Assembly (NCBI GenBank): GCA_903847405.1
Contig: CAINDP010000201.1
Coordinates: forward strand, 1 to 48,941
DNA: 48,941 bases
Reading direction: 5' to 3'
Origin: an uncultured Myxococcales bacterium
GTDB lineage: Bacteria; Myxococcota_A; UBA9042; DTJE01
Notes under the pieces: model-generated
Database searches by the model: none
The model's input: only the letters and a program-made list of their open reading frames with translations
Told to the model about the DNA's origin: nothing
Part shown: one piece after another, positions 1 through 48,941 of the stretch
How the letters are laid out: each line of letters begins with the position of its first letter
Position numbering within the stretch: position 1 is the first letter of the stretch
Made by a program: the position numbers and the translations under genes

Positions 1-601
1 CGCCCATCGGCTTGCCCAGTTGCAGGCGCCACTGGTGCGCCCCCAGGTCGATCGCCAGTTGCCGGGTCGCGTCCAGCCAGCCGAGGTTCCGGCGGTGCAC
101 CGTGGTCAGGAGGGCCACGCTGATCCCGGCGTCGCGCAGGCATCCGATACCGCGAACCGCATGGTCGAAGGCCCCGCGCCCCCGGATCGCGTCGTGCACG
201 TCCCGGGGGCCGTCGATGCTGACGCCGACGTTGGCGAGGCCCGCGGCCCGGGCGCGGCCCGCGATCCGCGCGTCCACGAGGGTGCCGTTTGTCACGAGGT
301 TCACGGTGAGGCCGCGGCGCGAGGCCTCCCGGGCGATGACGTCCCAGTCGTCCCGCAGGAGGGGTTCGCCGCCGGACAGCGTCAGCAGTTCGCCGCCCAG
401 GTCGGCCAACTGCGCCACGACGTCCAGGCATTCCGCGGTGGACAGTTCCGCCGCCCGGGGCGCGCCCGCCCGGGAACCGCAGTGCACGCACCGCAGATTG
501 CAGGCCAGCGTCAGTTCCCAGACCGCGTTGCGGGGCCTCCACGTCTTCGTCGCCGCGTTCCGGCGCGCCTCGGGGGACAGGTCACGAGGAAGGACGGACA
601 T
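1..601 (-). CDS. Radical SAM protein, C-terminal part beyond left edge
   Basis: The first 200 residues of a radical SAM enzyme are present; the gene runs off the left edge. The iron-sulfur/SAM motif CNLRCVHC gives Cys34, Cys38 and Cys41, and is followed by the TLSGGEPLLRDD glycine/glutamate motif and a VNLVTNGTLV strand, the usual layout of the SPASM/Twitch-type radical SAM core. The ATG is at 599-601. The upstream neighbour on the same strand is an alpha/beta hydrolase, but a long palindromic repeat lies between them, so co-transcription is uncertain. The family includes peptide-modifying and heme-biosynthesis enzymes. The part that would show a SPASM domain is missing, so the substrate cannot be named. 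The radical SAM assignment is secure. Confidence 0.9.
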   Translation of the reverse strand, partial: MSVLPRDLSPEARRNAATKTWRPRNAVWELTLACNLRCVHCGSRAGAPRAAELSTAECLDVVAQLADLGGELLTLSGGEPLLRDDWDVIAREASRRGLTVNLVTNGTLVDARIAGRARAAGLANVGVSIDGPRDVHDAIRGRGAFDHAVRGIGCLRDAGISVALLTTVHRRNLGWLDATRQLAIDLGAHQWRLQLGKPMG

Positions 602-644
602 GGGACGCCTCCGATGGCAGGTACACCAGGATTCTACGCGTCTG

Positions 645-697
645 AAAAAATGGGGACAGACACCAATTTTCGGAAATCGGTGTCTGTCCCCATTTTT
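645..697. repeat. REP-like palindrome with arms ATGGGGACAGACACC
   Basis: An inverted repeat with 19-base arms at 646-664 and 679-697 and a short, partly complementary centre. A half-copy reading GTGACTGTCCCACTT follows at about 706-720. The element shares the ATGGGGACAG/CTGTCCCCAT core with the perfect palindrome at 18838-18885. Such palindromes resemble REP elements mobilised by RAYT transposases. The A-run and T-run at the arm ends mean the hairpin could also end transcription of the alpha/beta hydrolase just upstream on the minus strand. No transposase gene is in the window. Confidence 0.8.
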
Positions 698-722
698 CCG
701 AAAAGGGTGACTGTCCCACTTC

Positions 723-1463
723 TCAGGAGAGGGTCGCCAGGAACGCGTGCAGCGCGACGTCGAAGGCGGCGGGGGCGTCGAGGTTCGACAGGTGGCCGGC
801 GCCCTGGAGGACTTCCAGGCGCGCGCCGGGGATGGCAGAGACCATGCCTTCCATCTCGGCCGGCGGCGACAGTCCGTCTTCCTCGCCGACCATCGCCAGC
901 ACGGGCATCCGCAGCCCCGCCAGCAGCGGGGTCGAGTCGGGACGGTCCCGGAGGGCCTCGAGGGCCCGGGCGATCCCCTCGGGCGTCGCGGCATCGACAC
1001 AGGCGTGCACCAGCGACGCGACCTCGGGACGCGACCGGCGGGTCCCCTCGGCCAGCAGCACGGGCACCATCGAATCGGCCAGGCCGACCGCGCCGTCGGC
1101 CCGGATGCGCGCGGCCTGCAGCGTGCGGCGCTCCCTGGCCGCGACGTTGTCGGGAGCCGCCCGCGTATCGCACAGGACCAGGCCGGCGATGCGCGGGGAC
1201 GCCCGGGCCACCAACCGGAACCCCACGTAGCCCCCCATCGACAGGCCGACCGGGACGAACCGGCGAATGCCCGCGCCATCCAGGCGCGCCAGCACCTCGT
1301 CCGCGTACTCGTCCAGGGACGCGGTGCCCGGTGCGCGCCCCCCGAAGCCCGGGAAATCGGGGGCGATGCCCAGCCAACCCGCGGGCAGGCGCTCCAGTTG
1401 CCCGCTCCACATGCGGAAGTCCATCGGGAAGGCGTGCAGGAACACGACGGTGGGGGACGGCAT
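723..1463 (-). CDS. Alpha/beta fold hydrolase
   Basis: A 246-residue cytoplasmic hydrolase. It opens with a short strand and the FLHAFPMD oxyanion region, has the nucleophile elbow GLSMGG (serine in G-x-S-x-G) near residue 94, an acid in the MVGEEDGLSPP loop, and the catalytic histidine in GAGHLSN near the end, which gives a complete Ser-Asp-His triad. Length is normal for the family. The ATG at 1461-1463 is preceded by GGGAGG. It is a single gene 16 bases downstream of the DUF523 gene on the same strand, so the two may be co-transcribed. The substrate is unknown; esterase, lactonase and meta-cleavage hydrolase relatives look alike at this level. Confidence 0.92.
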   Translation of the reverse strand: MPSPTVVFLHAFPMDFRMWSGQLERLPAGWLGIAPDFPGFGGRAPGTASLDEYADEVLARLDGAGIRRFVPVGLSMGGYVGFRLVARASPRIAGLVLCDTRAAPDNVAARERRTLQAARIRADGAVGLADSMVPVLLAEGTRRSRPEVASLVHACVDAATPEGIARALEALRDRPDSTPLLAGLRMPVLAMVGEEDGLSPPAEMEGMVSAIPGARLEVLQGAGHLSNLDAPAAFDVALHAFLATLS

Positions 1464-1479
1464 GACGGACCTCCCGGTG

Positions 1480-2445
1480 TCAGGTGTGATTGCGCAACAT
1501 CAGTTCCACGGGATGCGGATTCAGGAAGACCTGCCGCGCCAGGTAGGCGACACCGTGCTTGCGGATGTGGTGCTGGAACAGGGTCAGGGGGACCACCAGG
1601 GGAACCATTCCCTGGCGGTACCGCGCCAGGATTTCCAGCAGTTCCTGCGTTTCGTCGGCGCCCAGCAACCCCTTGAAGTGCCCCATCATGTGCATCAGGA
1701 CGTCGGTGGTCCGGCCCCGGGTCGCGGGCCGCTCCAGCGCCCTTCCGAACCCCTCGCCATACCGGCGCCACAGGTCATCGACGGGCAGGTCGCCGGCCGC
1801 CGCCACCAGGCGTCCCAATGCCGTGTACGCCGGCCGCCCGTGGGTCAACAGCAGCAGTTTGTGGTCGGTGTGGAACTGCACCAGGCGCCCCCGATCCCGA
1901 CCTTCCGCCTCGAAATCGCGCCACCTCTTCAGACCGAACACGCGCTGGATGAACGCCTCGCGCAGGACGGGGTCGTTCAGGCGCCCCTCCTCCTCGACCG
2001 GAACCCGTGGAAAGCGCGCCATGAAGGCTCGGGTGAACAGGCCCGCTCCGGTCCGTTCCGGGATTCCCGACGCCCCGTACACCTTGACGCGCGACATGCC
2101 CGACGACGGCGAGTCCTTCTTGCAGATGTATCCGCACAGCCCCAGGTCGGCCAGTTCGTCCAGGCGCCGCCGGGTGAAGTCCGCCATCCGATCCGTCAGG
2201 TCCACCCCGGACTTCCTCGTCACCAGGCGCGGCTGCCCGGCGTCCCCGACCAGCCGCATCGTTTCGCGCGGCACGCCCAGGCCCGCCTCGACTTCCGGGC
2301 AGACCCGCACGTACTCGAAGTATTTCCCCAGCGTTTCGACGATGTACGCATCCCGCTTGTGCTGCCCGTCGAAGCGCACCTTGTCGCCCAGCAGGCACGC
2401 GCTGACCAGGATCCGGATCGGCGCCGAGTTCGTCGCATCGACCAT
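1480..2445 (-). CDS. DUF523 and DUF1722 domain protein (YbgA-like)
   Basis: A 321-residue protein with two conserved domains. The N-terminal DUF523 part starts with VSACLLG-KVRFDG and contains the CKKDSPSSG motif; the C-terminal half matches the DUF1722/YbgA family with its conserved H-x-D-HK-LLLTH-R--Y-LGR pattern. This fused form is widespread in bacteria. Its biochemical role is not firmly established, although some relatives have been linked to 2-thiouracil desulfurisation and others sit near photolyase genes. The frame stays open far upstream, but that part overlaps the opposite-strand OmpA gene. I chose the ATG at 2443-2445 because it sits directly before the conserved strand. Confidence 0.9.
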   Translation of the reverse strand: MVDATNSAPIRILVSACLLGDKVRFDGQHKRDAYIVETLGKYFEYVRVCPEVEAGLGVPRETMRLVGDAGQPRLVTRKSGVDLTDRMADFTRRRLDELADLGLCGYICKKDSPSSGMSRVKVYGASGIPERTGAGLFTRAFMARFPRVPVEEEGRLNDPVLREAFIQRVFGLKRWRDFEAEGRDRGRLVQFHTDHKLLLLTHGRPAYTALGRLVAAAGDLPVDDLWRRYGEGFGRALERPATRGRTTDVLMHMMGHFKGLLGADETQELLEILARYRQGMVPLVVPLTLFQHHIRKHGVAYLARQVFLNPHPVELMLRNHT

Positions 2446-2506
2446 GGCGTGAACGCCCTCCCCCCTTGAAACCACTGCCCAAACCGCCGTCTGCGGGGCG
2501 GAAATC

Positions 2507-2535
2507 TTTTCATCGACCCTGGGGGGCATTATACT
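2507..2535 (+). promoter_or_regulatory. Candidate sigma70 promoter of the OmpA/TSP3 gene
   Basis: TTTTCA (-35) at 2507-2512, 17-base spacer, TATACT (-10) at 2530-2535. This is unusually AT-rich for the local sequence and lies about 90 bases before the OmpA/TSP3 start. Predicted from sequence only. Confidence 0.5.
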
Positions 2536-2625
2536 GCGGCAACCTGGATGAACCGGTTTCCAAGTGGCGAGTTGCGCGGCCTGGAAGCGCCATCCCGGGC
2601 AAGGCGTCCGAGGAGGAAGGAAGAC

Positions 2626-4350
2626 ATGAAGATGAGCACGTGGTCCTGGGGGCGGTGGGTGCTGCCGGTCCTCATGGTACTGGTGGCGATCCCGGCCCGG
2701 GCGGCCGACAATCCCCGCCTGAACGCCGACTTCTACCGGCCTTCCCTGCACCCCGGGGACATCCTGGCCATCCAGACCAGCAACCAGCCGGGCCACCTGA
2801 AGGTGGGCGGCGGCCTGTTCCTGACATGGAACGCCAAGCCGCTGGCCATCGTCGACGCCAACGGGTCCAAGCTGGTCAACGCGGTCACCAACCAGTTCGT
2901 CGCGGACCTGTTCGTCAGCCTGGGCCTGTCGGACTACTTCGACATCGCCCTGGGCCTGCCGATCTTCCTGTACACCAGCGGCGACCAGCCCGGCGCCCTG
3001 TCGTCCTTGAGCCGTGCCCAGGGCACGTCCTTCGGCGACATCCGGCTGAGCATGAAGGTGTCGGTGTTCGGCAAGGATCGCAAGGCCGGCTTCGGGCTGG
3101 CCCTGGCCGAGGACCTGACCTTCCCGACCGCCACGCCCCAGGACTTCAACGGCGACCGGCTGGTCACGGGCACCACCACCCTGATCGGCGACTACCAGAA
3201 CAAGGGCTGGAACGTGGCCGTGAACCTCGGGATCCGTCTGCGCGCTCCCGTGCGCATCCCCGACGTGGCGGGCGGCTATTGGATCGGCCACGAACTGCTG
3301 GTCGGCGCCGGCCTGTCCGTGCCGTTCATCTGCGGCAAGCTGGAAGGCATCGGGACCATGGAATACCGGGGCGGCATCCAGAAGAACGCCTTCGACAAGT
3401 ACTCCAATTCGCTGGACTTCCTGGGCGGTTTGAAGGGCCACATCGGCAACCTCGCCCTGATGGCCGCGGCAGGCGGCGGCGCCCTGAAGGGTTACGGAAG
3501 CCCGGCCTACCGCGTCACGCTGGGCGTGTCGTACGAGCCGTCGATCGACCGCGGCTGCGTGAAGGACACCGACCACGACGGCATCGCGGACCCGATCGAC
3601 AAGTGCCCCACGCTGCCCGGACCGGCCGAACTGCAGGGCTGCCCGGACCGCGACAAGGACGGCATCATCGACCCCGAGGACAAGTGCCCCGACGTCCCCG
3701 GCAAGAAGGAGTTCCAGGGCTGCCCGGACACCGACAACGACGGCACCGAGGACGCGAAGGATCGCTGCCCGAACGTGGCCGGCCCCGCGAAGTTCGAGGG
3801 CTGCCCCGACAGCGACGGCGACGGCGTGCCGGACTACAAGGACAAGTGCCCGAAGGTCCCCGGCAAGATCGAGTTCGAGGGCTGCCCGGACCGCGACAAC
3901 GACACCGTCCAGGACTCCATCGACAAGTGCCCGGACATCCCCGGAACGCCCGAACTGCAGGGCTGCCCGCCGCCGACGCCCGAGAAGATCGTGCTGACGG
4001 CCGAAAAGATCGAAATCCTCGAGATGGTGTTCTTCGAGACGGACAAGGCGGTCATCAAGAAGGCTTCGTTCGGGCTGCTGGACGACGTGGCGAAGGTCCT
4101 GCGGGACAACCCGTTCATCAAGAAGCTGCGCGTCGAGGGCCACACGGACAGCACCGGCACCCCCGACAAGAACATGGTCCTGTCGCAGGCGCGCGCCGAC
4201 TCGGTCCGCGAGTACCTGGTCAACCAGGGCATCCCGGCCGACCGCCTGGTCGCCGAGGGCTTCGGCCAGACCAAGCCGATCGCCGACAACACGACGAAGG
4301 AAGGCAAGGCCAAGAACCGCCGCGTCGAGTTCGTGATCACCGAGAAGTAG
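2626..4350 (+). CDS. OmpA-family outer membrane protein with thrombospondin type 3 repeats
   Basis: A 574-residue secreted protein. Residues 1-27 form a signal peptide ending in PARAA. The first 310 residues look like an outer-membrane beta-barrel or surface domain with alternating strands. About residues 315-445 contain five TSP3-type calcium-binding repeats (D-D-DG---D--D-CP pattern, each closed by a GCPD-type cysteine turn). The last 120 residues are an OmpA-like peptidoglycan-binding domain with VFFETDKAVIKK, GHTDSTGT and NRRVEF. An in-frame ATG 78 bases upstream exists, but the ATG at 2626 has AGGAGGAAGG just before it and gives a clean signal peptide. It probably anchors the envelope to peptidoglycan. 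The domain assignment is secure. Confidence 0.93.
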   Translation: MKMSTWSWGRWVLPVLMVLVAIPARAADNPRLNADFYRPSLHPGDILAIQTSNQPGHLKVGGGLFLTWNAKPLAIVDANGSKLVNAVTNQFVADLFVSLGLSDYFDIALGLPIFLYTSGDQPGALSSLSRAQGTSFGDIRLSMKVSVFGKDRKAGFGLALAEDLTFPTATPQDFNGDRLVTGTTTLIGDYQNKGWNVAVNLGIRLRAPVRIPDVAGGYWIGHELLVGAGLSVPFICGKLEGIGTMEYRGGIQKNAFDKYSNSLDFLGGLKGHIGNLALMAAAGGGALKGYGSPAYRVTLGVSYEPSIDRGCVKDTDHDGIADPIDKCPTLPGPAELQGCPDRDKDGIIDPEDKCPDVPGKKEFQGCPDTDNDGTEDAKDRCPNVAGPAKFEGCPDSDGDGVPDYKDKCPKVPGKIEFEGCPDRDNDTVQDSIDKCPDIPGTPELQGCPPPTPEKIVLTAEKIEILEMVFFETDKAVIKKASFGLLDDVAKVLRDNPFIKKLRVEGHTDSTGTPDKNMVLSQARADSVREYLVNQGIPADRLVAEGFGQTKPIADNTTKEGKAKNRRVEFVITEK

Positions 4351-4366
4351 CCCGACCGGGGCCTCG

Positions 4367-5095
4367 TCAGGTCAACCCGCCATCCACCGCAATCACCTGG
4401 CCCGTCAGATAGGAAGGGGCATCCCCGCACAGGAAGCAGACCACCTTCGCCACCTCCTCGGGGCGCCCGATCCGGCGCATCGGGATCGCGGCCAGCAGGG
4501 CATCGCGGGGGGCATCGGCGGACATGTCGGTGTCGATCAGGCCGGGCGCCACGCAGTTGACGATCACGTTGCGGGCGGCCAGTTCGCGGGCCAGGGCCTT
4601 GGTGGCGCCGATCAGGCCGGCCTTGGCGGCCGAGTAGTTCACCTGGCCCGGGTTGCCGGTGATCCCGCTGACGGAGGACAGCACGACGACGCGCCCCCGG
4701 CGGCGCTTCGCCATGCCGCGGACGATGGGCCGGGCCACGTGGTAGAAGCCGTCCAGGGCGGTGCGGATGGGGCGGTCCCAGGCCTCGTGGTCCATGCCGA
4801 TGAACAGCCCGTCGCAGGTCACCCCGGCGTTGCAGACGAGGACGTCGATCCCCTCGGGGGCGTCGAGGTACGGCGCCAGGGCACGGGCCACGTCGTCGGC
4901 GTCGGTGACGTCGAAGCCCACCGGGACGGCGCGCCCCCCGGAGGCCACGATGGCGTCGCAGACTTGTGCGGCCTTCGCGGCTTCGGTCCGGAAGTTCACC
5001 AGGACCTCGAAGCCCATCGCACCCAGTTCCAGGGCCACGGCCCGGCCGATTCCCCGGCTGGCGCCCGTCACCAGGGCCCGTCCCATCGGCGTCAT
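4367..5095 (-). CDS. 3-oxoacyl-ACP reductase, FabG/ApeQ-like
   Basis: A 242-residue short-chain dehydrogenase. It has the nucleotide-binding motif [10 protein letters not shown], the NAG motif at 89-91, catalytic Ser near 141, Tyr154 and Lys158 in YSAAK, and the FabG-type C-terminus GQVIAVDGG. It should reduce 3-oxoacyl-ACP to 3-hydroxyacyl-ACP with NADPH. It is the last gene of a four-gene minus-strand operon (KS, CLF-like, dehydratase, reductase) and its ATG overlaps the TGA of the dehydratase by four bases, with GGAGG upstream. This order matches the ApeO-ApeC-ApeP-ApeQ set of aryl polyene clusters, so a ketoreductase dedicated to polyene assembly is likely. A second FabG lies at 9803. Confidence 0.93.
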
Positions 5096-5532
5096 GGCGA
5101 TTCCTCCGTGGCCTTGAAGACCTTCACGTTCCCGCGGGCGACCACCCGGCCGTCGTGACGCACGATCCCGTCGAAGGACGCAAACCCTCCCACCTTCGCC
5201 ACTTCCGTGACTTCGACCTCGAGGAGCGCCCCCACGGGCACGGGTTCCCCGGTGAGATCGAGGTTCCGCCCGCCGACCAGCCAGCCCTGCACGGGCCCCC
5301 GGGACGGGTCCTGGGCACTGACCAGCGCGGCGGAGGCCTGGGCGATGAACTCCACCAGGGCGACGGGGTCCAGCACGGGCGTGCCTTGGGCATCGTCGCG
5401 GAGGAAGGGGTTGTCGGCCCGGACGCGCCCGCGGCATACCGCCCGGTCGGCGGCCAGTTCCACGGCCTCGTCCAGGAAGCGCATCGCGCCGCGGTGGGGC
5501 AGCAGGGCATCGATGGGAAGGATTTCAGCCAT
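5092..5532 (-). CDS. Hotdog 3-hydroxyacyl-ACP dehydratase, ApeP-like
   Basis: A 146-residue single-hotdog protein. Its N-terminus [13 protein letters not shown] is characteristic of the ApeP/FabZ-related dehydratases of aryl polyene clusters, with the conserved histidine in PHR. The middle FIAQASAAL helix is the hotdog central helix. It should dehydrate 3-hydroxyacyl-ACP to trans-2-enoyl-ACP, which makes each polyene double bond. The start codon overlaps the end of the CLF-like gene by eight bases, and the stop overlaps the next ATG, so translation of the operon is coupled. A longer frame begins upstream, but the ATG at 5530-5532 aligns with the family. The second dehydratase of the locus is at 29779. 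Confidence 0.88.
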
Positions 5533-6337
5533 GGGCCTCTTTGTCGAACACCAGCACGTACCGGCCGCCCGCGGGCGAGGGGCGTGCCAGCAGCAGGCGC
5601 CCGGCATCCCCGGGGCGCAGCAGGAAGGACAGGACGGCCGCGGCCCCCGCCAGCGGATGGGCCGCGCCGCCGGGCAGCGTCGCCGGATCGTCCGCGATTT
5701 CGGTCGCTTCCAGGACTTCGGCCAGGGCGACGGCGTCGAAGGGCGCCGGTCCGTCGGGCAGCAGCGCCACCGACGTCAGCCATCCCAGGAGGGGCCCGTC
5801 GTCCTCCAGGACCATCCGCAGGGACCCGCAGAAGTCCTGCGTGCAGTGCGACGGATCGGCCCAGGCCGCGGCCGTGATCGCCTCGTCGCCCACCGTCACC
5901 TGGACCTCGGGCTCGCCGTCGTGCAGGCGCGTCCAGGCCTCCAGCATCGCGGCCTCGAAGGAGGCGGCGCCCATGGTGATCGTCGTCGAGGCGGCCAGGC
6001 GCTTCGCGAGGATCGCCCAGTAGCCCGGCGCGGCGTTGTGGACCGAGTTGTGGAACAGGGTCGGGGACACCTGGGGCTCGTCCGCCAGCAGGGACGGCAG
6101 AATGGCGCCGATCGTGTTGATTTCGCCGTTCGCCGTGGCGAAGACCAGGGAGCCGTCCGTCGCGGCCTCCAGGCCGCCGGCGTCCTTCGTCGCGCGCAGG
6201 ACCTGGCCGATCAGGCGGCTGATGCGGCGGCGGACGTTCTTCGGGATGAAATCGTCCTCGGGCAGGGGCCCCTCGCCCACCAGGGGACGATCGCCGCCCA
6301 GAATCGCCGCCGCACCCCGAATCGGAAACCCCTTCAT
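5525..6337 (-). CDS. Beta-ketoacyl synthase chain-length-factor-like protein, ApeC-like
   Basis: A 270-residue protein of the Ketoacyl-synt_2 type. The segment PKNVRRRISRLIGQ, the LVFATANGE strand, and SPTLFHNSVHN followed by GYWAI are hallmarks of ApeC-type chain length factors. It is shorter than a full ketosynthase, and no Cys-His-His triad is present; where the nucleophile would sit the sequence reads TITMGAASFEA. By analogy with ApeO-ApeC it should pair with the ketosynthase encoded immediately upstream, with which it shares an ATGA overlap. It would help set chain length or stabilise the dimer. Start ATG is at 6335-6337. Family assignment is good; the pairing is inferred from order. Confidence 0.87.
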   Translation of the reverse strand: MKGFPIRGAAAILGGDRPLVGEGPLPEDDFIPKNVRRRISRLIGQVLRATKDAGGLEAATDGSLVFATANGEINTIGAILPSLLADEPQVSPTLFHNSVHNAAPGYWAILAKRLAASTTITMGAASFEAAMLEAWTRLHDGEPEVQVTVGDEAITAAAWADPSHCTQDFCGSLRMVLEDDGPLLGWLTSVALLPDGPAPFDAVALAEVLEATEIADDPATLPGGAAHPLAGAAAVLSFLLRPGDAGRLLLARPSPAGGRYVLVFDKEAHG

Positions 6338-7509
6338 CGCCGCACCCCGAACACGAGGGACGTGTCGTTGCCACCGAACGCGAACGAATTGGACAGGGCG
6401 TAGCGAATGCCCGGCGCCGCGAGGTCCTCGCGCAGGATGCGGGCCTGGACGTCGGGGTCCAGCGTCTGGCATCCCAGGTTGCAGGGCAGGCGCTCGTCGG
6501 CCAGGGCCATCAGCGTGATGGCCGCCTCGACGCCCGCCGCAGCTCCCAGCAGGTGCCCGGTGAACCCCTTCGTGGACGAGCACGGGACGTCGGTCCCCAG
6601 CACCTTCACCATGCCGCGGGATTCCGCGGAATCGTTGGCCGGGGTGGCCGTCCCGTGGAGGTTCACGTAGCCCACGTCGGACGGTCCGATGCCGGCCCGG
6701 CCCAGCGCCTCGGCCATCACCCGCGCCGCACCCTCCCCTTCCGGTTCCGGCGCCGTCATGTGGTAGGCCTCGGACCCCGCGCCCCAGCCCGCCAGGAACA
6801 GGTCGGGGCCGTCGGCGGGGCCCTGCGGGCGGTCGCGCACCAGCACCATCGCCGCGGCGCCCTCGCCCAGGTTCAGGCCCTGGCGATCGACGTCGAAGGG
6901 CCGGCACGTCCGCGCGTCCATGACGCCCAGGCCCCGGAACCCGTGGTAGGTGGTCCAGCACAGGGCGTCCACCGACGCGACCACGACCGCGTCGCAGGTC
7001 CCCGTGCGCAGCAGGCGGGCCGCGGAAATCACGGCGTTGGCGCCCGAGGAGCAGGCGGTGGACACGGTCCAGGCGGGCCCCCGGGCATCGACCAGCCGCG
7101 CGGCGACCACGGCCACGGCCCCGAAGACCTGCCGCCGGTGGTAGTCGTACCCTGCGGCGCCGTCGGCCCGGTAGGCATCTTCCAGGTCCCGGTTGCCCGA
7201 CGCGCTGGTGCCGACCACGACGCCCAGGCGAGGGGCGGGGATCCGCGCGCGCAGGCCGTCCAGGACGGGGGCCAGGGGCGCCAGGGCCAGGGCCAGCAGG
7301 CGGGTGCAGCGGCTGTCATAGGCGGCCAGCGATTCGGGGAGAGGGGGCAGTGGGTCGCGGACCTCGCCCACCGGACAGGCGGCGCCGGGGAGGACCTGGG
7401 ACCCGGTGGCCAGGCCCGTTCGACCGGCCCGCAGGGACGCCCGCAACTGGTCCGGGGTCGTGCCGAGGGCGCTGACCGCCGTGCACCCGAGGATGGGCAG
7501 CGGGTCCAT
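6334..7509 (-). CDS. Beta-ketoacyl-ACP synthase, ApeO/FabF-like
   Basis: A 391-residue ketosynthase with an intact triad: Cys153 in TACSSGANA, His285 in HGTATPAND and His319 in STKGFTGHLLGAA. The C-terminal NSFAFGGNDTSL motif is typical of the FabF/KAS II fold. It should perform decarboxylative Claisen condensation of malonyl-ACP with the growing acyl chain. It is the first gene of the KS-CLF-dehydratase-reductase operon, and a good divergent promoter lies 30 bases upstream. Order and family match ApeO of aryl polyene systems. The start ATG at 7507-7509 gives a normal N-terminus; the longer open frame upstream overlaps the opposite-strand gene at 7655 and is rejected. Confidence 0.93.
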   Translation of the reverse strand: MDPLPILGCTAVSALGTTPDQLRASLRAGRTGLATGSQVLPGAACPVGEVRDPLPPLPESLAAYDSRCTRLLALALAPLAPVLDGLRARIPAPRLGVVVGTSASGNRDLEDAYRADGAAGYDYHRRQVFGAVAVVAARLVDARGPAWTVSTACSSGANAVISAARLLRTGTCDAVVVASVDALCWTTYHGFRGLGVMDARTCRPFDVDRQGLNLGEGAAAMVLVRDRPQGPADGPDLFLAGWGAGSEAYHMTAPEPEGEGAARVMAEALGRAGIGPSDVGYVNLHGTATPANDSAESRGMVKVLGTDVPCSSTKGFTGHLLGAAAGVEAAITLMALADERLPCNLGCQTLDPDVQARILREDLAAPGIRYALSNSFAFGGNDTSLVFGVRR

Positions 7510-7539
7510 GAGGGTCGCTCCACGTGCCGCGTCGCCCGG

Positions 7540-7568
7540 AGTATCCGGGATGCCTCCGGACGTGTCAA
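7540..7568 (-). promoter_or_regulatory. Candidate sigma70 promoter of the ApeO-like operon
   Basis: Read on the minus strand: TTGACA at 7568-7563, 17-base spacer, GATACT at 7545-7540. The -35 is perfect and the -10 matches four of six. It faces the KS gene at 7509 and lies 18 bases from an opposing promoter at 7587. Confidence 0.6.
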
Positions 7569-7586
7569 CGCGCGCCCGGCCGCACG

Positions 7587-7616
7587 TTGACGCCCCGCAA
7601 TCGCCGCTGGTACGAT
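7587..7616 (+). promoter_or_regulatory. Candidate sigma70 promoter of the 7655 gene
   Basis: TTGACG at 7587-7592, 18-base spacer, TACGAT at 7611-7616, about 40 bases before the ATG at 7655. It forms a divergent pair with the promoter at 7540-7568, so one regulator site in between could control both blocks. Confidence 0.55.
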
Positions 7617-7654
7617 GCCGGTTCGAATGACGATTCCGACCTCGGGAGGCCCGC

Positions 7655-8224
7655 ATGTCGCGATGGACGCCCCTCGCAACCGCCCTGGCCCTCCTGCTGG
7701 GGATCCAGCCCGCCGTCCTGGCCCGGGGCGCCCCGCCGGCGCACGGCAGGTCCGGGCTGGAACGCCGCGATCTGGCCCTGGTGGTCAAGACCCTGGAGGA
7801 CGACCCGAACCTGATCGACGAGATGCTGACCAGCGACGCGCAGTTCAAGGCACTGGCCACCCGCTTCGTGCCGGCCTCCCGATCGCGCCTGGCCGCCGGG
7901 CGGGCCCTGGTCGGCGTCGGCGTCGTGTTCATGGTCCTGGGGGCCCTGGTGGGCGCCCCGCTGTACCTGGCCCGGTCGGACCTGCGGGCCGCGGCCATCG
8001 GTACCCTGGCGGGCGCGATCGGCGGCGGCTTCGCGCTGTTCGTGCCGGGAGTGGCGGTGATGGCCACGCCGTCCGCCGCCGAGCGGGAGATGCGCGGGTA
8101 CTGGCAGGACCACCGCGCCGGCTTCCTGCGACCGGAGGCGATCGGCGGCCCCCGGCTGCGCCTGGCCTTCGACCGGTCGCTCCCCTCGACCGCGGTCGTG
8201 CAGTTCCTCTCGTTGTCGTTCTAG
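7655..8224 (+). CDS. Hypothetical membrane protein with signal peptide
   Basis: A 189-residue protein I do not recognise. It begins with a signal peptide or anchor (ALALLLGIQPAVLARG), has a charged stretch to about residue 65, and then two closely spaced hydrophobic segments at about 80-100 and 108-130 rich in Gly and Ala (VVFMVLGALVGAPLYL and GTLAGAIGGGFALFVPG), followed by a soluble tail. GGGAGG precedes the ATG. It is the first gene of a plus-strand group leading to ACP, GcvT-like, FabG and FabD, but a 123-base gap with its own possible promoter separates it from the ACP. It may be an accessory membrane factor of the pathway or an unrelated gene. Confidence 0.75.
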   Translation: MSRWTPLATALALLLGIQPAVLARGAPPAHGRSGLERRDLALVVKTLEDDPNLIDEMLTSDAQFKALATRFVPASRSRLAAGRALVGVGVVFMVLGALVGAPLYLARSDLRAAAIGTLAGAIGGGFALFVPGVAVMATPSAAEREMRGYWQDHRAGFLRPEAIGGPRLRLAFDRSLPSTAVVQFLSLSF

Positions 8225-8272
8225 AAAGGAAACGAGAACCGCCCCCCGGAAGGCCGCGGGCCCCCGCCGCGC

Positions 8273-8300
8273 TTGCATTCAAGCCCGAATCTGCTAGGGT
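8273..8300 (+). promoter_or_regulatory. Weak candidate promoter of the ACP-FabD operon
   Basis: TTGCAT at 8273-8278, 16-base spacer, TAGGGT at 8295-8300, 48 bases before the ACP start. Both hexamers are imperfect; offered as a possibility only. Confidence 0.3.
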
Positions 8301-8347
8301 ATCGCGGCGCTGGAAGCGGCCAGCCCCTGCCCGCGGACGAGGAACGG

Positions 8348-8656
8348 ATGGACCCGAGGACGACGTCGATCATTGCAGAACGGGCCGGGGTTGTGGCCAG
8401 GATCAAGCGCAACCTGATCACCCGCCTTTCGCTGCCCTACACCGAAGACGACCTTCACGAGGACGTGTCCCTGCTGGGTTCGGGCCTGGGCCTGGACAGC
8501 CTGGATGCCCTGGAGGTGGTCCTGGGCGTCGAGCAGGAATTCGGGGTGAAGATCGAGGAAGGCAACATCGCCTTGCTGCGGTCCATCAACACCCTCGTGG
8601 ACTACGTGCTGGAAAAGAACGCGGCGGCGACCGCAGCCGGTGGAGGCGCGCGATGA
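8348..8656 (+). CDS. Acyl carrier protein (first copy)
   Basis: A 102-residue ACP. The phosphopantetheine attachment motif is GLDSLDALEV with Ser51, and helix II continues into VEQEFGVKI, as in ApeE/ApeF and other type II carriers. It carries growing acyl chains as thioesters after activation by a PPTase, likely the AcpS at 18320. It is followed with an ATGA overlap by a GcvT-like gene and then FabG and FabD, so these four form one operon. The start at 8348 is preceded by GAGGAA; an upstream ATG at 8273 would add residues that do not resemble ACPs. It is about 12 residues longer than the second ACP at 18046. Confidence 0.9.
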   Translation: MDPRTTSIIAERAGVVARIKRNLITRLSLPYTEDDLHEDVSLLGSGLGLDSLDALEVVLGVEQEFGVKIEEGNIALLRSINTLVDYVLEKNAAATAAGGGAR

Positions 8657-9750
8657 GGGCATCCCCCGCAGCGTCCTGGCTGGTGAACGCCGGCGCCGTG
8701 ATGACCGAACGAGACGGTGCGCCTGCCGTCGCGCACTACGGCGACGTGGCCGCCGAGGTCCGCGCCGTACGCCAGGCCGCGGGCCTGATGGACGCCGGGC
8801 ACGTGCTGGTGTTCAAGGGCACGGTCGACGACGCCATCTATCCCCTCGACGAGGTGTTCGCCGGAAACGTCGCGAACCTCCGGTACGGGCGCGTGCTGCA
8901 CACCCTGCTGGCCGACGAGGCGGGCCTGGTGGTCGCCGACGCCTACATCGCCTGCAACGACGACGAGATCCTGGTCCTGTGCGAGGCGTGCGCCCCCCGC
9001 CAGGAAGTGGCCCGCCTGCTGGCCGGATGCCCGGTGGTGGACGTGACCGACGAGGTCGCGGTGTTCTGCCTGGACGGTCCGAAGTCCTGGGGCCCCCTGC
9101 GGGATCTGGTCGGCCGCGACATCCTGGGCATGCCGTACCTGTCGGTCGAAAACCACGACCTCGACGGCACCGCGCTGAACCTGCTGCGCGCCGGCAAGAC
9201 CGCCGAGTTCGGGTACTGGATCGTGGCGCCCGCTGCCGATGCCGCGAAGGTCCACGGCCGCCTGATGGCCGCCGGTGCGAAATACGGCATCGCGCCGTAT
9301 GGCCTGGACGCGCTGGACCTGCTGAAGCTGGACGGCCGCTTCTTCAATGTGAACCGCGAGGGCCGCGTCGCCCGAGACCCGCTGCCCCTGGGCCTTCAGT
9401 GGATGATGGACTTCCAGAAGGAGCGCTGGTCGGGCCGTGACGCGATCCTGGCGCGCCGGGCCGCGGGCGTGGCGCGCAAGGTCGTGGGCTTCGCGCTGGC
9501 GGAGGGCCTGCAGGGCGTGCGCGTCGGCGACGTGCTGCGCCTGGACGGCGATCCCGCGGGCGAGGTCGTGGCGTGCGGATGGTCCCAGGGCCTGGGGCGC
9601 GACATGGGACTGGCCCTGCTGGACCGGGCCGTGGCCTGGGCCGGGCTGGACTTCACGGTGGACTCGGCCACCGGACCCCTGGCGGCCACGTCGATTTCCC
9701 TGCCTCCGTTCGTTCCCGCGAGTCTCGAAGTCAAGCTGGACGAGGTCTGA
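8653..9750 (+). CDS. Aminomethyltransferase (GcvT)-family protein
   Basis: A 365-residue protein resembling the folate-binding T-protein fold. It has an N-terminal helix-turn region [16 protein letters not shown], the typical [27 protein letters not shown] segment (given in parts), a central [17 protein letters not shown] stretch matching the G-x-A-x-R-x-E-x-G helix region in altered form, and a C-terminal barrel. True GcvT proteins use tetrahydrofolate to accept a methylene from aminomethyl-lipoyl-H-protein; no H-protein or P-protein gene is near. Relatives include demethylases and dimethylsulfoniopropionate enzymes. Its position between ACP and FabG implies a role in acyl-chain tailoring, perhaps one-carbon or methyl transfer, but that is inference. 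Confidence 0.8.
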
Positions 9751-9802
9751 CCCTGCCGGGCGGGGCCGCGGCCCTGCCGCCTTCCAGGGATGGAGCAACC
9801 GC

Positions 9803-10549
9803 ATGCCCGGACGCCTGGCCGACAAGGTGGTGATCGTCACGGGCGGCAGCCGGGGCATCGGCCGGGCCGTCGTGGAGCGCTTCGCCGCCGAGGGCGCGAC
9901 CGTGTGGTTCACGTGGATCCGGCACGAGGACGCCGCCCGCGAGGTCGAATCCGCCGTCCCGGGCGCCACCGCGATCCAGTGCGACGGGCGCGATCGGGTG
10001 GCGGTCGAAGCGGCGGTCGAAGCGGTCCTGGTCCGGGACGGCCACATCGACGTGCTGGTCTGCAACGCCGGCGTCGCGGTGAACGGCCTGTTCGCGATGA
10101 TGTCCGCCGAGGACGTGGACCGGTGCCTGGACGCGAACGTGAAGGGCACGATCCACTGGGCCCGGGCGGTGTTCCGGCCCATGCTGCTGCGCCGCGCCGG
10201 TTCGATCGTGACCGTGGCCTCGGTGGCCGGCCTCTTCGGGCTGGCCGGCCAGGTGGCCTACAGCACCTCCAAGGGCGCGATCCTGGCGTTCACGCGTGGC
10301 CTGGCGGCCGAGGCGGGTTCCAAGGGCATCCGCGTGAACAGCCTGGTCCCCGGCTTCGTGGACACCGACATGACGGCCACCATCCCGTCGCCCGTGCGGC
10401 GGAACTACAAGGACCGCATCGTCATGGGCCGGTTCGGCCGGCCGGACGAGGTCGCGGCTGCGGCGCTGTTCCTGGCCTCGGACGAGTCGTCGTACATCAC
10501 GGGCCAGGCGCTGGTGGTGGACGGTGGTTTGTCCAGCACCGTCATCTGA
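9803..10549 (+). CDS. 3-oxoacyl-ACP reductase, FabG-like (second copy)
   Basis: A 248-residue short-chain dehydrogenase with [14 protein letters not shown], Ser140, Tyr153 and Lys157 (YSTSK) and the FabG-type end GQALVVDGG. It should reduce 3-oxoacyl-ACP. It differs clearly from the FabG at 4367, so it is not a recent duplication; it may serve another ketosynthase pair or a different chain position. The frame is open upstream into the GcvT-like gene, but the ATG at 9803 begins the conserved N-terminus, and a purine-rich GGGATGGAG lies before it. It sits 52 bases after the GcvT-like gene and 17 bases before FabD. Confidence 0.93.
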
Positions 10550-10566
10550 CGCGCCCCGGAGGATCG

Positions 10567-11514
10567 ATGACCGTCATCCGAACCGCGTTCCTCTTCCCCG
10601 GGCAGGGCTCCCAGACCGTGGGCATGGGGGCGGACCTGTTCCGGGAGGACGCCGCCGCCCGGCGCCTGTTCGAGGCGGCCAACGACGCGGCCGGGGCGGA
10701 CGTGACGGCCCTGTGCTTCAAGGGCCCCTTTGAATCGCTGTCCCGGACGCGGGTTCTGCAGCCCGCGATCACCGCCGTGAACCTGGCGTGCCGGGCCTGG
10801 CTGGAAGCCCACGGCGTGGTGCCGGACGCGGCAGCCGGGCACTCCCTGGGCGAACTGTCGGCCCTGGCCTGCACCGGGTGCGTCGCCGACGTGGACGCCG
10901 TGCGGCTGGCTGCAGCGCGCGGGAAGGCCATGGACGACGCGGCCACCGCCACACCCGGGACGATGATCGCCGTCGTGGGCCTGGAGGCTGCGGTCGTCAT
11001 CGCGGAAGCGGCGGCGCTGCTGGACCGCACCGAAGGCGGCGTGGCCAACCTGAACGGGCCGGACCAGATCGTGCTGTCGGGGACCACGGCCGCGATGGAC
11101 AAGGCCGCGGCCCACTTCGAATCCATGGGCGCCCGATGCGTGCCGCTGGCAGTGTCCGGCGCCTGGCACAGCGAAACGATGGCCCCGGCGGAAGCGCCGT
11201 TCCAGGCCGTGCTGGATCCGATCGAAATCGCGGCCCCCGCGCGCCGGCTGTACCTGAACGTCACCGGGGGCCCGTCCGATGCCCCGGACGCCATCCGCGC
11301 CGGCCTGGTGGGCCAGTTGCGCAACCCGGTCCGCTGGATGGACATCGTTCAGGGCCTGATGGCCGACGGCGTCACGCGGTTCGTCGAGGTCGGCCCCGGC
11401 AAGGTCCTCCGGGGCACCCTGCGCCGCATCTGGCCCGACGCCACCGCCTACGAGGTGTACTCGGTCGGCGATCTGGTCGCGATGAAGCGCCTGGCGGATT
11501 CCTGGAAGGCCTAG
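10567..11514 (+). CDS. fabD: Malonyl-CoA:ACP transacylase
   Basis: A 315-residue transacylase. It has LFPGQGSQ near the start, nucleophile Ser93 in GHSLGE, the conserved Arg region AARGKAM near 118, and His201 in GAWHSETM. It loads malonyl groups from CoA onto ACP, supplying extender units. GGAGGATCG immediately precedes the ATG. Its presence as the last gene of the ACP operon suggests the locus does not rely solely on the fatty-acid synthase FabD. All key residues are present. It may be the only copy in the genome or a pathway-dedicated one; the window cannot tell. It converges with the DUF6544-like gene 25 bases further on, and no clear terminator is visible. Confidence 0.93.
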   Translation: MTVIRTAFLFPGQGSQTVGMGADLFREDAAARRLFEAANDAAGADVTALCFKGPFESLSRTRVLQPAITAVNLACRAWLEAHGVVPDAAAGHSLGELSALACTGCVADVDAVRLAAARGKAMDDAATATPGTMIAVVGLEAAVVIAEAAALLDRTEGGVANLNGPDQIVLSGTTAAMDKAAAHFESMGARCVPLAVSGAWHSETMAPAEAPFQAVLDPIEIAAPARRLYLNVTGGPSDAPDAIRAGLVGQLRNPVRWMDIVQGLMADGVTRFVEVGPGKVLRGTLRRIWPDATAYEVYSVGDLVAMKRLADSWKA

Positions 11515-11539
11515 GACCGCCGGCCCGCACAGCCCCCGT

Positions 11540-12640
11540 TCAACGCCCCACGTTGTATTCCAGCGACTGCAGTTCGAACTCCCCGTAGGTCCAGGCTCCG
11601 CTTTCCGGGTGCCATTTCGTTTCGCCCTTCCGCAGGACCCGGGCCGGTCCCATCTGCCCGTAGTCGCCGACCGGCGTGGTCCAGCGTATCGGGGGGGAGT
11701 CGCTGCCGTCGGGGGACGGGTTGCGGTCGTCGGATGCAAAGTCCACCAGTTCGTCGGCCTCGTTGAACCGGAGCGTGGCGCTGATGGTGTTGGGCCCCAG
11801 GGTGTAGTGCGCCCGCACGGTGTGCCCGTCCACCGGCTCCCAGGTGACGGAGGGCCCCACCAGTTCGCCGGGGGCCAGCAGGCAGAGGTCGTTGAAGAGG
11901 GTCACCGTTTCCGACCGGGTGAGTACCGGGCCGCCGGCATCGACCATGGTCTTCACCGACAGCAACCGGACCCGCATCGTCGCCCCGCTTTCGTCGAAGG
12001 CGTGCAGCACGTCCACCGGGAGGCCCTTCATCACCGCGTCCATCAGGAAGAAGCGGCGCGGAAGATCGAAGGTATTCAGTTGTTCCGCCGTGAACGCCAT
12101 CCAGTCCTGGTCGGGGCCCCCGCGGATGCGGCCCGTCCAGATGGCGCGGAAGTTCTGCACCCTGGGCTGGCCCACCACCCCGCTGGCACGGATGTACCGC
12201 TGCACCGGCGGGGGGAGCGGGGCGAGGTCGGCGTCCGCCAGCATCGCACCGGGGCGGGCCGGGGTGGCGACGGCCAGGTCGCGCCGGAATTCGGCGGGGA
12301 GGCTGAAGGGTCCCTGGTGCGCGAAGCCCCAGGCCACGCCCAGGAGGAGGACGACGTTGGCGATGGTGCCGAACTTCGCGTCGCCCCAACTGGACAGGAT
12401 GACCGCCTGCGAAGCGACCAGGGCCACGGCGCCGACCGCCCACCACCAGCGCGGCGCCAGCAGCAGCATCGCCCCCGTGGCCAGGGTGAGGACGCCGGCC
12501 GCCAGCCACAACGCGCCCCACGGCCGGGAAATGGGCAGCACCAACTGGGGCAATTCGGCGAGGCCGAACGCCTTGGCGAAGCCGAGCAGGTGGATGAGGC
12601 CGTGCACGCCCAGGAGAATCAGGAACGCGATGCGGGCCAT
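11540..12640 (-). CDS. DUF6544-like membrane protein
   Basis: A 366-residue protein with about four transmembrane helices in the first 110 residues, beginning with LLGVHGLIHLLGFAKAF, a pattern common to this uncharacterised family. The remaining 250 residues form a soluble domain starting with PLPPPVQRYIRASG and ending with DYGQMGPARV and GEFELQSLEYN, which strongly recalls the DUF6544/DUF6920 family. The function is unknown. The ATG at 12638-12640 has a GGGGGG purine run upstream. It follows the LpxL-like acyltransferase on the same strand with a 52-base gap and may be co-transcribed with it, or may be an unrelated gene inserted into the locus. Confidence 0.85.
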   Translation of the reverse strand: MARIAFLILLGVHGLIHLLGFAKAFGLAELPQLVLPISRPWGALWLAAGVLTLATGAMLLLAPRWWWAVGAVALVASQAVILSSWGDAKFGTIANVVLLLGVAWGFAHQGPFSLPAEFRRDLAVATPARPGAMLADADLAPLPPPVQRYIRASGVVGQPRVQNFRAIWTGRIRGGPDQDWMAFTAEQLNTFDLPRRFFLMDAVMKGLPVDVLHAFDESGATMRVRLLSVKTMVDAGGPVLTRSETVTLFNDLCLLAPGELVGPSVTWEPVDGHTVRAHYTLGPNTISATLRFNEADELVDFASDDRNPSPDGSDSPPIRWTTPVGDYGQMGPARVLRKGETKWHPESGAWTYGEFELQSLEYNVGR

Positions 12641-12692
12641 GGATTCCCCCCTTTCCGCCCGGGCACGCAGGCGCACGGGTGCTCCCGGACCG

Positions 12693-13655
12693 TCACTCCC
12701 CGGTCGAACCCCAGAAATCGTAGAAGTTGTACCACTGGTTCGGATAGCGGCGGGCGTACTCCTCCAGGCGTTCCGCATAGCGTCGCGCCATGGCATCGAC
12801 CCCGGCCGCCCGGTCCTTGCGCGACGGCAGGTCCTCCGGCTCGGCGAAGCGCTCGATGAACAGGGAGTAGTCCCGCACCCCGGTCTTGATCAGGAACATC
12901 AACAGCACTGGAGCCTTCAAGGCGGCCGCCAGGAGGTAGGGCCCCGCCGGGAAGTCGCGTTCGCAGCCCAGGAAGGGCATGCGGACCCGGGGGCCGCTGA
13001 CCCAGGCCCGGTCGCCGTTGATGCCCACGTACTCGCCCTTTTCGAGGCGTTCGCGGACCTCCAGCAGCGGCCCGACGGCATCGGCATCGGAGGCCACCGG
13101 GATGACGTTCTTTTCCAGGTCCGGGTCCAGGCGCTTCATTTCGTCGTAGAGGCGGGAGGACGGGGCGGCGTGCATCAGCATGCTGAAGTGCACGCGCTGG
13201 ATCTGCGCGAACGCCCGGGCCATTTCCATGACGCCCAGGTGGGCGCCCAGGACCAGGTGGCCCCGCTGCGGCTGGGATCCGTCCAGGAGGCCCGGCGGGG
13301 CGTGGATGGTCAGGCGGAAGCTGCTGCCCCGGCCCAGGAACGCGAACGCCCGGTCCAGGATCGATTCGGCGAACGCGAAGATGGAACGGTACGTCAGCAG
13401 GAAGGACGTGCGCCCGAGGGCCCGGCGATGGAACTGGGAAACCCAGCGCCGTGTCGAGGCGGATCCCAGCGCGTAGTACAGCGCGATGCCGGCCACCACC
13501 ACGCGCGCCGGACGGTACCCGACCTTGCGCAGCAGCCAGAGCATCGACCGGATGCCCCATCGCGAGCCGACCTCGCGTCGCAGGCGCCACGACGTCGACG
13601 AGGGAGCAGGACCCGGCGTGTGATCGTCCTGCGGGCGGGGAGGCGGAGCGTTCAT
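12693..13655 (-). CDS. LpxL/HtrB-like acyltransferase of the aryl polyene type
   Basis: A 320-residue acyltransferase related to lipid A late acyltransferases. An N-terminal amphipathic/transmembrane region is followed by GAHLGVMEMAR (H-x4-E/D type active site), INGDRAW and MPFLGCERDFPAGP (substrate pocket), and the C-terminus PNQWYNFYDFWG, a signature of the acyltransferase found fused to or next to the glycosyltransferase in aryl polyene clusters. It probably links the polyene acyl chain to a lipid or sugar headgroup at the inner membrane. Here it stands alone, 17 kb from the glycosyltransferase, while a remnant of the same C-terminal motif sits right after that glycosyltransferase (30889-30942). 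The start ATG 13653-13655 is chosen over an upstream in-frame ATG because of GGGAG. Confidence 0.88.
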   Translation of the reverse strand: MNAPPPRPQDDHTPGPAPSSTSWRLRREVGSRWGIRSMLWLLRKVGYRPARVVVAGIALYYALGSASTRRWVSQFHRRALGRTSFLLTYRSIFAFAESILDRAFAFLGRGSSFRLTIHAPPGLLDGSQPQRGHLVLGAHLGVMEMARAFAQIQRVHFSMLMHAAPSSRLYDEMKRLDPDLEKNVIPVASDADAVGPLLEVRERLEKGEYVGINGDRAWVSGPRVRMPFLGCERDFPAGPYLLAAALKAPVLLMFLIKTGVRDYSLFIERFAEPEDLPSRKDRAAGVDAMARRYAERLEEYARRYPNQWYNFYDFWGSTGE

Positions 13656-13825
13656 CGGGCTCCCGGGCTTCAACGGGGGAAGGCTGCCCCCGGCCGTTGC
13701 GGATGTCAATCCGATTCGGCTTCCCGGGCCGGCGGCGCTGCCCTGTCAACGCGAACGCAGATTTTTCTTGGCAACCGGGCAAAGGTTGGTCAAAGTCCCC
13801 AATCGTTGAGCCGGGAGACCCGACG

Positions 13826-15046
13826 TTGAAGTTCCTCCTTGTCTTTCCCTCGTGGCCGAAGCTGGAGCACCAGACCCTCTTCAACCTGCCCCCGCACGGC
13901 TCGGTGGTGATGGCGGCCGCCATTCCCGCCGGGGTCGAGGTCAGGTTCGTCGACGAGAACGTGCAGGAAACGCCGTTTTCGGACGAGTGGGACTTCGTCG
14001 GCCTTTCGGTCATGCTGACCTCGCAGTTGCCGCGGGCCTTCGAGGTCTGCCGGCGCTTCCGCGAGATGGGCAAGGACGTGATCTTCGGCGGCATCGCCTC
14101 GATGCTGCACGCCGAGGAAGTGCAGAAGCACGCCAGCAGCCTGTTCCTGGGCGAGGCGGAAGGCCGCCTGGAGGCCGTGTTCGCGGATCAGGCCGCCGGG
14201 AAGCTGAAGCCGCTGTACGATTTCCTGACCGAACACGCGCCGATCGAGTCGGTGGGACCCGCACGACGCTCGATCCTCGACCCGTCGTGCTACGCGCACA
14301 AGGGCGTGCGGATGGCCGACCTGTTCCACGCCTCCCGCGGCTGCCGCTTCAACTGCTTTCCCTGCTGCACGCCGTACCTGGGCGGCCGGAAGTTCCGACC
14401 CCGGCCCATGGAGCGGGTGGCCGAGGAGCTTTCGCTGATCGACAACGATCGGCTGTTCGTCGTCGACAACTCGCTGGCGCAGGACAAGGAGTGGGAAAAG
14501 GAACTGTTCCGGACCATGATCCCCTTCAAGAAGCACTGGTGCAGCCATCCCATCGAGGATGACGACGAGGTCCTGGCCCTGGCGGCAGAGGCCGGGTGCT
14601 GGTACGTGTACCAGGCCGTGTTCGACACGTCCGACTACATCCGGAACCGGATCAAGCGCTACAAGAGCTTCGGCATCGGGGTCGAGGGGACCATCATCCT
14701 GGGGCTGGACAACCACGACGAGGACGCGATCAAGCGGCTGGTCGATTTCCTGCTGGAGGTCGATCTGGACCTGGCGGAATTCACGGTCCTGACGCCCTTT
14801 GCGCACACGCCGGCCCGCGATCAGATGGAAAAGGAAGGCCGCATCCTGACCAACGACCTGGCGCTGTACAACGGCGGCAACGTCGTCTACCAGCCGAAGC
14901 TGATTTCGCCGTCGCGGCTGCAGGAGATGTACCACTGGGCCTGGGAGACCTTCTACGCCGACGAGTCCCAGACCTACAAGATGTACCGGCTGTACAAGTC
15001 GATCCGCGATCAGACGCCACGCCCCGGCCGCAGGCGCCCCGTGTAG
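13826..15046 (+). CDS. B12-binding-type radical SAM protein (first)
   Basis: A 406-residue protein. The first 150 residues resemble a cobalamin-binding fold (LLVFPSWPK start, DFVGLSVMLTSQLPRAF, VIFGGIASMLHAEE), though the classical DxHxxG motif is not evident. The radical SAM motif is CRFNCFPC with Cys173, Cys177 and Cys180, followed by the usual barrel. No ATG or GTG fits. A TTG at 13826-13828 with GGGAG eight bases upstream starts exactly at the conserved first strand, so I take TTG as the start. Class B radical SAM enzymes methylate unreactive carbons or form rings. It stands alone on the plus strand between two minus-strand blocks of the polyene locus; a role in tailoring the chain is inferred. 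Confidence 0.87.
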   Translation: MKFLLVFPSWPKLEHQTLFNLPPHGSVVMAAAIPAGVEVRFVDENVQETPFSDEWDFVGLSVMLTSQLPRAFEVCRRFREMGKDVIFGGIASMLHAEEVQKHASSLFLGEAEGRLEAVFADQAAGKLKPLYDFLTEHAPIESVGPARRSILDPSCYAHKGVRMADLFHASRGCRFNCFPCCTPYLGGRKFRPRPMERVAEELSLIDNDRLFVVDNSLAQDKEWEKELFRTMIPFKKHWCSHPIEDDDEVLALAAEAGCWYVYQAVFDTSDYIRNRIKRYKSFGIGVEGTIILGLDNHDEDAIKRLVDFLLEVDLDLAEFTVLTPFAHTPARDQMEKEGRILTNDLALYNGGNVVYQPKLISPSRLQEMYHWAWETFYADESQTYKMYRLYKSIRDQTPRPGRRRPV

Positions 15047-15062
15047 GCCCCCCATCCACCGC

Positions 15063-15902
15063 CTATGCGTCCAGGTACCCGTATTTCGCATCACCCTCGG
15101 CCACGGCCTTCTGAATCCGGTGCCGGACCTCGACCAGCAGGTCCGACGAGCGGGTGCCGGGCGTGGGGACGATGTCGGCCAGGACGCGCAGCCGGTAGGT
15201 GCAGCGGCGGGCGGAGTTGATGCTGGCCGTGCCCTGGGGCATGAAGCGGGTGTCGGTGTGGATCGCGACGGGAATCAGCGGAACACCGGCGTCCTTCGCC
15301 AGGTGGAAGGCGAAGTCCCGGAAGGGCAGCAGGCGGCCGTCGGGGCTGCGCGTTCCCTCGGGGAAGATGACCAGCGGGCGGCCTTCCGCCAACAGCGCAC
15401 GGCACCGGTCCAGCGTGTTCTTCAGCGCCTCGCGATCGTTCCAGACCGGGGGCATGGGCACATAGCCCAGCAGCGAGAAGGGCGCCGCGATGAACGGCTT
15501 CCAGAAGTCCGGCATCGCGTTGCGCGGCTGGTCCTCGGGAGGCTTTTCCATGGGCTTCAACAGGCACGAGGCGTCGGGCAGCAGCCACATCAGGATCAGC
15601 ACGTCCATCATCGTGCGGTGGTTCGCGACGACGACCGCCGGACCCCCGCGACGCAGGCGCTCGACGCCGGCAATCTCGGCGATCCGCAATGCGCCGGTGG
15701 CCGAAAGCGACCGTACGAGCACGCCGTAGAAGCCCCGGGTGAAGGCCCGCATGGGGCGCAGGACGGCGGGGAACGGCCGCGACAACAGGCGTACCGGCAC
15801 GTACAGCACGAACGTGAAGGCCAGCCCCACGAAGGCCCACACGGTGTAGAACACCAGGGTATGAAAGACGCTGCGGATGCGGCGCGAACGTGCGGCGGTC
15901 AT
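15063..15902 (-). CDS. 1-acyl-glycerol-3-phosphate acyltransferase (PlsC)-like, ApeD-like
   Basis: A 279-residue membrane acyltransferase. Two N-terminal hydrophobic stretches (FHTLVFYTVWAFVGLAFTF) precede the PlsC motifs: NHRTMMD (H-x4-D catalytic motif), FPEGTRSPDG and the later VPLIPVAI. Aryl polyene clusters carry such a protein (ApeD), thought to move the acyl product to a lipid acceptor. It is the last gene of the nine-gene minus operon 15063-23943, and its ATG overlaps the stop of the flavodoxin-like gene. All motifs are intact. It could instead be a general phospholipid acyltransferase, but its operon position favours a pathway role. Confidence 0.9.
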   Translation of the reverse strand: MTAARSRRIRSVFHTLVFYTVWAFVGLAFTFVLYVPVRLLSRPFPAVLRPMRAFTRGFYGVLVRSLSATGALRIAEIAGVERLRRGGPAVVVANHRTMMDVLILMWLLPDASCLLKPMEKPPEDQPRNAMPDFWKPFIAAPFSLLGYVPMPPVWNDREALKNTLDRCRALLAEGRPLVIFPEGTRSPDGRLLPFRDFAFHLAKDAGVPLIPVAIHTDTRFMPQGTASINSARRCTYRLRVLADIVPTPGTRSSDLLVEVRHRIQKAVAEGDAKYGYLDA

Positions 15903-17347
15903 GCCTGCCCCCGTTCCCGGCGCAGGACGTCCAGGCGATGGGCGTGACGCAGTTCCCCCTTGCGCCGACCGCCGTCCAGCATCGCGCGGAAGAAGCGCTG
16001 CGAATGGGCCAGCAGGCGGAATCCGAAGTGCCGCCACCGGGAGCGGTCCTGCAGCAGTCCGTTCACCCGGTGATAGCGGTAGTCCGCCCGCAGGAAGAAC
16101 GACCACCGCAGGGCCATGTCCCGGAACGCCAGGCGCGATGCCGTGACCGAATACCGATCCGATTCGTCCACACCCTCGTCCATGGCCCGCTCCAGGCGCC
16201 GGATTTCCAGGGCCACGGCCTGCCGGCGCACCTGCGGATCCGGGGGCGCGTCGGTCCAGCGCCCCACCACGCGAATCCCCGTCAGCGACAGGAACAGCGC
16301 CAGATCGTCGCCCGCGAGGTCGGCAACGGGGCCGCCCCGCACCACGGCCACCGCGCCGGGAATCCCCGTGAAGGGCGGGCGGTGGCAGTCGCCCCACATC
16401 CGCTCGGCCAGGCGCCGCAGTGCCAGGTCCGGCATCGCCGCACCGGCGCGCGACACGACGACGACGGCGCCCGCACGGGCCATGCGGCCGCGGATCGCCT
16501 GCAGGGCGTCGGGCTGCACGCAGCGCCCGGCCACCTCGCGGTTGCACGCATAGCATCCCGTGCAATGACGCAACCGGACCCGCGCCAGGTCCGCGACCTC
16601 CACCGGGCGCGTGGCCGCATCGCGGATGGCGTCGATGGTTTCGGCGACCGCCGGATCGGCGTCGGGCGAGGTGCCCGTCAGGACCAGGATCGGCGAGGGG
16701 CCGGCGGGCATCATGGACAGATCCGGGCCGGAGGACGCGGGCTCCCACGGCGGATCGGAACGTCCGGGTCCCCGATCGGGCCCGGGCGCCAGCACCTGGC
16801 GATCGATGGGAAGGGAACGGGCCGGCGGCACGGGCGCGCCCTGGACGACGTCCGCAATCTCGCCGGCGATCCTCTTGGCCTGGAGCACCACCGCCCTGCC
16901 CCGCTCGAAACCGGTCACGGGGTTGCCCAGGACAGACGCGTCGCCGATCCATCCGAATCCCAACTGCTCGGACATCAGGCGCACGCGATCCAGCACCCGG
17001 TCGTCCTGGAACTGGGCGGAGGTGAGCAGCGCCACGACGCCCCGTCCGGCGAAGTCCGTCGGCACCGTCTTCGCCAGCAGGCGGTCGAGCAGCAGGCGCA
17101 TCCCCGACGGCACGCCGAAGGTGTAGAGGCCCAGCACCCACACCACGACCCGGGCGGACTGCATGCGCCCGACGAGGTCCTCGAAACGCAGGTCCGACGC
17201 CGGGTCGTCCTCCTCCAGGCCCAGGTCGCCCAGCAGGATGCGATCGACGTCGGTCCCGGCCGGCAGCGCCGCCTCGACGTACTCCGAAAACCACAGGCTG
17301 GAGGACTGGCGCCCCCGCGGGCTGGCACACACGAACAGCACGCTCAT
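15899..17347 (-). CDS. Tandem flavodoxin-like protein with iron-sulfur flavoprotein-like C-terminal half
   Basis: A 482-residue protein made of two flavodoxin/FMN-reductase-like domains joined by a Pro-rich linker at about 175-215. Domain 1 starts MSVLFVCASPRGRQSSS, with the phosphate-binding loop for FMN. Domain 2 starts ILVLTGTSPDAD and contains C-x2-C-x2-C-x7-C (Cys262, Cys265, Cys268, Cys276; CTGCYACNREVAGRC), the arrangement of iron-sulfur flavoproteins that bind FMN and a 4Fe-4S cluster. It could be an electron-transfer protein. In the same operon are the BadF-type ATPase and HgdB-like iron-sulfur protein, which need a low-potential donor; that link is inference. Its last 130 residues, basic and rich in Arg, are unassigned. 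Start and stop overlap both neighbours by four bases. Confidence 0.85.
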   Translation of the reverse strand: MSVLFVCASPRGRQSSSLWFSEYVEAALPAGTDVDRILLGDLGLEEDDPASDLRFEDLVGRMQSARVVVWVLGLYTFGVPSGMRLLLDRLLAKTVPTDFAGRGVVALLTSAQFQDDRVLDRVRLMSEQLGFGWIGDASVLGNPVTGFERGRAVVLQAKRIAGEIADVVQGAPVPPARSLPIDRQVLAPGPDRGPGRSDPPWEPASSGPDLSMMPAGPSPILVLTGTSPDADPAVAETIDAIRDAATRPVEVADLARVRLRHCTGCYACNREVAGRCVQPDALQAIRGRMARAGAVVVVSRAGAAMPDLALRRLAERMWGDCHRPPFTGIPGAVAVVRGGPVADLAGDDLALFLSLTGIRVVGRWTDAPPDPQVRRQAVALEIRRLERAMDEGVDESDRYSVTASRLAFRDMALRWSFFLRADYRYHRVNGLLQDRSRWRHFGFRLLAHSQRFFRAMLDGGRRKGELRHAHRLDVLRRERGQA

Positions 17348-18018
17348 GGGTTCCCTCCCGGCGGCGACCAGCGTCCCAGCAGGCGGGCCAACACACGATC
17401 ATGCCACGCCCCGCCGAAGCGGCCGAAGCGGGCCTTGCGCACCAGGTATTCCCCCGCGAACAGCAGGCCCATCAGGACGTAGGCGATGCCGCCGGCGTAC
17501 AGGGCCCAGGCCTCGACCGAGCCCCAGAGCACCAGGGCCTCGGCGATGGCGGCGTTCCCCACCAGAAAGACGATCCAGACCCACGTCACGGCCCGACAGT
17601 GGCGGATTTCGCCCTCCGACAGATCCGGCGTGATCATGCGCGCATAGCGCTCGATCATCGGCGGGGGCCGGACCAGGCTGGCGACGAATGTCACCAGGAG
17701 CAGCGCGCTGATCAGGACGGGCATCTGCTGCAGGAATGCCGGGCTGCCGGACACCAGGGTCCCCAGGGACAGCAGCGCGATTCCACCGACCTGCAGCATC
17801 AGCGAGCGGAACCCCTGCTGGCCGAACCGGCGCGCCCGGAAGCCCCACAGCGCCAGCGAGCCCAGGACGAGGCCCGCGGTGGACCGTGCGCCCCACTGGG
17901 TCAGGGCGACGTACACCAGGAAGGGATAGACGACGAAGAGGGCGCCCACGAGGACGCCGACAAGGGACGTCCTGATGGTGCCGGTTCGAGGGGGTGCTTC
18001 CGTCCGGACGTCGGGCAT
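17344..18018 (-). CDS. COG4648-type membrane protein, ApeG-like
   Basis: A 224-residue protein with about six predicted transmembrane helices, starting LVGVLVGALFVVYPFLVYVA and ending AGGIAYVLMGLLFAGEYLVR followed by a basic tail. This C-terminal pattern is characteristic of the COG4648 family found next to ACP genes in aryl polyene clusters (ApeG). Its molecular role is not established. Here, too, it lies next to an ACP (27 bases upstream) and overlaps the flavodoxin-like gene by four bases. Length is as expected for the family. Confidence 0.85.
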   Translation of the reverse strand: MPDVRTEAPPRTGTIRTSLVGVLVGALFVVYPFLVYVALTQWGARSTAGLVLGSLALWGFRARRFGQQGFRSLMLQVGGIALLSLGTLVSGSPAFLQQMPVLISALLLVTFVASLVRPPPMIERYARMITPDLSEGEIRHCRAVTWVWIVFLVGNAAIAEALVLWGSVEAWALYAGGIAYVLMGLLFAGEYLVRKARFGRFGGAWHDRVLARLLGRWSPPGGNP

Positions 18019-18045
18019 GGGCCTCCCTGGGCGCGGGGGCCGGAC

Positions 18046-18318
18046 TCAGACGGTTCCGGCCAGGCGCTGGCGCACGAGGTCGGCCAGGGTGGCGATGGAG
18101 AAGAAGTACTTCTTCGTCTCCTTGTCGGGCTGGACCTTGATCGCGAAGCGCTTTTCGATCGCCATGGCGATTTCGAGGGCGTCGATCGAATCCAGACCCA
18201 GGCCGTCGCCGAAGAGGGGCGCGTCGTCCTGGATCTGATCCGCGGAGGTGTCGAGGTTCAGGGCCTCGACGATCACGCGCTTGATTTCGCCGTTCAGGTC
18301 CGCGGGGATGTCCGCCAT
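18046..18318 (-). CDS. Acyl carrier protein (second copy), ApeE/ApeF-like
   Basis: A 90-residue ACP with GDGLGLDSIDALEIA and phosphopantetheine Ser44. The spacing from the start and the sequence after helix II (IEKRFAIKVQP and KKYFFSIATL) match the ACPs of aryl polyene clusters. GGAGGACTGAC precedes the ATG at 18316-18318. It is one base from the end of acpS, so the carrier and its activating enzyme are translated as a unit. It differs enough from the ACP at 8348 that the two may carry different intermediates, as ApeE and ApeF do. Confidence 0.93.
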   Translation of the reverse strand: MADIPADLNGEIKRVIVEALNLDTSADQIQDDAPLFGDGLGLDSIDALEIAMAIEKRFAIKVQPDKETKKYFFSIATLADLVRQRLAGTV

Positions 18319-18319
18319 G

Positions 18320-18742
18320 TCAGTCCTCCGAGTGTTCACCGGCGACGCCACCGCTGTCGCCGTTCCTGGGCATCGTCTCAACAATCACGAACGCGATGGC
18401 ATGATCGCCCGCGTGGGACAGGGACAGGTGCACCCGCCCGCGCGACGCCGCCACCAACCGGGCCGCCTCGCCGTTCAATGCCACCGTGGGCGCCGCATCG
18501 GGGGAACGTTCCACCACGATGTCCCGGAAGTCCACGCCGGACCCCCAGCCCGTGCCCAGGGCCTTCATCACGGCCTCCTTCGCCGCGAACCTCGCCGCGA
18601 AGTGCTGGAAGGGGTGCGCCATCGAGCGGCAGTAGGCCGATTCGGACGGCGCGAACACCTTTTCTTCCAGCCCGGGGCTGCGTTCCATGCGCCGCCGGAG
18701 ATCCTCGATGACCACGATGTCGGTACCGACTCCGCGGACCAT
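18320..18742 (-). CDS. acpS: Holo-[acyl-carrier-protein] synthase-type phosphopantetheinyl transferase
   Basis: A 140-residue AcpS-family PPTase. Asp8 lies in VGTDIV and Glu56 in FAAKEAVMKALG, the magnesium-binding pair; the C-terminal strand HLSLSHAGDHAIAFVIVE is also typical. It transfers 4'-phosphopantetheine from CoA to Ser of apo-ACP. It is encoded directly before the second ACP. An upstream in-frame ATG would add ten residues, but MVRGVGTDIV is the usual family start. The 72-base gap upstream is the largest in the operon and follows an unusual palindrome in the acyl-CoA synthetase end. It probably serves the ACPs of this locus, though it could be the genome's general AcpS. Confidence 0.92.
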   Translation of the reverse strand: MVRGVGTDIVVIEDLRRRMERSPGLEEKVFAPSESAYCRSMAHPFQHFAARFAAKEAVMKALGTGWGSGVDFRDIVVERSPDAAPTVALNGEAARLVAASRGRVHLSLSHAGDHAIAFVIVETMPRNGDSGGVAGEHSED

Positions 18743-18814
18743 GATTCCCGCCGTGCAAACGCCGCAGAACACCTGCGAAGGCGCCGGAAACGCTACCAGA
18801 CCGGGGCAAAGGCG

Positions 18815-20974
18815 TCAAGGCGCGCGCCTGCCCGCGAAAATGGGGACAGCCTCCGATTTCCGGAAATCGGAGGCTGTCCCCATTTCCCCCATTCCCGCCG
18901 TCCGGACCCGCACGTCCAGGGCGAAAACGCCCCGGCCCGCGGGGAGGACGGCGACCGGATTCAGGTCGATTTCGCGGACTTCCGGCAGGACCGACGCCAG
19001 CAGGGACAGGCGCACCAGCGCGTCGCCCAGGGCGTCGAGGTCGGCCGGTTCGCCGCCGGGACAGGCATCGAAGCGGTCCCGACCGCGCAGCGAGTCCGGC
19101 AGGCGCCGGGCCGCGACGGCATCCAGCGGCGCCAGGGCGAAGGCCACGTCGCGCGCCGATTCGACCGACACCCCGCCCAGCCCCGCCATCACCAGGGGCA
19201 CGCCGGGGGCCGGCACGACCACGCCCAGGATCGCCTCGACGCCGCCGGACACCTGGCGCTGGGCCAGCAGGGGCGCGCCCGGGAACCGCTCCCGGAGGGA
19301 CGCGGCGGCACGGGCCAGCGAGGCGAGGTCGGCGATCCCCAGGACCACGGCGCCCGCGGCGGACTTGTGCACCAGGCCGACCGGGTCGGCCTTCAGGACC
19401 AGGGGGAACCCCAGCGTGCGCGCGGCGATGTCCAGGTCCCCCGGCGTGGACAGCGGCACGACGGCCGCCGCCGGGATCCCCGCCGCGACCAGCAGCGCGT
19501 AGGCGTCCGCCTGGGACAGCCACCCGTCGGGGCCGGGCACTGCGCGCTGGAGCGCCGCCTGCACGCGGATCGCGTCCACCAGGCCTTCCGTCCCGCGAAT
19601 CGGGGGGCGCGCGCGAAACGCCGCCAGGCGCGCCATGGCAGCCATCGCCCGGGCCGCGTCCTCGGGAAACTCGAAGACCGGAATCCCGCCCGATTGCAGG
19701 CGGTCGACCACCCCGGCCCACCGCGCGTCCGTGATCACGTTCGCGACCACGGGCTTGTCCGACGCCGCAGCCGCCTGGACCACCGCGTCGGCAACCCCGT
19801 CGCAGTCCACGAAGAAGGGCGTGACCATCGACAGGACCAGGCCGTCCACCTCGGGTGCCGCCAGCAGCATCGACAGGGCCGCACGGAATGCGTCGGGACC
19901 CGCCGTCGCGGCCAGATCGACCAGGGGCCCCACGGTCGCGTAGGGCGATTGCGACGCCTTCAAGGCCGCCCGCGTCGCGTCGTCCGGGGACGCAGGTTCC
20001 AGCCCCAGGGCGCACGCCTCGTCCAGGGCCACGATCCCCGGGCCGCCCGCGTTGCTGACGACCGCCGTCCGCCGGCCCCGGGGCAGGGGCTGCCGTGCGA
20101 AGGCCGTCGCGGCCTGCACCGCCGCCTGGACCGAGGGCATGCGCAGGGCTCCGGCCCGATCCAGCACCGCGTCCAGGACCGCGTCCCCGGTCGCCAGCGC
20201 CCCGGTGTGGGAGGCGACGGCCCGGGCGCCGGCCGCGGTCCGGCCCGACTTCACCACCAGCAGCACCTTGTCCCGGGCCGCCCGCAGGGCCGCGTCCCGG
20301 AACGCCGCCAGGTCCCGCACGGACTCGAGGTCCAGCAGGATCACCCGGGTCCCGTCGTCGTCTGCCGCCGCGGCCAGCAGTTCCGACAGGTCCACGTCCG
20401 AGGCGTTGCCCGGGCTGGCATACCAGCGCAGGCCCACGCCCGCCCGGCGCAGGTGCAGGTTCATCAGTTCCGCGATCCCGCCGCTCTGGGCCAGGATCGT
20501 CACGGGCCCGGCCGCCAGCGGAGTGAACGTGAACGACGCGTACAGCCGCGTGTCCAGATCGCCGTTCATCACGCCCTGGGCGTTCGGTCCCAGCAGGCGG
20601 ATCCCGTGACTGCGGGCGACGGCCAGCACCCGGGCCTCCAGCGCAGCACCCTCGGGGCCGGCCTCGGCGAATCCCGACGAGTGGACGATCGCCGCCCGGA
20701 CGCCCGCCCGACCGCACGCCTCCAGGGCATCCGGCACGCGGTCGGCGCGCAGGGCGATGTTGACCAGGTCCACCGGTCCCGGCACGTCCGAAATCGCGGC
20801 GTAGGCGGGCAGGTCGCAGATCGTCGTTTCGCCGGGATGCACCGGGTAGATGCCGCCGGTGTACCCCGCATCCCGCAGGTTGCGGACGACCCGGTTGCCG
20901 ATGCTGAGTTCCTTCGTCGACGCTCCCAGAACCGCGACACCCCGGGGGCGGAACAGCGCATCCAGACTGCTCAT
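18815..20974 (-). CDS. ADP-forming acyl-CoA synthetase, fused alpha and beta subunits
   Basis: A 719-residue protein with the order CoA-binding domain (FRPRGVAVLGAS start), succinyl-CoA-ligase-like domain with the phosphohistidine motif SHTGAL at about 247, second ligase domain, and a C-terminal ATP-grasp domain (GIPAAAVVPLSTPGD, GFPLVLKADPVGLVHKS, EIDLNPVAVLP). Such enzymes interconvert acyl-CoA and acid plus CoA with ADP/ATP. Typical families include acetyl-, propionyl- and aryl-acyl-CoA ligases. It is translationally coupled to the BadF-type ATPase gene. After the normal end (VRVRTAG) the frame runs through a 48-base palindrome and adds MGTASDFRKSEAVPIF to the C-terminus. In this locus it may supply or recycle the CoA-activated starter; that is inference. 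Confidence 0.9.
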   Translation of the reverse strand: MSSLDALFRPRGVAVLGASTKELSIGNRVVRNLRDAGYTGGIYPVHPGETTICDLPAYAAISDVPGPVDLVNIALRADRVPDALEACGRAGVRAAIVHSSGFAEAGPEGAALEARVLAVARSHGIRLLGPNAQGVMNGDLDTRLYASFTFTPLAAGPVTILAQSGGIAELMNLHLRRAGVGLRWYASPGNASDVDLSELLAAAADDDGTRVILLDLESVRDLAAFRDAALRAARDKVLLVVKSGRTAAGARAVASHTGALATGDAVLDAVLDRAGALRMPSVQAAVQAATAFARQPLPRGRRTAVVSNAGGPGIVALDEACALGLEPASPDDATRAALKASQSPYATVGPLVDLAATAGPDAFRAALSMLLAAPEVDGLVLSMVTPFFVDCDGVADAVVQAAAASDKPVVANVITDARWAGVVDRLQSGGIPVFEFPEDAARAMAAMARLAAFRARPPIRGTEGLVDAIRVQAALQRAVPGPDGWLSQADAYALLVAAGIPAAAVVPLSTPGDLDIAARTLGFPLVLKADPVGLVHKSAAGAVVLGIADLASLARAAASLRERFPGAPLLAQRQVSGGVEAILGVVVPAPGVPLVMAGLGGVSVESARDVAFALAPLDAVAARRLPDSLRGRDRFDACPGGEPADLDALGDALVRLSLLASVLPEVREIDLNPVAVLPAGRGVFALDVRVRTAGMGEMGTASDFRKSEAVPIFAGRRAP
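18838..18885. repeat. Perfect 48-base palindrome (REP-like) at the 3' end of the acyl-CoA synthetase gene
   Basis: Two 24-base arms meet with no loop; the left arm begins AAATGGGGACAGCCTCCGAT and the right arm is its exact reverse complement. The core matches the repeat at 645-697. It is read through by the acyl-CoA synthetase frame and lies about 95 bases before acpS, so the hairpin could attenuate transcription within the nine-gene operon. Confidence 0.95.
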
Positions 20975-21759
20975 ACCGGCGCCCCTCCGTCGCGCATCGC
21001 CATCAGCGCGGCGCCCAGGGCCCCGGTCAACTGGGGCTTTTCCGGCACCAGGACCGGGCGCCCCAGCGCGGCTTCCAGGCGCCGCACCAGCACGCCGCCG
21101 GGCCGCGCCGCGCCGCCGGTCAGGACGATTCCGTCATGCAGAGGGGTCATTTCCACCACGCGCCGGACCACCGCGTCGTACACCCCCAGGGCGATGTCCT
21201 CGACGGATCGCCCGCCGCGGATCAGCGACAGCAGTTCGCTTTTCGCGAACACCGTGCAGAACGACGACAGGGCCACCGCGTCGTGCCCCCGCTCGGCCAG
21301 GGCCTCGAGGCCCGCCGGCGTGGTGTCCAGGCGCGCCGCCATTTCCTCCAGGAACGCCCCGGTACCGGACGCGCACCGGCGGTTCATCTGGAAGGACAGG
21401 CGCCGGCCGTCGTCGCCCAGCACGATGACCTTGGTGTCCTGCCCGCCCACGTCGATCACCGTCACGGCCCGCCGGAACAGGTGCCAGCCGGCCAGCGCCT
21501 GGCACGTCAGTTCCGTGACCGCGCCATCGGCGAAGGGGACGTTCTCGCGACCGTATCCCGTGGCGATCGTCCGCTCGATGCCGCCCAGCGCACCGGGAAC
21601 CGCGGCCAGCAGATCCGCCCGAAGGGCCTCGGCCACGGCCTCGAAGGCCACGCCCGTCCGTCGCACGACGTCCGCCGCCACCCTGCCCGCTCCGTCCAGC
21701 AGCACGGCCTTGGCGTACGAGGATCCGACATCGATTCCGCAGTAGAAGGGGCCGTTCAA
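20971..21759 (-). CDS. BadF/BcrA/HgdC-type ATPase (activator of 2-hydroxyacyl-CoA dehydratase or double-cubane protein)
   Basis: A 262-residue ASKHA-fold ATPase. CGIDVGSSYAKA is the phosphate 1 loop, VIDVGGQDTKVI the phosphate 2 motif, and VLTGGAARPGG the adenosine motif. Two cysteines, Cys129 in RRCASGTG and Cys168 in SSFCTVF, match those that bridge a single 4Fe-4S cluster between the subunits of HgdC-type homodimers. Such proteins use ATP hydrolysis to push electrons at very low potential into a partner iron-sulfur protein, here most likely the HgdB-like protein encoded just upstream. No ATG fits; TTG at 21759-21757 overlaps the upstream TGA and has GGAGG eight bases before it. All functional residues are present. 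Confidence 0.93.
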   Translation of the reverse strand: MNGPFYCGIDVGSSYAKAVLLDGAGRVAADVVRRTGVAFEAVAEALRADLLAAVPGALGGIERTIATGYGRENVPFADGAVTELTCQALAGWHLFRRAVTVIDVGGQDTKVIVLGDDGRRLSFQMNRRCASGTGAFLEEMAARLDTTPAGLEALAERGHDAVALSSFCTVFAKSELLSLIRGGRSVEDIALGVYDAVVRRVVEMTPLHDGIVLTGGAARPGGVLVRRLEAALGRPVLVPEKPQLTGALGAALMAMRDGGAPV

Positions 21760-22982
21760 GGCGATGCCTCCGCGCACTGTTCCACGAAGGCCTCCAGGGC
21801 CAGGCGCACGCCTTCGTCGGCGTGCAACCGCAGGTCGTTCAGGTCGCTGTGGACGATCACCGACGGAACGCCCGCCCCCGCGGCCAGCCGCCCCGGCATC
21901 CCGTACCGGCAGTTGCTGTTGTTGGGGCACGTCTTGGCGTCGTGGAACACCATCCCGTCCACGGAATAGCGGCGGGCCTCGTCGGCCAGGACGCGCTCCT
22001 TCACCGCGTCGGTGCGCGTGATGAACAGTTCCACCGAGGCGCGGGCCATGCTGTCGAAGGGCGCAGCCGGATCCAGCGCGTCGAAGACCCAGGACGAGCA
22101 GTACGTGGACCCGGCGACACAGGCGCCCAGGCGCGCCAGCAGGTCCGACACGTCCCGCAGGCGGCCCCAGATCGGCATGCCCTCCCAGTACAGGCGCACG
22201 CGCTCGCCCGGGACCGCCGCGACGCCCCGGGCGATCCGCCCTTCCAGTTCGGCCAGCAGGCCTTCGTAGTAGGCGGCGGACCGGGGGTCGCCCCGCAGGA
22301 TCACCGCCGGCCCCATGTGGATGCACGCGTCGAAGAAGGTCAGGGGCGACGGCCGCGCCGAACCGGTCGACAGCACGCGGCGCCACAGCAGCGACGTGTC
22401 CCGCGAAATCGCCACGGCGTCCCGCAGGCGCCCGGGATCCAGGCGCCGCCCGGCGATGGCCTCCAGGGGCGCCACCAGCCCGCGGATCTGCGAAGCCACC
22501 GCCGCCACCAGGTCGTCCGTGACCGCATCGACGCCCCGGGGCGCGGCCACGCCGATCACCGGCACGCCGAACTGGCGGCCGTAGAACGAAAACCAGTCCA
22601 CCACGTCCCGGCACTGGTTGGTGTCGTAGACCAGAACGTCGGGCCGCGGGACGGACGTGATCGATGGGTCCACCCGGGACAGGGCCGTGACGCCGCGGCG
22701 GAAGGCCCCGATGTCCGAGGTCATGTACGAGCAGACGTCGGGCGAGTAGCCTTCCGCGCTGGCGGCCGGGATCAGGTCGGTTGCCGCCCGGGACGCCCCC
22801 AGCATGGCCGCGTGGTTTTCGGGGAAGAAGACCGCGAATCCCAGCGCGCGCAGCAGTTCCACGGGGCCGACGCTGGTGCACCAGGCGACGCGCCCCTGGG
22901 GCGCCCGCGCCGCGGCATCACATTCCCGGAAGGCCTCCAGCATCAGGGCCTGCAGGCGCGCGGTCGATTCCAGGCGGGGCAT
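21756..22982 (-). CDS. HgdB/BcrC-family 2-hydroxyacyl-CoA dehydratase subunit or double-cubane-type protein
   Basis: A 408-residue protein of the 2-hydroxyglutaryl-CoA dehydratase/benzoyl-CoA reductase BcrB/BcrC family. Family motifs seen are WCTSVGPVELLRALGF near residue 34, YSPDVCSYMTSDIGAF, a NQCRD motif, LYWEGMPIWGRL and DAKTCPNNSNCRYG, giving many cysteines for Fe-S ligation. Classical dehydratases and class I benzoyl-CoA reductases need two different subunits of this family, but only one is encoded here, as in the double-cubane cluster protein pairs. With its ATPase partner it could carry out a difficult two-electron reduction or a radical dehydration. Its substrate is unknown; its operon position suggests an acyl-CoA, acyl-ACP or ring starter. 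Confidence 0.87.
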   Translation of the reverse strand: MPRLESTARLQALMLEAFRECDAAARAPQGRVAWCTSVGPVELLRALGFAVFFPENHAAMLGASRAATDLIPAASAEGYSPDVCSYMTSDIGAFRRGVTALSRVDPSITSVPRPDVLVYDTNQCRDVVDWFSFYGRQFGVPVIGVAAPRGVDAVTDDLVAAVASQIRGLVAPLEAIAGRRLDPGRLRDAVAISRDTSLLWRRVLSTGSARPSPLTFFDACIHMGPAVILRGDPRSAAYYEGLLAELEGRIARGVAAVPGERVRLYWEGMPIWGRLRDVSDLLARLGACVAGSTYCSSWVFDALDPAAPFDSMARASVELFITRTDAVKERVLADEARRYSVDGMVFHDAKTCPNNSNCRYGMPGRLAAGAGVPSVIVHSDLNDLRLHADEGVRLALEAFVEQCAEASP

Positions 22983-22992
22983 GGCGCGGCCC

Positions 22993-23943
22993 TCAGTGAT
23001 GGGGGATGTGCGACGGGACCGCTTCCAGGGACTGGACCAGGGCGCAGATGGCGCGGTTCAGGGGCACGTCCAGGCCCAGCCGATCCGCGGCCTCCACCAC
23101 CTTGCCGTTGATGTACGACACCTCGGTGGGGCGCCCGCGCAGCACGTCGATCAGCATCGACGGGGGGTGGTCCCCCGCCTCCAGCACGTAGCCCATGGAC
23201 GTCTCGAAAAACCCGTTGCCGCAATCGTACCCCAGCCGATCGCCGACCGCGATGCACTCGCTGAGGAGCCCCTGGGACAGACGCCGCAGTTCCTTGTGCG
23301 ACAGCGCCGTCCGCATGTTCATGCGCGTCAGGGCGCAGACGGGCGCCAGGATCGCGAGGTGCACCACCTTGCGCCACACGTGGATGCCGATGTCGGACGG
23401 GACCTCGGACCGCAGCCCGATCCGGGTCAGGAGGTCGGCGACGGTGCGGGCCCGGTCGTCGGGCGCGCCGTCCAGCGCCCCGACCCAGTTCGGCGGCTGG
23501 AAGAAGGTCAGGCGCACGCGGCCGGGCTCGTCCACCTGGCCCGCGAAGTTCACGACGCCGCGAACGAACCGCCCAAGGCCCACGGCGGGCACCAGGAGGT
23601 CCTCGATGCCCAGGCCGTTCTGGAGGCTGACCACGGTGGTCGTCGGACCCAGCAGGCGCGGCAGGTCCAGGACCAGGGTCGGAAGGTCGTTGGCCTTCAC
23701 GCAGACGAAGACGGTGTCGTAGGGGCCGGCGGCGGCGGCGTTCCGAACAGAGTCGTGGATGGCGTCCAGCATGGCAACCGGACCGGCGTCCCCGATCACC
23801 AGCAGGCCGACCTGCCGAGCGGACCGGGCCCGGGCCTCGCCCGACTCGACGGCCACGACGCGTTCGCCGGCGGCTTTCAGCCGGCAGGCGACGATGGCCC
23901 CCACCGGGCCCAGGCCGATCACGCAGTGGCTGCCAGCGCCCAC
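22993..23943 (-). CDS. Ketopantoate reductase (PanE/ApbA)-family oxidoreductase
   Basis: A 316-residue NAD(P)-dependent reductase. It begins with the Rossmann motif GLGPVGAIVACRL, continues with a KANDLPTLV segment and VVSLQNGLGIE, and has the C-terminal all-helical ApbA_C domain (HVWRKVVHLAILAPVCALTR). Family members reduce 2-oxo acids or 3-oxo compounds; the true PanE makes pantoate for CoA. GTG at 23943-23941 is used as start, with GGAG just upstream, because no ATG fits before the Rossmann strand. It is the first gene of the nine-gene minus operon, ten bases before the HgdB-like gene. It may supply a 2-hydroxyacid that the HgdB/BadF pair then dehydrates after CoA activation; the sequence permits this but does not prove it. 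Confidence 0.85.
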   Translation of the reverse strand: MGAGSHCVIGLGPVGAIVACRLKAAGERVVAVESGEARARSARQVGLLVIGDAGPVAMLDAIHDSVRNAAAAGPYDTVFVCVKANDLPTLVLDLPRLLGPTTTVVSLQNGLGIEDLLVPAVGLGRFVRGVVNFAGQVDEPGRVRLTFFQPPNWVGALDGAPDDRARTVADLLTRIGLRSEVPSDIGIHVWRKVVHLAILAPVCALTRMNMRTALSHKELRRLSQGLLSECIAVGDRLGYDCGNGFFETSMGYVLEAGDHPPSMLIDVLRGRPTEVSYINGKVVEAADRLGLDVPLNRAICALVQSLEAVPSHIPHH

Positions 23944-24008
23944 GCCCGCTCCATCGCCGGGCGCTACCCGCCGCGAAGCGAGGCAGGAGGCGGCCCGGAG
24001 GACGGCGT

Positions 24009-24037
24009 AGGATACCCGCGGACCCCCGGGAATTCAA
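24009..24037 (-). promoter_or_regulatory. Candidate sigma70 promoter of the PanE-to-PlsC operon
   Basis: On the minus strand: TTGAAT at 24037-24032, 17-base spacer, TATCCT at 24014-24009, about 65 bases before the GTG at 23943. Good spacing and hexamers for a GC-rich genome. Confidence 0.55.
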
Positions 24038-24084
24038 CGAGGGAGGGCGGATACGAGGGAGGGCCGCGGGGCGGGGACGGGGCA

Positions 24085-24102
24085 CGGGTACGGGTACGGG
24101 TA
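24085..24102 (+). repeat. Three tandem CGGGTA hexamers between divergent promoters
   Basis: CGGGTA occurs three times in a row in the 265-base region (23944-24208) between the two largest operons, lying between their opposing promoters. It could be a regulator site or a chance microrepeat. The rest of the region shows only the two promoters and GGGAGGG-type runs. Confidence 0.5.
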
Positions 24103-24149
24103 CGACAAACTCGGCGAGCGCCTGAATACGGGCCCCCTGGGAAAGTCAC

Positions 24150-24178
24150 TTGCTCCGGACCCCCTGAACGGCGAGAAT
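24150..24178 (+). promoter_or_regulatory. Candidate sigma70 promoter of the KS-to-DUF3261 operon
   Basis: TTGCTC at 24150-24155, 17-base spacer, GAGAAT at 24173-24178, 30 bases before the ATG at 24209. It opposes the promoter at 24009-24037. Confidence 0.45.
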
Positions 24179-24208
24179 CGCGCCGTCTTTTCGCGCGGGC
24201 GATCCCGC

Positions 24209-25288
24209 ATGCGTGCGAGTCCCCGGTTTGCCGGCATGGAGGTCGTCAGCGCCCTGGGCGCCGACCTGGAGGACTTCGACCGGGCCTTGCGAACCGGGGT
24301 CGGAGGACTGCGGGCCGAACCGGACGGCACGTTCCTGGGCCGGATGCCCCATCCCGACTGGGACGGTCCCGGCGATCCCCTGGCCGGATTCCTGGCGACC
24401 GTGCTGGCCGGAGCCTGCCGCCGGGCGGGCCAGGACGCGGGCGCCGTGCTGGCCGACCCGGACACCCTCCTGATCCTGTCCACGACCAAGGGGGACATCG
24501 CGGGACTGCTGGCGGGAGCAGGGGAAACCCGCCTGGGCCCGTTCCTGGGCCGCGTGCGCCGCGCCGCCGGCCACCGCGGACACGCCGAACTGGTGTCGGC
24601 CGCCTGCGCCAGCGGCGCCGTCGCGATCGCCCGGGCCGCCCGGTTGCTGGAAGCCGGGTGGGGACGGCGGGCCCTGGTCCTGGGGTTCGACCGGCTGGAC
24701 CCGTTCCTGGTCGCCGGCTTCCGCTGCCTGGGCGCGATGGGGACGTCGGCGTGCCGGCCCTACGACGACGACCGGGACGGCCTGTCGCTGGGCGAGGCTG
24801 CGGCCGCGGTGCTGCTGGTGGTCGATGACGCGCCCGGCGTGCGCCTGGCAGGCGCCGGCCTCGCGGGCGACGCCTTCACGATCGTGCGGCCCTGCGACGA
24901 CGGGTCCGGGCTGGCAGTGGCCATCGGGCGGGCACTGCAGGACGCCGACGACCCGGGCGTGGACGGCATCTGCGGGCACGGCACCGCCACGGTGGCCAAC
25001 GACGCCATGGAGGCAGCCGCCTTCCGCACGGCCTTCCCCGGGGCGATCCCGCCGGTCTTCGGCCTGAAGGGCGCCACGGGCCACACCCTGGGGGCCTGCG
25101 GCGTCCTGGAAGCGGTGGCCTGCGCCCTGGCGATCCGGGGTGGCGTCCTGCCGGGCACGGCGGGCTTTTGCGCGACGACCTCGGGCCTGGACGTGGCGTC
25201 CGCCCCGCGCGCGACATCACCACGACGGTTGCTGACCGTGAACGCGGGCTTTGGAGGGCTGAACGCGGCCCTGGTGCTGGAGGGATGA
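24209..25288 (+). CDS. Beta-ketoacyl-ACP synthase (second KS)
   Basis: A 359-residue ketosynthase, a little shorter than FabF. The triad is intact: Cys133 in AACASGAVA, His257 in HGTATVAND and His292 in KGATGHTLGACG. The C-terminal VNAGFGGLNAALVLE closes the thiolase fold. It should catalyse decarboxylative condensation. It starts the ten-gene plus-strand operon, and its TGA overlaps the ATG of a catalytically dead KS-like protein, so the two probably form a KS/CLF-like heterodimer. It is divergent from the KS at 6334. Two upstream residues could be trimmed by other starts, but ATG at 24209 gives a good family N-terminus. Confidence 0.9.
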   Translation: MRASPRFAGMEVVSALGADLEDFDRALRTGVGGLRAEPDGTFLGRMPHPDWDGPGDPLAGFLATVLAGACRRAGQDAGAVLADPDTLLILSTTKGDIAGLLAGAGETRLGPFLGRVRRAAGHRGHAELVSAACASGAVAIARAARLLEAGWGRRALVLGFDRLDPFLVAGFRCLGAMGTSACRPYDDDRDGLSLGEAAAAVLLVVDDAPGVRLAGAGLAGDAFTIVRPCDDGSGLAVAIGRALQDADDPGVDGICGHGTATVANDAMEAAAFRTAFPGAIPPVFGLKGATGHTLGACGVLEAVACALAIRGGVLPGTAGFCATTSGLDVASAPRATSPRRLLTVNAGFGGLNAALVLEG

Positions 25289-26025
25289 CCATGCGGCCGG
25301 TGTTCCTCCAGGCCGTCGCACTCGTCGATCGCCGGGACTTCGTGGGCCCCCGGGGCGTCGAAACCTGGAACCCCGACGGCGCCGACGTCGCGCCCGATCC
25401 CCGGCGCTTCTTCCCGGACCAGCCCCGCCTGGGCCGCCTGGACCTGCCCAGCCGTTTCGTCGTCTGCGCCGCGGGCCTGCTGCCGGCGCCCACGCCCGAC
25501 CTTCCGGACGCCACCGCCGTCCTCCTGGGCACGACCGCCGGCTGCCTGGACGCGGACCGGACCTTCGCGGCTTCGGTCGCCGAACGCCCGTCGCCGGCCA
25601 CCTATGCCCGGACCCTGCCCACCACGCCCGGTGCCGAACTGGCGATCCTTCGCGGGTACCGGGGACCCGACTTCGCTATCATCCAGGACGGCATCCCGGG
25701 CCTGGTGGCCATCGCCGCCGCCATCCAGGAGATCGCGTCGGGGGCCTGCGAAGCCGCGATCGCCGGGGAGTACGACGCGCTGGCGGGACCCGGAAGCGCC
25801 GGCAGCGCGGTGCTGTGCCTGCTGGGCTCCCTGCCTGCCGGGGACGGCCGCTCGCGACCGGTGACGCTGGTACGCAGGGCGGCGGACGGCGACGGCGCGC
25901 CGACGGGGCTGGAACTCCTGGTCCCGCGCTTTCAGGACAGTCCGGCCGGCGCGACGTTCGCGCTGGAAGGGACGGGGTCCGGTTCCCTGATCCGCCTGGA
26001 ATTCGGTCCGACGGCAACGAGGTGA
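25285..26025 (+). CDS. Ketosynthase-like protein without catalytic cysteine (CLF-like)
   Basis: A 246-residue protein resembling the N-terminal half of a ketosynthase. AVLLGTTAGCLDADRTFA aligns with the KS core strand, and IIQDGIPGLVAIAAAIQEI aligns with the KS segment that normally carries the Cys nucleophile; Cys is absent, as are the two catalytic histidines. Its length equals that of ApeC-type chain length factors. It overlaps the KS gene upstream (ATGA) and the radical SAM gene downstream (GTGA). The obvious reading is that it partners the KS at 24209. Similarity is clear in the mid region and weak elsewhere, so the label is functional inference. Confidence 0.75.
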   Translation: MTMRPVFLQAVALVDRRDFVGPRGVETWNPDGADVAPDPRRFFPDQPRLGRLDLPSRFVVCAAGLLPAPTPDLPDATAVLLGTTAGCLDADRTFAASVAERPSPATYARTLPTTPGAELAILRGYRGPDFAIIQDGIPGLVAIAAAIQEIASGACEAAIAGEYDALAGPGSAGSAVLCLLGSLPAGDGRSRPVTLVRRAADGDGAPTGLELLVPRFQDSPAGATFALEGTGSGSLIRLEFGPTATR

Positions 26026-27389
26026 CGGTGAAGGTCCTGCTGATCTCGGCCAACCCCGAACGTATCCCCAACCCGGTGTTCCCCATCGGGATGTCCTACG
26101 TGGCCCGTGCCCTGGAACCGGCGCACGAGGTTCGTCTGTGGGACTGCATCGTGGACGGCGAGGAGGGTCTGCCCGCGGCAATTCGCGCTTTCCAGCCTGG
26201 GCTGGTGGGCCTCAGCCTGCGGAACGTGGACACCCAGCGGCCCGACGGCCGGATCTTCCTGGGCGACTACCGGCGCGTCACGAGCCTCGTCCGGTCCGCG
26301 ACCGACGCCCCCCTGGTCCTGGGCGGCTCGGCCTTCACGCTGTTTCCCCAGCGCTACGTCGCCGAACTGGGCGCGGACTTCGGGATTGCCGGCGAGGGCG
26401 AACATCTGCGCCTGCTGGTGGACGCCCTGGCCGCCGGCATCGCCCCCGACGCCGCCGACGACGGCCGTGGCGTCCCGGGACTGGTCCGCCCCGGCCGTGC
26501 AGTCACGCCCCTGCGCAAGTGGGCCGGCCCCGTGGGCCATGCCGTCGCGTCGCACCGCCTGTTCGAGGCCTACGAAGCCTGCGGCGGCATGCTGAACCTG
26601 CAGACCAAGCGCGGCTGCACCATGCACTGCTGCTACTGCACCTACCCCATCGTCGAGGGCCGCCGCCTGCGACGGCACGACATCGAAACCCTCGTGGACG
26701 AGGTCGAGCGTTTGCGGGAGGCCGGGGCCCGCTACCTGTTCTTCGTGGACTCGGTCTTCAACCTGGACGTGGACCACACGACCGCCCTCGCCGAGGCACT
26801 GATCCGCCGGAACGTGAAGGTGCCGTGGGCGGCGTACATCGCCCCCTACCGCGTCACGCCGGCCTACGCGCGCCTGCTGCGGGAGGCGGGCCTGACCCAC
26901 GCCGAACTGGGCACCGAATCGCTGAGCGACCCGGTCCTGGAGGCCTACGGCAAGCCCTTCCGCGTCCGGGACGTCGTGGCGGCCCACGCGGCCCTGGGCG
27001 AGGCCGGCGTGCACCGGGCCCACTTCCTGCTGTTCGGCGGACCCGGCGAAACCCACGCCACCGTCGAGGAGACCCTCGCGACGTCCACGACCCTTCCGGA
27101 CTCGGTCTTCTTCCCGTGCATGACCATGCGGATCTATCCGGGGACGCCCCTCCACCGCCGGGCGGTGACCGAGGGCGTGGTGCGTGCCGACGACTCGCTG
27201 TTCGATCCCACGTTCTACTGTTCGCCCGCCGTGGACCCGGCCTGGTTGCAGACGCGTCTGGCGGAGGAAGCCGGCCGCCGCTTGAATTTCGTCCTGAACG
27301 ACACCTCCGAGGAGATGGCCGCGCTGGTCCGGCGCGCCCATGCCCGGGGCCGTGTCGTGGGGCCGATGTGGGAGTTCCTGTGTCGATGA
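26022..27389 (+). CDS. B12-binding-type radical SAM protein (second)
   Basis: A 455-residue protein with a cobalamin-binding-like N-terminal domain (VKVLLISANPE start, PIGMSYVARALE, GLVGLSLRNVD, LVLGGSAFTLFP, GIAGEGE) and a radical SAM core with CTMHCCYC giving Cys199, Cys203 and Cys206. The pattern GGSAFTLFP---ADFGIAGEGE is typical of class B proteins. The GTG at 26022 overlaps the TGA of the CLF-like gene; a second GTG two codons on is also possible. It is translationally coupled to a CLF-like and a fused KS gene on either side, so tailoring of an ACP-bound chain is likely. It shares little sequence with the radical SAM at 13826 outside motifs. Methylation, cyclisation or other chemistry cannot be distinguished. 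Confidence 0.88.
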   Translation: MTVKVLLISANPERIPNPVFPIGMSYVARALEPAHEVRLWDCIVDGEEGLPAAIRAFQPGLVGLSLRNVDTQRPDGRIFLGDYRRVTSLVRSATDAPLVLGGSAFTLFPQRYVAELGADFGIAGEGEHLRLLVDALAAGIAPDAADDGRGVPGLVRPGRAVTPLRKWAGPVGHAVASHRLFEAYEACGGMLNLQTKRGCTMHCCYCTYPIVEGRRLRRHDIETLVDEVERLREAGARYLFFVDSVFNLDVDHTTALAEALIRRNVKVPWAAYIAPYRVTPAYARLLREAGLTHAELGTESLSDPVLEAYGKPFRVRDVVAAHAALGEAGVHRAHFLLFGGPGETHATVEETLATSTTLPDSVFFPCMTMRIYPGTPLHRRAVTEGVVRADDSLFDPTFYCSPAVDPAWLQTRLAEEAGRRLNFVLNDTSEEMAALVRRAHARGRVVGPMWEFLCR

Positions 27390-29782
27390 ACGAAACCCGC
27401 CGCCGCGCCGTCGTGACCGGGATCGGGGTCGTCAGCCCCGTCGGCCACACCCTGGAAGCCTTCCGGAGCGCCCTGGTCCAGGGACGGTCGGGGATCCGCC
27501 CGGTCACCGCCTTCGACACGTCGGGGTTCCGCAGCGGCCTGGGGGGCGAGGTCCGCGACTTCGACCCCCTGCGCGACCTGCCCGCCGGCGAGGGCGCCGC
27601 CTGTCCCGACCGCTACGTCCAGTTCGCGCTGGCCGCGGGCCGACGCGCGCTGGCGAACGCGGGCCTGGCGCCCGATCTGTCCGGTCGCCGGGCCGCCCTG
27701 TCCCTGGGCACCTGCAACGGCGGTCTTCGAACCGCCGAAGCGTGGTGGCAGGCGATCCTGGCCGGCACCGGCGATTCGCTGGACGAACGCACCGCGTACC
27801 TGCTGCGCTACTCGGCCCTGGGCCGGATCCTGGCCGCTGCGTTCGACGTGCACGGTCCGACGGTCATCGTCACCACGGCCTGCTCGTCCTCCACCAACGC
27901 CCTGGGAAACGCGCTGGATCTGGTGCAGTCCGGTCGCGCCGACCTGGTGCTGGCCGGGGGCTCCGACGCCCTGTGCCTGACGACGTGGGCCGGCTTCAGC
28001 GCCGTGAAGGCCATGGCCGAGCCCGGTCCGTGCCACCCCTATTCCAGCAACGCCCACGAGCACGGGATGAGCCTGGGCGAGGGCGCGGCGGTCTGGGTCG
28101 TGGAATCGTGGGAGGCCGCCGAGGCCCGCGGCGCGACACCGCTGGCCGAACTGCTTTCCTACGGACTGTCCGGCGATGCCCATCACCTCACCGCCCCGGA
28201 CCCGACGGGCGACGGTGCGGCCCGGGCCATGCGGGCGGCGCTGGACCGTGCGGGGCTGGATCCCGCCGACCTCGGCTCCATCAACGCCCACGGGACCGGC
28301 ACCGAGGCGAACGACCGGGCCGAGTCGAAGGCCCTGCGCCGCCTTCTGGAAGGCGCGGCCGTTCCGGTCACCTCCACCAAGTCGTTCCTGGGCCACACCC
28401 TGGGTGCGGCCGGCGTGCTGGAGGCCACCGCGTCCGTCCTCGGCATGGTGGACGGCTTCATCCCGCCGACGCTGGGCTTCGACGCCACCCGGTCCAGCGT
28501 GGACCTCGACGTCGTGGGGCCGGCCCTGCGCCCCACGGAATCCGCCACCTTCCTCAAGGTGAACCTGGCGTTTTCCGGCAACAACGCCGCCCTGATCGTC
28601 GCGCGCCCGGACCCGTCCCGCCCGGCCCCGGCCCCGACCCCGGCCCGCCGGGTGGTGATCACCGGCATCGGCGCGGTCACGCCCGTCGGCGTCGGCACGA
28701 AGGCGCTGTGGGACGCCCTGGCCGCCGGCCGCACGGCCGCCCGCACGGTCACGCGCTTCGACACCACGGGGTGCCGCGGGCACCGCGCGGCGCTGCTGGA
28801 CCCCTTCGACTGGCGTCAGCACGAGCGGCGCATCGACCTTCGTCCCATGAACCCCATCGGCCGGTTCGCGACCCTGGCCGCCCGGGAGGCGATCGAGCGC
28901 GCCGGCCTCCCGCTGCGCCCCCGGTCCCTGGAATCCTCCGGCCTGATCGTCGGCGTCAACGTGGGTCCCTCCGAGGAAGCCCTGATGCGGCGTGTCTGGT
29001 CCACGGCAGCCCACGTGGCCGACCCCGTCGGCTTCGCGGAAAGCGTCGCCAACTCGGTCGCCGGCTACGTGTCCCAGGCCCTGTACCTGAAGGGCCACAG
29101 TTCCACGGTGTCGCAGGGCCCCCAGGCCGGCGTCGCCGCGGTGGCCCTTGCCGCCGAGGCCGTCGCGCTGGGCCATGCCGCCCGCGTGATCGCCGGCGCC
29201 GCCGACGAGGTGTTCGAGCGGTCCTTCCGGAACGACGACGCGTCGGGCTGGCTGCCCCCGGACGACGCCGATTCGGGCGGCGCCGGCTGGCGGCGCACGG
29301 TGCCCGGCGAGGGCGCCGCGATGATGGTCGTCGAGGAGGCCGGCGAGGCGGCGGCTCGCGGCGCGACGCCCCTGGCGGAGGTCCTGGGCTGGGCGGCCTC
29401 GACGGACCCGGGCGACCTGACCGGCCTTTCGACCTCCGGCGAGTCCCTGGCGGCCGCGATCCGCGAGGCCCTGGAACGCGGCGCCTGCCTCCCCTCGGAG
29501 GTCGACGCGGTGGCCGACGCCCCCGTCGGCGCCCCGGGTCGGGACCGCGAAGACGCGGCCCTCGTCGCGGTCTTCGGCGCGCGGATCCCGGCACGCCTGT
29601 CCACGGTCCACGCCGCGGGGTACGCCGACGCGTCCTCGGCGCTGATGGCCGCCGCCGCATGCCTGGAAGGCGGTTCCTGGACGGCCGCGGACGCCCCCGG
29701 CCCGGCCCCCCGTCGTCTGCTGGTCCTGGGCACCTCGCCCCTGGGCATGAACTGGGTGATTCTGCTGGGGAGGGGCCAGTGA
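27386..29782 (+). CDS. Fused ketosynthase and inactive ketosynthase (KSalpha-KSbeta)
   Basis: A 798-residue protein with two full ketosynthase folds. Residues 1-407 are an active KS: Cys166 in TTACSSSTN, His302 in AHGTGTEAND, His337 in STKSFLGHTLGAAG. A Pro/Ala-rich linker at 408-420 leads to a second KS fold that starts RRVVITGIGAVTPVG. In it the nucleophile position reads SQGPQAGVAAV (Pro579-Gln580) and both histidine motifs are lost (ADAPVGAPGRDRED, and VHAAGYADASSA). The QAG sequence recalls chain length factors of aromatic type II polyketide synthases, where Gln replaces Cys. KSalpha and KSbeta are normally separate genes. It overlaps both neighbours and probably acts as a covalent KS/CLF heterodimer. 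Confidence 0.9.
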   Translation: MNETRRRAVVTGIGVVSPVGHTLEAFRSALVQGRSGIRPVTAFDTSGFRSGLGGEVRDFDPLRDLPAGEGAACPDRYVQFALAAGRRALANAGLAPDLSGRRAALSLGTCNGGLRTAEAWWQAILAGTGDSLDERTAYLLRYSALGRILAAAFDVHGPTVIVTTACSSSTNALGNALDLVQSGRADLVLAGGSDALCLTTWAGFSAVKAMAEPGPCHPYSSNAHEHGMSLGEGAAVWVVESWEAAEARGATPLAELLSYGLSGDAHHLTAPDPTGDGAARAMRAALDRAGLDPADLGSINAHGTGTEANDRAESKALRRLLEGAAVPVTSTKSFLGHTLGAAGVLEATASVLGMVDGFIPPTLGFDATRSSVDLDVVGPALRPTESATFLKVNLAFSGNNAALIVARPDPSRPAPAPTPARRVVITGIGAVTPVGVGTKALWDALAAGRTAARTVTRFDTTGCRGHRAALLDPFDWRQHERRIDLRPMNPIGRFATLAAREAIERAGLPLRPRSLESSGLIVGVNVGPSEEALMRRVWSTAAHVADPVGFAESVANSVAGYVSQALYLKGHSSTVSQGPQAGVAAVALAAEAVALGHAARVIAGAADEVFERSFRNDDASGWLPPDDADSGGAGWRRTVPGEGAAMMVVEEAGEAAARGATPLAEVLGWAASTDPGDLTGLSTSGESLAAAIREALERGACLPSEVDAVADAPVGAPGRDREDAALVAVFGARIPARLSTVHAAGYADASSALMAAAACLEGGSWTAADAPGPAPRRLLVLGTSPLGMNWVILLGRGQ

Positions 29783-30135
29783 TCCATCCCGACCGTGACG
29801 TCCTTGAAATCGCGGCGGCGGCCGGTCTGGTCACGGGCCGGGTCCGCATCCCGGAAGGCTCGCCCTGCTTCGACGGGCACTTCCCGGGCGCCCCGCTGCT
29901 GCCGGGAGTGGCCCAGTTGCGCCTGGTCGCCGACCTCGTGGCCGACGCCTACGACACCCCCGTGCGCGTCCGTGCCATCCGCCGGGTGAAGTTTTCGTCG
30001 CCCATCCACCCCGGGGCGGTCGTATCCTTCCGCATCGAGGCGGCGCCCGGCTCGCCTCGCCTCGTCTGGAAACTCGGCGACGTCCGGGCCGAGGTCTCGT
30101 CGGGCGAAATGGACGTCACGGTGGGTTCCCCATGA
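29779..30135 (+). CDS. Hotdog 3-hydroxyacyl-ACP dehydratase, FabZ/ApeI-like
   Basis: A 118-residue hotdog protein with FDGHFPGAPLLPGVAQL, the FabA/FabZ signature containing the catalytic His, followed by VRAIRRVKFSSPIHPG. This matches the ApeI dehydratases of aryl polyene loci. GTG at 29779-29781 overlaps the TGA of the KS fusion by four bases and is the only start that keeps the family N-terminus. It should make trans-2-enoyl-ACP; together with the ApeP-like protein at 5092 the locus has two dehydratases, as in described APE systems. It overlaps the glycosyltransferase start by four bases. Confidence 0.87.
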   Translation: MIHPDRDVLEIAAAAGLVTGRVRIPEGSPCFDGHFPGAPLLPGVAQLRLVADLVADAYDTPVRVRAIRRVKFSSPIHPGAVVSFRIEAAPGSPRLVWKLGDVRAEVSSGEMDVTVGSP

Positions 30136-30899
30136 CCGGTACCGACGCAAGCCAGGCCCCCGCGGAGTTCCGCATCTGCGGGCTGGTCCCCCTGTTCAAC
30201 AACGGCGACACCGTGGCCGGCGTCGTGGCCGCCTTGCGCGTCCACGTGCCGACCGTGATCGTGGTCGACGACGGCTCGACCGACGGCGGCCCGTCCCACC
30301 TGGCCACCCATCCGGACCTCCGCGGGCTGATCCTGGTGCTGCACGACCGCAACCGGGGCAAGGGCGCGGCCGTCCAGACCGGCGTCGTCCGGGCCCGGGC
30401 CCTGGGCTTCACCCACGTCCTGCAGATGGATGCCGACGCCCAGCACGACGCCGCCGACATCCCGACCTTCCTGGCCGCCAGCCACGCCGATCCCCGGGCC
30501 GTCCTGGCCGGCGAGCGGATCTTCGACGAGAACGCCCCCGGATCGTCGCGCTTCGGGCGCAAGTTCGGGATGTTCTGGTACGATCTGGAAACCCGCCACC
30601 ACCCCCTCACCGACACCCAGTGCGGGTACCGCGTGTACCCGCTGGCCCTCTTCGACGCGCTGCCGGCCATGGGCCCCCGCATGGAATTCGACGTCGAAGT
30701 CCTGGTCCGCGCCGTGTGGGCCGGCTTCCCGGTCCGCGGCATCCCGACGCACGTCCGCTACGGTCGCCCGGGCGAGCACCGATCGCACTTCCGCCCGTTC
30801 CGCGACAATGTCCGCATGACGTGGCTGCACACGCGCCTGTCCCTGGGCGCGCTGTTCCGTTCGCTGCCCGGCGGCCGCCGGTGGGGCACAGTGGTATAA
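30132..30899 (+). CDS. Family 2 glycosyltransferase, ApeJ N-terminal-like
   Basis: A 255-residue GT-A enzyme. GLVPLFNNGDTV and VIVVDDGSTDGG bind the nucleotide sugar, HVLQMDADAQHD is the DxD-type metal site, and DTQCGYRVYP and RMEFDVEV are typical of dolichol-phosphate-mannose-synthase-like enzymes in aryl polyene clusters. It probably adds a sugar or sugar phosphate to the polyene lipid carrier at the inner membrane. In APE systems such as ApeJ this domain is followed by an LpxL-like acyltransferase, often fused. Here the frame ends at a TAA inside a remnant of that acyltransferase's last motif (30889-30942), so the protein is probably a shortened ApeJ. Confidence 0.9.
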   Translation: MTGTDASQAPAEFRICGLVPLFNNGDTVAGVVAALRVHVPTVIVVDDGSTDGGPSHLATHPDLRGLILVLHDRNRGKGAAVQTGVVRARALGFTHVLQMDADAQHDAADIPTFLAASHADPRAVLAGERIFDENAPGSSRFGRKFGMFWYDLETRHHPLTDTQCGYRVYPLALFDALPAMGPRMEFDVEVLVRAVWAGFPVRGIPTHVRYGRPGEHRSHFRPFRDNVRMTWLHTRLSLGALFRSLPGGRRWGTVV

Positions 30900-30942
30900 C
30901 TTCCACGATTTCTGGGGGACTGAAGCCCATGCCCGACCGTGA
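30889..30942 (+). pseudogene. Remnant of LpxL-like acyltransferase C-terminus
   Basis: In the +1 frame relative to the glycosyltransferase, the sequence encodes QWYNFHDFWGTEAHARP followed by a stop. The first ten residues match the C-terminal QWYNFYDFWG of the acyltransferase at 12693-13655 except for one, and the DNA is alike over about 29 bases with two differences. Nothing of the rest of the acyltransferase remains. It looks like the scar left when the acyltransferase was deleted from its usual place after the glycosyltransferase, with the function kept by the distant copy. Confidence 0.65.
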
Positions 30943-31438
30943 AGCAACGCCCCTGCCGCCCCGCCCGCCCCGGATGCCGCGCATGCGGCCGGCGCCGGGC
31001 GCCCTGATCGCGGACGTGCCCTTCCGGGTGCCGTTCCACGACGTGGACGCCATGCAGGTCGTCTGGCACGGCCACTACATCAAGTACTTCGAAATCGCCC
31101 GCACCGAACTGGAGCGCCGCATGGGCCTGACCCACGAGGCGGTCAGCCGCCACGGCCTGGTGTGCCCGGTGGTGGACGCCCACTGCCGCTACCTGTCCCC
31201 CCTGCGCAACGGCGACGAGGGCCGCGCCCGGGCCTTCATCGTGGACGCGGACCGGTCGCTGCTGATCGCCTACGAAATCTTCAACGACACCTCGCGTCGA
31301 AAGGCCGCCGAGGGGTACACCATGCAGGTCGCCCTGGCGGCCGACACGTTCGAACTCGTGCTGGAGCTGCCCCATGAGATCCTGGATTGCGCCCGTGACG
31401 CTGCTGGCCTGCCTCGCCTCCCCCGCGATGGCGGCTGA
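30929..31438 (+). CDS. 4HBT-type acyl-ACP/CoA thioesterase, ApeK-like
   Basis: A 169-residue hotdog thioesterase. RVPFHDVDAMQVVWHGHYIKYFE is the active-site region (quoted here in two halves RVPFHDVDAMQVVW and HGHYIKYFE) and HCRYLSPLRNGDE follows, as in the YbgC/4-hydroxybenzoyl-CoA type family and in APE thioesterases. It may release finished or stalled chains. The ATG at 30929 lies inside the acyltransferase remnant. Its C-terminus overlaps the LolA-like gene by 65 bases; the last 20 residues are not conserved in the family. GGGGGACTGAAG upstream gives only a weak ribosome site, so coupling is likely. Confidence 0.88.
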   Translation: MPDREATPLPPRPPRMPRMRPAPGALIADVPFRVPFHDVDAMQVVWHGHYIKYFEIARTELERRMGLTHEAVSRHGLVCPVVDAHCRYLSPLRNGDEGRARAFIVDADRSLLIAYEIFNDTSRRKAAEGYTMQVALAADTFELVLELPHEILDCARDAAGLPRLPRDGG

Positions 31439-32036
31439 GGTCCCGGCCGCGCCCGCCGTCCCCTTGTCCCAGCCCTGCGACAAGGTGCCGGGGCTCGTCC
31501 AGGCGTTCGCCGAGGTGTCCACGCTCCGGGCCGCCTTCACCGACAGCAAGGACATCGCGATCCTGGACGCCCCCCTGGTCTCGAAGGGCCACGTCTACTA
31601 CCAGCGCCCCGACCGCCTCCACCTGGCCACCGAAACGCCCTCCCGGCAGTCCGTCACCCTGGTCGGCACCCGCGTCCGGGTGGTCCAGGAAGACCTGGGG
31701 CGCGAGCAGGCCATGGACCTGGGGGTTTCCGACGTCGCCAAGGCCGTGGTGGCCAACATCCTGCTGGTCCTGGGCGGCCGCATCGACGCCCTGTCGGCAC
31801 TCTACCGCTGCACGGCCGAGCCCGATCGCGACGCCTGGCGCATGACCCTGGTCCCCCTGCGCGAGCCCATGACGAAGGTGGTGCGCCAGATGCAGGTCCG
31901 GCTGGCCCGGGACGGCACGCTGCGGGAGGTCCGCGTCGAGGAACTGGACGGCGACGCGTCCACGATGTCGTTCACCGCCACCGTGACGAACCGCCCGTTC
32001 ACCGACCAGGAGGTACGGTCCTATTTCACTCCGTGA
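31374..32036 (+). CDS. LolA-like outer membrane lipoprotein carrier protein, ApeL-like
   Basis: A 220-residue periplasmic protein with a signal peptide cut after SPAMA. The mature part has the LolA-fold features FTDSKDIAILDAPLVSKG, a YYQRPDRLHLATETPS strand, and VRVEELDGDASTMSFT near the end, as in the LolA-like proteins of aryl polyene clusters. It probably carries the lipidated polyene across the periplasm with help from the MMPL exporter encoded next. The start lies 65 bases inside the thioesterase gene; ATG at 31374 is the only start with a signal peptide. Length is normal. Confidence 0.87.
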   Translation: MRSWIAPVTLLACLASPAMAAEVPAAPAVPLSQPCDKVPGLVQAFAEVSTLRAAFTDSKDIAILDAPLVSKGHVYYQRPDRLHLATETPSRQSVTLVGTRVRVVQEDLGREQAMDLGVSDVAKAVVANILLVLGGRIDALSALYRCTAEPDRDAWRMTLVPLREPMTKVVRQMQVRLARDGTLREVRVEELDGDASTMSFTATVTNRPFTDQEVRSYFTP

Positions 32037-34443
32037 CCCTCGCACGTACGCACGCCTGTTCCTCCTCCTGCTGCTGGCGTGGAGCCTCGCCCAGTGGCGA
32101 TCGGTGCGCCTGGAAACCGACATCACGAAGTTCCTTCCCGACGGCGAGGCGCGCCAGCGCCTGGCCTTGTCGGGCCTGGTGAAGGCCACCGGCTTCTCCC
32201 GGGGACTGGTGATCGACGTGGCCCTGCCGGACCGCCTGCAGGGCGACCTGGGCGCAGACGCGGCCGCGGCGCTGGTCGACGGCCTGGCCTCCGACCTCAC
32301 CGCCAGCGGGCTGTTCACGTCCGTCCGGTCGGGTACCGAGACGGCCATGACCGCGGACTTCCAGCGCCTGTATTTCCCGCGACGCTTGGCGTTCCTGTCC
32401 GACGCGCCGACGACCCAGATCCCCCGGCTGTTTTCCCCCGAGGGCCTCGCCGCCGCCCTGGGACGCCTGAAGGACGCCCTGATGCTGCCGTCGGCGCCCC
32501 TGCTGAAGCGCCTCGCCACCGCGGATCCGGTCCTTTCCTTCACCGACCTCCTCCAGCGGATCCAGGACGGCGCCGCCAAGCTGGCCCCGCGCCAGCACGC
32601 GGGCCACTGGTTCAGCGCCGACGGCCGCCACGCCATGGTCCTGACCGAAACCGCCGCCCCGGCCTTCGACACCGACGCCCAGCGGGCGGCCATCGCCGCG
32701 GTCCGCGAGCGCTTCGCCGCCCGGGACGCCGAGGCAGGGGGCGGCTTCACGCTGGCCTTCACGGGCCTGGGACGCTTCGTGGTCGAGTCCGAGGGCCGGG
32801 CGAAGGCCGACATCGCGTTCGCCTCCACGGCCGCGACCATCGCCTCCGTGCTGCTGTTCCTGGCCTTCTTCCGGCGCCTGCGCTTCCTGGTGCTGGCCTT
32901 CATCCCGGTCACGCTGGGCGTCGCCGTCGCGGTCGGGGTCCTCGCCGGCTGGAAGGGGTCGATCCACGGCCTCACGCTGGGCTTCGGCGGCGTCCTGATC
33001 GGGGCCGGGATGGACTACCCGATCCACCTGCTGAACGGCCTGCGGGCCCCGCCCGACATGGCGCCCGGCGCCGAGGCTCGCGCCGCACGGGCCATGCGCC
33101 GCAACCTGTGGGCCGGTGTCCTCAGTTCGGTCGCCGGCTTCCTGATCCTGGCCCTGTCCGACTACCCGGGCATCCGGGAAATCGCGGCCTTCTGCATCAT
33201 CGGCATGCTGTCCACGTTCGCCTTCACGACGCTGTTCCTGCCGCCGCTGCGGCCCTGGCTGGCGCCCCGCACGGGCCAGCGTCCGCCGCCCGCGTCCCGG
33301 CTGCCCATCGAACGCGCCCTGGCCGCCCTGGCCCGCCATCGCACCGCCCTCCTGATCGGCATGGCGGTCCTCGCGCTCGCCTCGGCCGCCGCCCTGCCCT
33401 CCCTGCGCCTGGAGGACGACGCCCGGGCCCTCGACGCCGGGGCGCCCGCCACCCTGGCCGAGGACGCCACCGTGCGCTCCCACCTGCCCACGTCGGCCTT
33501 CCCGCGCGTCATCCTGGCGTCGGGTGCGGACCTGCAGGAAGCCCTGGCCCGCAACGACGCCGTCGCCGCCGATCTCGCCGCACGGAAGGCCGCCGGCACC
33601 GGTCCCGATTTTGCCGGGCTGCACCCGTTCCTGCCGGCTGCCGCGCTGCAGTCCGAAAACCTCGCCGCCCTGGCTGCCCTGCCGGATCCGGCGGTCGCGG
33701 TTCGCAGCGCGCTGGCCACGGCCGGCTTCAAGCCCGAACGCTTCCAGCCGTTCTTCGACGCCCTCGCCGACGCCCGGGAAGGCCGCGTCGCGCCCCTGGT
33801 CCCGTCGGACCTCAAGGGCACCGCCCTGGGCGGCATCCTCGACGGGTTCACCTTCGATCAGGGCGGCCGATCCTGGGTCCTGACCCTGGCCGGACCCGAG
33901 GTCGCACCCGGGGACCTCGACGGACTGGCCCGCGACGACGGCACGGTGCTGCTGCTGGATCCGCGTGCCCTGGTGTCGTCCCTGGTGACCTCGTCCCAGC
34001 GCCAGACGCTGTGGCTGGTGGTGGCCGGGATCCTGGCCAACGTCCTCCTCATCGCGGCGCTCCGCCGCCGTCCGCGCCTGGCCCTGGCCACCCTGGCGCC
34101 CACCCTGCTGACCCTGCTGATCGTCACGGGCGGGATCGCGGCCCTCGGCGTCCCGCTGAACTTCCTGCACCTCGTGTCGCTGCTGCTGATCCTGTGCACG
34201 GGCACCGACCTCGGCATGTTCCTGCTGGACGAGGACGCGGGCGCCGCGGGCGGTGCCGGCGCCGCACCCACGGTCCTCCTTTCCGCCGCGACCACCGCCG
34301 TGTCCTTCGGGATCCTGGCCTTCTGCCAGACCTCGGCCCTTGCATCGGTCGGCGTCACCGTGGGCGTCGGCAGCGTCCTCCTGGGCGTGCTGACCTTCGC
34401 GACCCGCGCCGTAGCCCACGGAGGCCGTCATGCCGGGTCGTGA
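32023..34443 (+). CDS. MMPL/RND-type exporter, ApeM-like, with no standard start codon at the expected N-terminus
   Basis: About 806 residues in two RND-like halves, each with one large periplasmic loop and several transmembrane segments (LTLGFGGVLIGAGMDYPIHL and LHLVSLLLILCTGTDLGMFL contain the functional helix regions). This is the polyene exporter family of APE clusters. The sequence needs an N-terminal helix reading ARLFLLLLLAWSLAQWRS, which lies upstream of the first in-frame GTG (32104). Between the upstream stop at 31984 and 32104 there is no ATG, GTG or TTG. An ATT at 32023 has AGGAGG nine bases before it and yields ISLRDPRTYARLF, so an AUU start is plausible. A sequencing error is the alternative. 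Confidence 0.85.
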   Translation: MSLRDPRTYARLFLLLLLAWSLAQWRSVRLETDITKFLPDGEARQRLALSGLVKATGFSRGLVIDVALPDRLQGDLGADAAAALVDGLASDLTASGLFTSVRSGTETAMTADFQRLYFPRRLAFLSDAPTTQIPRLFSPEGLAAALGRLKDALMLPSAPLLKRLATADPVLSFTDLLQRIQDGAAKLAPRQHAGHWFSADGRHAMVLTETAAPAFDTDAQRAAIAAVRERFAARDAEAGGGFTLAFTGLGRFVVESEGRAKADIAFASTAATIASVLLFLAFFRRLRFLVLAFIPVTLGVAVAVGVLAGWKGSIHGLTLGFGGVLIGAGMDYPIHLLNGLRAPPDMAPGAEARAARAMRRNLWAGVLSSVAGFLILALSDYPGIREIAAFCIIGMLSTFAFTTLFLPPLRPWLAPRTGQRPPPASRLPIERALAALARHRTALLIGMAVLALASAAALPSLRLEDDARALDAGAPATLAEDATVRSHLPTSAFPRVILASGADLQEALARNDAVAADLAARKAAGTGPDFAGLHPFLPAAALQSENLAALAALPDPAVAVRSALATAGFKPERFQPFFDALADAREGRVAPLVPSDLKGTALGGILDGFTFDQGGRSWVLTLAGPEVAPGDLDGLARDDGTVLLLDPRALVSSLVTSSQRQTLWLVVAGILANVLLIAALRRRPRLALATLAPTLLTLLIVTGGIAALGVPLNFLHLVSLLLILCTGTDLGMFLLDEDAGAAGGAGAAPTVLLSAATTAVSFGILAFCQTSALASVGVTVGVGSVLLGVLTFATRAVAHGGRHAGS

Positions 34444-35071
34444 CCTCGCCGCCCTCCCGTTCCTGGCCCTTCCGTTCCTGCTTGCCGCCGCGTCCTGCGC
34501 TCCCCGGATGCCGCCCGCGCCCGACCCGATCGCGCCCGCGGCCCTGACCCCCGACGTCCGCATCGAGCAGTCGCTGTGGCTGAAGGCCGGCGGACGCGCC
34601 TTCCTGGGCCGGGGCGTCGTGGTGAAGCGCGGTTCCCGCCTGGACCTCCTGGTGCTGGCCCCCACCGGAAACCGCCTCCTGACCGTCCGCAACGACGACG
34701 GCATCGTGACCTCCGAGGCCCGCGCCCCGGGCCTGGAGCGCCTGAACCCGCGCTTCCTCCTCGCCGACGTCCGCTGGGCCTTCTTCGCCGGCTGCGATCC
34801 GACTGCGGTGGCCGCGACGGGCGCCCCCGCGACAGCCTCCCTGGAACGCACCTGCACCTTCGGCGGGACCACCGTCCGCGAGGTCGACGACCCGGCCACG
34901 GGGGACCTCCGCCACCGCGAGGTGTCGTGGGGCGGCCTGACTGCGCGCCTGGATTTCCTGCAGTGGGCCGGCGAAGGCGCGGATCGGCATCCGGTCAAGG
35001 TTCGCCTGGAAAACGAACGCCTGGGCTACGAGTGGGAGGTCCAGGTGGATGCGTGGAAAAGGCTGGAGTGA
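34430..35071 (+). CDS. DUF3261 lipoprotein, ApeN-like
   Basis: A 213-residue lipoprotein: signal peptide ending LLAAASC, with Cys23 as lipid site. The mature part contains GRGVVVKRGSRLDLLVLAPTG and YEWEVQVDAWKRLE, as in DUF3261 proteins encoded last in the ApeI-N gene run. The family's role is unproven; it probably helps the outer-membrane step of polyene transfer. ATG at 34430 overlaps the exporter end by 14 bases. This is the last gene of the ten-gene operon and converges on the lipoprotein gene at 35085. No obvious terminator is visible in the 13-base gap. Confidence 0.9.
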   Translation: MPGRDLAALPFLALPFLLAAASCAPRMPPAPDPIAPAALTPDVRIEQSLWLKAGGRAFLGRGVVVKRGSRLDLLVLAPTGNRLLTVRNDDGIVTSEARAPGLERLNPRFLLADVRWAFFAGCDPTAVAATGAPATASLERTCTFGGTTVREVDDPATGDLRHREVSWGGLTARLDFLQWAGEGADRHPVKVRLENERLGYEWEVQVDAWKRLE

Positions 35072-35084
35072 ACCGGGGGGCGGC

Positions 35085-35645
35085 CTACTTCTTGTACAGC
35101 TTCTGCATCGCCTTGGACGTGCCCTTCAGGATGGCCGAGTCCACCATGCGGACCACGACCTGCCAGTTCGGATCGGTCGTCCGCAGGTTGATGTCGCCGC
35201 CCACGACCTTCCCCTTCTCGCCGGACACCTTGTACTCGAGGTCCAGGAACGCCGCGCCCTTGTCACCGGCAATCGCGCCGCCCCAGCCGCCCATGATCGC
35301 GCCGGCGATGCGCGCGCCCTTCGAGCCCGCGCTGTAGGACAGCACCTTGACCGTCATCAGGTACTTGTTCGGACCGGGGACGAAGTCGGCCACGTTCGCC
35401 AGCGGGAAAACGTCGTAATCGTACTTCTTCAGCAGGTTGGGCAGGTCCAGTTCGAGGTAGTCGGACATCTGGTTCCGCTGAACAGCCTTCTCCGGCTCGG
35501 CGTCGGCCGAGATGTTCCGGTCGAACGCGACGTACAGGCCGATCTTGCTGCCGTCGGCCATCTTCGGGGCCTTCAGGCCCGGGCCGCAGGCGATCATCGA
35601 CAATGCCATCACGGAAATGGAAACGGCAACGAGGTACGCGCGCAT
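35085..35645 (-). CDS. Lipoprotein of unknown function
   Basis: A 186-residue lipoprotein. Signal peptide ends ALSMIACGPG with lipid Cys20. The mature part includes GARIAGAIMGGWGGAIAGDKG, a glycine-rich loop that may insert in membrane, quoted here only in its first 20 residues, and GKVVGGDINLRTTDPNW. I see similarity in style to small outer-membrane lipoproteins of the DUF4410 type (KVLSYSAGSKGARIAG), but not enough for a firm name. AGGAGGAGATCC precedes the ATG. It faces the exporter operon convergently and is divergent from the lipoprotein gene at 35904. Confidence 0.8.
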   Translation of the reverse strand: MRAYLVAVSISVMALSMIACGPGLKAPKMADGSKIGLYVAFDRNISADAEPEKAVQRNQMSDYLELDLPNLLKKYDYDVFPLANVADFVPGPNKYLMTVKVLSYSAGSKGARIAGAIMGGWGGAIAGDKGAAFLDLEYKVSGEKGKVVGGDINLRTTDPNWQVVVRMVDSAILKGTSKAMQKLYKK

Positions 35646-35788
35646 GGATCTCCTCCTGATTGAGTCTGCCAATACCCACTATCGGGTTCGGCGAATTCGA
35701 CCACGCCCCCCGCCCGACGTCAAGTTCGGAAACTGGAACCGCACGCAAATGTCTGGACCTTCCCCGATAAGGCGTGACCCGGCGCGCC

Positions 35789-35818
35789 TTGACAGGAGAG
35801 GGGGGCTGCGGACAGAAT
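35789..35818 (+). promoter_or_regulatory. Candidate sigma70 promoter of the 35904 lipoprotein gene
   Basis: TTGACA at 35789-35794, 18-base spacer, CAGAAT at 35813-35818, 85 bases before the ATG at 35904. The 258-base region 35646-35903 shows nothing else I can name. Confidence 0.55.
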
Positions 35819-35903
35819 CGCGCGGCTGCAACGGTTTCGGGTCGGACCGGACGGACGGTTCCATCGAACGGGTTCGCGTGTCGCGATCAGGGGGCCTGTG
35901 GAA

Positions 35904-36710
35904 ATGAACTTCCGTCCGACGCCCCGCGTGTGCCGCATCGCATTCGCCGTCCTGGCGGCGGCGCTGGCGGGCCCCTTCGCGGCCTGCGGACCCGTCACGG
36001 GCATCGTGCGCTTCGACACCCTCGCGACCTGTCCCCACCAGCCGCCCACCGGGCCCGAGTCCCTGCCTCCAGGGCCGACCAAGGAAGACCTGCAGTGCGC
36101 GCTGTCGGAACTGCGCCAGGTCATCATCCCGACGCCTGCCCAGAACCTCCTTGCTGCGAAAATCTCGGCCGAACTGGCCGCCGGCGAAACCGTGATCGCG
36201 GTGTCGGAAAAACTGGCCGGCGAGGGCAAGTGGTGGGCCGAGCGCATGCTGTTCGGCGCCACGAACGACCCGGTGGGGCTGTACCTGCTGGCCGTGAACA
36301 TGGGCCAGTTGATCATCCGCCACCCGCTGAAGGCCCTGAAGGACCTGCCGAAGGTGGAGCGGTCCCTGAAGAAGGCCGTGGCCGGCGCCCCGGACTTCGA
36401 CGAGGGAGGCCCCCTGCGCGTCCTGGGCATGCTGTACGTCAAGGCGCCCGCATGGCCCCAGGGCATCGGCGACTCGGACAAGGGGTTGGAACTGCTGGAG
36501 CAGGCCGTCGAGCGGCATCCTGACCACCCGCTGAACCATTTCTTCCTGGCCCGCGCCCTGTGGGACGTGGACGGCGATTCCGCCCGGGAGCAGATTGCCG
36601 CCCAACTGGCCATCACGCGGAACCTCCTGGCGGCGAAGGACTGGGGCTACGCCGCGGGCCGCTGGAACCGGGACATCGCGGACCTGGTGAAGGACGCCAA
36701 ACTGCGCTGA
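35904..36710 (+). CDS. Lipoprotein with TPR-like repeats, TatT-like
   Basis: A 268-residue lipoprotein: signal peptide ending GPFAAC, lipid Cys about residue 28. The mature part is helical with paired helix motifs such as LELLEQAVERHPDHPLNHFF and AQLAITRNLLAAKD. This resembles TatT-like T-components of TRAP transporters, or other TPR lipoproteins. A GTG two codons upstream is also possible. No TRAP transporter genes are close, so the transporter link is weak. The next gene is carA on the same strand after 188 bases. Confidence 0.7.
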   Translation: MNFRPTPRVCRIAFAVLAAALAGPFAACGPVTGIVRFDTLATCPHQPPTGPESLPPGPTKEDLQCALSELRQVIIPTPAQNLLAAKISAELAAGETVIAVSEKLAGEGKWWAERMLFGATNDPVGLYLLAVNMGQLIIRHPLKALKDLPKVERSLKKAVAGAPDFDEGGPLRVLGMLYVKAPAWPQGIGDSDKGLELLEQAVERHPDHPLNHFFLARALWDVDGDSAREQIAAQLAITRNLLAAKDWGYAAGRWNRDIADLVKDAKLR

Positions 36711-36720
36711 ATGACGCCTC

Positions 36721-36770
36721 GTCGACCTCGACGTGGACGTGCACGTGGGCCTGGACGTCGACGTGGACGC
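36721..36770 (+). repeat. ACGT-rich microrepeat upstream of carA
   Basis: ACGT occurs at 36731, 36737, 36743, 36755 and 36761, always spaced by multiples of six, in a GACGTG-like hexamer array. It contains ACGTCGACGT, a short palindrome. It may be a remnant of a decayed simple repeat or a weak structured end of the upstream transcript; no T-run follows. Confidence 0.45.
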
Positions 36771-36828
36771 AGCCACTCCCCTTCGCTGTCCAACACCCCT
36801 TTCCGCATGCCCCCGCCCGCCCTCTCCG

Positions 36829-36858
36829 TTGACAGGCGGCCGTCTCCTCGACTACCCT
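36829..36858 (+). promoter_or_regulatory. Candidate sigma70 promoter of carAB
   Basis: Perfect TTGACA at 36829-36834, 18-base spacer, TACCCT at 36853-36858, 40 bases before the carA GTG. No PyrR site or attenuator is evident in the short leader. Confidence 0.6.
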
Positions 36859-36898
36859 TGCGCCGGTTCGTCGGCCTTCCCCTCACTTCGAGGTCCCT

Positions 36899-38093
<1,195 letters not shown>

Positions 38094-38104
<11 letters not shown>

Positions 38105-41100
38105 CCCTTCCCTGAACACGATCCTCGTCATCGGGTCGGGCCCCATCGTCATCGGGCAGGCCTGCGAGTTCGACTACTCCGGCGTCCAGGCCGTCCGGGC
38201 CCTGAAGGAGGAAGGCCTCCGGGTCGTCCTCCTGAACCCGAACCCGGCCACCGTCATGACGGAGCCGGGGTTGTGCGACGCCACCTACATCGAGCCCCTG
38301 CGCCCCTGGGTCGTCCGGCGCATCCTGGAACGCGAGAAGGTCGATGGCGTCCTGACCACCCTGGGCGGCCAGACCGCGCTGAACCTGGCCGTGGAATGCG
38401 ACGAACGCGGCCTGTGGAAGGAATTCAACGTCCGCCTGCTGGGCGCCGAAATCGCCTCCATCAAGATGGCCGAGGACCGCGAACTGTTCCGCCACGCGAT
38501 GGAGTCCATCGGGCTGGAATGCAGCCGCGGCGAAATGGTCCACGGCGTCGAGGAAGGCCTGGCCTACGCGGCCAGCCTGGGCTACCCGGTCATCCTGCGG
38601 CCGTCCTTCACCCTGGGCGGCGAGGGCGGCGGCGTGGCGGCCAACGAGGACGAGGCCCGCGCGCTGCTGATCCTGGGCCTGCGCGCCAGCCCCACCGGCA
38701 GCGTCCAGGTCGAAGAATCGCTGATCGGCTGGAAGGAATTCGAGCTGGAAGTCATCCGGGACCAGGCCGACAACGGCATCATGGTCTGCAGCATCGAAAA
38801 CGTGGACCCCATGGGCGTCCACACCGGCGACTCGATCACCGTGGCCCCCGCCCAGACGTTGACCGATCGCGAACTGCAGACGCTGCGGGACTGGTCCCTG
38901 CGCATCCTGCGCCGCATCGGCGTGTCCTGCGGCGGGTCGAACGTGCAGTTCGCCCTGCATCCCGTGACGGGCCGCATGATCGTCGTCGAAATGAACCCCC
39001 GCGTCAGCCGCTCGTCGGCGCTGGCGTCCAAGGCGACGGGCTATCCGATCGCCCGCGTCGCCACGCTGCTGGCCCTGGGCTACACGCTGGACGAACTGCC
39101 GAACCGCATCACCAAGACCACGGTCGCGGCCTTCGAACCCAGCCTGGACTACGTGTGCGTGAAGGTGCCCCGGTGGGCCTTCGAAAAGTTCCCCAGCCTG
39201 GCTCCGCGCCTGACGACCCGCATGCAGTCCATCGGCGAGGCCATGGCCCTGGGCCGCACCTTCGCCGAGGCGCTGGGCAAGGCCATCCGGTCCACGGAAA
39301 TGCGCAACCCGCGCCTGCTGGGCCCGGTCGCGCACCTGTCCGACGACGAACTGTCCGCCATCCTGCGGGAGGCGACCCCCGACCGCCTGTTCCACATCAT
39401 CGAGGCCTTCCGCCGCGGCTGGCCCCGGACCGCGATCCACCGGGCCACGGAATGGGATCCCTGGTTCCTGGACCAGATCGCCCAGGTCGTGGACGGCCTG
39501 ACCGGCATGGCGTCCTGCCGGGGCGGCCCCATCTCGCCGATCCTGCTGCAGGACTGCAAGTCCCTGGGCCTGTCGGACCCGGAACTGGCCGCCGCCGCCG
39601 GCATCACGGAAGACGAACTGGCCGACATGCGCCCCGACCCGGCCTACCGCGGCGTCGACACCTGCGCCGGCGAGTTCGAGGCGGCGACGCCCTACTTCTA
39701 CAGCGCCTACGGCGTCCAGGGCGAAGGCGAGGGTCTGGGCGACAAGGCCGTCATCATCCTGGGCAGCGGCCCGAACCGCATCGGCCAGGGACTGGAATTC
39801 GACACGTGCTGCGTGTCGGCGGTCGAAGGCCTGCGCGACGAGGGCTACAAGGCCATCCTGTACAACTGCAATCCCGAAACGGTGTCCACCGACTTCGACA
39901 CCGCGGACCGCCTGTATTTCGAACCGGTCACCGGCGAGGACGTGCTGGCCGTGTGCCGCCGGGAAAAGCCCCACGGCGTCATCGTGGGCCTGGGCGGCCA
40001 GACGCCCCTGAAGGTCGCGGCGCGCCTGCACCGGGAAGGCGTCCGGATCCTGGGCACCCAGACCCGGGGCATCGACCTGTCCGAAGACCGCCGCATGTTC
40101 GCGGACCTGTGCAACCGCCTGGACATCGCGATTCCCGAAAGCCGCACCGCGACCAGCCAGGCGGAAGCGCTGGAGGTCGGGGCCGACCTGGGCTACCCGC
40201 TGATGCTGCGCCCGTCCTTCGTCCTGGGCGGCGAGGGCATGGCGATCGTGTTCGACGAGGAAGAGCTGCGCCGCCGGGTGGCCACGGCCATGCGGGTCAC
40301 GGAAGACAGCCCGCTGCTGCTGGACCGCTTCCTGGAAGACGCGCTGGAACTGGACCTGGACGTCCTGACGGACGGCACCGACGTACACCCCTGCGGCATC
40401 CTCGAGCACGTCGAGCCCGCGGGCATCCACTCGGGCGATTCCATGCAGGTCTTCCCGACCCAGCGCCTGCGGGACGCCGTCGCGACGCGGATGGTGGACA
40501 TCGCCCGCATGCTGGCCGTCGAGGTCGGCGCGGTCGGCCTGATGAACCTGCAGTTCGCCCTGACCGACGACAAACTGTACCTGCTGGAAGTGAACCCCCG
40601 GGCCTCCCGGACCGTGCCGTTCCTGCACAAGGCCGCCGGCGCCCCCTGGGCCCGCCTGGCCGCGCGGCTGATGGTCGGGCGCACGCTGGCCGAACTGAAC
40701 CCGCCGATGCCGGATCCCCGCGGTCGCGCGTGGGTGAAGGTCCCGGTCTTCCCGTTCAGCCGCCTGGGCGTCGATCCGGTCCTGGGACCGGAAATGCGGT
40801 CCACCGGCGAAGTGCTGGGTTCCGGCCCGTCCCTGGGACTGGCCCTGTTCAAGGCGTTGCGCGCGGCGGGCATGCGCCTGCCCGAGCACGCGCCGGTGTT
40901 CGTCAGCCTGAACGAGCGCGACAAGACGCGCCGCGGCGCCGTGGAACTGGCCAAGGGGCTGAAGGACCTGGGCCTGCCCGTCCACGCCACCGAGGGCACC
41001 GCCGAGTTCCTGGCGAACCACGGGGTCATCGCGCAGGTCGTCGCCAAGGTGGGCGAAGGCGACGGCGATGCGCTGGCATTGCTGAAGCGCGAAAACGTCG

Positions 41101-41273
41101 GCCTGGTCTTCAACACGCCCCGCGGCGGTCGCGGTCGCACGGATGCCGGCGCGATCCGCCTGGCCGCCCTGCAGATCGGCGTCCCCTGCATCACCACGCT
41201 GGAAGGCGCCCTCGCGGCGCTGGAAGGCGTCCGCGCCCTGCGCGTCGGCGGCCTGGACATCGCGGCGCTGTAG
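38094..41273 (+). CDS. carB: Carbamoyl-phosphate synthase large chain
   Basis: A 1059-residue protein with the two-fold ATP-grasp architecture: first half starting [22 protein letters not shown] (given in pieces: [14 protein letters not shown] and ACEFDYSG), the oligomerisation domain in the middle, second half starting [14 protein letters not shown], and a C-terminal MGS-like allosteric domain ([16 protein letters not shown]). Both ATP-grasp domains retain their loops ([13 protein letters not shown] and [13 protein letters not shown]). It makes carbamoyl phosphate from bicarbonate, ammonia and two ATP. ATG at 38094 has GGAGG six bases before it. The standard carA-carB pair, standard length, nothing unusual. 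Confidence 0.98.
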
Positions 41274-41291
41274 GCGGCGCACTACGTCGCG

Positions 41292-41936
41292 TCACGGCCC
41301 GTCCAGCAGCCTGGGCGACTCCTTCTGAAACAGGACCTTGATTTCTTCCCAGGCAGCGCCGGTCAACCCGGCCGGCAAGACCGGGTCGCGCTCGGCGTCC
41401 TCGAAGTACGTGAGCGCCCGGGCGACGTGGTAGAGGTCGGGCTGGGTCAGGCCAAAGCGCGCAAGGTAGCAGCCGCCGGCCGACTGGATGTCCATTCCAC
41501 TGCCCAGAATGACCGCCAGATCCCAGAAGTCCCTTCGGATGCCCCTGCGTGCAATAGCGGAAAGTTTCATGGCAGCCAGATCCCGCAGTCCGGCAACGCG
41601 GAAACCGTAAGGGCCGACAACGGGCGCTTCAAGCAATGGATACGGATAACGGACGGCATCCACGGGAACGCCGCCGATCAGGAGCCGCAGACTGGTTTCG
41701 GTTTCCTGGAGCACCCGAACGTCGCCCAGAGTGGCGACGGCCGCGGCGCGAAGGGCCTCGAGGTCCTCCGCGGATCCCCGTTCGCTGAACAGGTCCAGAT
41801 CGAGGGAACGCCGGTGGCCGAGGTGCAACGCCACGGCCGAACCGCCGGCAAGGTAGAACGTTTCGATGCCAGGAACCGTCCTCAGTGCGTCCAGGGTGCG
41901 CAACTGTTCCGGCGCCAATCGGGGGATGTCGTCCAC
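41292..41936 (-). CDS. Nucleotidyltransferase of the AbiEii/AbiGii toxin family
   Basis: A 214-residue protein with FYLAGGSAVALHLGHR followed by SLDLDLFSE, the GG-S and D-x-D metal-binding motif of the AbiEii-like nucleotidyltransferases, and LRDLAAMKLSAIARR-GIRRDFWDL, the family's conserved second half. AbiEii is a type IV toxin that transfers nucleotides to tRNA or other targets; relatives form TA pairs. GTG at 41936-41934 with GGAGGG upstream is used. The preceding gene (DUF6922-like) overlaps by 55 bases, which is usual for antitoxin-toxin pairs. Whether this pair acts in phage defence is inference. Confidence 0.85.
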   Translation of the reverse strand: MDDIPRLAPEQLRTLDALRTVPGIETFYLAGGSAVALHLGHRRSLDLDLFSERGSAEDLEALRAAAVATLGDVRVLQETETSLRLLIGGVPVDAVRYPYPLLEAPVVGPYGFRVAGLRDLAAMKLSAIARRGIRRDFWDLAVILGSGMDIQSAGGCYLARFGLTQPDLYHVARALTYFEDAERDPVLPAGLTGAAWEEIKVLFQKESPRLLDGP

Positions 41937-42223
41937 GTTTCGCCCTCCGCGTTGAAGACGGCCCGCCAGAACGCCAGCGTGGCTGGGCTCAGTTCCGGAT
42001 GGCCCACCTCGCGCAGGAAACGGTGGATCCGGTCGAGGCCGTACGTGGCGATGGCCCACCGAACTTCGGCCATTCCGCCCGATTCAAGAACGCGTGGCAG
42101 GATGTAGCCCGCATCCCGGTCGCATTCCAGGCCACCGGGCTCGACGTCCCAGAACAGCCAGGCGATTGCAGAAGGTGGCGCCACGGAGGGTGACTCCCCG
42201 GGGGTGACAGCGAATTGTAGCAT
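41882..42223 (-). CDS. DUF6922-like protein, putative antitoxin of the AbiEii-like gene
   Basis: A 113-residue protein with IAWLFWDVEPGGLECDRDAG and YILPRVLESGGMAEVRWA, then YGLDRIHRFL, the pattern of DUF6922 proteins commonly encoded directly upstream of AbiEii-like nucleotidyltransferases. ATG at 42221-42223 begins the frame just before the family start. It overlaps the nucleotidyltransferase by 55 bases, so translation is coupled. In AbiE systems the antitoxin is a transcription factor with a winged helix, but this family is different and its mode of action is not established. Confidence 0.78.
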   Translation of the reverse strand: MLQFAVTPGESPSVAPPSAIAWLFWDVEPGGLECDRDAGYILPRVLESGGMAEVRWAIATYGLDRIHRFLREVGHPELSPATLAFWRAVFNAEGETWTTSPDWRRNSCAPWTH

Positions 42224-42278
42224 GTGACGCCGACCTTACCGGTGTCGCTTGGGGCGGACCCGTGAGGATCACGCACTG

Positions 42279-43502
42279 CTACGGGGTTTCGTTCGGCTCA
42301 TACCCGATGACCTTCGCCTTGGACAGCCCGAAAAAAAGGCAGATCGACGCGGCGTCGGCGGGGTTGTCCTTGGACTTCGCGACGAAGGTGCCGTCGCCGA
42401 CCTGGTGCAGGTCGAACAGCAGCGGCATGGCGTTCACCGCCACTTTCAGGTACCCGCAGTAATCGGGCTTCGCGCTGGAAGGGGCCGCGTCGCAGGTCGC
42501 CTGCAGCTTGGCGATCGCCGTTTCCAACTGCTGCTTCGTCAGCACGCCCGACAGCACGCCGTTCGCCAGTTCGAACCCGTCCGCCGTGGCGCCGGCCAGG
42601 ATGTCGCCCTTCACCTTCGCCTGGATCAGCGTCGCGTCGATCACCAGGCCGTCGCTGACCGGGATCGACAACTGGAATTCCGAGGGGCCGGCCGCCAGCG
42701 CACCGTTCGTGATGCGGGCTCCCGGGAAGTAGATCATCGGGGCGTCGATATCCAGGATGTAGGAATCCAGCAGCACGTAGACGTCGCCCGAGGCCGCCGG
42801 AGGCGTCGATGCGGATCGGCCCATCAGGCCGTTCAGTTGGAAGGACGCCGTGTTCGTGAAATCGGTCACGCCCAGCAGTTCGAACAGCAGCAGCGTCGCG
42901 TCCGCCTGCACCAGCGTCGCCAGCGGGCCGTTGACCTGGCTGGCCAGGCCCCTGAGGCCGTTGTCGCCCAGGCCGTCGCCGGTGTAGTCGAAGCACGTCG
43001 ACTGGATCACGGCCTGGTCCGAAGGGGTCTGCAGGCTGGATGTGACGCCGGCAGGGCCCCACGAGGTGGGCGGGAGGTAGGGCCCCGCATTGACGCACCT
43101 ACCGGTCAATGCAGCGCACGCCGTCCCGCCGGTACAGGTTCCGCACGAGCCCCCCAAGCCGTCATCTCCGCATTCGCGGTCCGTGCAGTTGGGGACGTCG
43201 ATGATGGCGCAACCACCCAGGTAGCAAACCCAGCCGACCTCGCACGGCCCACACGTTCCCCCGCAGCCGTCGTCGCCACAGTTGTACGCCGGACAGTCCG
43301 GCACGCACGCCTCCGGTCCCGGATCCCCGGCCTCGGCGCTCGCATCAACCTCATCCACACCGACGTCTGCCGCCACCTCCCCCGGCGCGTCCGCATCGGC
43401 ACCCACCGCATCCACCGGCGCCGAACCGCCGCCACCGCACCCCGCGTTCAACGCCAGCGCCAGCGTCGCCAGCCCCAGCGCCCAGGCGGGGATCGATCGC
43501 AT
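42279..43502 (-). CDS. Cys-rich lipoprotein with CGDDGCGG-type repeats
   Basis: A 407-residue lipoprotein. Signal peptide ends LALNAGC, lipid Cys about residue 22. A linker rich in Asp, Ala and Glu follows, then two Cys-rich repeats (YNCGDDGCGGTCGPC and RECGDDGLGGSCGTC) and a globular domain of about 250 residues with internal beta strands (GDVYVLLDSYILDIDAPMI). Repeats of this type abound in Myxococcota surface proteins. The function is unknown. An ATG four codons upstream (43514) is also possible; GGAG six bases before the chosen ATG favours 43502. It is divergent from the radical SAM gene at 43625. Confidence 0.87.
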   Translation of the reverse strand: MRSIPAWALGLATLALALNAGCGGGGSAPVDAVGADADAPGEVAADVGVDEVDASAEAGDPGPEACVPDCPAYNCGDDGCGGTCGPCEVGWVCYLGGCAIIDVPNCTDRECGDDGLGGSCGTCTGGTACAALTGRCVNAGPYLPPTSWGPAGVTSSLQTPSDQAVIQSTCFDYTGDGLGDNGLRGLASQVNGPLATLVQADATLLLFELLGVTDFTNTASFQLNGLMGRSASTPPAASGDVYVLLDSYILDIDAPMIYFPGARITNGALAAGPSEFQLSIPVSDGLVIDATLIQAKVKGDILAGATADGFELANGVLSGVLTKQQLETAIAKLQATCDAAPSSAKPDYCGYLKVAVNAMPLLFDLHQVGDGTFVAKSKDNPADAASICLFFGLSKAKVIGYEPNETP

Positions 43503-43624
43503 GACGTGCTCCATGGTCCGGCCTCGCTCCGACGTACCGGCATCCTACGATTTCACCCCCCTCGCTTTCAACCCGCACGGGCCGCCGATGGCCCCCTCCC
43601 CCGATTTCCGGTACCCTTCCCGCC

Positions 43625-44545
43625 ATGATCCGGCACGTGGACATCAAGCTTTCGTACGCCTGCAACAACTGCTGCGTCCACTGCGTCGTGGCCGACCAGC
43701 GGGACGGCGCCCTGGCGCTCCGGGGCCGGGACTGGCGCTCGTCGGCCGAGGTCGCGGCCGAACTGGTGGACGCCGCGGCGCAAGGCTTCACCCTGGTGAC
43801 GTTCACCGGCGGCGAGCCCACGATGCGCAAGGATCTGCCCGCCCTGGTGGACGCGGCCCGGGCCCTGGGACTGGCCGTCGGCCTGCAGACCAACGGGCGC
43901 CTGCTGTCGGTGGCCTCCCTGCGGGAGCGCCTGGTCGGCAAGGGGCTGCGCTTCGTGGTGGCGGTCCACGGCCCCGACGCGGCGATCCACGACGCCGTGA
44001 CGCGCGTGCCGGGGTCCTTCGACCAGGTCCTGGACGGCCTGCGCGCGCTGTTCGCGGCCGGCGAAAAGGTCACGATCAAGACCGTGATGTCCCGTCGGAA
44101 CGTGCCCCACCTGCCGGCCCTGGCCGACCGCCTGTCGTCCGAAGGCGCCCGGCGCTTCAACCTGACCTTCCCCCACGCCCTGGGCAACGCCCGCCGGGAG
44201 TTCCAGGCCGTCGTCCCCCGTTACGGCGAGGCCATGCCGTTCGTGCACGCGGCGCTGGACCTGCTGGAATTGCGGAACTGCGCCGCCGTCACCGAAGCCA
44301 TCCCGCCCTGCCTGCTGGGATCGCGGGCCGCCCAGGCCAGCGAGGCCACGTACAGCGCCGGATTCCGCAGCGAGGTCCGCCAGTTGGATCAGGACGCCCG
44401 GGACTGGACCCGGGACCGGACCGTGGAGGGCAAGGTGTTCCCCGACGAATGCGCGGGCTGCGGCCTGCGTCCGGACTGCGAAGGCGTGTGGCGCGAATAC
44501 GTCGATGCGTATGGCGGCGCCGAACTGCGCCCGCTGCGGGCGTGA
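43625..44545 (+). CDS. Radical SAM protein with SPASM/Twitch-like C-terminus
   Basis: A 306-residue enzyme. CNNCCVHC gives Cys13, Cys17 and Cys20; FTGGEPTMRKD and VGLQTNGRLLS follow. The C-terminus CAGCGLRPDCEGVWREYVDA is like the auxiliary-cluster region of SPASM/Twitch proteins, with three cysteines close together. It is complete and a little short for the SPASM group. Such enzymes modify peptides, proteins or cofactors. It lies between two lipoprotein genes, but no obvious precursor peptide is visible nearby. It is not a close copy of the radical SAM gene at 1-601. Confidence 0.9.
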   Translation: MIRHVDIKLSYACNNCCVHCVVADQRDGALALRGRDWRSSAEVAAELVDAAAQGFTLVTFTGGEPTMRKDLPALVDAARALGLAVGLQTNGRLLSVASLRERLVGKGLRFVVAVHGPDAAIHDAVTRVPGSFDQVLDGLRALFAAGEKVTIKTVMSRRNVPHLPALADRLSSEGARRFNLTFPHALGNARREFQAVVPRYGEAMPFVHAALDLLELRNCAAVTEAIPPCLLGSRAAQASEATYSAGFRSEVRQLDQDARDWTRDRTVEGKVFPDECAGCGLRPDCEGVWREYVDAYGGAELRPLRA

Positions 44546-44572
44546 TGCAGGTTCAGGATCCCCCCCGCGAAC

Positions 44573-44602
44573 TTCACCCCCCCGGTACGACGGGTGTATA
44601 AG
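44573..44602 (+). promoter_or_regulatory. Candidate promoter of the 44632 lipoprotein gene
   Basis: TTCACC at 44573-44578, 18-base spacer, TATAAG at 44597-44602, about 30 bases before the ATG. The -10 stands out in a GC-rich context; the -35 is weak. Confidence 0.45.
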
Positions 44603-44631
44603 GCGTCCACCACCCATCCTTGGAGGCACCG

Positions 44632-45273
44632 ATGCGAATCCTGATGACGATCGTGGCCCTGTCCGCGACCCTGGCCCTGAGCGGCTGCCCGACGGACAGC
44701 ACGACCGGTGGAGGCGGCGGCGACCTGGCGTGCGCGGTCGATACGACCACCCGCGTCACCTGCACCGCCAATCCGGACGTCCGCCTGCTGACGGCCCTTC
44801 AGACCCTCCAGGCGATGAAGGCCTCGTTTGAAACGCAGTTCGCCACGGTGACCTGGATGGGCGGCATCGCCGGCACGGCCATCGACCGCGACGGCAAGAT
44901 CATGGACAAGGGCCCGATGATCGGAACCGCCCCCTTCGTCATGGAAATGGGCTCGGGCTGGACCGGCAACTTCTGCACCGGCCAGGGCGCGACCGACAAC
45001 ACGCTGAACTACGACACCACCGACGGCAAGTGCACGGCCTTGCGCGACTGCGGACCCGGCGCCTGCGAAACCACACCACTCTACGTGTTCCCGGTGGTGG
45101 ACTCCCCGGCGGCGATCCAGGCGGCCTTCCCCGGCGACCCGGCCGGCACGCTGTACAACCTGATGCTGGTCCTGGGCAACGGCGCGGTCTGGACGGTCAC
45201 GCGCCTGGCGATCACCGGCCTGACCGCCGAAACGAAGTCGGTCGACGCCAACACCGGCGCGGTCATCCCGTAG
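44632..45273 (+). CDS. Lipoprotein of unknown function
   Basis: A 213-residue lipoprotein: signal peptide with lipobox LALSGC (Cys19), then a Gly/Thr-rich linker and a mature domain with six cysteines (LACAV, VTCTA, NFCTG, GKCTA, RDCGP and GACET), which may form disulfide bonds. No domain family recognised. TGGAGGCACCG precedes the ATG; an ATG four codons upstream is also present. It follows the radical SAM gene by 86 bases with its own probable promoter. Confidence 0.82.
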   Translation: MRILMTIVALSATLALSGCPTDSTTGGGGGDLACAVDTTTRVTCTANPDVRLLTALQTLQAMKASFETQFATVTWMGGIAGTAIDRDGKIMDKGPMIGTAPFVMEMGSGWTGNFCTGQGATDNTLNYDTTDGKCTALRDCGPGACETTPLYVFPVVDSPAAIQAAFPGDPAGTLYNLMLVLGNGAVWTVTRLAITGLTAETKSVDANTGAVIP

Positions 45274-45294
45274 GCGCCCGTCCCCCCGAACCCC

Positions 45295-45323
45295 TCACGG
45301 CACCGCCCGCACCTCGATTTCCG
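45295..45323. repeat. 29-base direct repeat, copy 1 (stub of DUF4838 gene 3' end)
   Basis: Starts TCACGGCACCGCCCGCACCT and is identical over 29 bases to 45783-45811; a third copy at 48629-48657 differs at one base. On the minus strand it encodes EIEVRAVP and a stop, the end of the DUF4838 proteins. Here only the stub exists, with no gene body behind it. Confidence 0.9.
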
Positions 45324-45390
45324 AGCGCGGCGAAATCGTACTTCACGGGTTGCGCTATACTGGCTCCTCCTGGCAGTCGCGGGAAGGGCC

Positions 45391-45705
45391 ATGGTGGACT
45401 GGGATACCGCTCGCCTGATGGTGGAACAGGTCGTCGAGATCGCCCACCCGCAACAGGTCATCGTCTTCGGATCCCTGGCTCGGGGGGAGGTCGGTCCCGA
45501 CAGCGACATCGATCTGCTGGTCGTCACATCCTTCACAGGTTCCCGGCGGGCCCTTGCGGTCCGAATCCTTGCCTCCCTCGCATCCTTCGATGCCCCCAAG
45601 GACGTCGTCATCCTGACTCCCGAGGAGTTTGCACGTTTCCGGAACGTTGTCGGAAGCATCGCCTACCCCGCCGCACGGGAAGGGAAGGTGATGCATGCGG
45701 CCTGA
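45391..45705 (+). CDS. Minimal nucleotidyltransferase (MNT), MntA-like
   Basis: A 104-residue nucleotidyltransferase with GSLARGEVGPDSDIDLLVV: the GS motif followed by the D-x-D metal-binding pair. Small enzymes like this are paired with HEPN toxins and in characterised pairs block the toxin by adding AMP to it. ATG at 45391 has GGGAAGGG upstream; a TATACT (-10-like) lies at 45356-45361. The downstream HEPN reading frame overlaps the end by 11 bases but is broken after 28 codons. The module lies between two copies of a 29-base direct repeat. Confidence 0.87.
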   Translation: MVDWDTARLMVEQVVEIAHPQQVIVFGSLARGEVGPDSDIDLLVVTSFTGSRRALAVRILASLASFDAPKDVVILTPEEFARFRNVVGSIAYPAAREGKVMHAA

Positions 45706-45781
45706 GGATCTGGAAATCGCCGATTCGTGGATGTCCAAGGCCGACGGAGATGCCGTGCGCCTGCAAATCGATCGCGGTTGA
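45695..45781 (+). pseudogene. Truncated HEPN-domain gene (N-terminal 28 codons)
   Basis: MRPEDLEIADSWMSKADGDA is the start of this frame and resembles the first helix of HEPN toxins (W---KA--D pattern). The frame then stops at 45779-45781, two bases before the second copy of the 29-base repeat. The remaining hundred or so residues of a HEPN protein, including its RX4-6H motif, are missing. It is probably a non-functional remnant, leaving the MNT without a partner. Confidence 0.65.
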
Positions 45782-45782
45782 A

Positions 45783-45811
45783 TCACGGCACCGCCCGCAC
45801 CTCGATTTCCG
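45783..45811. repeat. 29-base direct repeat, copy 2
   Basis: Identical to 45295-45323. It forms the 3' end of the DUF4838 gene and lies directly after the truncated HEPN frame. Confidence 0.9.
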
Positions 45812-48557
45812 TGTGCATCGTGATGCTTTCGCCCGCCTGCAGCAACGTCCGCTGACCGAAGATTTCCATTTCCAGGTCCGTCAGTTCAACGGGGTAGGCA
45901 TACAACTGGGTGAAGTCCACCTCGGCGGGCGTGAAGCGGTGCGTCAGGCGCAGGCCCTTGCTGCCCGTGAACGTCCACTCGCCCGCGGGGGTCCGCTCCT
46001 TGCGGAAATACTGGCCCTCGCGCATGCCCGCAACCACGCCCGTCATGTCCTGCTCCGTCGGCACGCCGTCCTTGCCTGTGAACGCCACCCGGGTCGTCGT
46101 CACGTCGCCCAGATCCATTTCCAGGTGGCTGCGCAGGCGCGTTTCCCGTGCGCCCGGCCCCGGGTTGGTGACCGTCGAGGTGACGCGCAGGATCGGCTGG
46201 TCGGGGTCCAGGGTCAGCGTGCGCGACAGGTTCAGCCCGTCGAAGGTCTTCAGGCTGACGGTGATCGACCGCTCGGTCATGTCGCTTTCGTTGCCCGGCT
46301 CGACCCAGCCGAAGAAGTTGAAGCCCTCGCCGACCCGATCCTCCAGGCCCCCGGCGAAGGGATAGAACAGCCCCGGGCGCCGGTCGTACGCGGTCAGCGT
46401 CTTGCCGCTGGCACGGTCGGTGATCCGCAACGCCCGTCCCGCCAGCGCCGGCACGACGTCCACCTGCAGGCCCGCGTTCTGGATGGTCTTGACCTGCTGG
46501 TCCACCCCCAGGATGACGTACAGCAGCGTCATGGTGTCCGGGCTGCCCTGGGCCTCGCGGATCGACGTGAACCCGTGGGCGCTCATCATGTCGATGAACG
46601 CCAGCACGTCGTCGAACGTCGCCTGGCCCGGGTTCCAGCGCAGCCAGCCGTCTTCCAGACGGTACCCGTTGCGCGGGTAGAAGCGCGCGTAGGCCAACGG
46701 CATCGCGGCCACCTGCACGCGGTCCAGCAGCACCGGGTCGTCGGCGACCATCTGCGTCGCCTCGGCGAACAGCGCCTCGCCCGTCACGACGACGTCCTCG
46801 GGCAGGTAGCCCTGGGCGGGGTTCGTGTACAGGTGCATGTGGATGTTGTCCTTGTCGACCTTGTCCTGCAGCAGGTGGATCCAGTCGTAGATCGGGCCCC
46901 AGGCCGCGCCGTAGTAGTCCGCCAGGAACGTGCGGATCAGGCGGTCCGGGTCCTGCGTCGGGTCCCACAGCAGTTTGGCGCCGAACCACGGCCGCAGCAG
47001 GCTGAACTCGCCGCCGGGACCCTGGTTCATGCCCTGCAGGAAGATTCCTTCCACCCCGATTTCACGATAGAAACGCAGGTTGTCCGCCAGCGCGAAGAAG
47101 TTCGGGAAGGGGTTGTAGTAGTGCATGAAGTCCACGATGTAGTGCCAGATGTACAGGTGCCCCGTCAGGGTGCCCCATGCCTCGGCGCGGCGCTTGTAGT
47201 CCGCATTCTTGTCGCACGTGCGGATCGGGTGGCTGTCGCAGGACGGGTACATGTGGCACAGCCAGACCGCGACGTTCGGGTGCAGGTCCAGGCCGACGGG
47301 CGGCTCCTCGGTGTACATGTAGGCCAGCGTGCCGATCTGCTTGTCCGGGTAGACCTCGGCGGTGCGCTTCGCCAGTTCGCTGACGAACCAGAACTGGGTG
47401 CCGCCGGCCGTGCCGTACTGCTCGTTCATCGCCTTGCACTTGGAACACTCGCACCCGTTGTAGTGGTCCATCTGGCTGAAGTTGAACTGGCGGACGTTCG
47501 GCGTCGCGGCCATGCTGGCCAGCATCCGTTCCGTGACGATGTCCAGCACGTCCGGGTTCGTCAGGCACAACTGCGTGTCTTCCCGGATGCGGACGCCGCC
47601 GATTTCGCTGAAGTACTCGGGGTGCGTGACGAAGAACTCGTCGGGCGAAATGAAGTTGAAGTACGTGTGCGCCTGGCCGGCGTTGCCGTGCTGCAGGCCC
47701 CAGGTCGCGTCGGCCCCGTCGCCGCCGTCGTTGTCGGCCTGGTGCGCCAGGAACGGGCGGTCGGCGCCCGGCCACGCATAGTAGGTCCGGCGCCAGTTGA
47801 AGGCGGGCTGGACGGTTGTGTCGGTGGCCAGCGGGAACAAAACGCTGGTGACTTTTGGGACGATCGTGATGCCGGGCGCGGTCCAGCGGACCTTCAGCGC
47901 CGTTTCCAGGAACCGGTGGACGCCGTACATGGTGCCCGCAGCCGGGGTGCCGGCGATGACGACGTTGGGCGGAACGGCGCGCAGCACGTAGCCCTGCTCG
48001 CCGATGTCGGCGGGGGCCGGATCCACGCCCAGTGCCTTCGCGGCCACGCCCTGCCCGACCACGATCTGCGGCTGCTGGGCCGATTCGGGCGCGGCGACGA
48101 TCGGCAGCGTCACGCCGGTGGCCTCCAGGAACAGCGCCTGCATCTCGTTCGCGGCGTTCCTTTCCGACGGGCTGGCGTCGTCCGCAACCACGATTACGTG
48201 GGTGCTGGCGCCGTTCTGGACCAGGGTCATGGACGGGACGGGCGGGCCGTTGTCCTCGGGGATGTCGGCATAGTCGCGCCCCGGGTCCACCGCGGGCACG
48301 TCGGGCACGTCGAGGACGTCGGGCGTCGCCGGTTCATCGACGCCGTCGGTCGCCGGATCCGTACCCGGGTCCACGTAGGGCACGTCGCGGTCCGCGTCGG
48401 GCGCCACGTCCGGCACGTCCGGCAGGGGCCCGAGGTCGGTCACGTCCGCGCCGGGGCCGGGGTCGTCGGGGGCCGAGGTCCCGTCCCCGCCACAGGAGGC
48501 CGCGCCCCCGATCACCAGCAACGACAGGACGGCAGCGAACAGGCGGATATCACGCAC
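45783..48557 (-). CDS. DUF4838-domain lipoprotein
   Basis: A 924-residue lipoprotein. GTG at 48557-48555 with GGAGG upstream gives a signal peptide with lipobox GGAASC. An Asp/Pro/Val-rich linker (DVPDVAPDADRDVPYVDPGT) of about 75 residues follows. Then comes an alpha-glucuronidase-N-terminal-like domain (GTMYGVHRFLE) and the DUF4838 TIM-barrel-like domain (NFSQMDHYNGCECSKCKAMN, EGIFLQGMNQGPGGEFSLL), with a beta-sandwich at the C-terminus. Relatives occur near polysaccharide-degrading enzymes; activity is unproven. A close paralog follows upstream on the same strand (48629 onward). The last 29 bases of the gene are a direct repeat also found at 45295 and 48629. Confidence 0.9.
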   Translation of the reverse strand: MRDIRLFAAVLSLLVIGGAASCGGDGTSAPDDPGPGADVTDLGPLPDVPDVAPDADRDVPYVDPGTDPATDGVDEPATPDVLDVPDVPAVDPGRDYADIPEDNGPPVPSMTLVQNGASTHVIVVADDASPSERNAANEMQALFLEATGVTLPIVAAPESAQQPQIVVGQGVAAKALGVDPAPADIGEQGYVLRAVPPNVVIAGTPAAGTMYGVHRFLETALKVRWTAPGITIVPKVTSVLFPLATDTTVQPAFNWRRTYYAWPGADRPFLAHQADNDGGDGADATWGLQHGNAGQAHTYFNFISPDEFFVTHPEYFSEIGGVRIREDTQLCLTNPDVLDIVTERMLASMAATPNVRQFNFSQMDHYNGCECSKCKAMNEQYGTAGGTQFWFVSELAKRTAEVYPDKQIGTLAYMYTEEPPVGLDLHPNVAVWLCHMYPSCDSHPIRTCDKNADYKRRAEAWGTLTGHLYIWHYIVDFMHYYNPFPNFFALADNLRFYREIGVEGIFLQGMNQGPGGEFSLLRPWFGAKLLWDPTQDPDRLIRTFLADYYGAAWGPIYDWIHLLQDKVDKDNIHMHLYTNPAQGYLPEDVVVTGEALFAEATQMVADDPVLLDRVQVAAMPLAYARFYPRNGYRLEDGWLRWNPGQATFDDVLAFIDMMSAHGFTSIREAQGSPDTMTLLYVILGVDQQVKTIQNAGLQVDVVPALAGRALRITDRASGKTLTAYDRRPGLFYPFAGGLEDRVGEGFNFFGWVEPGNESDMTERSITVSLKTFDGLNLSRTLTLDPDQPILRVTSTVTNPGPGARETRLRSHLEMDLGDVTTTRVAFTGKDGVPTEQDMTGVVAGMREGQYFRKERTPAGEWTFTGSKGLRLTHRFTPAEVDFTQLYAYPVELTDLEMEIFGQRTLLQAGESITMHTEIEVRAVP

Positions 48558-48628
48558 GACGGGCCTCCGACGAAGGAATCGCGAAAAGGGTAGCGGCGTG
48601 ACGCGCGAAAGGAAAGCGGCGATCCGCG

Positions 48629-48657
48629 TCACGGCACCGCGCGCACCTCGATTTCCG
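48629..48657. repeat. 29-base direct repeat, copy 3 (one mismatch)
   Basis: The equivalent end of the second DUF4838 paralog; one C-to-G difference from the other two copies. This homology belongs to the longer similarity of the two paralogs. Confidence 0.85.
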
Positions 48658-48941
48658 TATGCATCGTCACGCTTTCGCCGGCCTGCAGCAGCGTGCGCCG
48701 GCCGAAGATTTCCATTTCCAGGTCCTTCAGTTCCACGGGGTACGCATACAACTGCGTGAAGTCCACCTCGGCGGGCGTGAAGCGGTGCGTCAGGCGCAGG
48801 CCCTTGCTGCCCGTGAACGTCCACGCGCCCGCGGGGGTCCGTTCCTTGCGGAAGTACTGGCCCTCGCGCATGCCCGCGACCACGCCCGTCATATCCTGTT
48901 CCACGGGCACGCCGTCGCCACCGGTGAACGCCACCCGCGTC
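48629..48941 (-). CDS. DUF4838 lipoprotein paralog, N-terminal part beyond right edge
   Basis: The last 103 codons of a second copy of the DUF4838 protein; the gene runs off the right edge. Over about 100 shared residues only six differ from the copy at 45783 (for example Gln to Arg in EIFGRRTLL, and Thr to Lys in VELKDLEMEI), so the two are recent tandem duplicates. Only the C-terminal beta-sandwich is visible. It lies 71 bases upstream of the first copy on the same strand, with a GC-rich intergenic stretch that shows nothing clear. Confidence 0.92.
   Translation of the reverse strand, partial: TRVAFTGGDGVPVEQDMTGVVAGMREGQYFRKERTPAGAWTFTGSKGLRLTHRFTPAEVDFTQLYAYPVELKDLEMEIFGRRTLLQAGESVTMHTEIEVRAVP

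Follow-up and report, generated by a model that had tools for sequence, protein, structure and literature searches.

To our knowledge, the characterised members of the HadBC/HgdAB/FldBC dehydratase class are all alpha/beta heterodimers. Class I benzoyl-CoA reductases have four subunits, among them one of BzdN/BcrC type that stores electrons and two distinct ATPase subunits, and the [8Fe-9S] double-cubane cluster is ligated by six cysteines. The described systems closest to the enzymes treated here are HadB/HadC with the activator HadI (PDB 3O3M, 4EHT), the FldA/B/C/I phenyllactyl-CoA dehydratase pathway of Clostridium sporogenes, and the double-cubane pair DCCP/DCCP-R. Their genetic setting resembles the aryl polyene/flexirubin type II PKS clusters and the ladderane/polyunsaturated-hydrocarbon clusters of Kuenenia and Desulfotalea (PMC2649909). 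We found nothing in the searchable literature that joins ATP-driven radical dehydratases with polyene pigment biosynthesis, nor did searches on dehydratases with one subunit, on phenyllactate pathways in Geobacter or on aryl polyenes combined with dehydratases yield anything relevant.

The window analysed here is a stretch of 48,941 nucleotides from an uncultured Myxococcales bacterium. We propose that four of its genes, encoding PanE, ACD, HgdB and BadF proteins, form an oxygen-sensitive module leading from a 2-oxo acid to a 2-enoyl-CoA, with a single-subunit HgdB, and that this module feeds the polyene starter in place of an ammonia-lyase; we give this reading an even chance.

The polyene cluster and its proposed dehydratase module

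The genes concerned are the following.

22993..23943, minus strand: PanE/ApbA-family reductase, 316 aa (PF08546 8.8e-28, PF02558 1.8e-23; TIGR00745 178 bits, above cut-off)
21756..22982, minus strand: HgdB-like protein of 408 aa, putative alpha-type 2-hydroxyacyl-CoA dehydratase with a single subunit (PF06050 4.8e-55)
20971..21759, minus strand: BadF/HadI-type ATP-dependent activator, 262 aa, TTG start (PF01869 1.2e-36; TIGR00241 203 bits, cut-off 125)
18815..20974, minus strand: NDP-forming acyl-CoA synthetase (ACD), 719 aa (domains CoA_binding_2, Succ_CoA_lig, Ligase_CoA_2, ATP-grasp_5)
18320..18742, minus strand: AcpS-type phosphopantetheinyl transferase (PF01648 2.5e-19)
18046..18318, minus strand: acyl carrier protein, ACP (PF00550 1.4e-10)
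17344..18018, minus strand: small membrane protein, TM (no Pfam match; homologs in L099, L120 and L122)
15899..17347, minus strand: two-half flavoprotein, 482 aa (FMN_red PF03358 7e-13, residues 1-136; Cys motif in the second half)
15063..15902, minus strand: PlsC-type acyltransferase (PF01553 1.9e-24)
24209..25288, plus strand: ketosynthase of the divergent polyene operon (PF02801/PF00109)
25285..26025, plus strand: short ketosynthase-like protein (PF00109 5.8e-07)
26022..27389, plus strand: B12-binding radical SAM protein of the ladderane-cluster family TIGR04072 (382 bits, cut-off 360)
27386..29782, plus strand: double ketosynthase in which a KS is fused to a chain-length-factor-like half (PF00109/PF02801; fabF 471 bits)
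29779..30135, plus strand: ApeI/FabA-like dehydratase (PF07977, PF22818)
30132..30899, plus strand: GT2 glycosyltransferase (PF00535 1.5e-14)
30929..31438, plus strand: 4HBT thioesterase (PF13279 9.8e-16)
31374..35071, plus strand: LolA, MMPL and DUF3261 aryl-polyene-type export genes (PF03548, PF03176, PF11659)
4367..7509, minus strand: genes for FabG, an ApeP-like dehydratase and two ketosynthases on the far side of the cluster (PF13561, PF22817, PF13723, PF02801)
10567..11514, plus strand: malonyl-CoA:ACP acyltransferase (PF00698 3.7e-41)

The polyene setting recognised in an earlier, sequence-only reading of this DNA was borne out. The window holds the gene set of an aryl polyene cluster (multiple KS/CLF, ApeI/ApeP-like dehydratases, FabG, ACP and LolA-MMPL-DUF3261 export), together with AcpS, GT2 and acyltransferases. 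It differs from aryl polyene/flexirubin clusters in its dehydratase module and ladderane-type radical SAM protein; neither an ammonia-lyase nor a chorismate-derived acid supply with an acyl-AMP ligase was found among the scanned window proteins. With the Kuenenia/Desulfotalea clusters (PMC2649909) it shares the TIGR04072 B12 radical SAM protein and many divergent ketosynthases, whereas the HgdB/BadF module is unreported there and the aryl-polyene-type export genes are a feature of the present locus. The minus-strand genes had been described as one translationally coupled operon. Overlaps of 4 nt at each junction do link HgdB, BadF and ACD, and likewise TM, flavoprotein and PlsC, but 72 nt separate ACD from AcpS and a 27-nt gap follows ACP; the description holds in part.

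The single HgdB-type protein was also confirmed, its gene (21756-22982, minus strand) being the sole HGD-D gene in the window. The AF2 model (pLDDT 89.9) finds its best fold match in HadB (TM 0.91, 27% identity), followed by the class I benzoyl-CoA reductase subunits MbdO and BzdO (TM 0.86-0.89). The family is tight, with 51-90% identity over 80 loci from Geobacter to Lokiarchaeota, and is found in Geobacter, Asgard archaea, Thermoplasmata, Planctomycetes and others. Residues C84, C124, C352, S37 and E55 are invariant in 81/81 family sequences. The three cysteines are predicted [4Fe-4S] ligands, and S37/E55 align with HadB Ser37/Glu55, equivalent to BzdO Ser44/Glu65, two residues that in BzdO have a catalytic role close to the open iron site (PMC11971306). 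A further cysteine, C35, is invariant and C295 occurs in 96% of the family.

Two features are those of 2-hydroxyacyl-CoA dehydratases of the HadBC/HgdAB/FldBC class: the HGD-D fold with three cluster-ligating alpha-subunit cysteines, and an ASKHA ATPase as cognate activator that carries two bridging cysteines. By fold and sequence, HgdB classes as an alpha-type dehydratase, with predicted activity in (R)-2-hydroxyacyl-CoA dehydration. The likeness to HadB/HadC and HadI includes the fold, the cluster cysteines, Ser37/Glu55 and a small two-cysteine activator; the Had enzyme, however, is a heterodimer, whereas here an alpha-type subunit occurs alone, with the additional invariant Cys35 and near-invariant Cys295.

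Probable substrate of the module and its proposed link to polyene synthesis

The PanE reductase and the acyl-CoA synthetase, both overlooked in the sequence-only reading, give the module its meaning. Among 50 related loci flanked by 5 kb or more on both sides, 46 have BadF near HgdB, 32 have ACD and 27 have PanE. We propose that PanE is an arylpyruvate (2-oxo acid) reductase yielding an (R)-2-hydroxy acid and that ACD activates this acid as its CoA thioester; the four proteins look able to provide a complete route from 2-oxoacid through 2-hydroxyacyl-CoA to 2-enoyl-CoA. The PanE and ACD families are broad in specificity, and an aromatic substrate is suggested by gene neighbours. In the Geobacteraceae locus L090, BadF-HgdB-ACD genes occur together with IorA (TIGR03336, above cut-off), IorB, a PaaK-like ligase and PanE, and also with a 3-hydroxyacyl-CoA dehydrogenase/enoyl-CoA hydratase fusion, a thiolase, Oah (TIGR03200) and Had (TIGR03201), as expected for conversion of phenylpyruvate via cinnamoyl-CoA to benzoyl-CoA. 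Such Geobacteraceae neighbours (indolepyruvate oxidoreductase, PaaK-like and benzoyl-CoA-pathway genes) point to arylpyruvates.

In the proposed mechanism, PanE would start from a 2-oxo acid, probably derived from phenylalanine or tyrosine, for which phenylpyruvate and 4-hydroxyphenylpyruvate are the likeliest candidates, and reduce it to the (R)-2-hydroxy acid, which ACD would convert to the CoA thioester. ATP-driven BadF would charge HgdB once with a low-potential electron, and HgdB would then eliminate the 2-hydroxyl by a ketyl-radical mechanism to give (hydroxy)cinnamoyl-CoA. An acyl starter, the substrate already suggested from the sequence, is the most economical choice, and by our inference the polyene type II PKS would receive from the module a starter of the (hydroxy)cinnamoyl-CoA type. 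Since the PKS would take this starter, the module may replace the ammonia-lyase of ordinary aryl polyene/flexirubin clusters. The proposed steps from arylpyruvate through aryllactyl-CoA to cinnamoyl-CoA are those of the C. sporogenes Fld pathway, which differs in using a CoA transferase (FldA); the present locus has a single subunit, a PanE-type reductase and an NDP-forming synthetase in a biosynthetic setting. The broader proposal, that a beta-less homodimeric aryllactyl-CoA dehydratase family extending from Geobacter to Asgard archaea has been recruited for the cinnamoyl-type starter of a type II polyene, replacing the ammonia-lyase, is tentative and falls a little short of an even chance. 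If true, it would connect the anaerobic breakdown of amino acids, where ATP-driven radical dehydratases act, with polyene pigment biosynthesis, so that an ATP-dependent ketyl-radical enzyme feeds natural product assembly and cinnamoyl-type starters are reachable without an ammonia-lyase. It would also give a large, highly conserved single-subunit HGD-D family a testable function, and let one ask whether a beta subunit is truly required for radical dehydration chemistry.

The same chemistry might instead serve a 2-hydroxyacyl-CoA that is aliphatic or branched, such as one derived from leucine, and give a branched 2-enoyl starter. HadB, the closest solved relative, acts on 2-hydroxyisocaproyl-CoA, and PanE-type enzymes are broad, but the aromatic-specific Geobacteraceae neighbours (IOR, PaaK-like, Oah, Had) and the use of an aromatic ammonia-lyase by related clusters make this rather unlikely. 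Those related clusters, in genomes G126 and G206, which have no HgdB, carry an ammonia-lyase whose aromatic specificity is judged from family scores; in the host genome, HutH is the sole PF00221 enzyme. Mutual exclusion of lyase and HgdB throughout the phylum was considered and not retained: the overlap across Myxococcota (0/13, genomes phylogenetically dependent) is consistent with exclusion but not significant alone (P = 0.11).

The module lies within the polyene cluster in three congeners (the window, L012 and L099); outside them it adjoins KS/LolA/DUF3261 genes at the Aminicenantes locus L047 and KS genes at the deltaproteobacterial locus L054. The polyene-linked HgdB members fall in at least two separate parts of a quick family tree. 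Within the host family, HgdB is present in 6/6 genomes with the polyene cluster versus 2/7 without (Fisher p 0.02, the counts being phylogenetically dependent). The nearest relatives of the module (L013-L015) are not physically linked to polyene genes, and in G031, G060 and G196 module and cluster are on different contigs. This last arrangement, with the catabolic, non-polyene setting of most family members, would suit an amino-acid catabolic cassette that merely adjoins the polyene genes and has no part in polyene synthesis. We consider such a cassette unlikely, given its full co-occurrence with the polyene cluster in the host family, its independent placement beside KS/export genes both in Aminicenantes and in a deltaproteobacterium, and a window in which no beta-oxidation or benzoyl-CoA genes accompany the module.

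Possible reductase kinship and subunit composition

The kinship with double-cubane proteins suggested in the sequence-only reading did not hold. DCCP/DCCP-R likewise combine a single-subunit HgdB-fold protein with one ATPase, but HgdB matches DCCP less well than HadB in both fold (TM 0.75) and sequence (44 versus 231 bits), and has four invariant cysteines and one at 96% where six are needed; we reject this assignment (NF040772 33 bits, cut-off 350). A class I benzoyl-CoA reductase is disfavoured by the one HGD-D and one ATPase gene in the operon (TIGR02260 119 bits, cut-off 487). More generally, a benzoyl-CoA-reductase-like or double-cubane-like reductase acting on an aromatic or small-molecule substrate would account for the nearness of the MbdO/BzdO folds and of dearomatisation genes to the HgdB family in Geobacteraceae. 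It is quite improbable, however, in view of the closer likeness to HadB, the shortage of cysteines for a double cubane, the absence of an adjoining BzdN-type subunit and the PanE partner, which fits a hydroxy acid. BzdO His131 corresponds to Val127 in HgdB, a position that is not diagnostic because MbdO is also without that His.

HgdB is normally encoded without a beta subunit. One HgdB-family match per locus was found in 80/80 related loci, and no second HGD-D subunit was detected when the ORFs of these loci were searched with two queries, the family HMM and the beta subunit of the host genome. Because a very divergent beta subunit could escape such an ORF scan, whole-genome PF06050 counts were taken as the cleaner test: no intact HGD-D gene outside the HgdB family was found in G001, G007, G015, G016 or G018, and G001 (a congener MAG), G015, G016 and G018 have one HGD-D gene each. 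In the isolate Geobacter argillaceus, all three full HGD-D genes belong to the HgdB family, and an intact partner subunit is lacking. A second subunit always encoded elsewhere, which had been named as counting against the earlier reading, is thus not the rule.

HgdB would work like the dehydratase class, yet, as it is encoded without a beta subunit, we do not file it as a standard heterodimeric member; it probably forms a homodimer that docks on the activator, itself homodimeric. That HgdB borrows a beta subunit and acts as an ordinary heterodimer is very unlikely: the host genome does have separate alpha, beta and activator genes at C21, but this beta subunit already has its own alpha subunit and activator, and neither the congener nor the isolate offers an intact partner.

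Probable activator and electron supply

The BadF-type ATPase was confirmed at 20971-21759 (minus strand), and its Cys129/Cys168 align with the bridging-cluster cysteines of HadI/HgdC activators (HadI E 3.4e-46). As already surmised, it very probably activates the HgdB-like protein: the genes are adjacent and coupled, and BadF lies within 10 kb in 46/50 well-flanked related loci.

The flavoprotein is likewise present as described, with C262-x2-C265-x2-C268-x7-C276 in its second half, a motif kept in its only close relative, at L012. The electron-feeding role assigned to it did not survive comparison. The gene is absent from the otherwise collinear cluster of the congener L099, where TM (15808-16521) runs directly into PlsC (16518-17354), and from the other fetched HgdB loci save L012; full-length copies occur in 2/284 Myxococcota genomes versus 13 with the HgdB family. 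We reject it as a conserved donor; it is probably lineage-specific and not the module's electron donor. A dedicated chain from flavoprotein through ATPase to HgdB, for which the shared operon and retained motif might speak, is highly improbable given these absences and the coupling of the flavoprotein gene with TM and PlsC instead of HgdB/BadF. Electrons would be delivered by a ferredoxin or flavodoxin of general use.

The small membrane protein encoded upstream of the flavoprotein is conserved across the polyene-type clusters of relatives.

Gene layout and identity of the HgdB-like protein

The minus-strand genes around the HgdB-like Fe-S protein are listed below in their order from 23943 to 15063, together with the divergent plus-strand gene set, which is an aryl-polyene-type cluster, and two single features.

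Features of the window
22993-23943, minus, PanE-family reductase
21756-22982, minus, HgdB-like protein (PF06050, 4.8e-55)
20971-21759, minus, BadF-type ATPase (TTG start)
18815-20974, minus, ACD, NDP-forming acyl-CoA synthetase
18320-18742, minus, AcpS
18046-18318, minus, ACP
17344-18018, minus, small membrane protein (TM)
15899-17347, minus, flavoprotein
15063-15902, minus, PlsC acyltransferase
from 24209, plus, divergent operon: ketosynthases, TIGR04072 B12 radical SAM, ApeI-like dehydratase, GT2, thioesterase, LolA, MMPL, DUF3261
10567-11514, acyltransferase, proposed source of malonyl units for the polyene ketosynthases
26022-27389, B12-binding radical SAM protein, TIGR04072 (ladderane-cluster family; 382 bits, cut-off 360)

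In profile comparisons with solved chains, HgdB scores highest with the 2-hydroxyisocaproyl-CoA dehydratase alpha subunit HadB (231 bits), followed by the class I benzoyl-CoA reductase subunits MbdO (166) and BzdO (118) and the double-cubane cluster protein (44). Its AlphaFold2 model (pLDDT 89.9) matches HadB (TM 0.91), BzdO (0.88-0.89), MbdO (0.86-0.87) and the double-cubane protein (0.75-0.76). Among 81 family members C35, C84, C124 and C352 are invariant, as are S37 and E55, while C295 is present in 96%. C84, C124 and C352 align with the corresponding HadB cysteines and with BzdO Cys95, Cys128 and Cys380, which ligate the catalytic [4Fe-4S]-OH2 cluster (PMC11971306). S37 and E55 align with HadB Ser37/Glu55 and BzdO Ser44/Glu65, and BzdO Glu65 hydrogen-bonds the iron-bound water (PMC11971306). 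The residue at C35 is Ser in HadB and Cys in MbdO and is therefore not a double-cubane mark. A one-domain relative of the HgdB Fe-S fold class, a PF04463 (2-thiouracil desulfidase/TudS-type) plus DUF1722 protein, is encoded at 1480-2445.

A family with a single subunit

The HgdB query retrieved 80 loci (51-90% identity) from Myxococcota, Geobacterales, Acidobacteriota, Planctomycetota, Zixibacteria, Chloroflexota, Thermoplasmatota, Lokiarchaeota and others. Each locus yields exactly one hit with the family profile, and a search with the beta subunit of the host genome found no homologue at these 80 loci. The host carries a conventional alpha/beta/activator set on another contig, whose alpha subunit is 34% identical to HgdB. 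Whole-genome PF06050 counts gave one HGD-D protein in a congener and three other genomes (G015, G016 and G018), counts weakened by MAG incompleteness. The draft genome of the Geobacter argillaceus isolate, which is less exposed to this objection, has three full HGD-D proteins, all of the HgdB family (711-764 bits), and one 110-residue fragment. The locus scan and these counts together give good support for HgdB having no beta subunit of its own, and HgdB is presumably a homodimer. Although it behaves as members of the HadBC/FldBC class do, that class is heterodimeric, and HgdB should at present be named a single-subunit relative of it. Five Lokiarchaeota loci (L030, L060, L070, L077 and L079) have the same single-subunit HgdB near PanE, BadF, an acyl-CoA ligase, a thiolase and an aldehyde ferredoxin oxidoreductase-like protein.

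The conserved module and the flavoprotein

Neighbours were counted by tblastn with the window proteins, within 10 kb of HgdB, at the 50 related loci having at least 5 kb on either side. BadF was found at 46/50, ACD at 32/50 and PanE at 27/50, and the flavoprotein at a single one, the congener locus L012. We read HgdB as a beta-less member of the dehydratase fold within a conserved four-gene module of PanE, HgdB, BadF and ACD.

The sequence-only reading had placed the flavoprotein, BadF and HgdB in one coupled operon, with the flavoprotein as electron donor to BadF. The cysteines it named are present, both Cys129/Cys168 of BadF and C262-x2-C-x2-C-x7-C276 of the flavoprotein. Coupling holds for HgdB, BadF and ACD, whose successive pairs overlap by 4 nt; TM, flavoprotein and PlsC overlap likewise, but gaps part the two blocks and the flavoprotein is thus uncoupled from HgdB and BadF. 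An obligatory donor role falls, since 2 of 284 Myxococcota carry a full-length homologue and in the congener locus L099 the TM gene (15808-16521) runs directly into PlsC (16518-17354), the flavoprotein being absent and the remaining operon kept. The flavoprotein is an accessory, lineage-specific gene with a possible redox role on the polyene or polyene lipid, and the electron donor is probably a general ferredoxin or flavodoxin.

In the Geobacteraceae locus L090, the module stands alongside an IclR regulator, IorA/IorB (indolepyruvate oxidoreductase), a PaaK-like ligase, PanE, a 3-hydroxyacyl-CoA dehydrogenase/enoyl-CoA hydratase fusion, thiolase, Oah and Had. This set reads as a route from phenylpyruvate through phenyllactate, phenyllactyl-CoA and cinnamoyl-CoA to benzoyl-CoA; a recent paper sketches the chain from phenyllactyl-CoA dehydratase through cinnamoyl-CoA to benzoyl-CoA as one that a benzene degrader may use (PMC13416013).

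Association with polyene clusters

The module lies within the polyene cluster in three congeners (the window, L012 and L099). At an Aminicenantes locus (L047) it follows radical SAM, GT2, LpxL-type acyltransferase, ACP, ketosynthase, ketosynthase-like, LolA and DUF3261 genes, and at L054 FabA-like, thioesterase, ketosynthase, ACP and ketosynthase genes. In the host family HgdB is present in 6/6 genomes with an ortholog of the cluster radical SAM (at least 64% identity) and, in divergent form, in 2/7 without (Fisher two-sided p 0.021, ignoring shared descent). Linkage alone is insufficient to explain this co-occurrence, since G031 and G060 carry an intact ketosynthase-to-DUF3261 operon on a contig different from that of the module.

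The module was apparently recruited as starter supply for an aryl-polyene-type PKS, by a route whose catalytic steps we infer from family membership and context. PanE, whose family includes D-2-hydroxyacid dehydrogenases, would form an (R)-2-hydroxy acid and ACD its CoA ester. At the expense of ATP, BadF would pass a single low-potential electron to the cluster of HgdB. HgdB would then eliminate the 2-hydroxyl via a ketyl radical to give a 2-enoyl-CoA, which the polyene ketosynthases would extend with malonyl units from the 10567-11514 acyltransferase. In (R)-2-hydroxyacyl-CoA dehydratases one activating electron is recycled over many turnovers.

Two relatives without HgdB, G126 and G206, have clusters of broadly the same type that contain an aromatic ammonia-lyase other than HutH: L111 (lyase 8317-9846; TIGR04072 radical SAM, 402 bits, LolA, FabG, ketosynthase, PlsC, thioesterase) and L127 (lyase 2-1318; thioesterase, LolA, MMPL, radical SAM). 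The G126 lyase scores 431 against a HutH cut-off of 539, and the sole PF00221 protein of the window genome is a true HutH (671). This lyase subfamily occurs in 44/284 Myxococcota genomes but is absent from all 13 HgdB-family genomes found there, by itself not significant (P 0.11).

Several further features were observed. The ladderane-family radical SAM (26022-27389), here inside an aryl-polyene-type cluster, has orthologs in six family genomes, and a GcvT-type aminomethyltransferase-like protein (8653-9750) is encoded within the cluster between its ketosynthase and FabG genes. In L099 a second NDP-forming acyl-CoA synthetase (17396-19504), beyond PlsC, occupies the place of the window radical SAM gene 13703-15046. 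In another myxococcote (G107; L117 15281-17820) a TIGR04072-like radical SAM gene lies near a canonical-type HgdB and two BadF-type genes. Finally, a palindrome occurs at 18842-18881, where it is translated as the C-terminal codons of ACD, and at 652-691; the copies have the common core GGGGAC...ATTTCCGGAAAT...GTCCCC, differ in their self-complementary arms and look like a REP-type mobile repeat.
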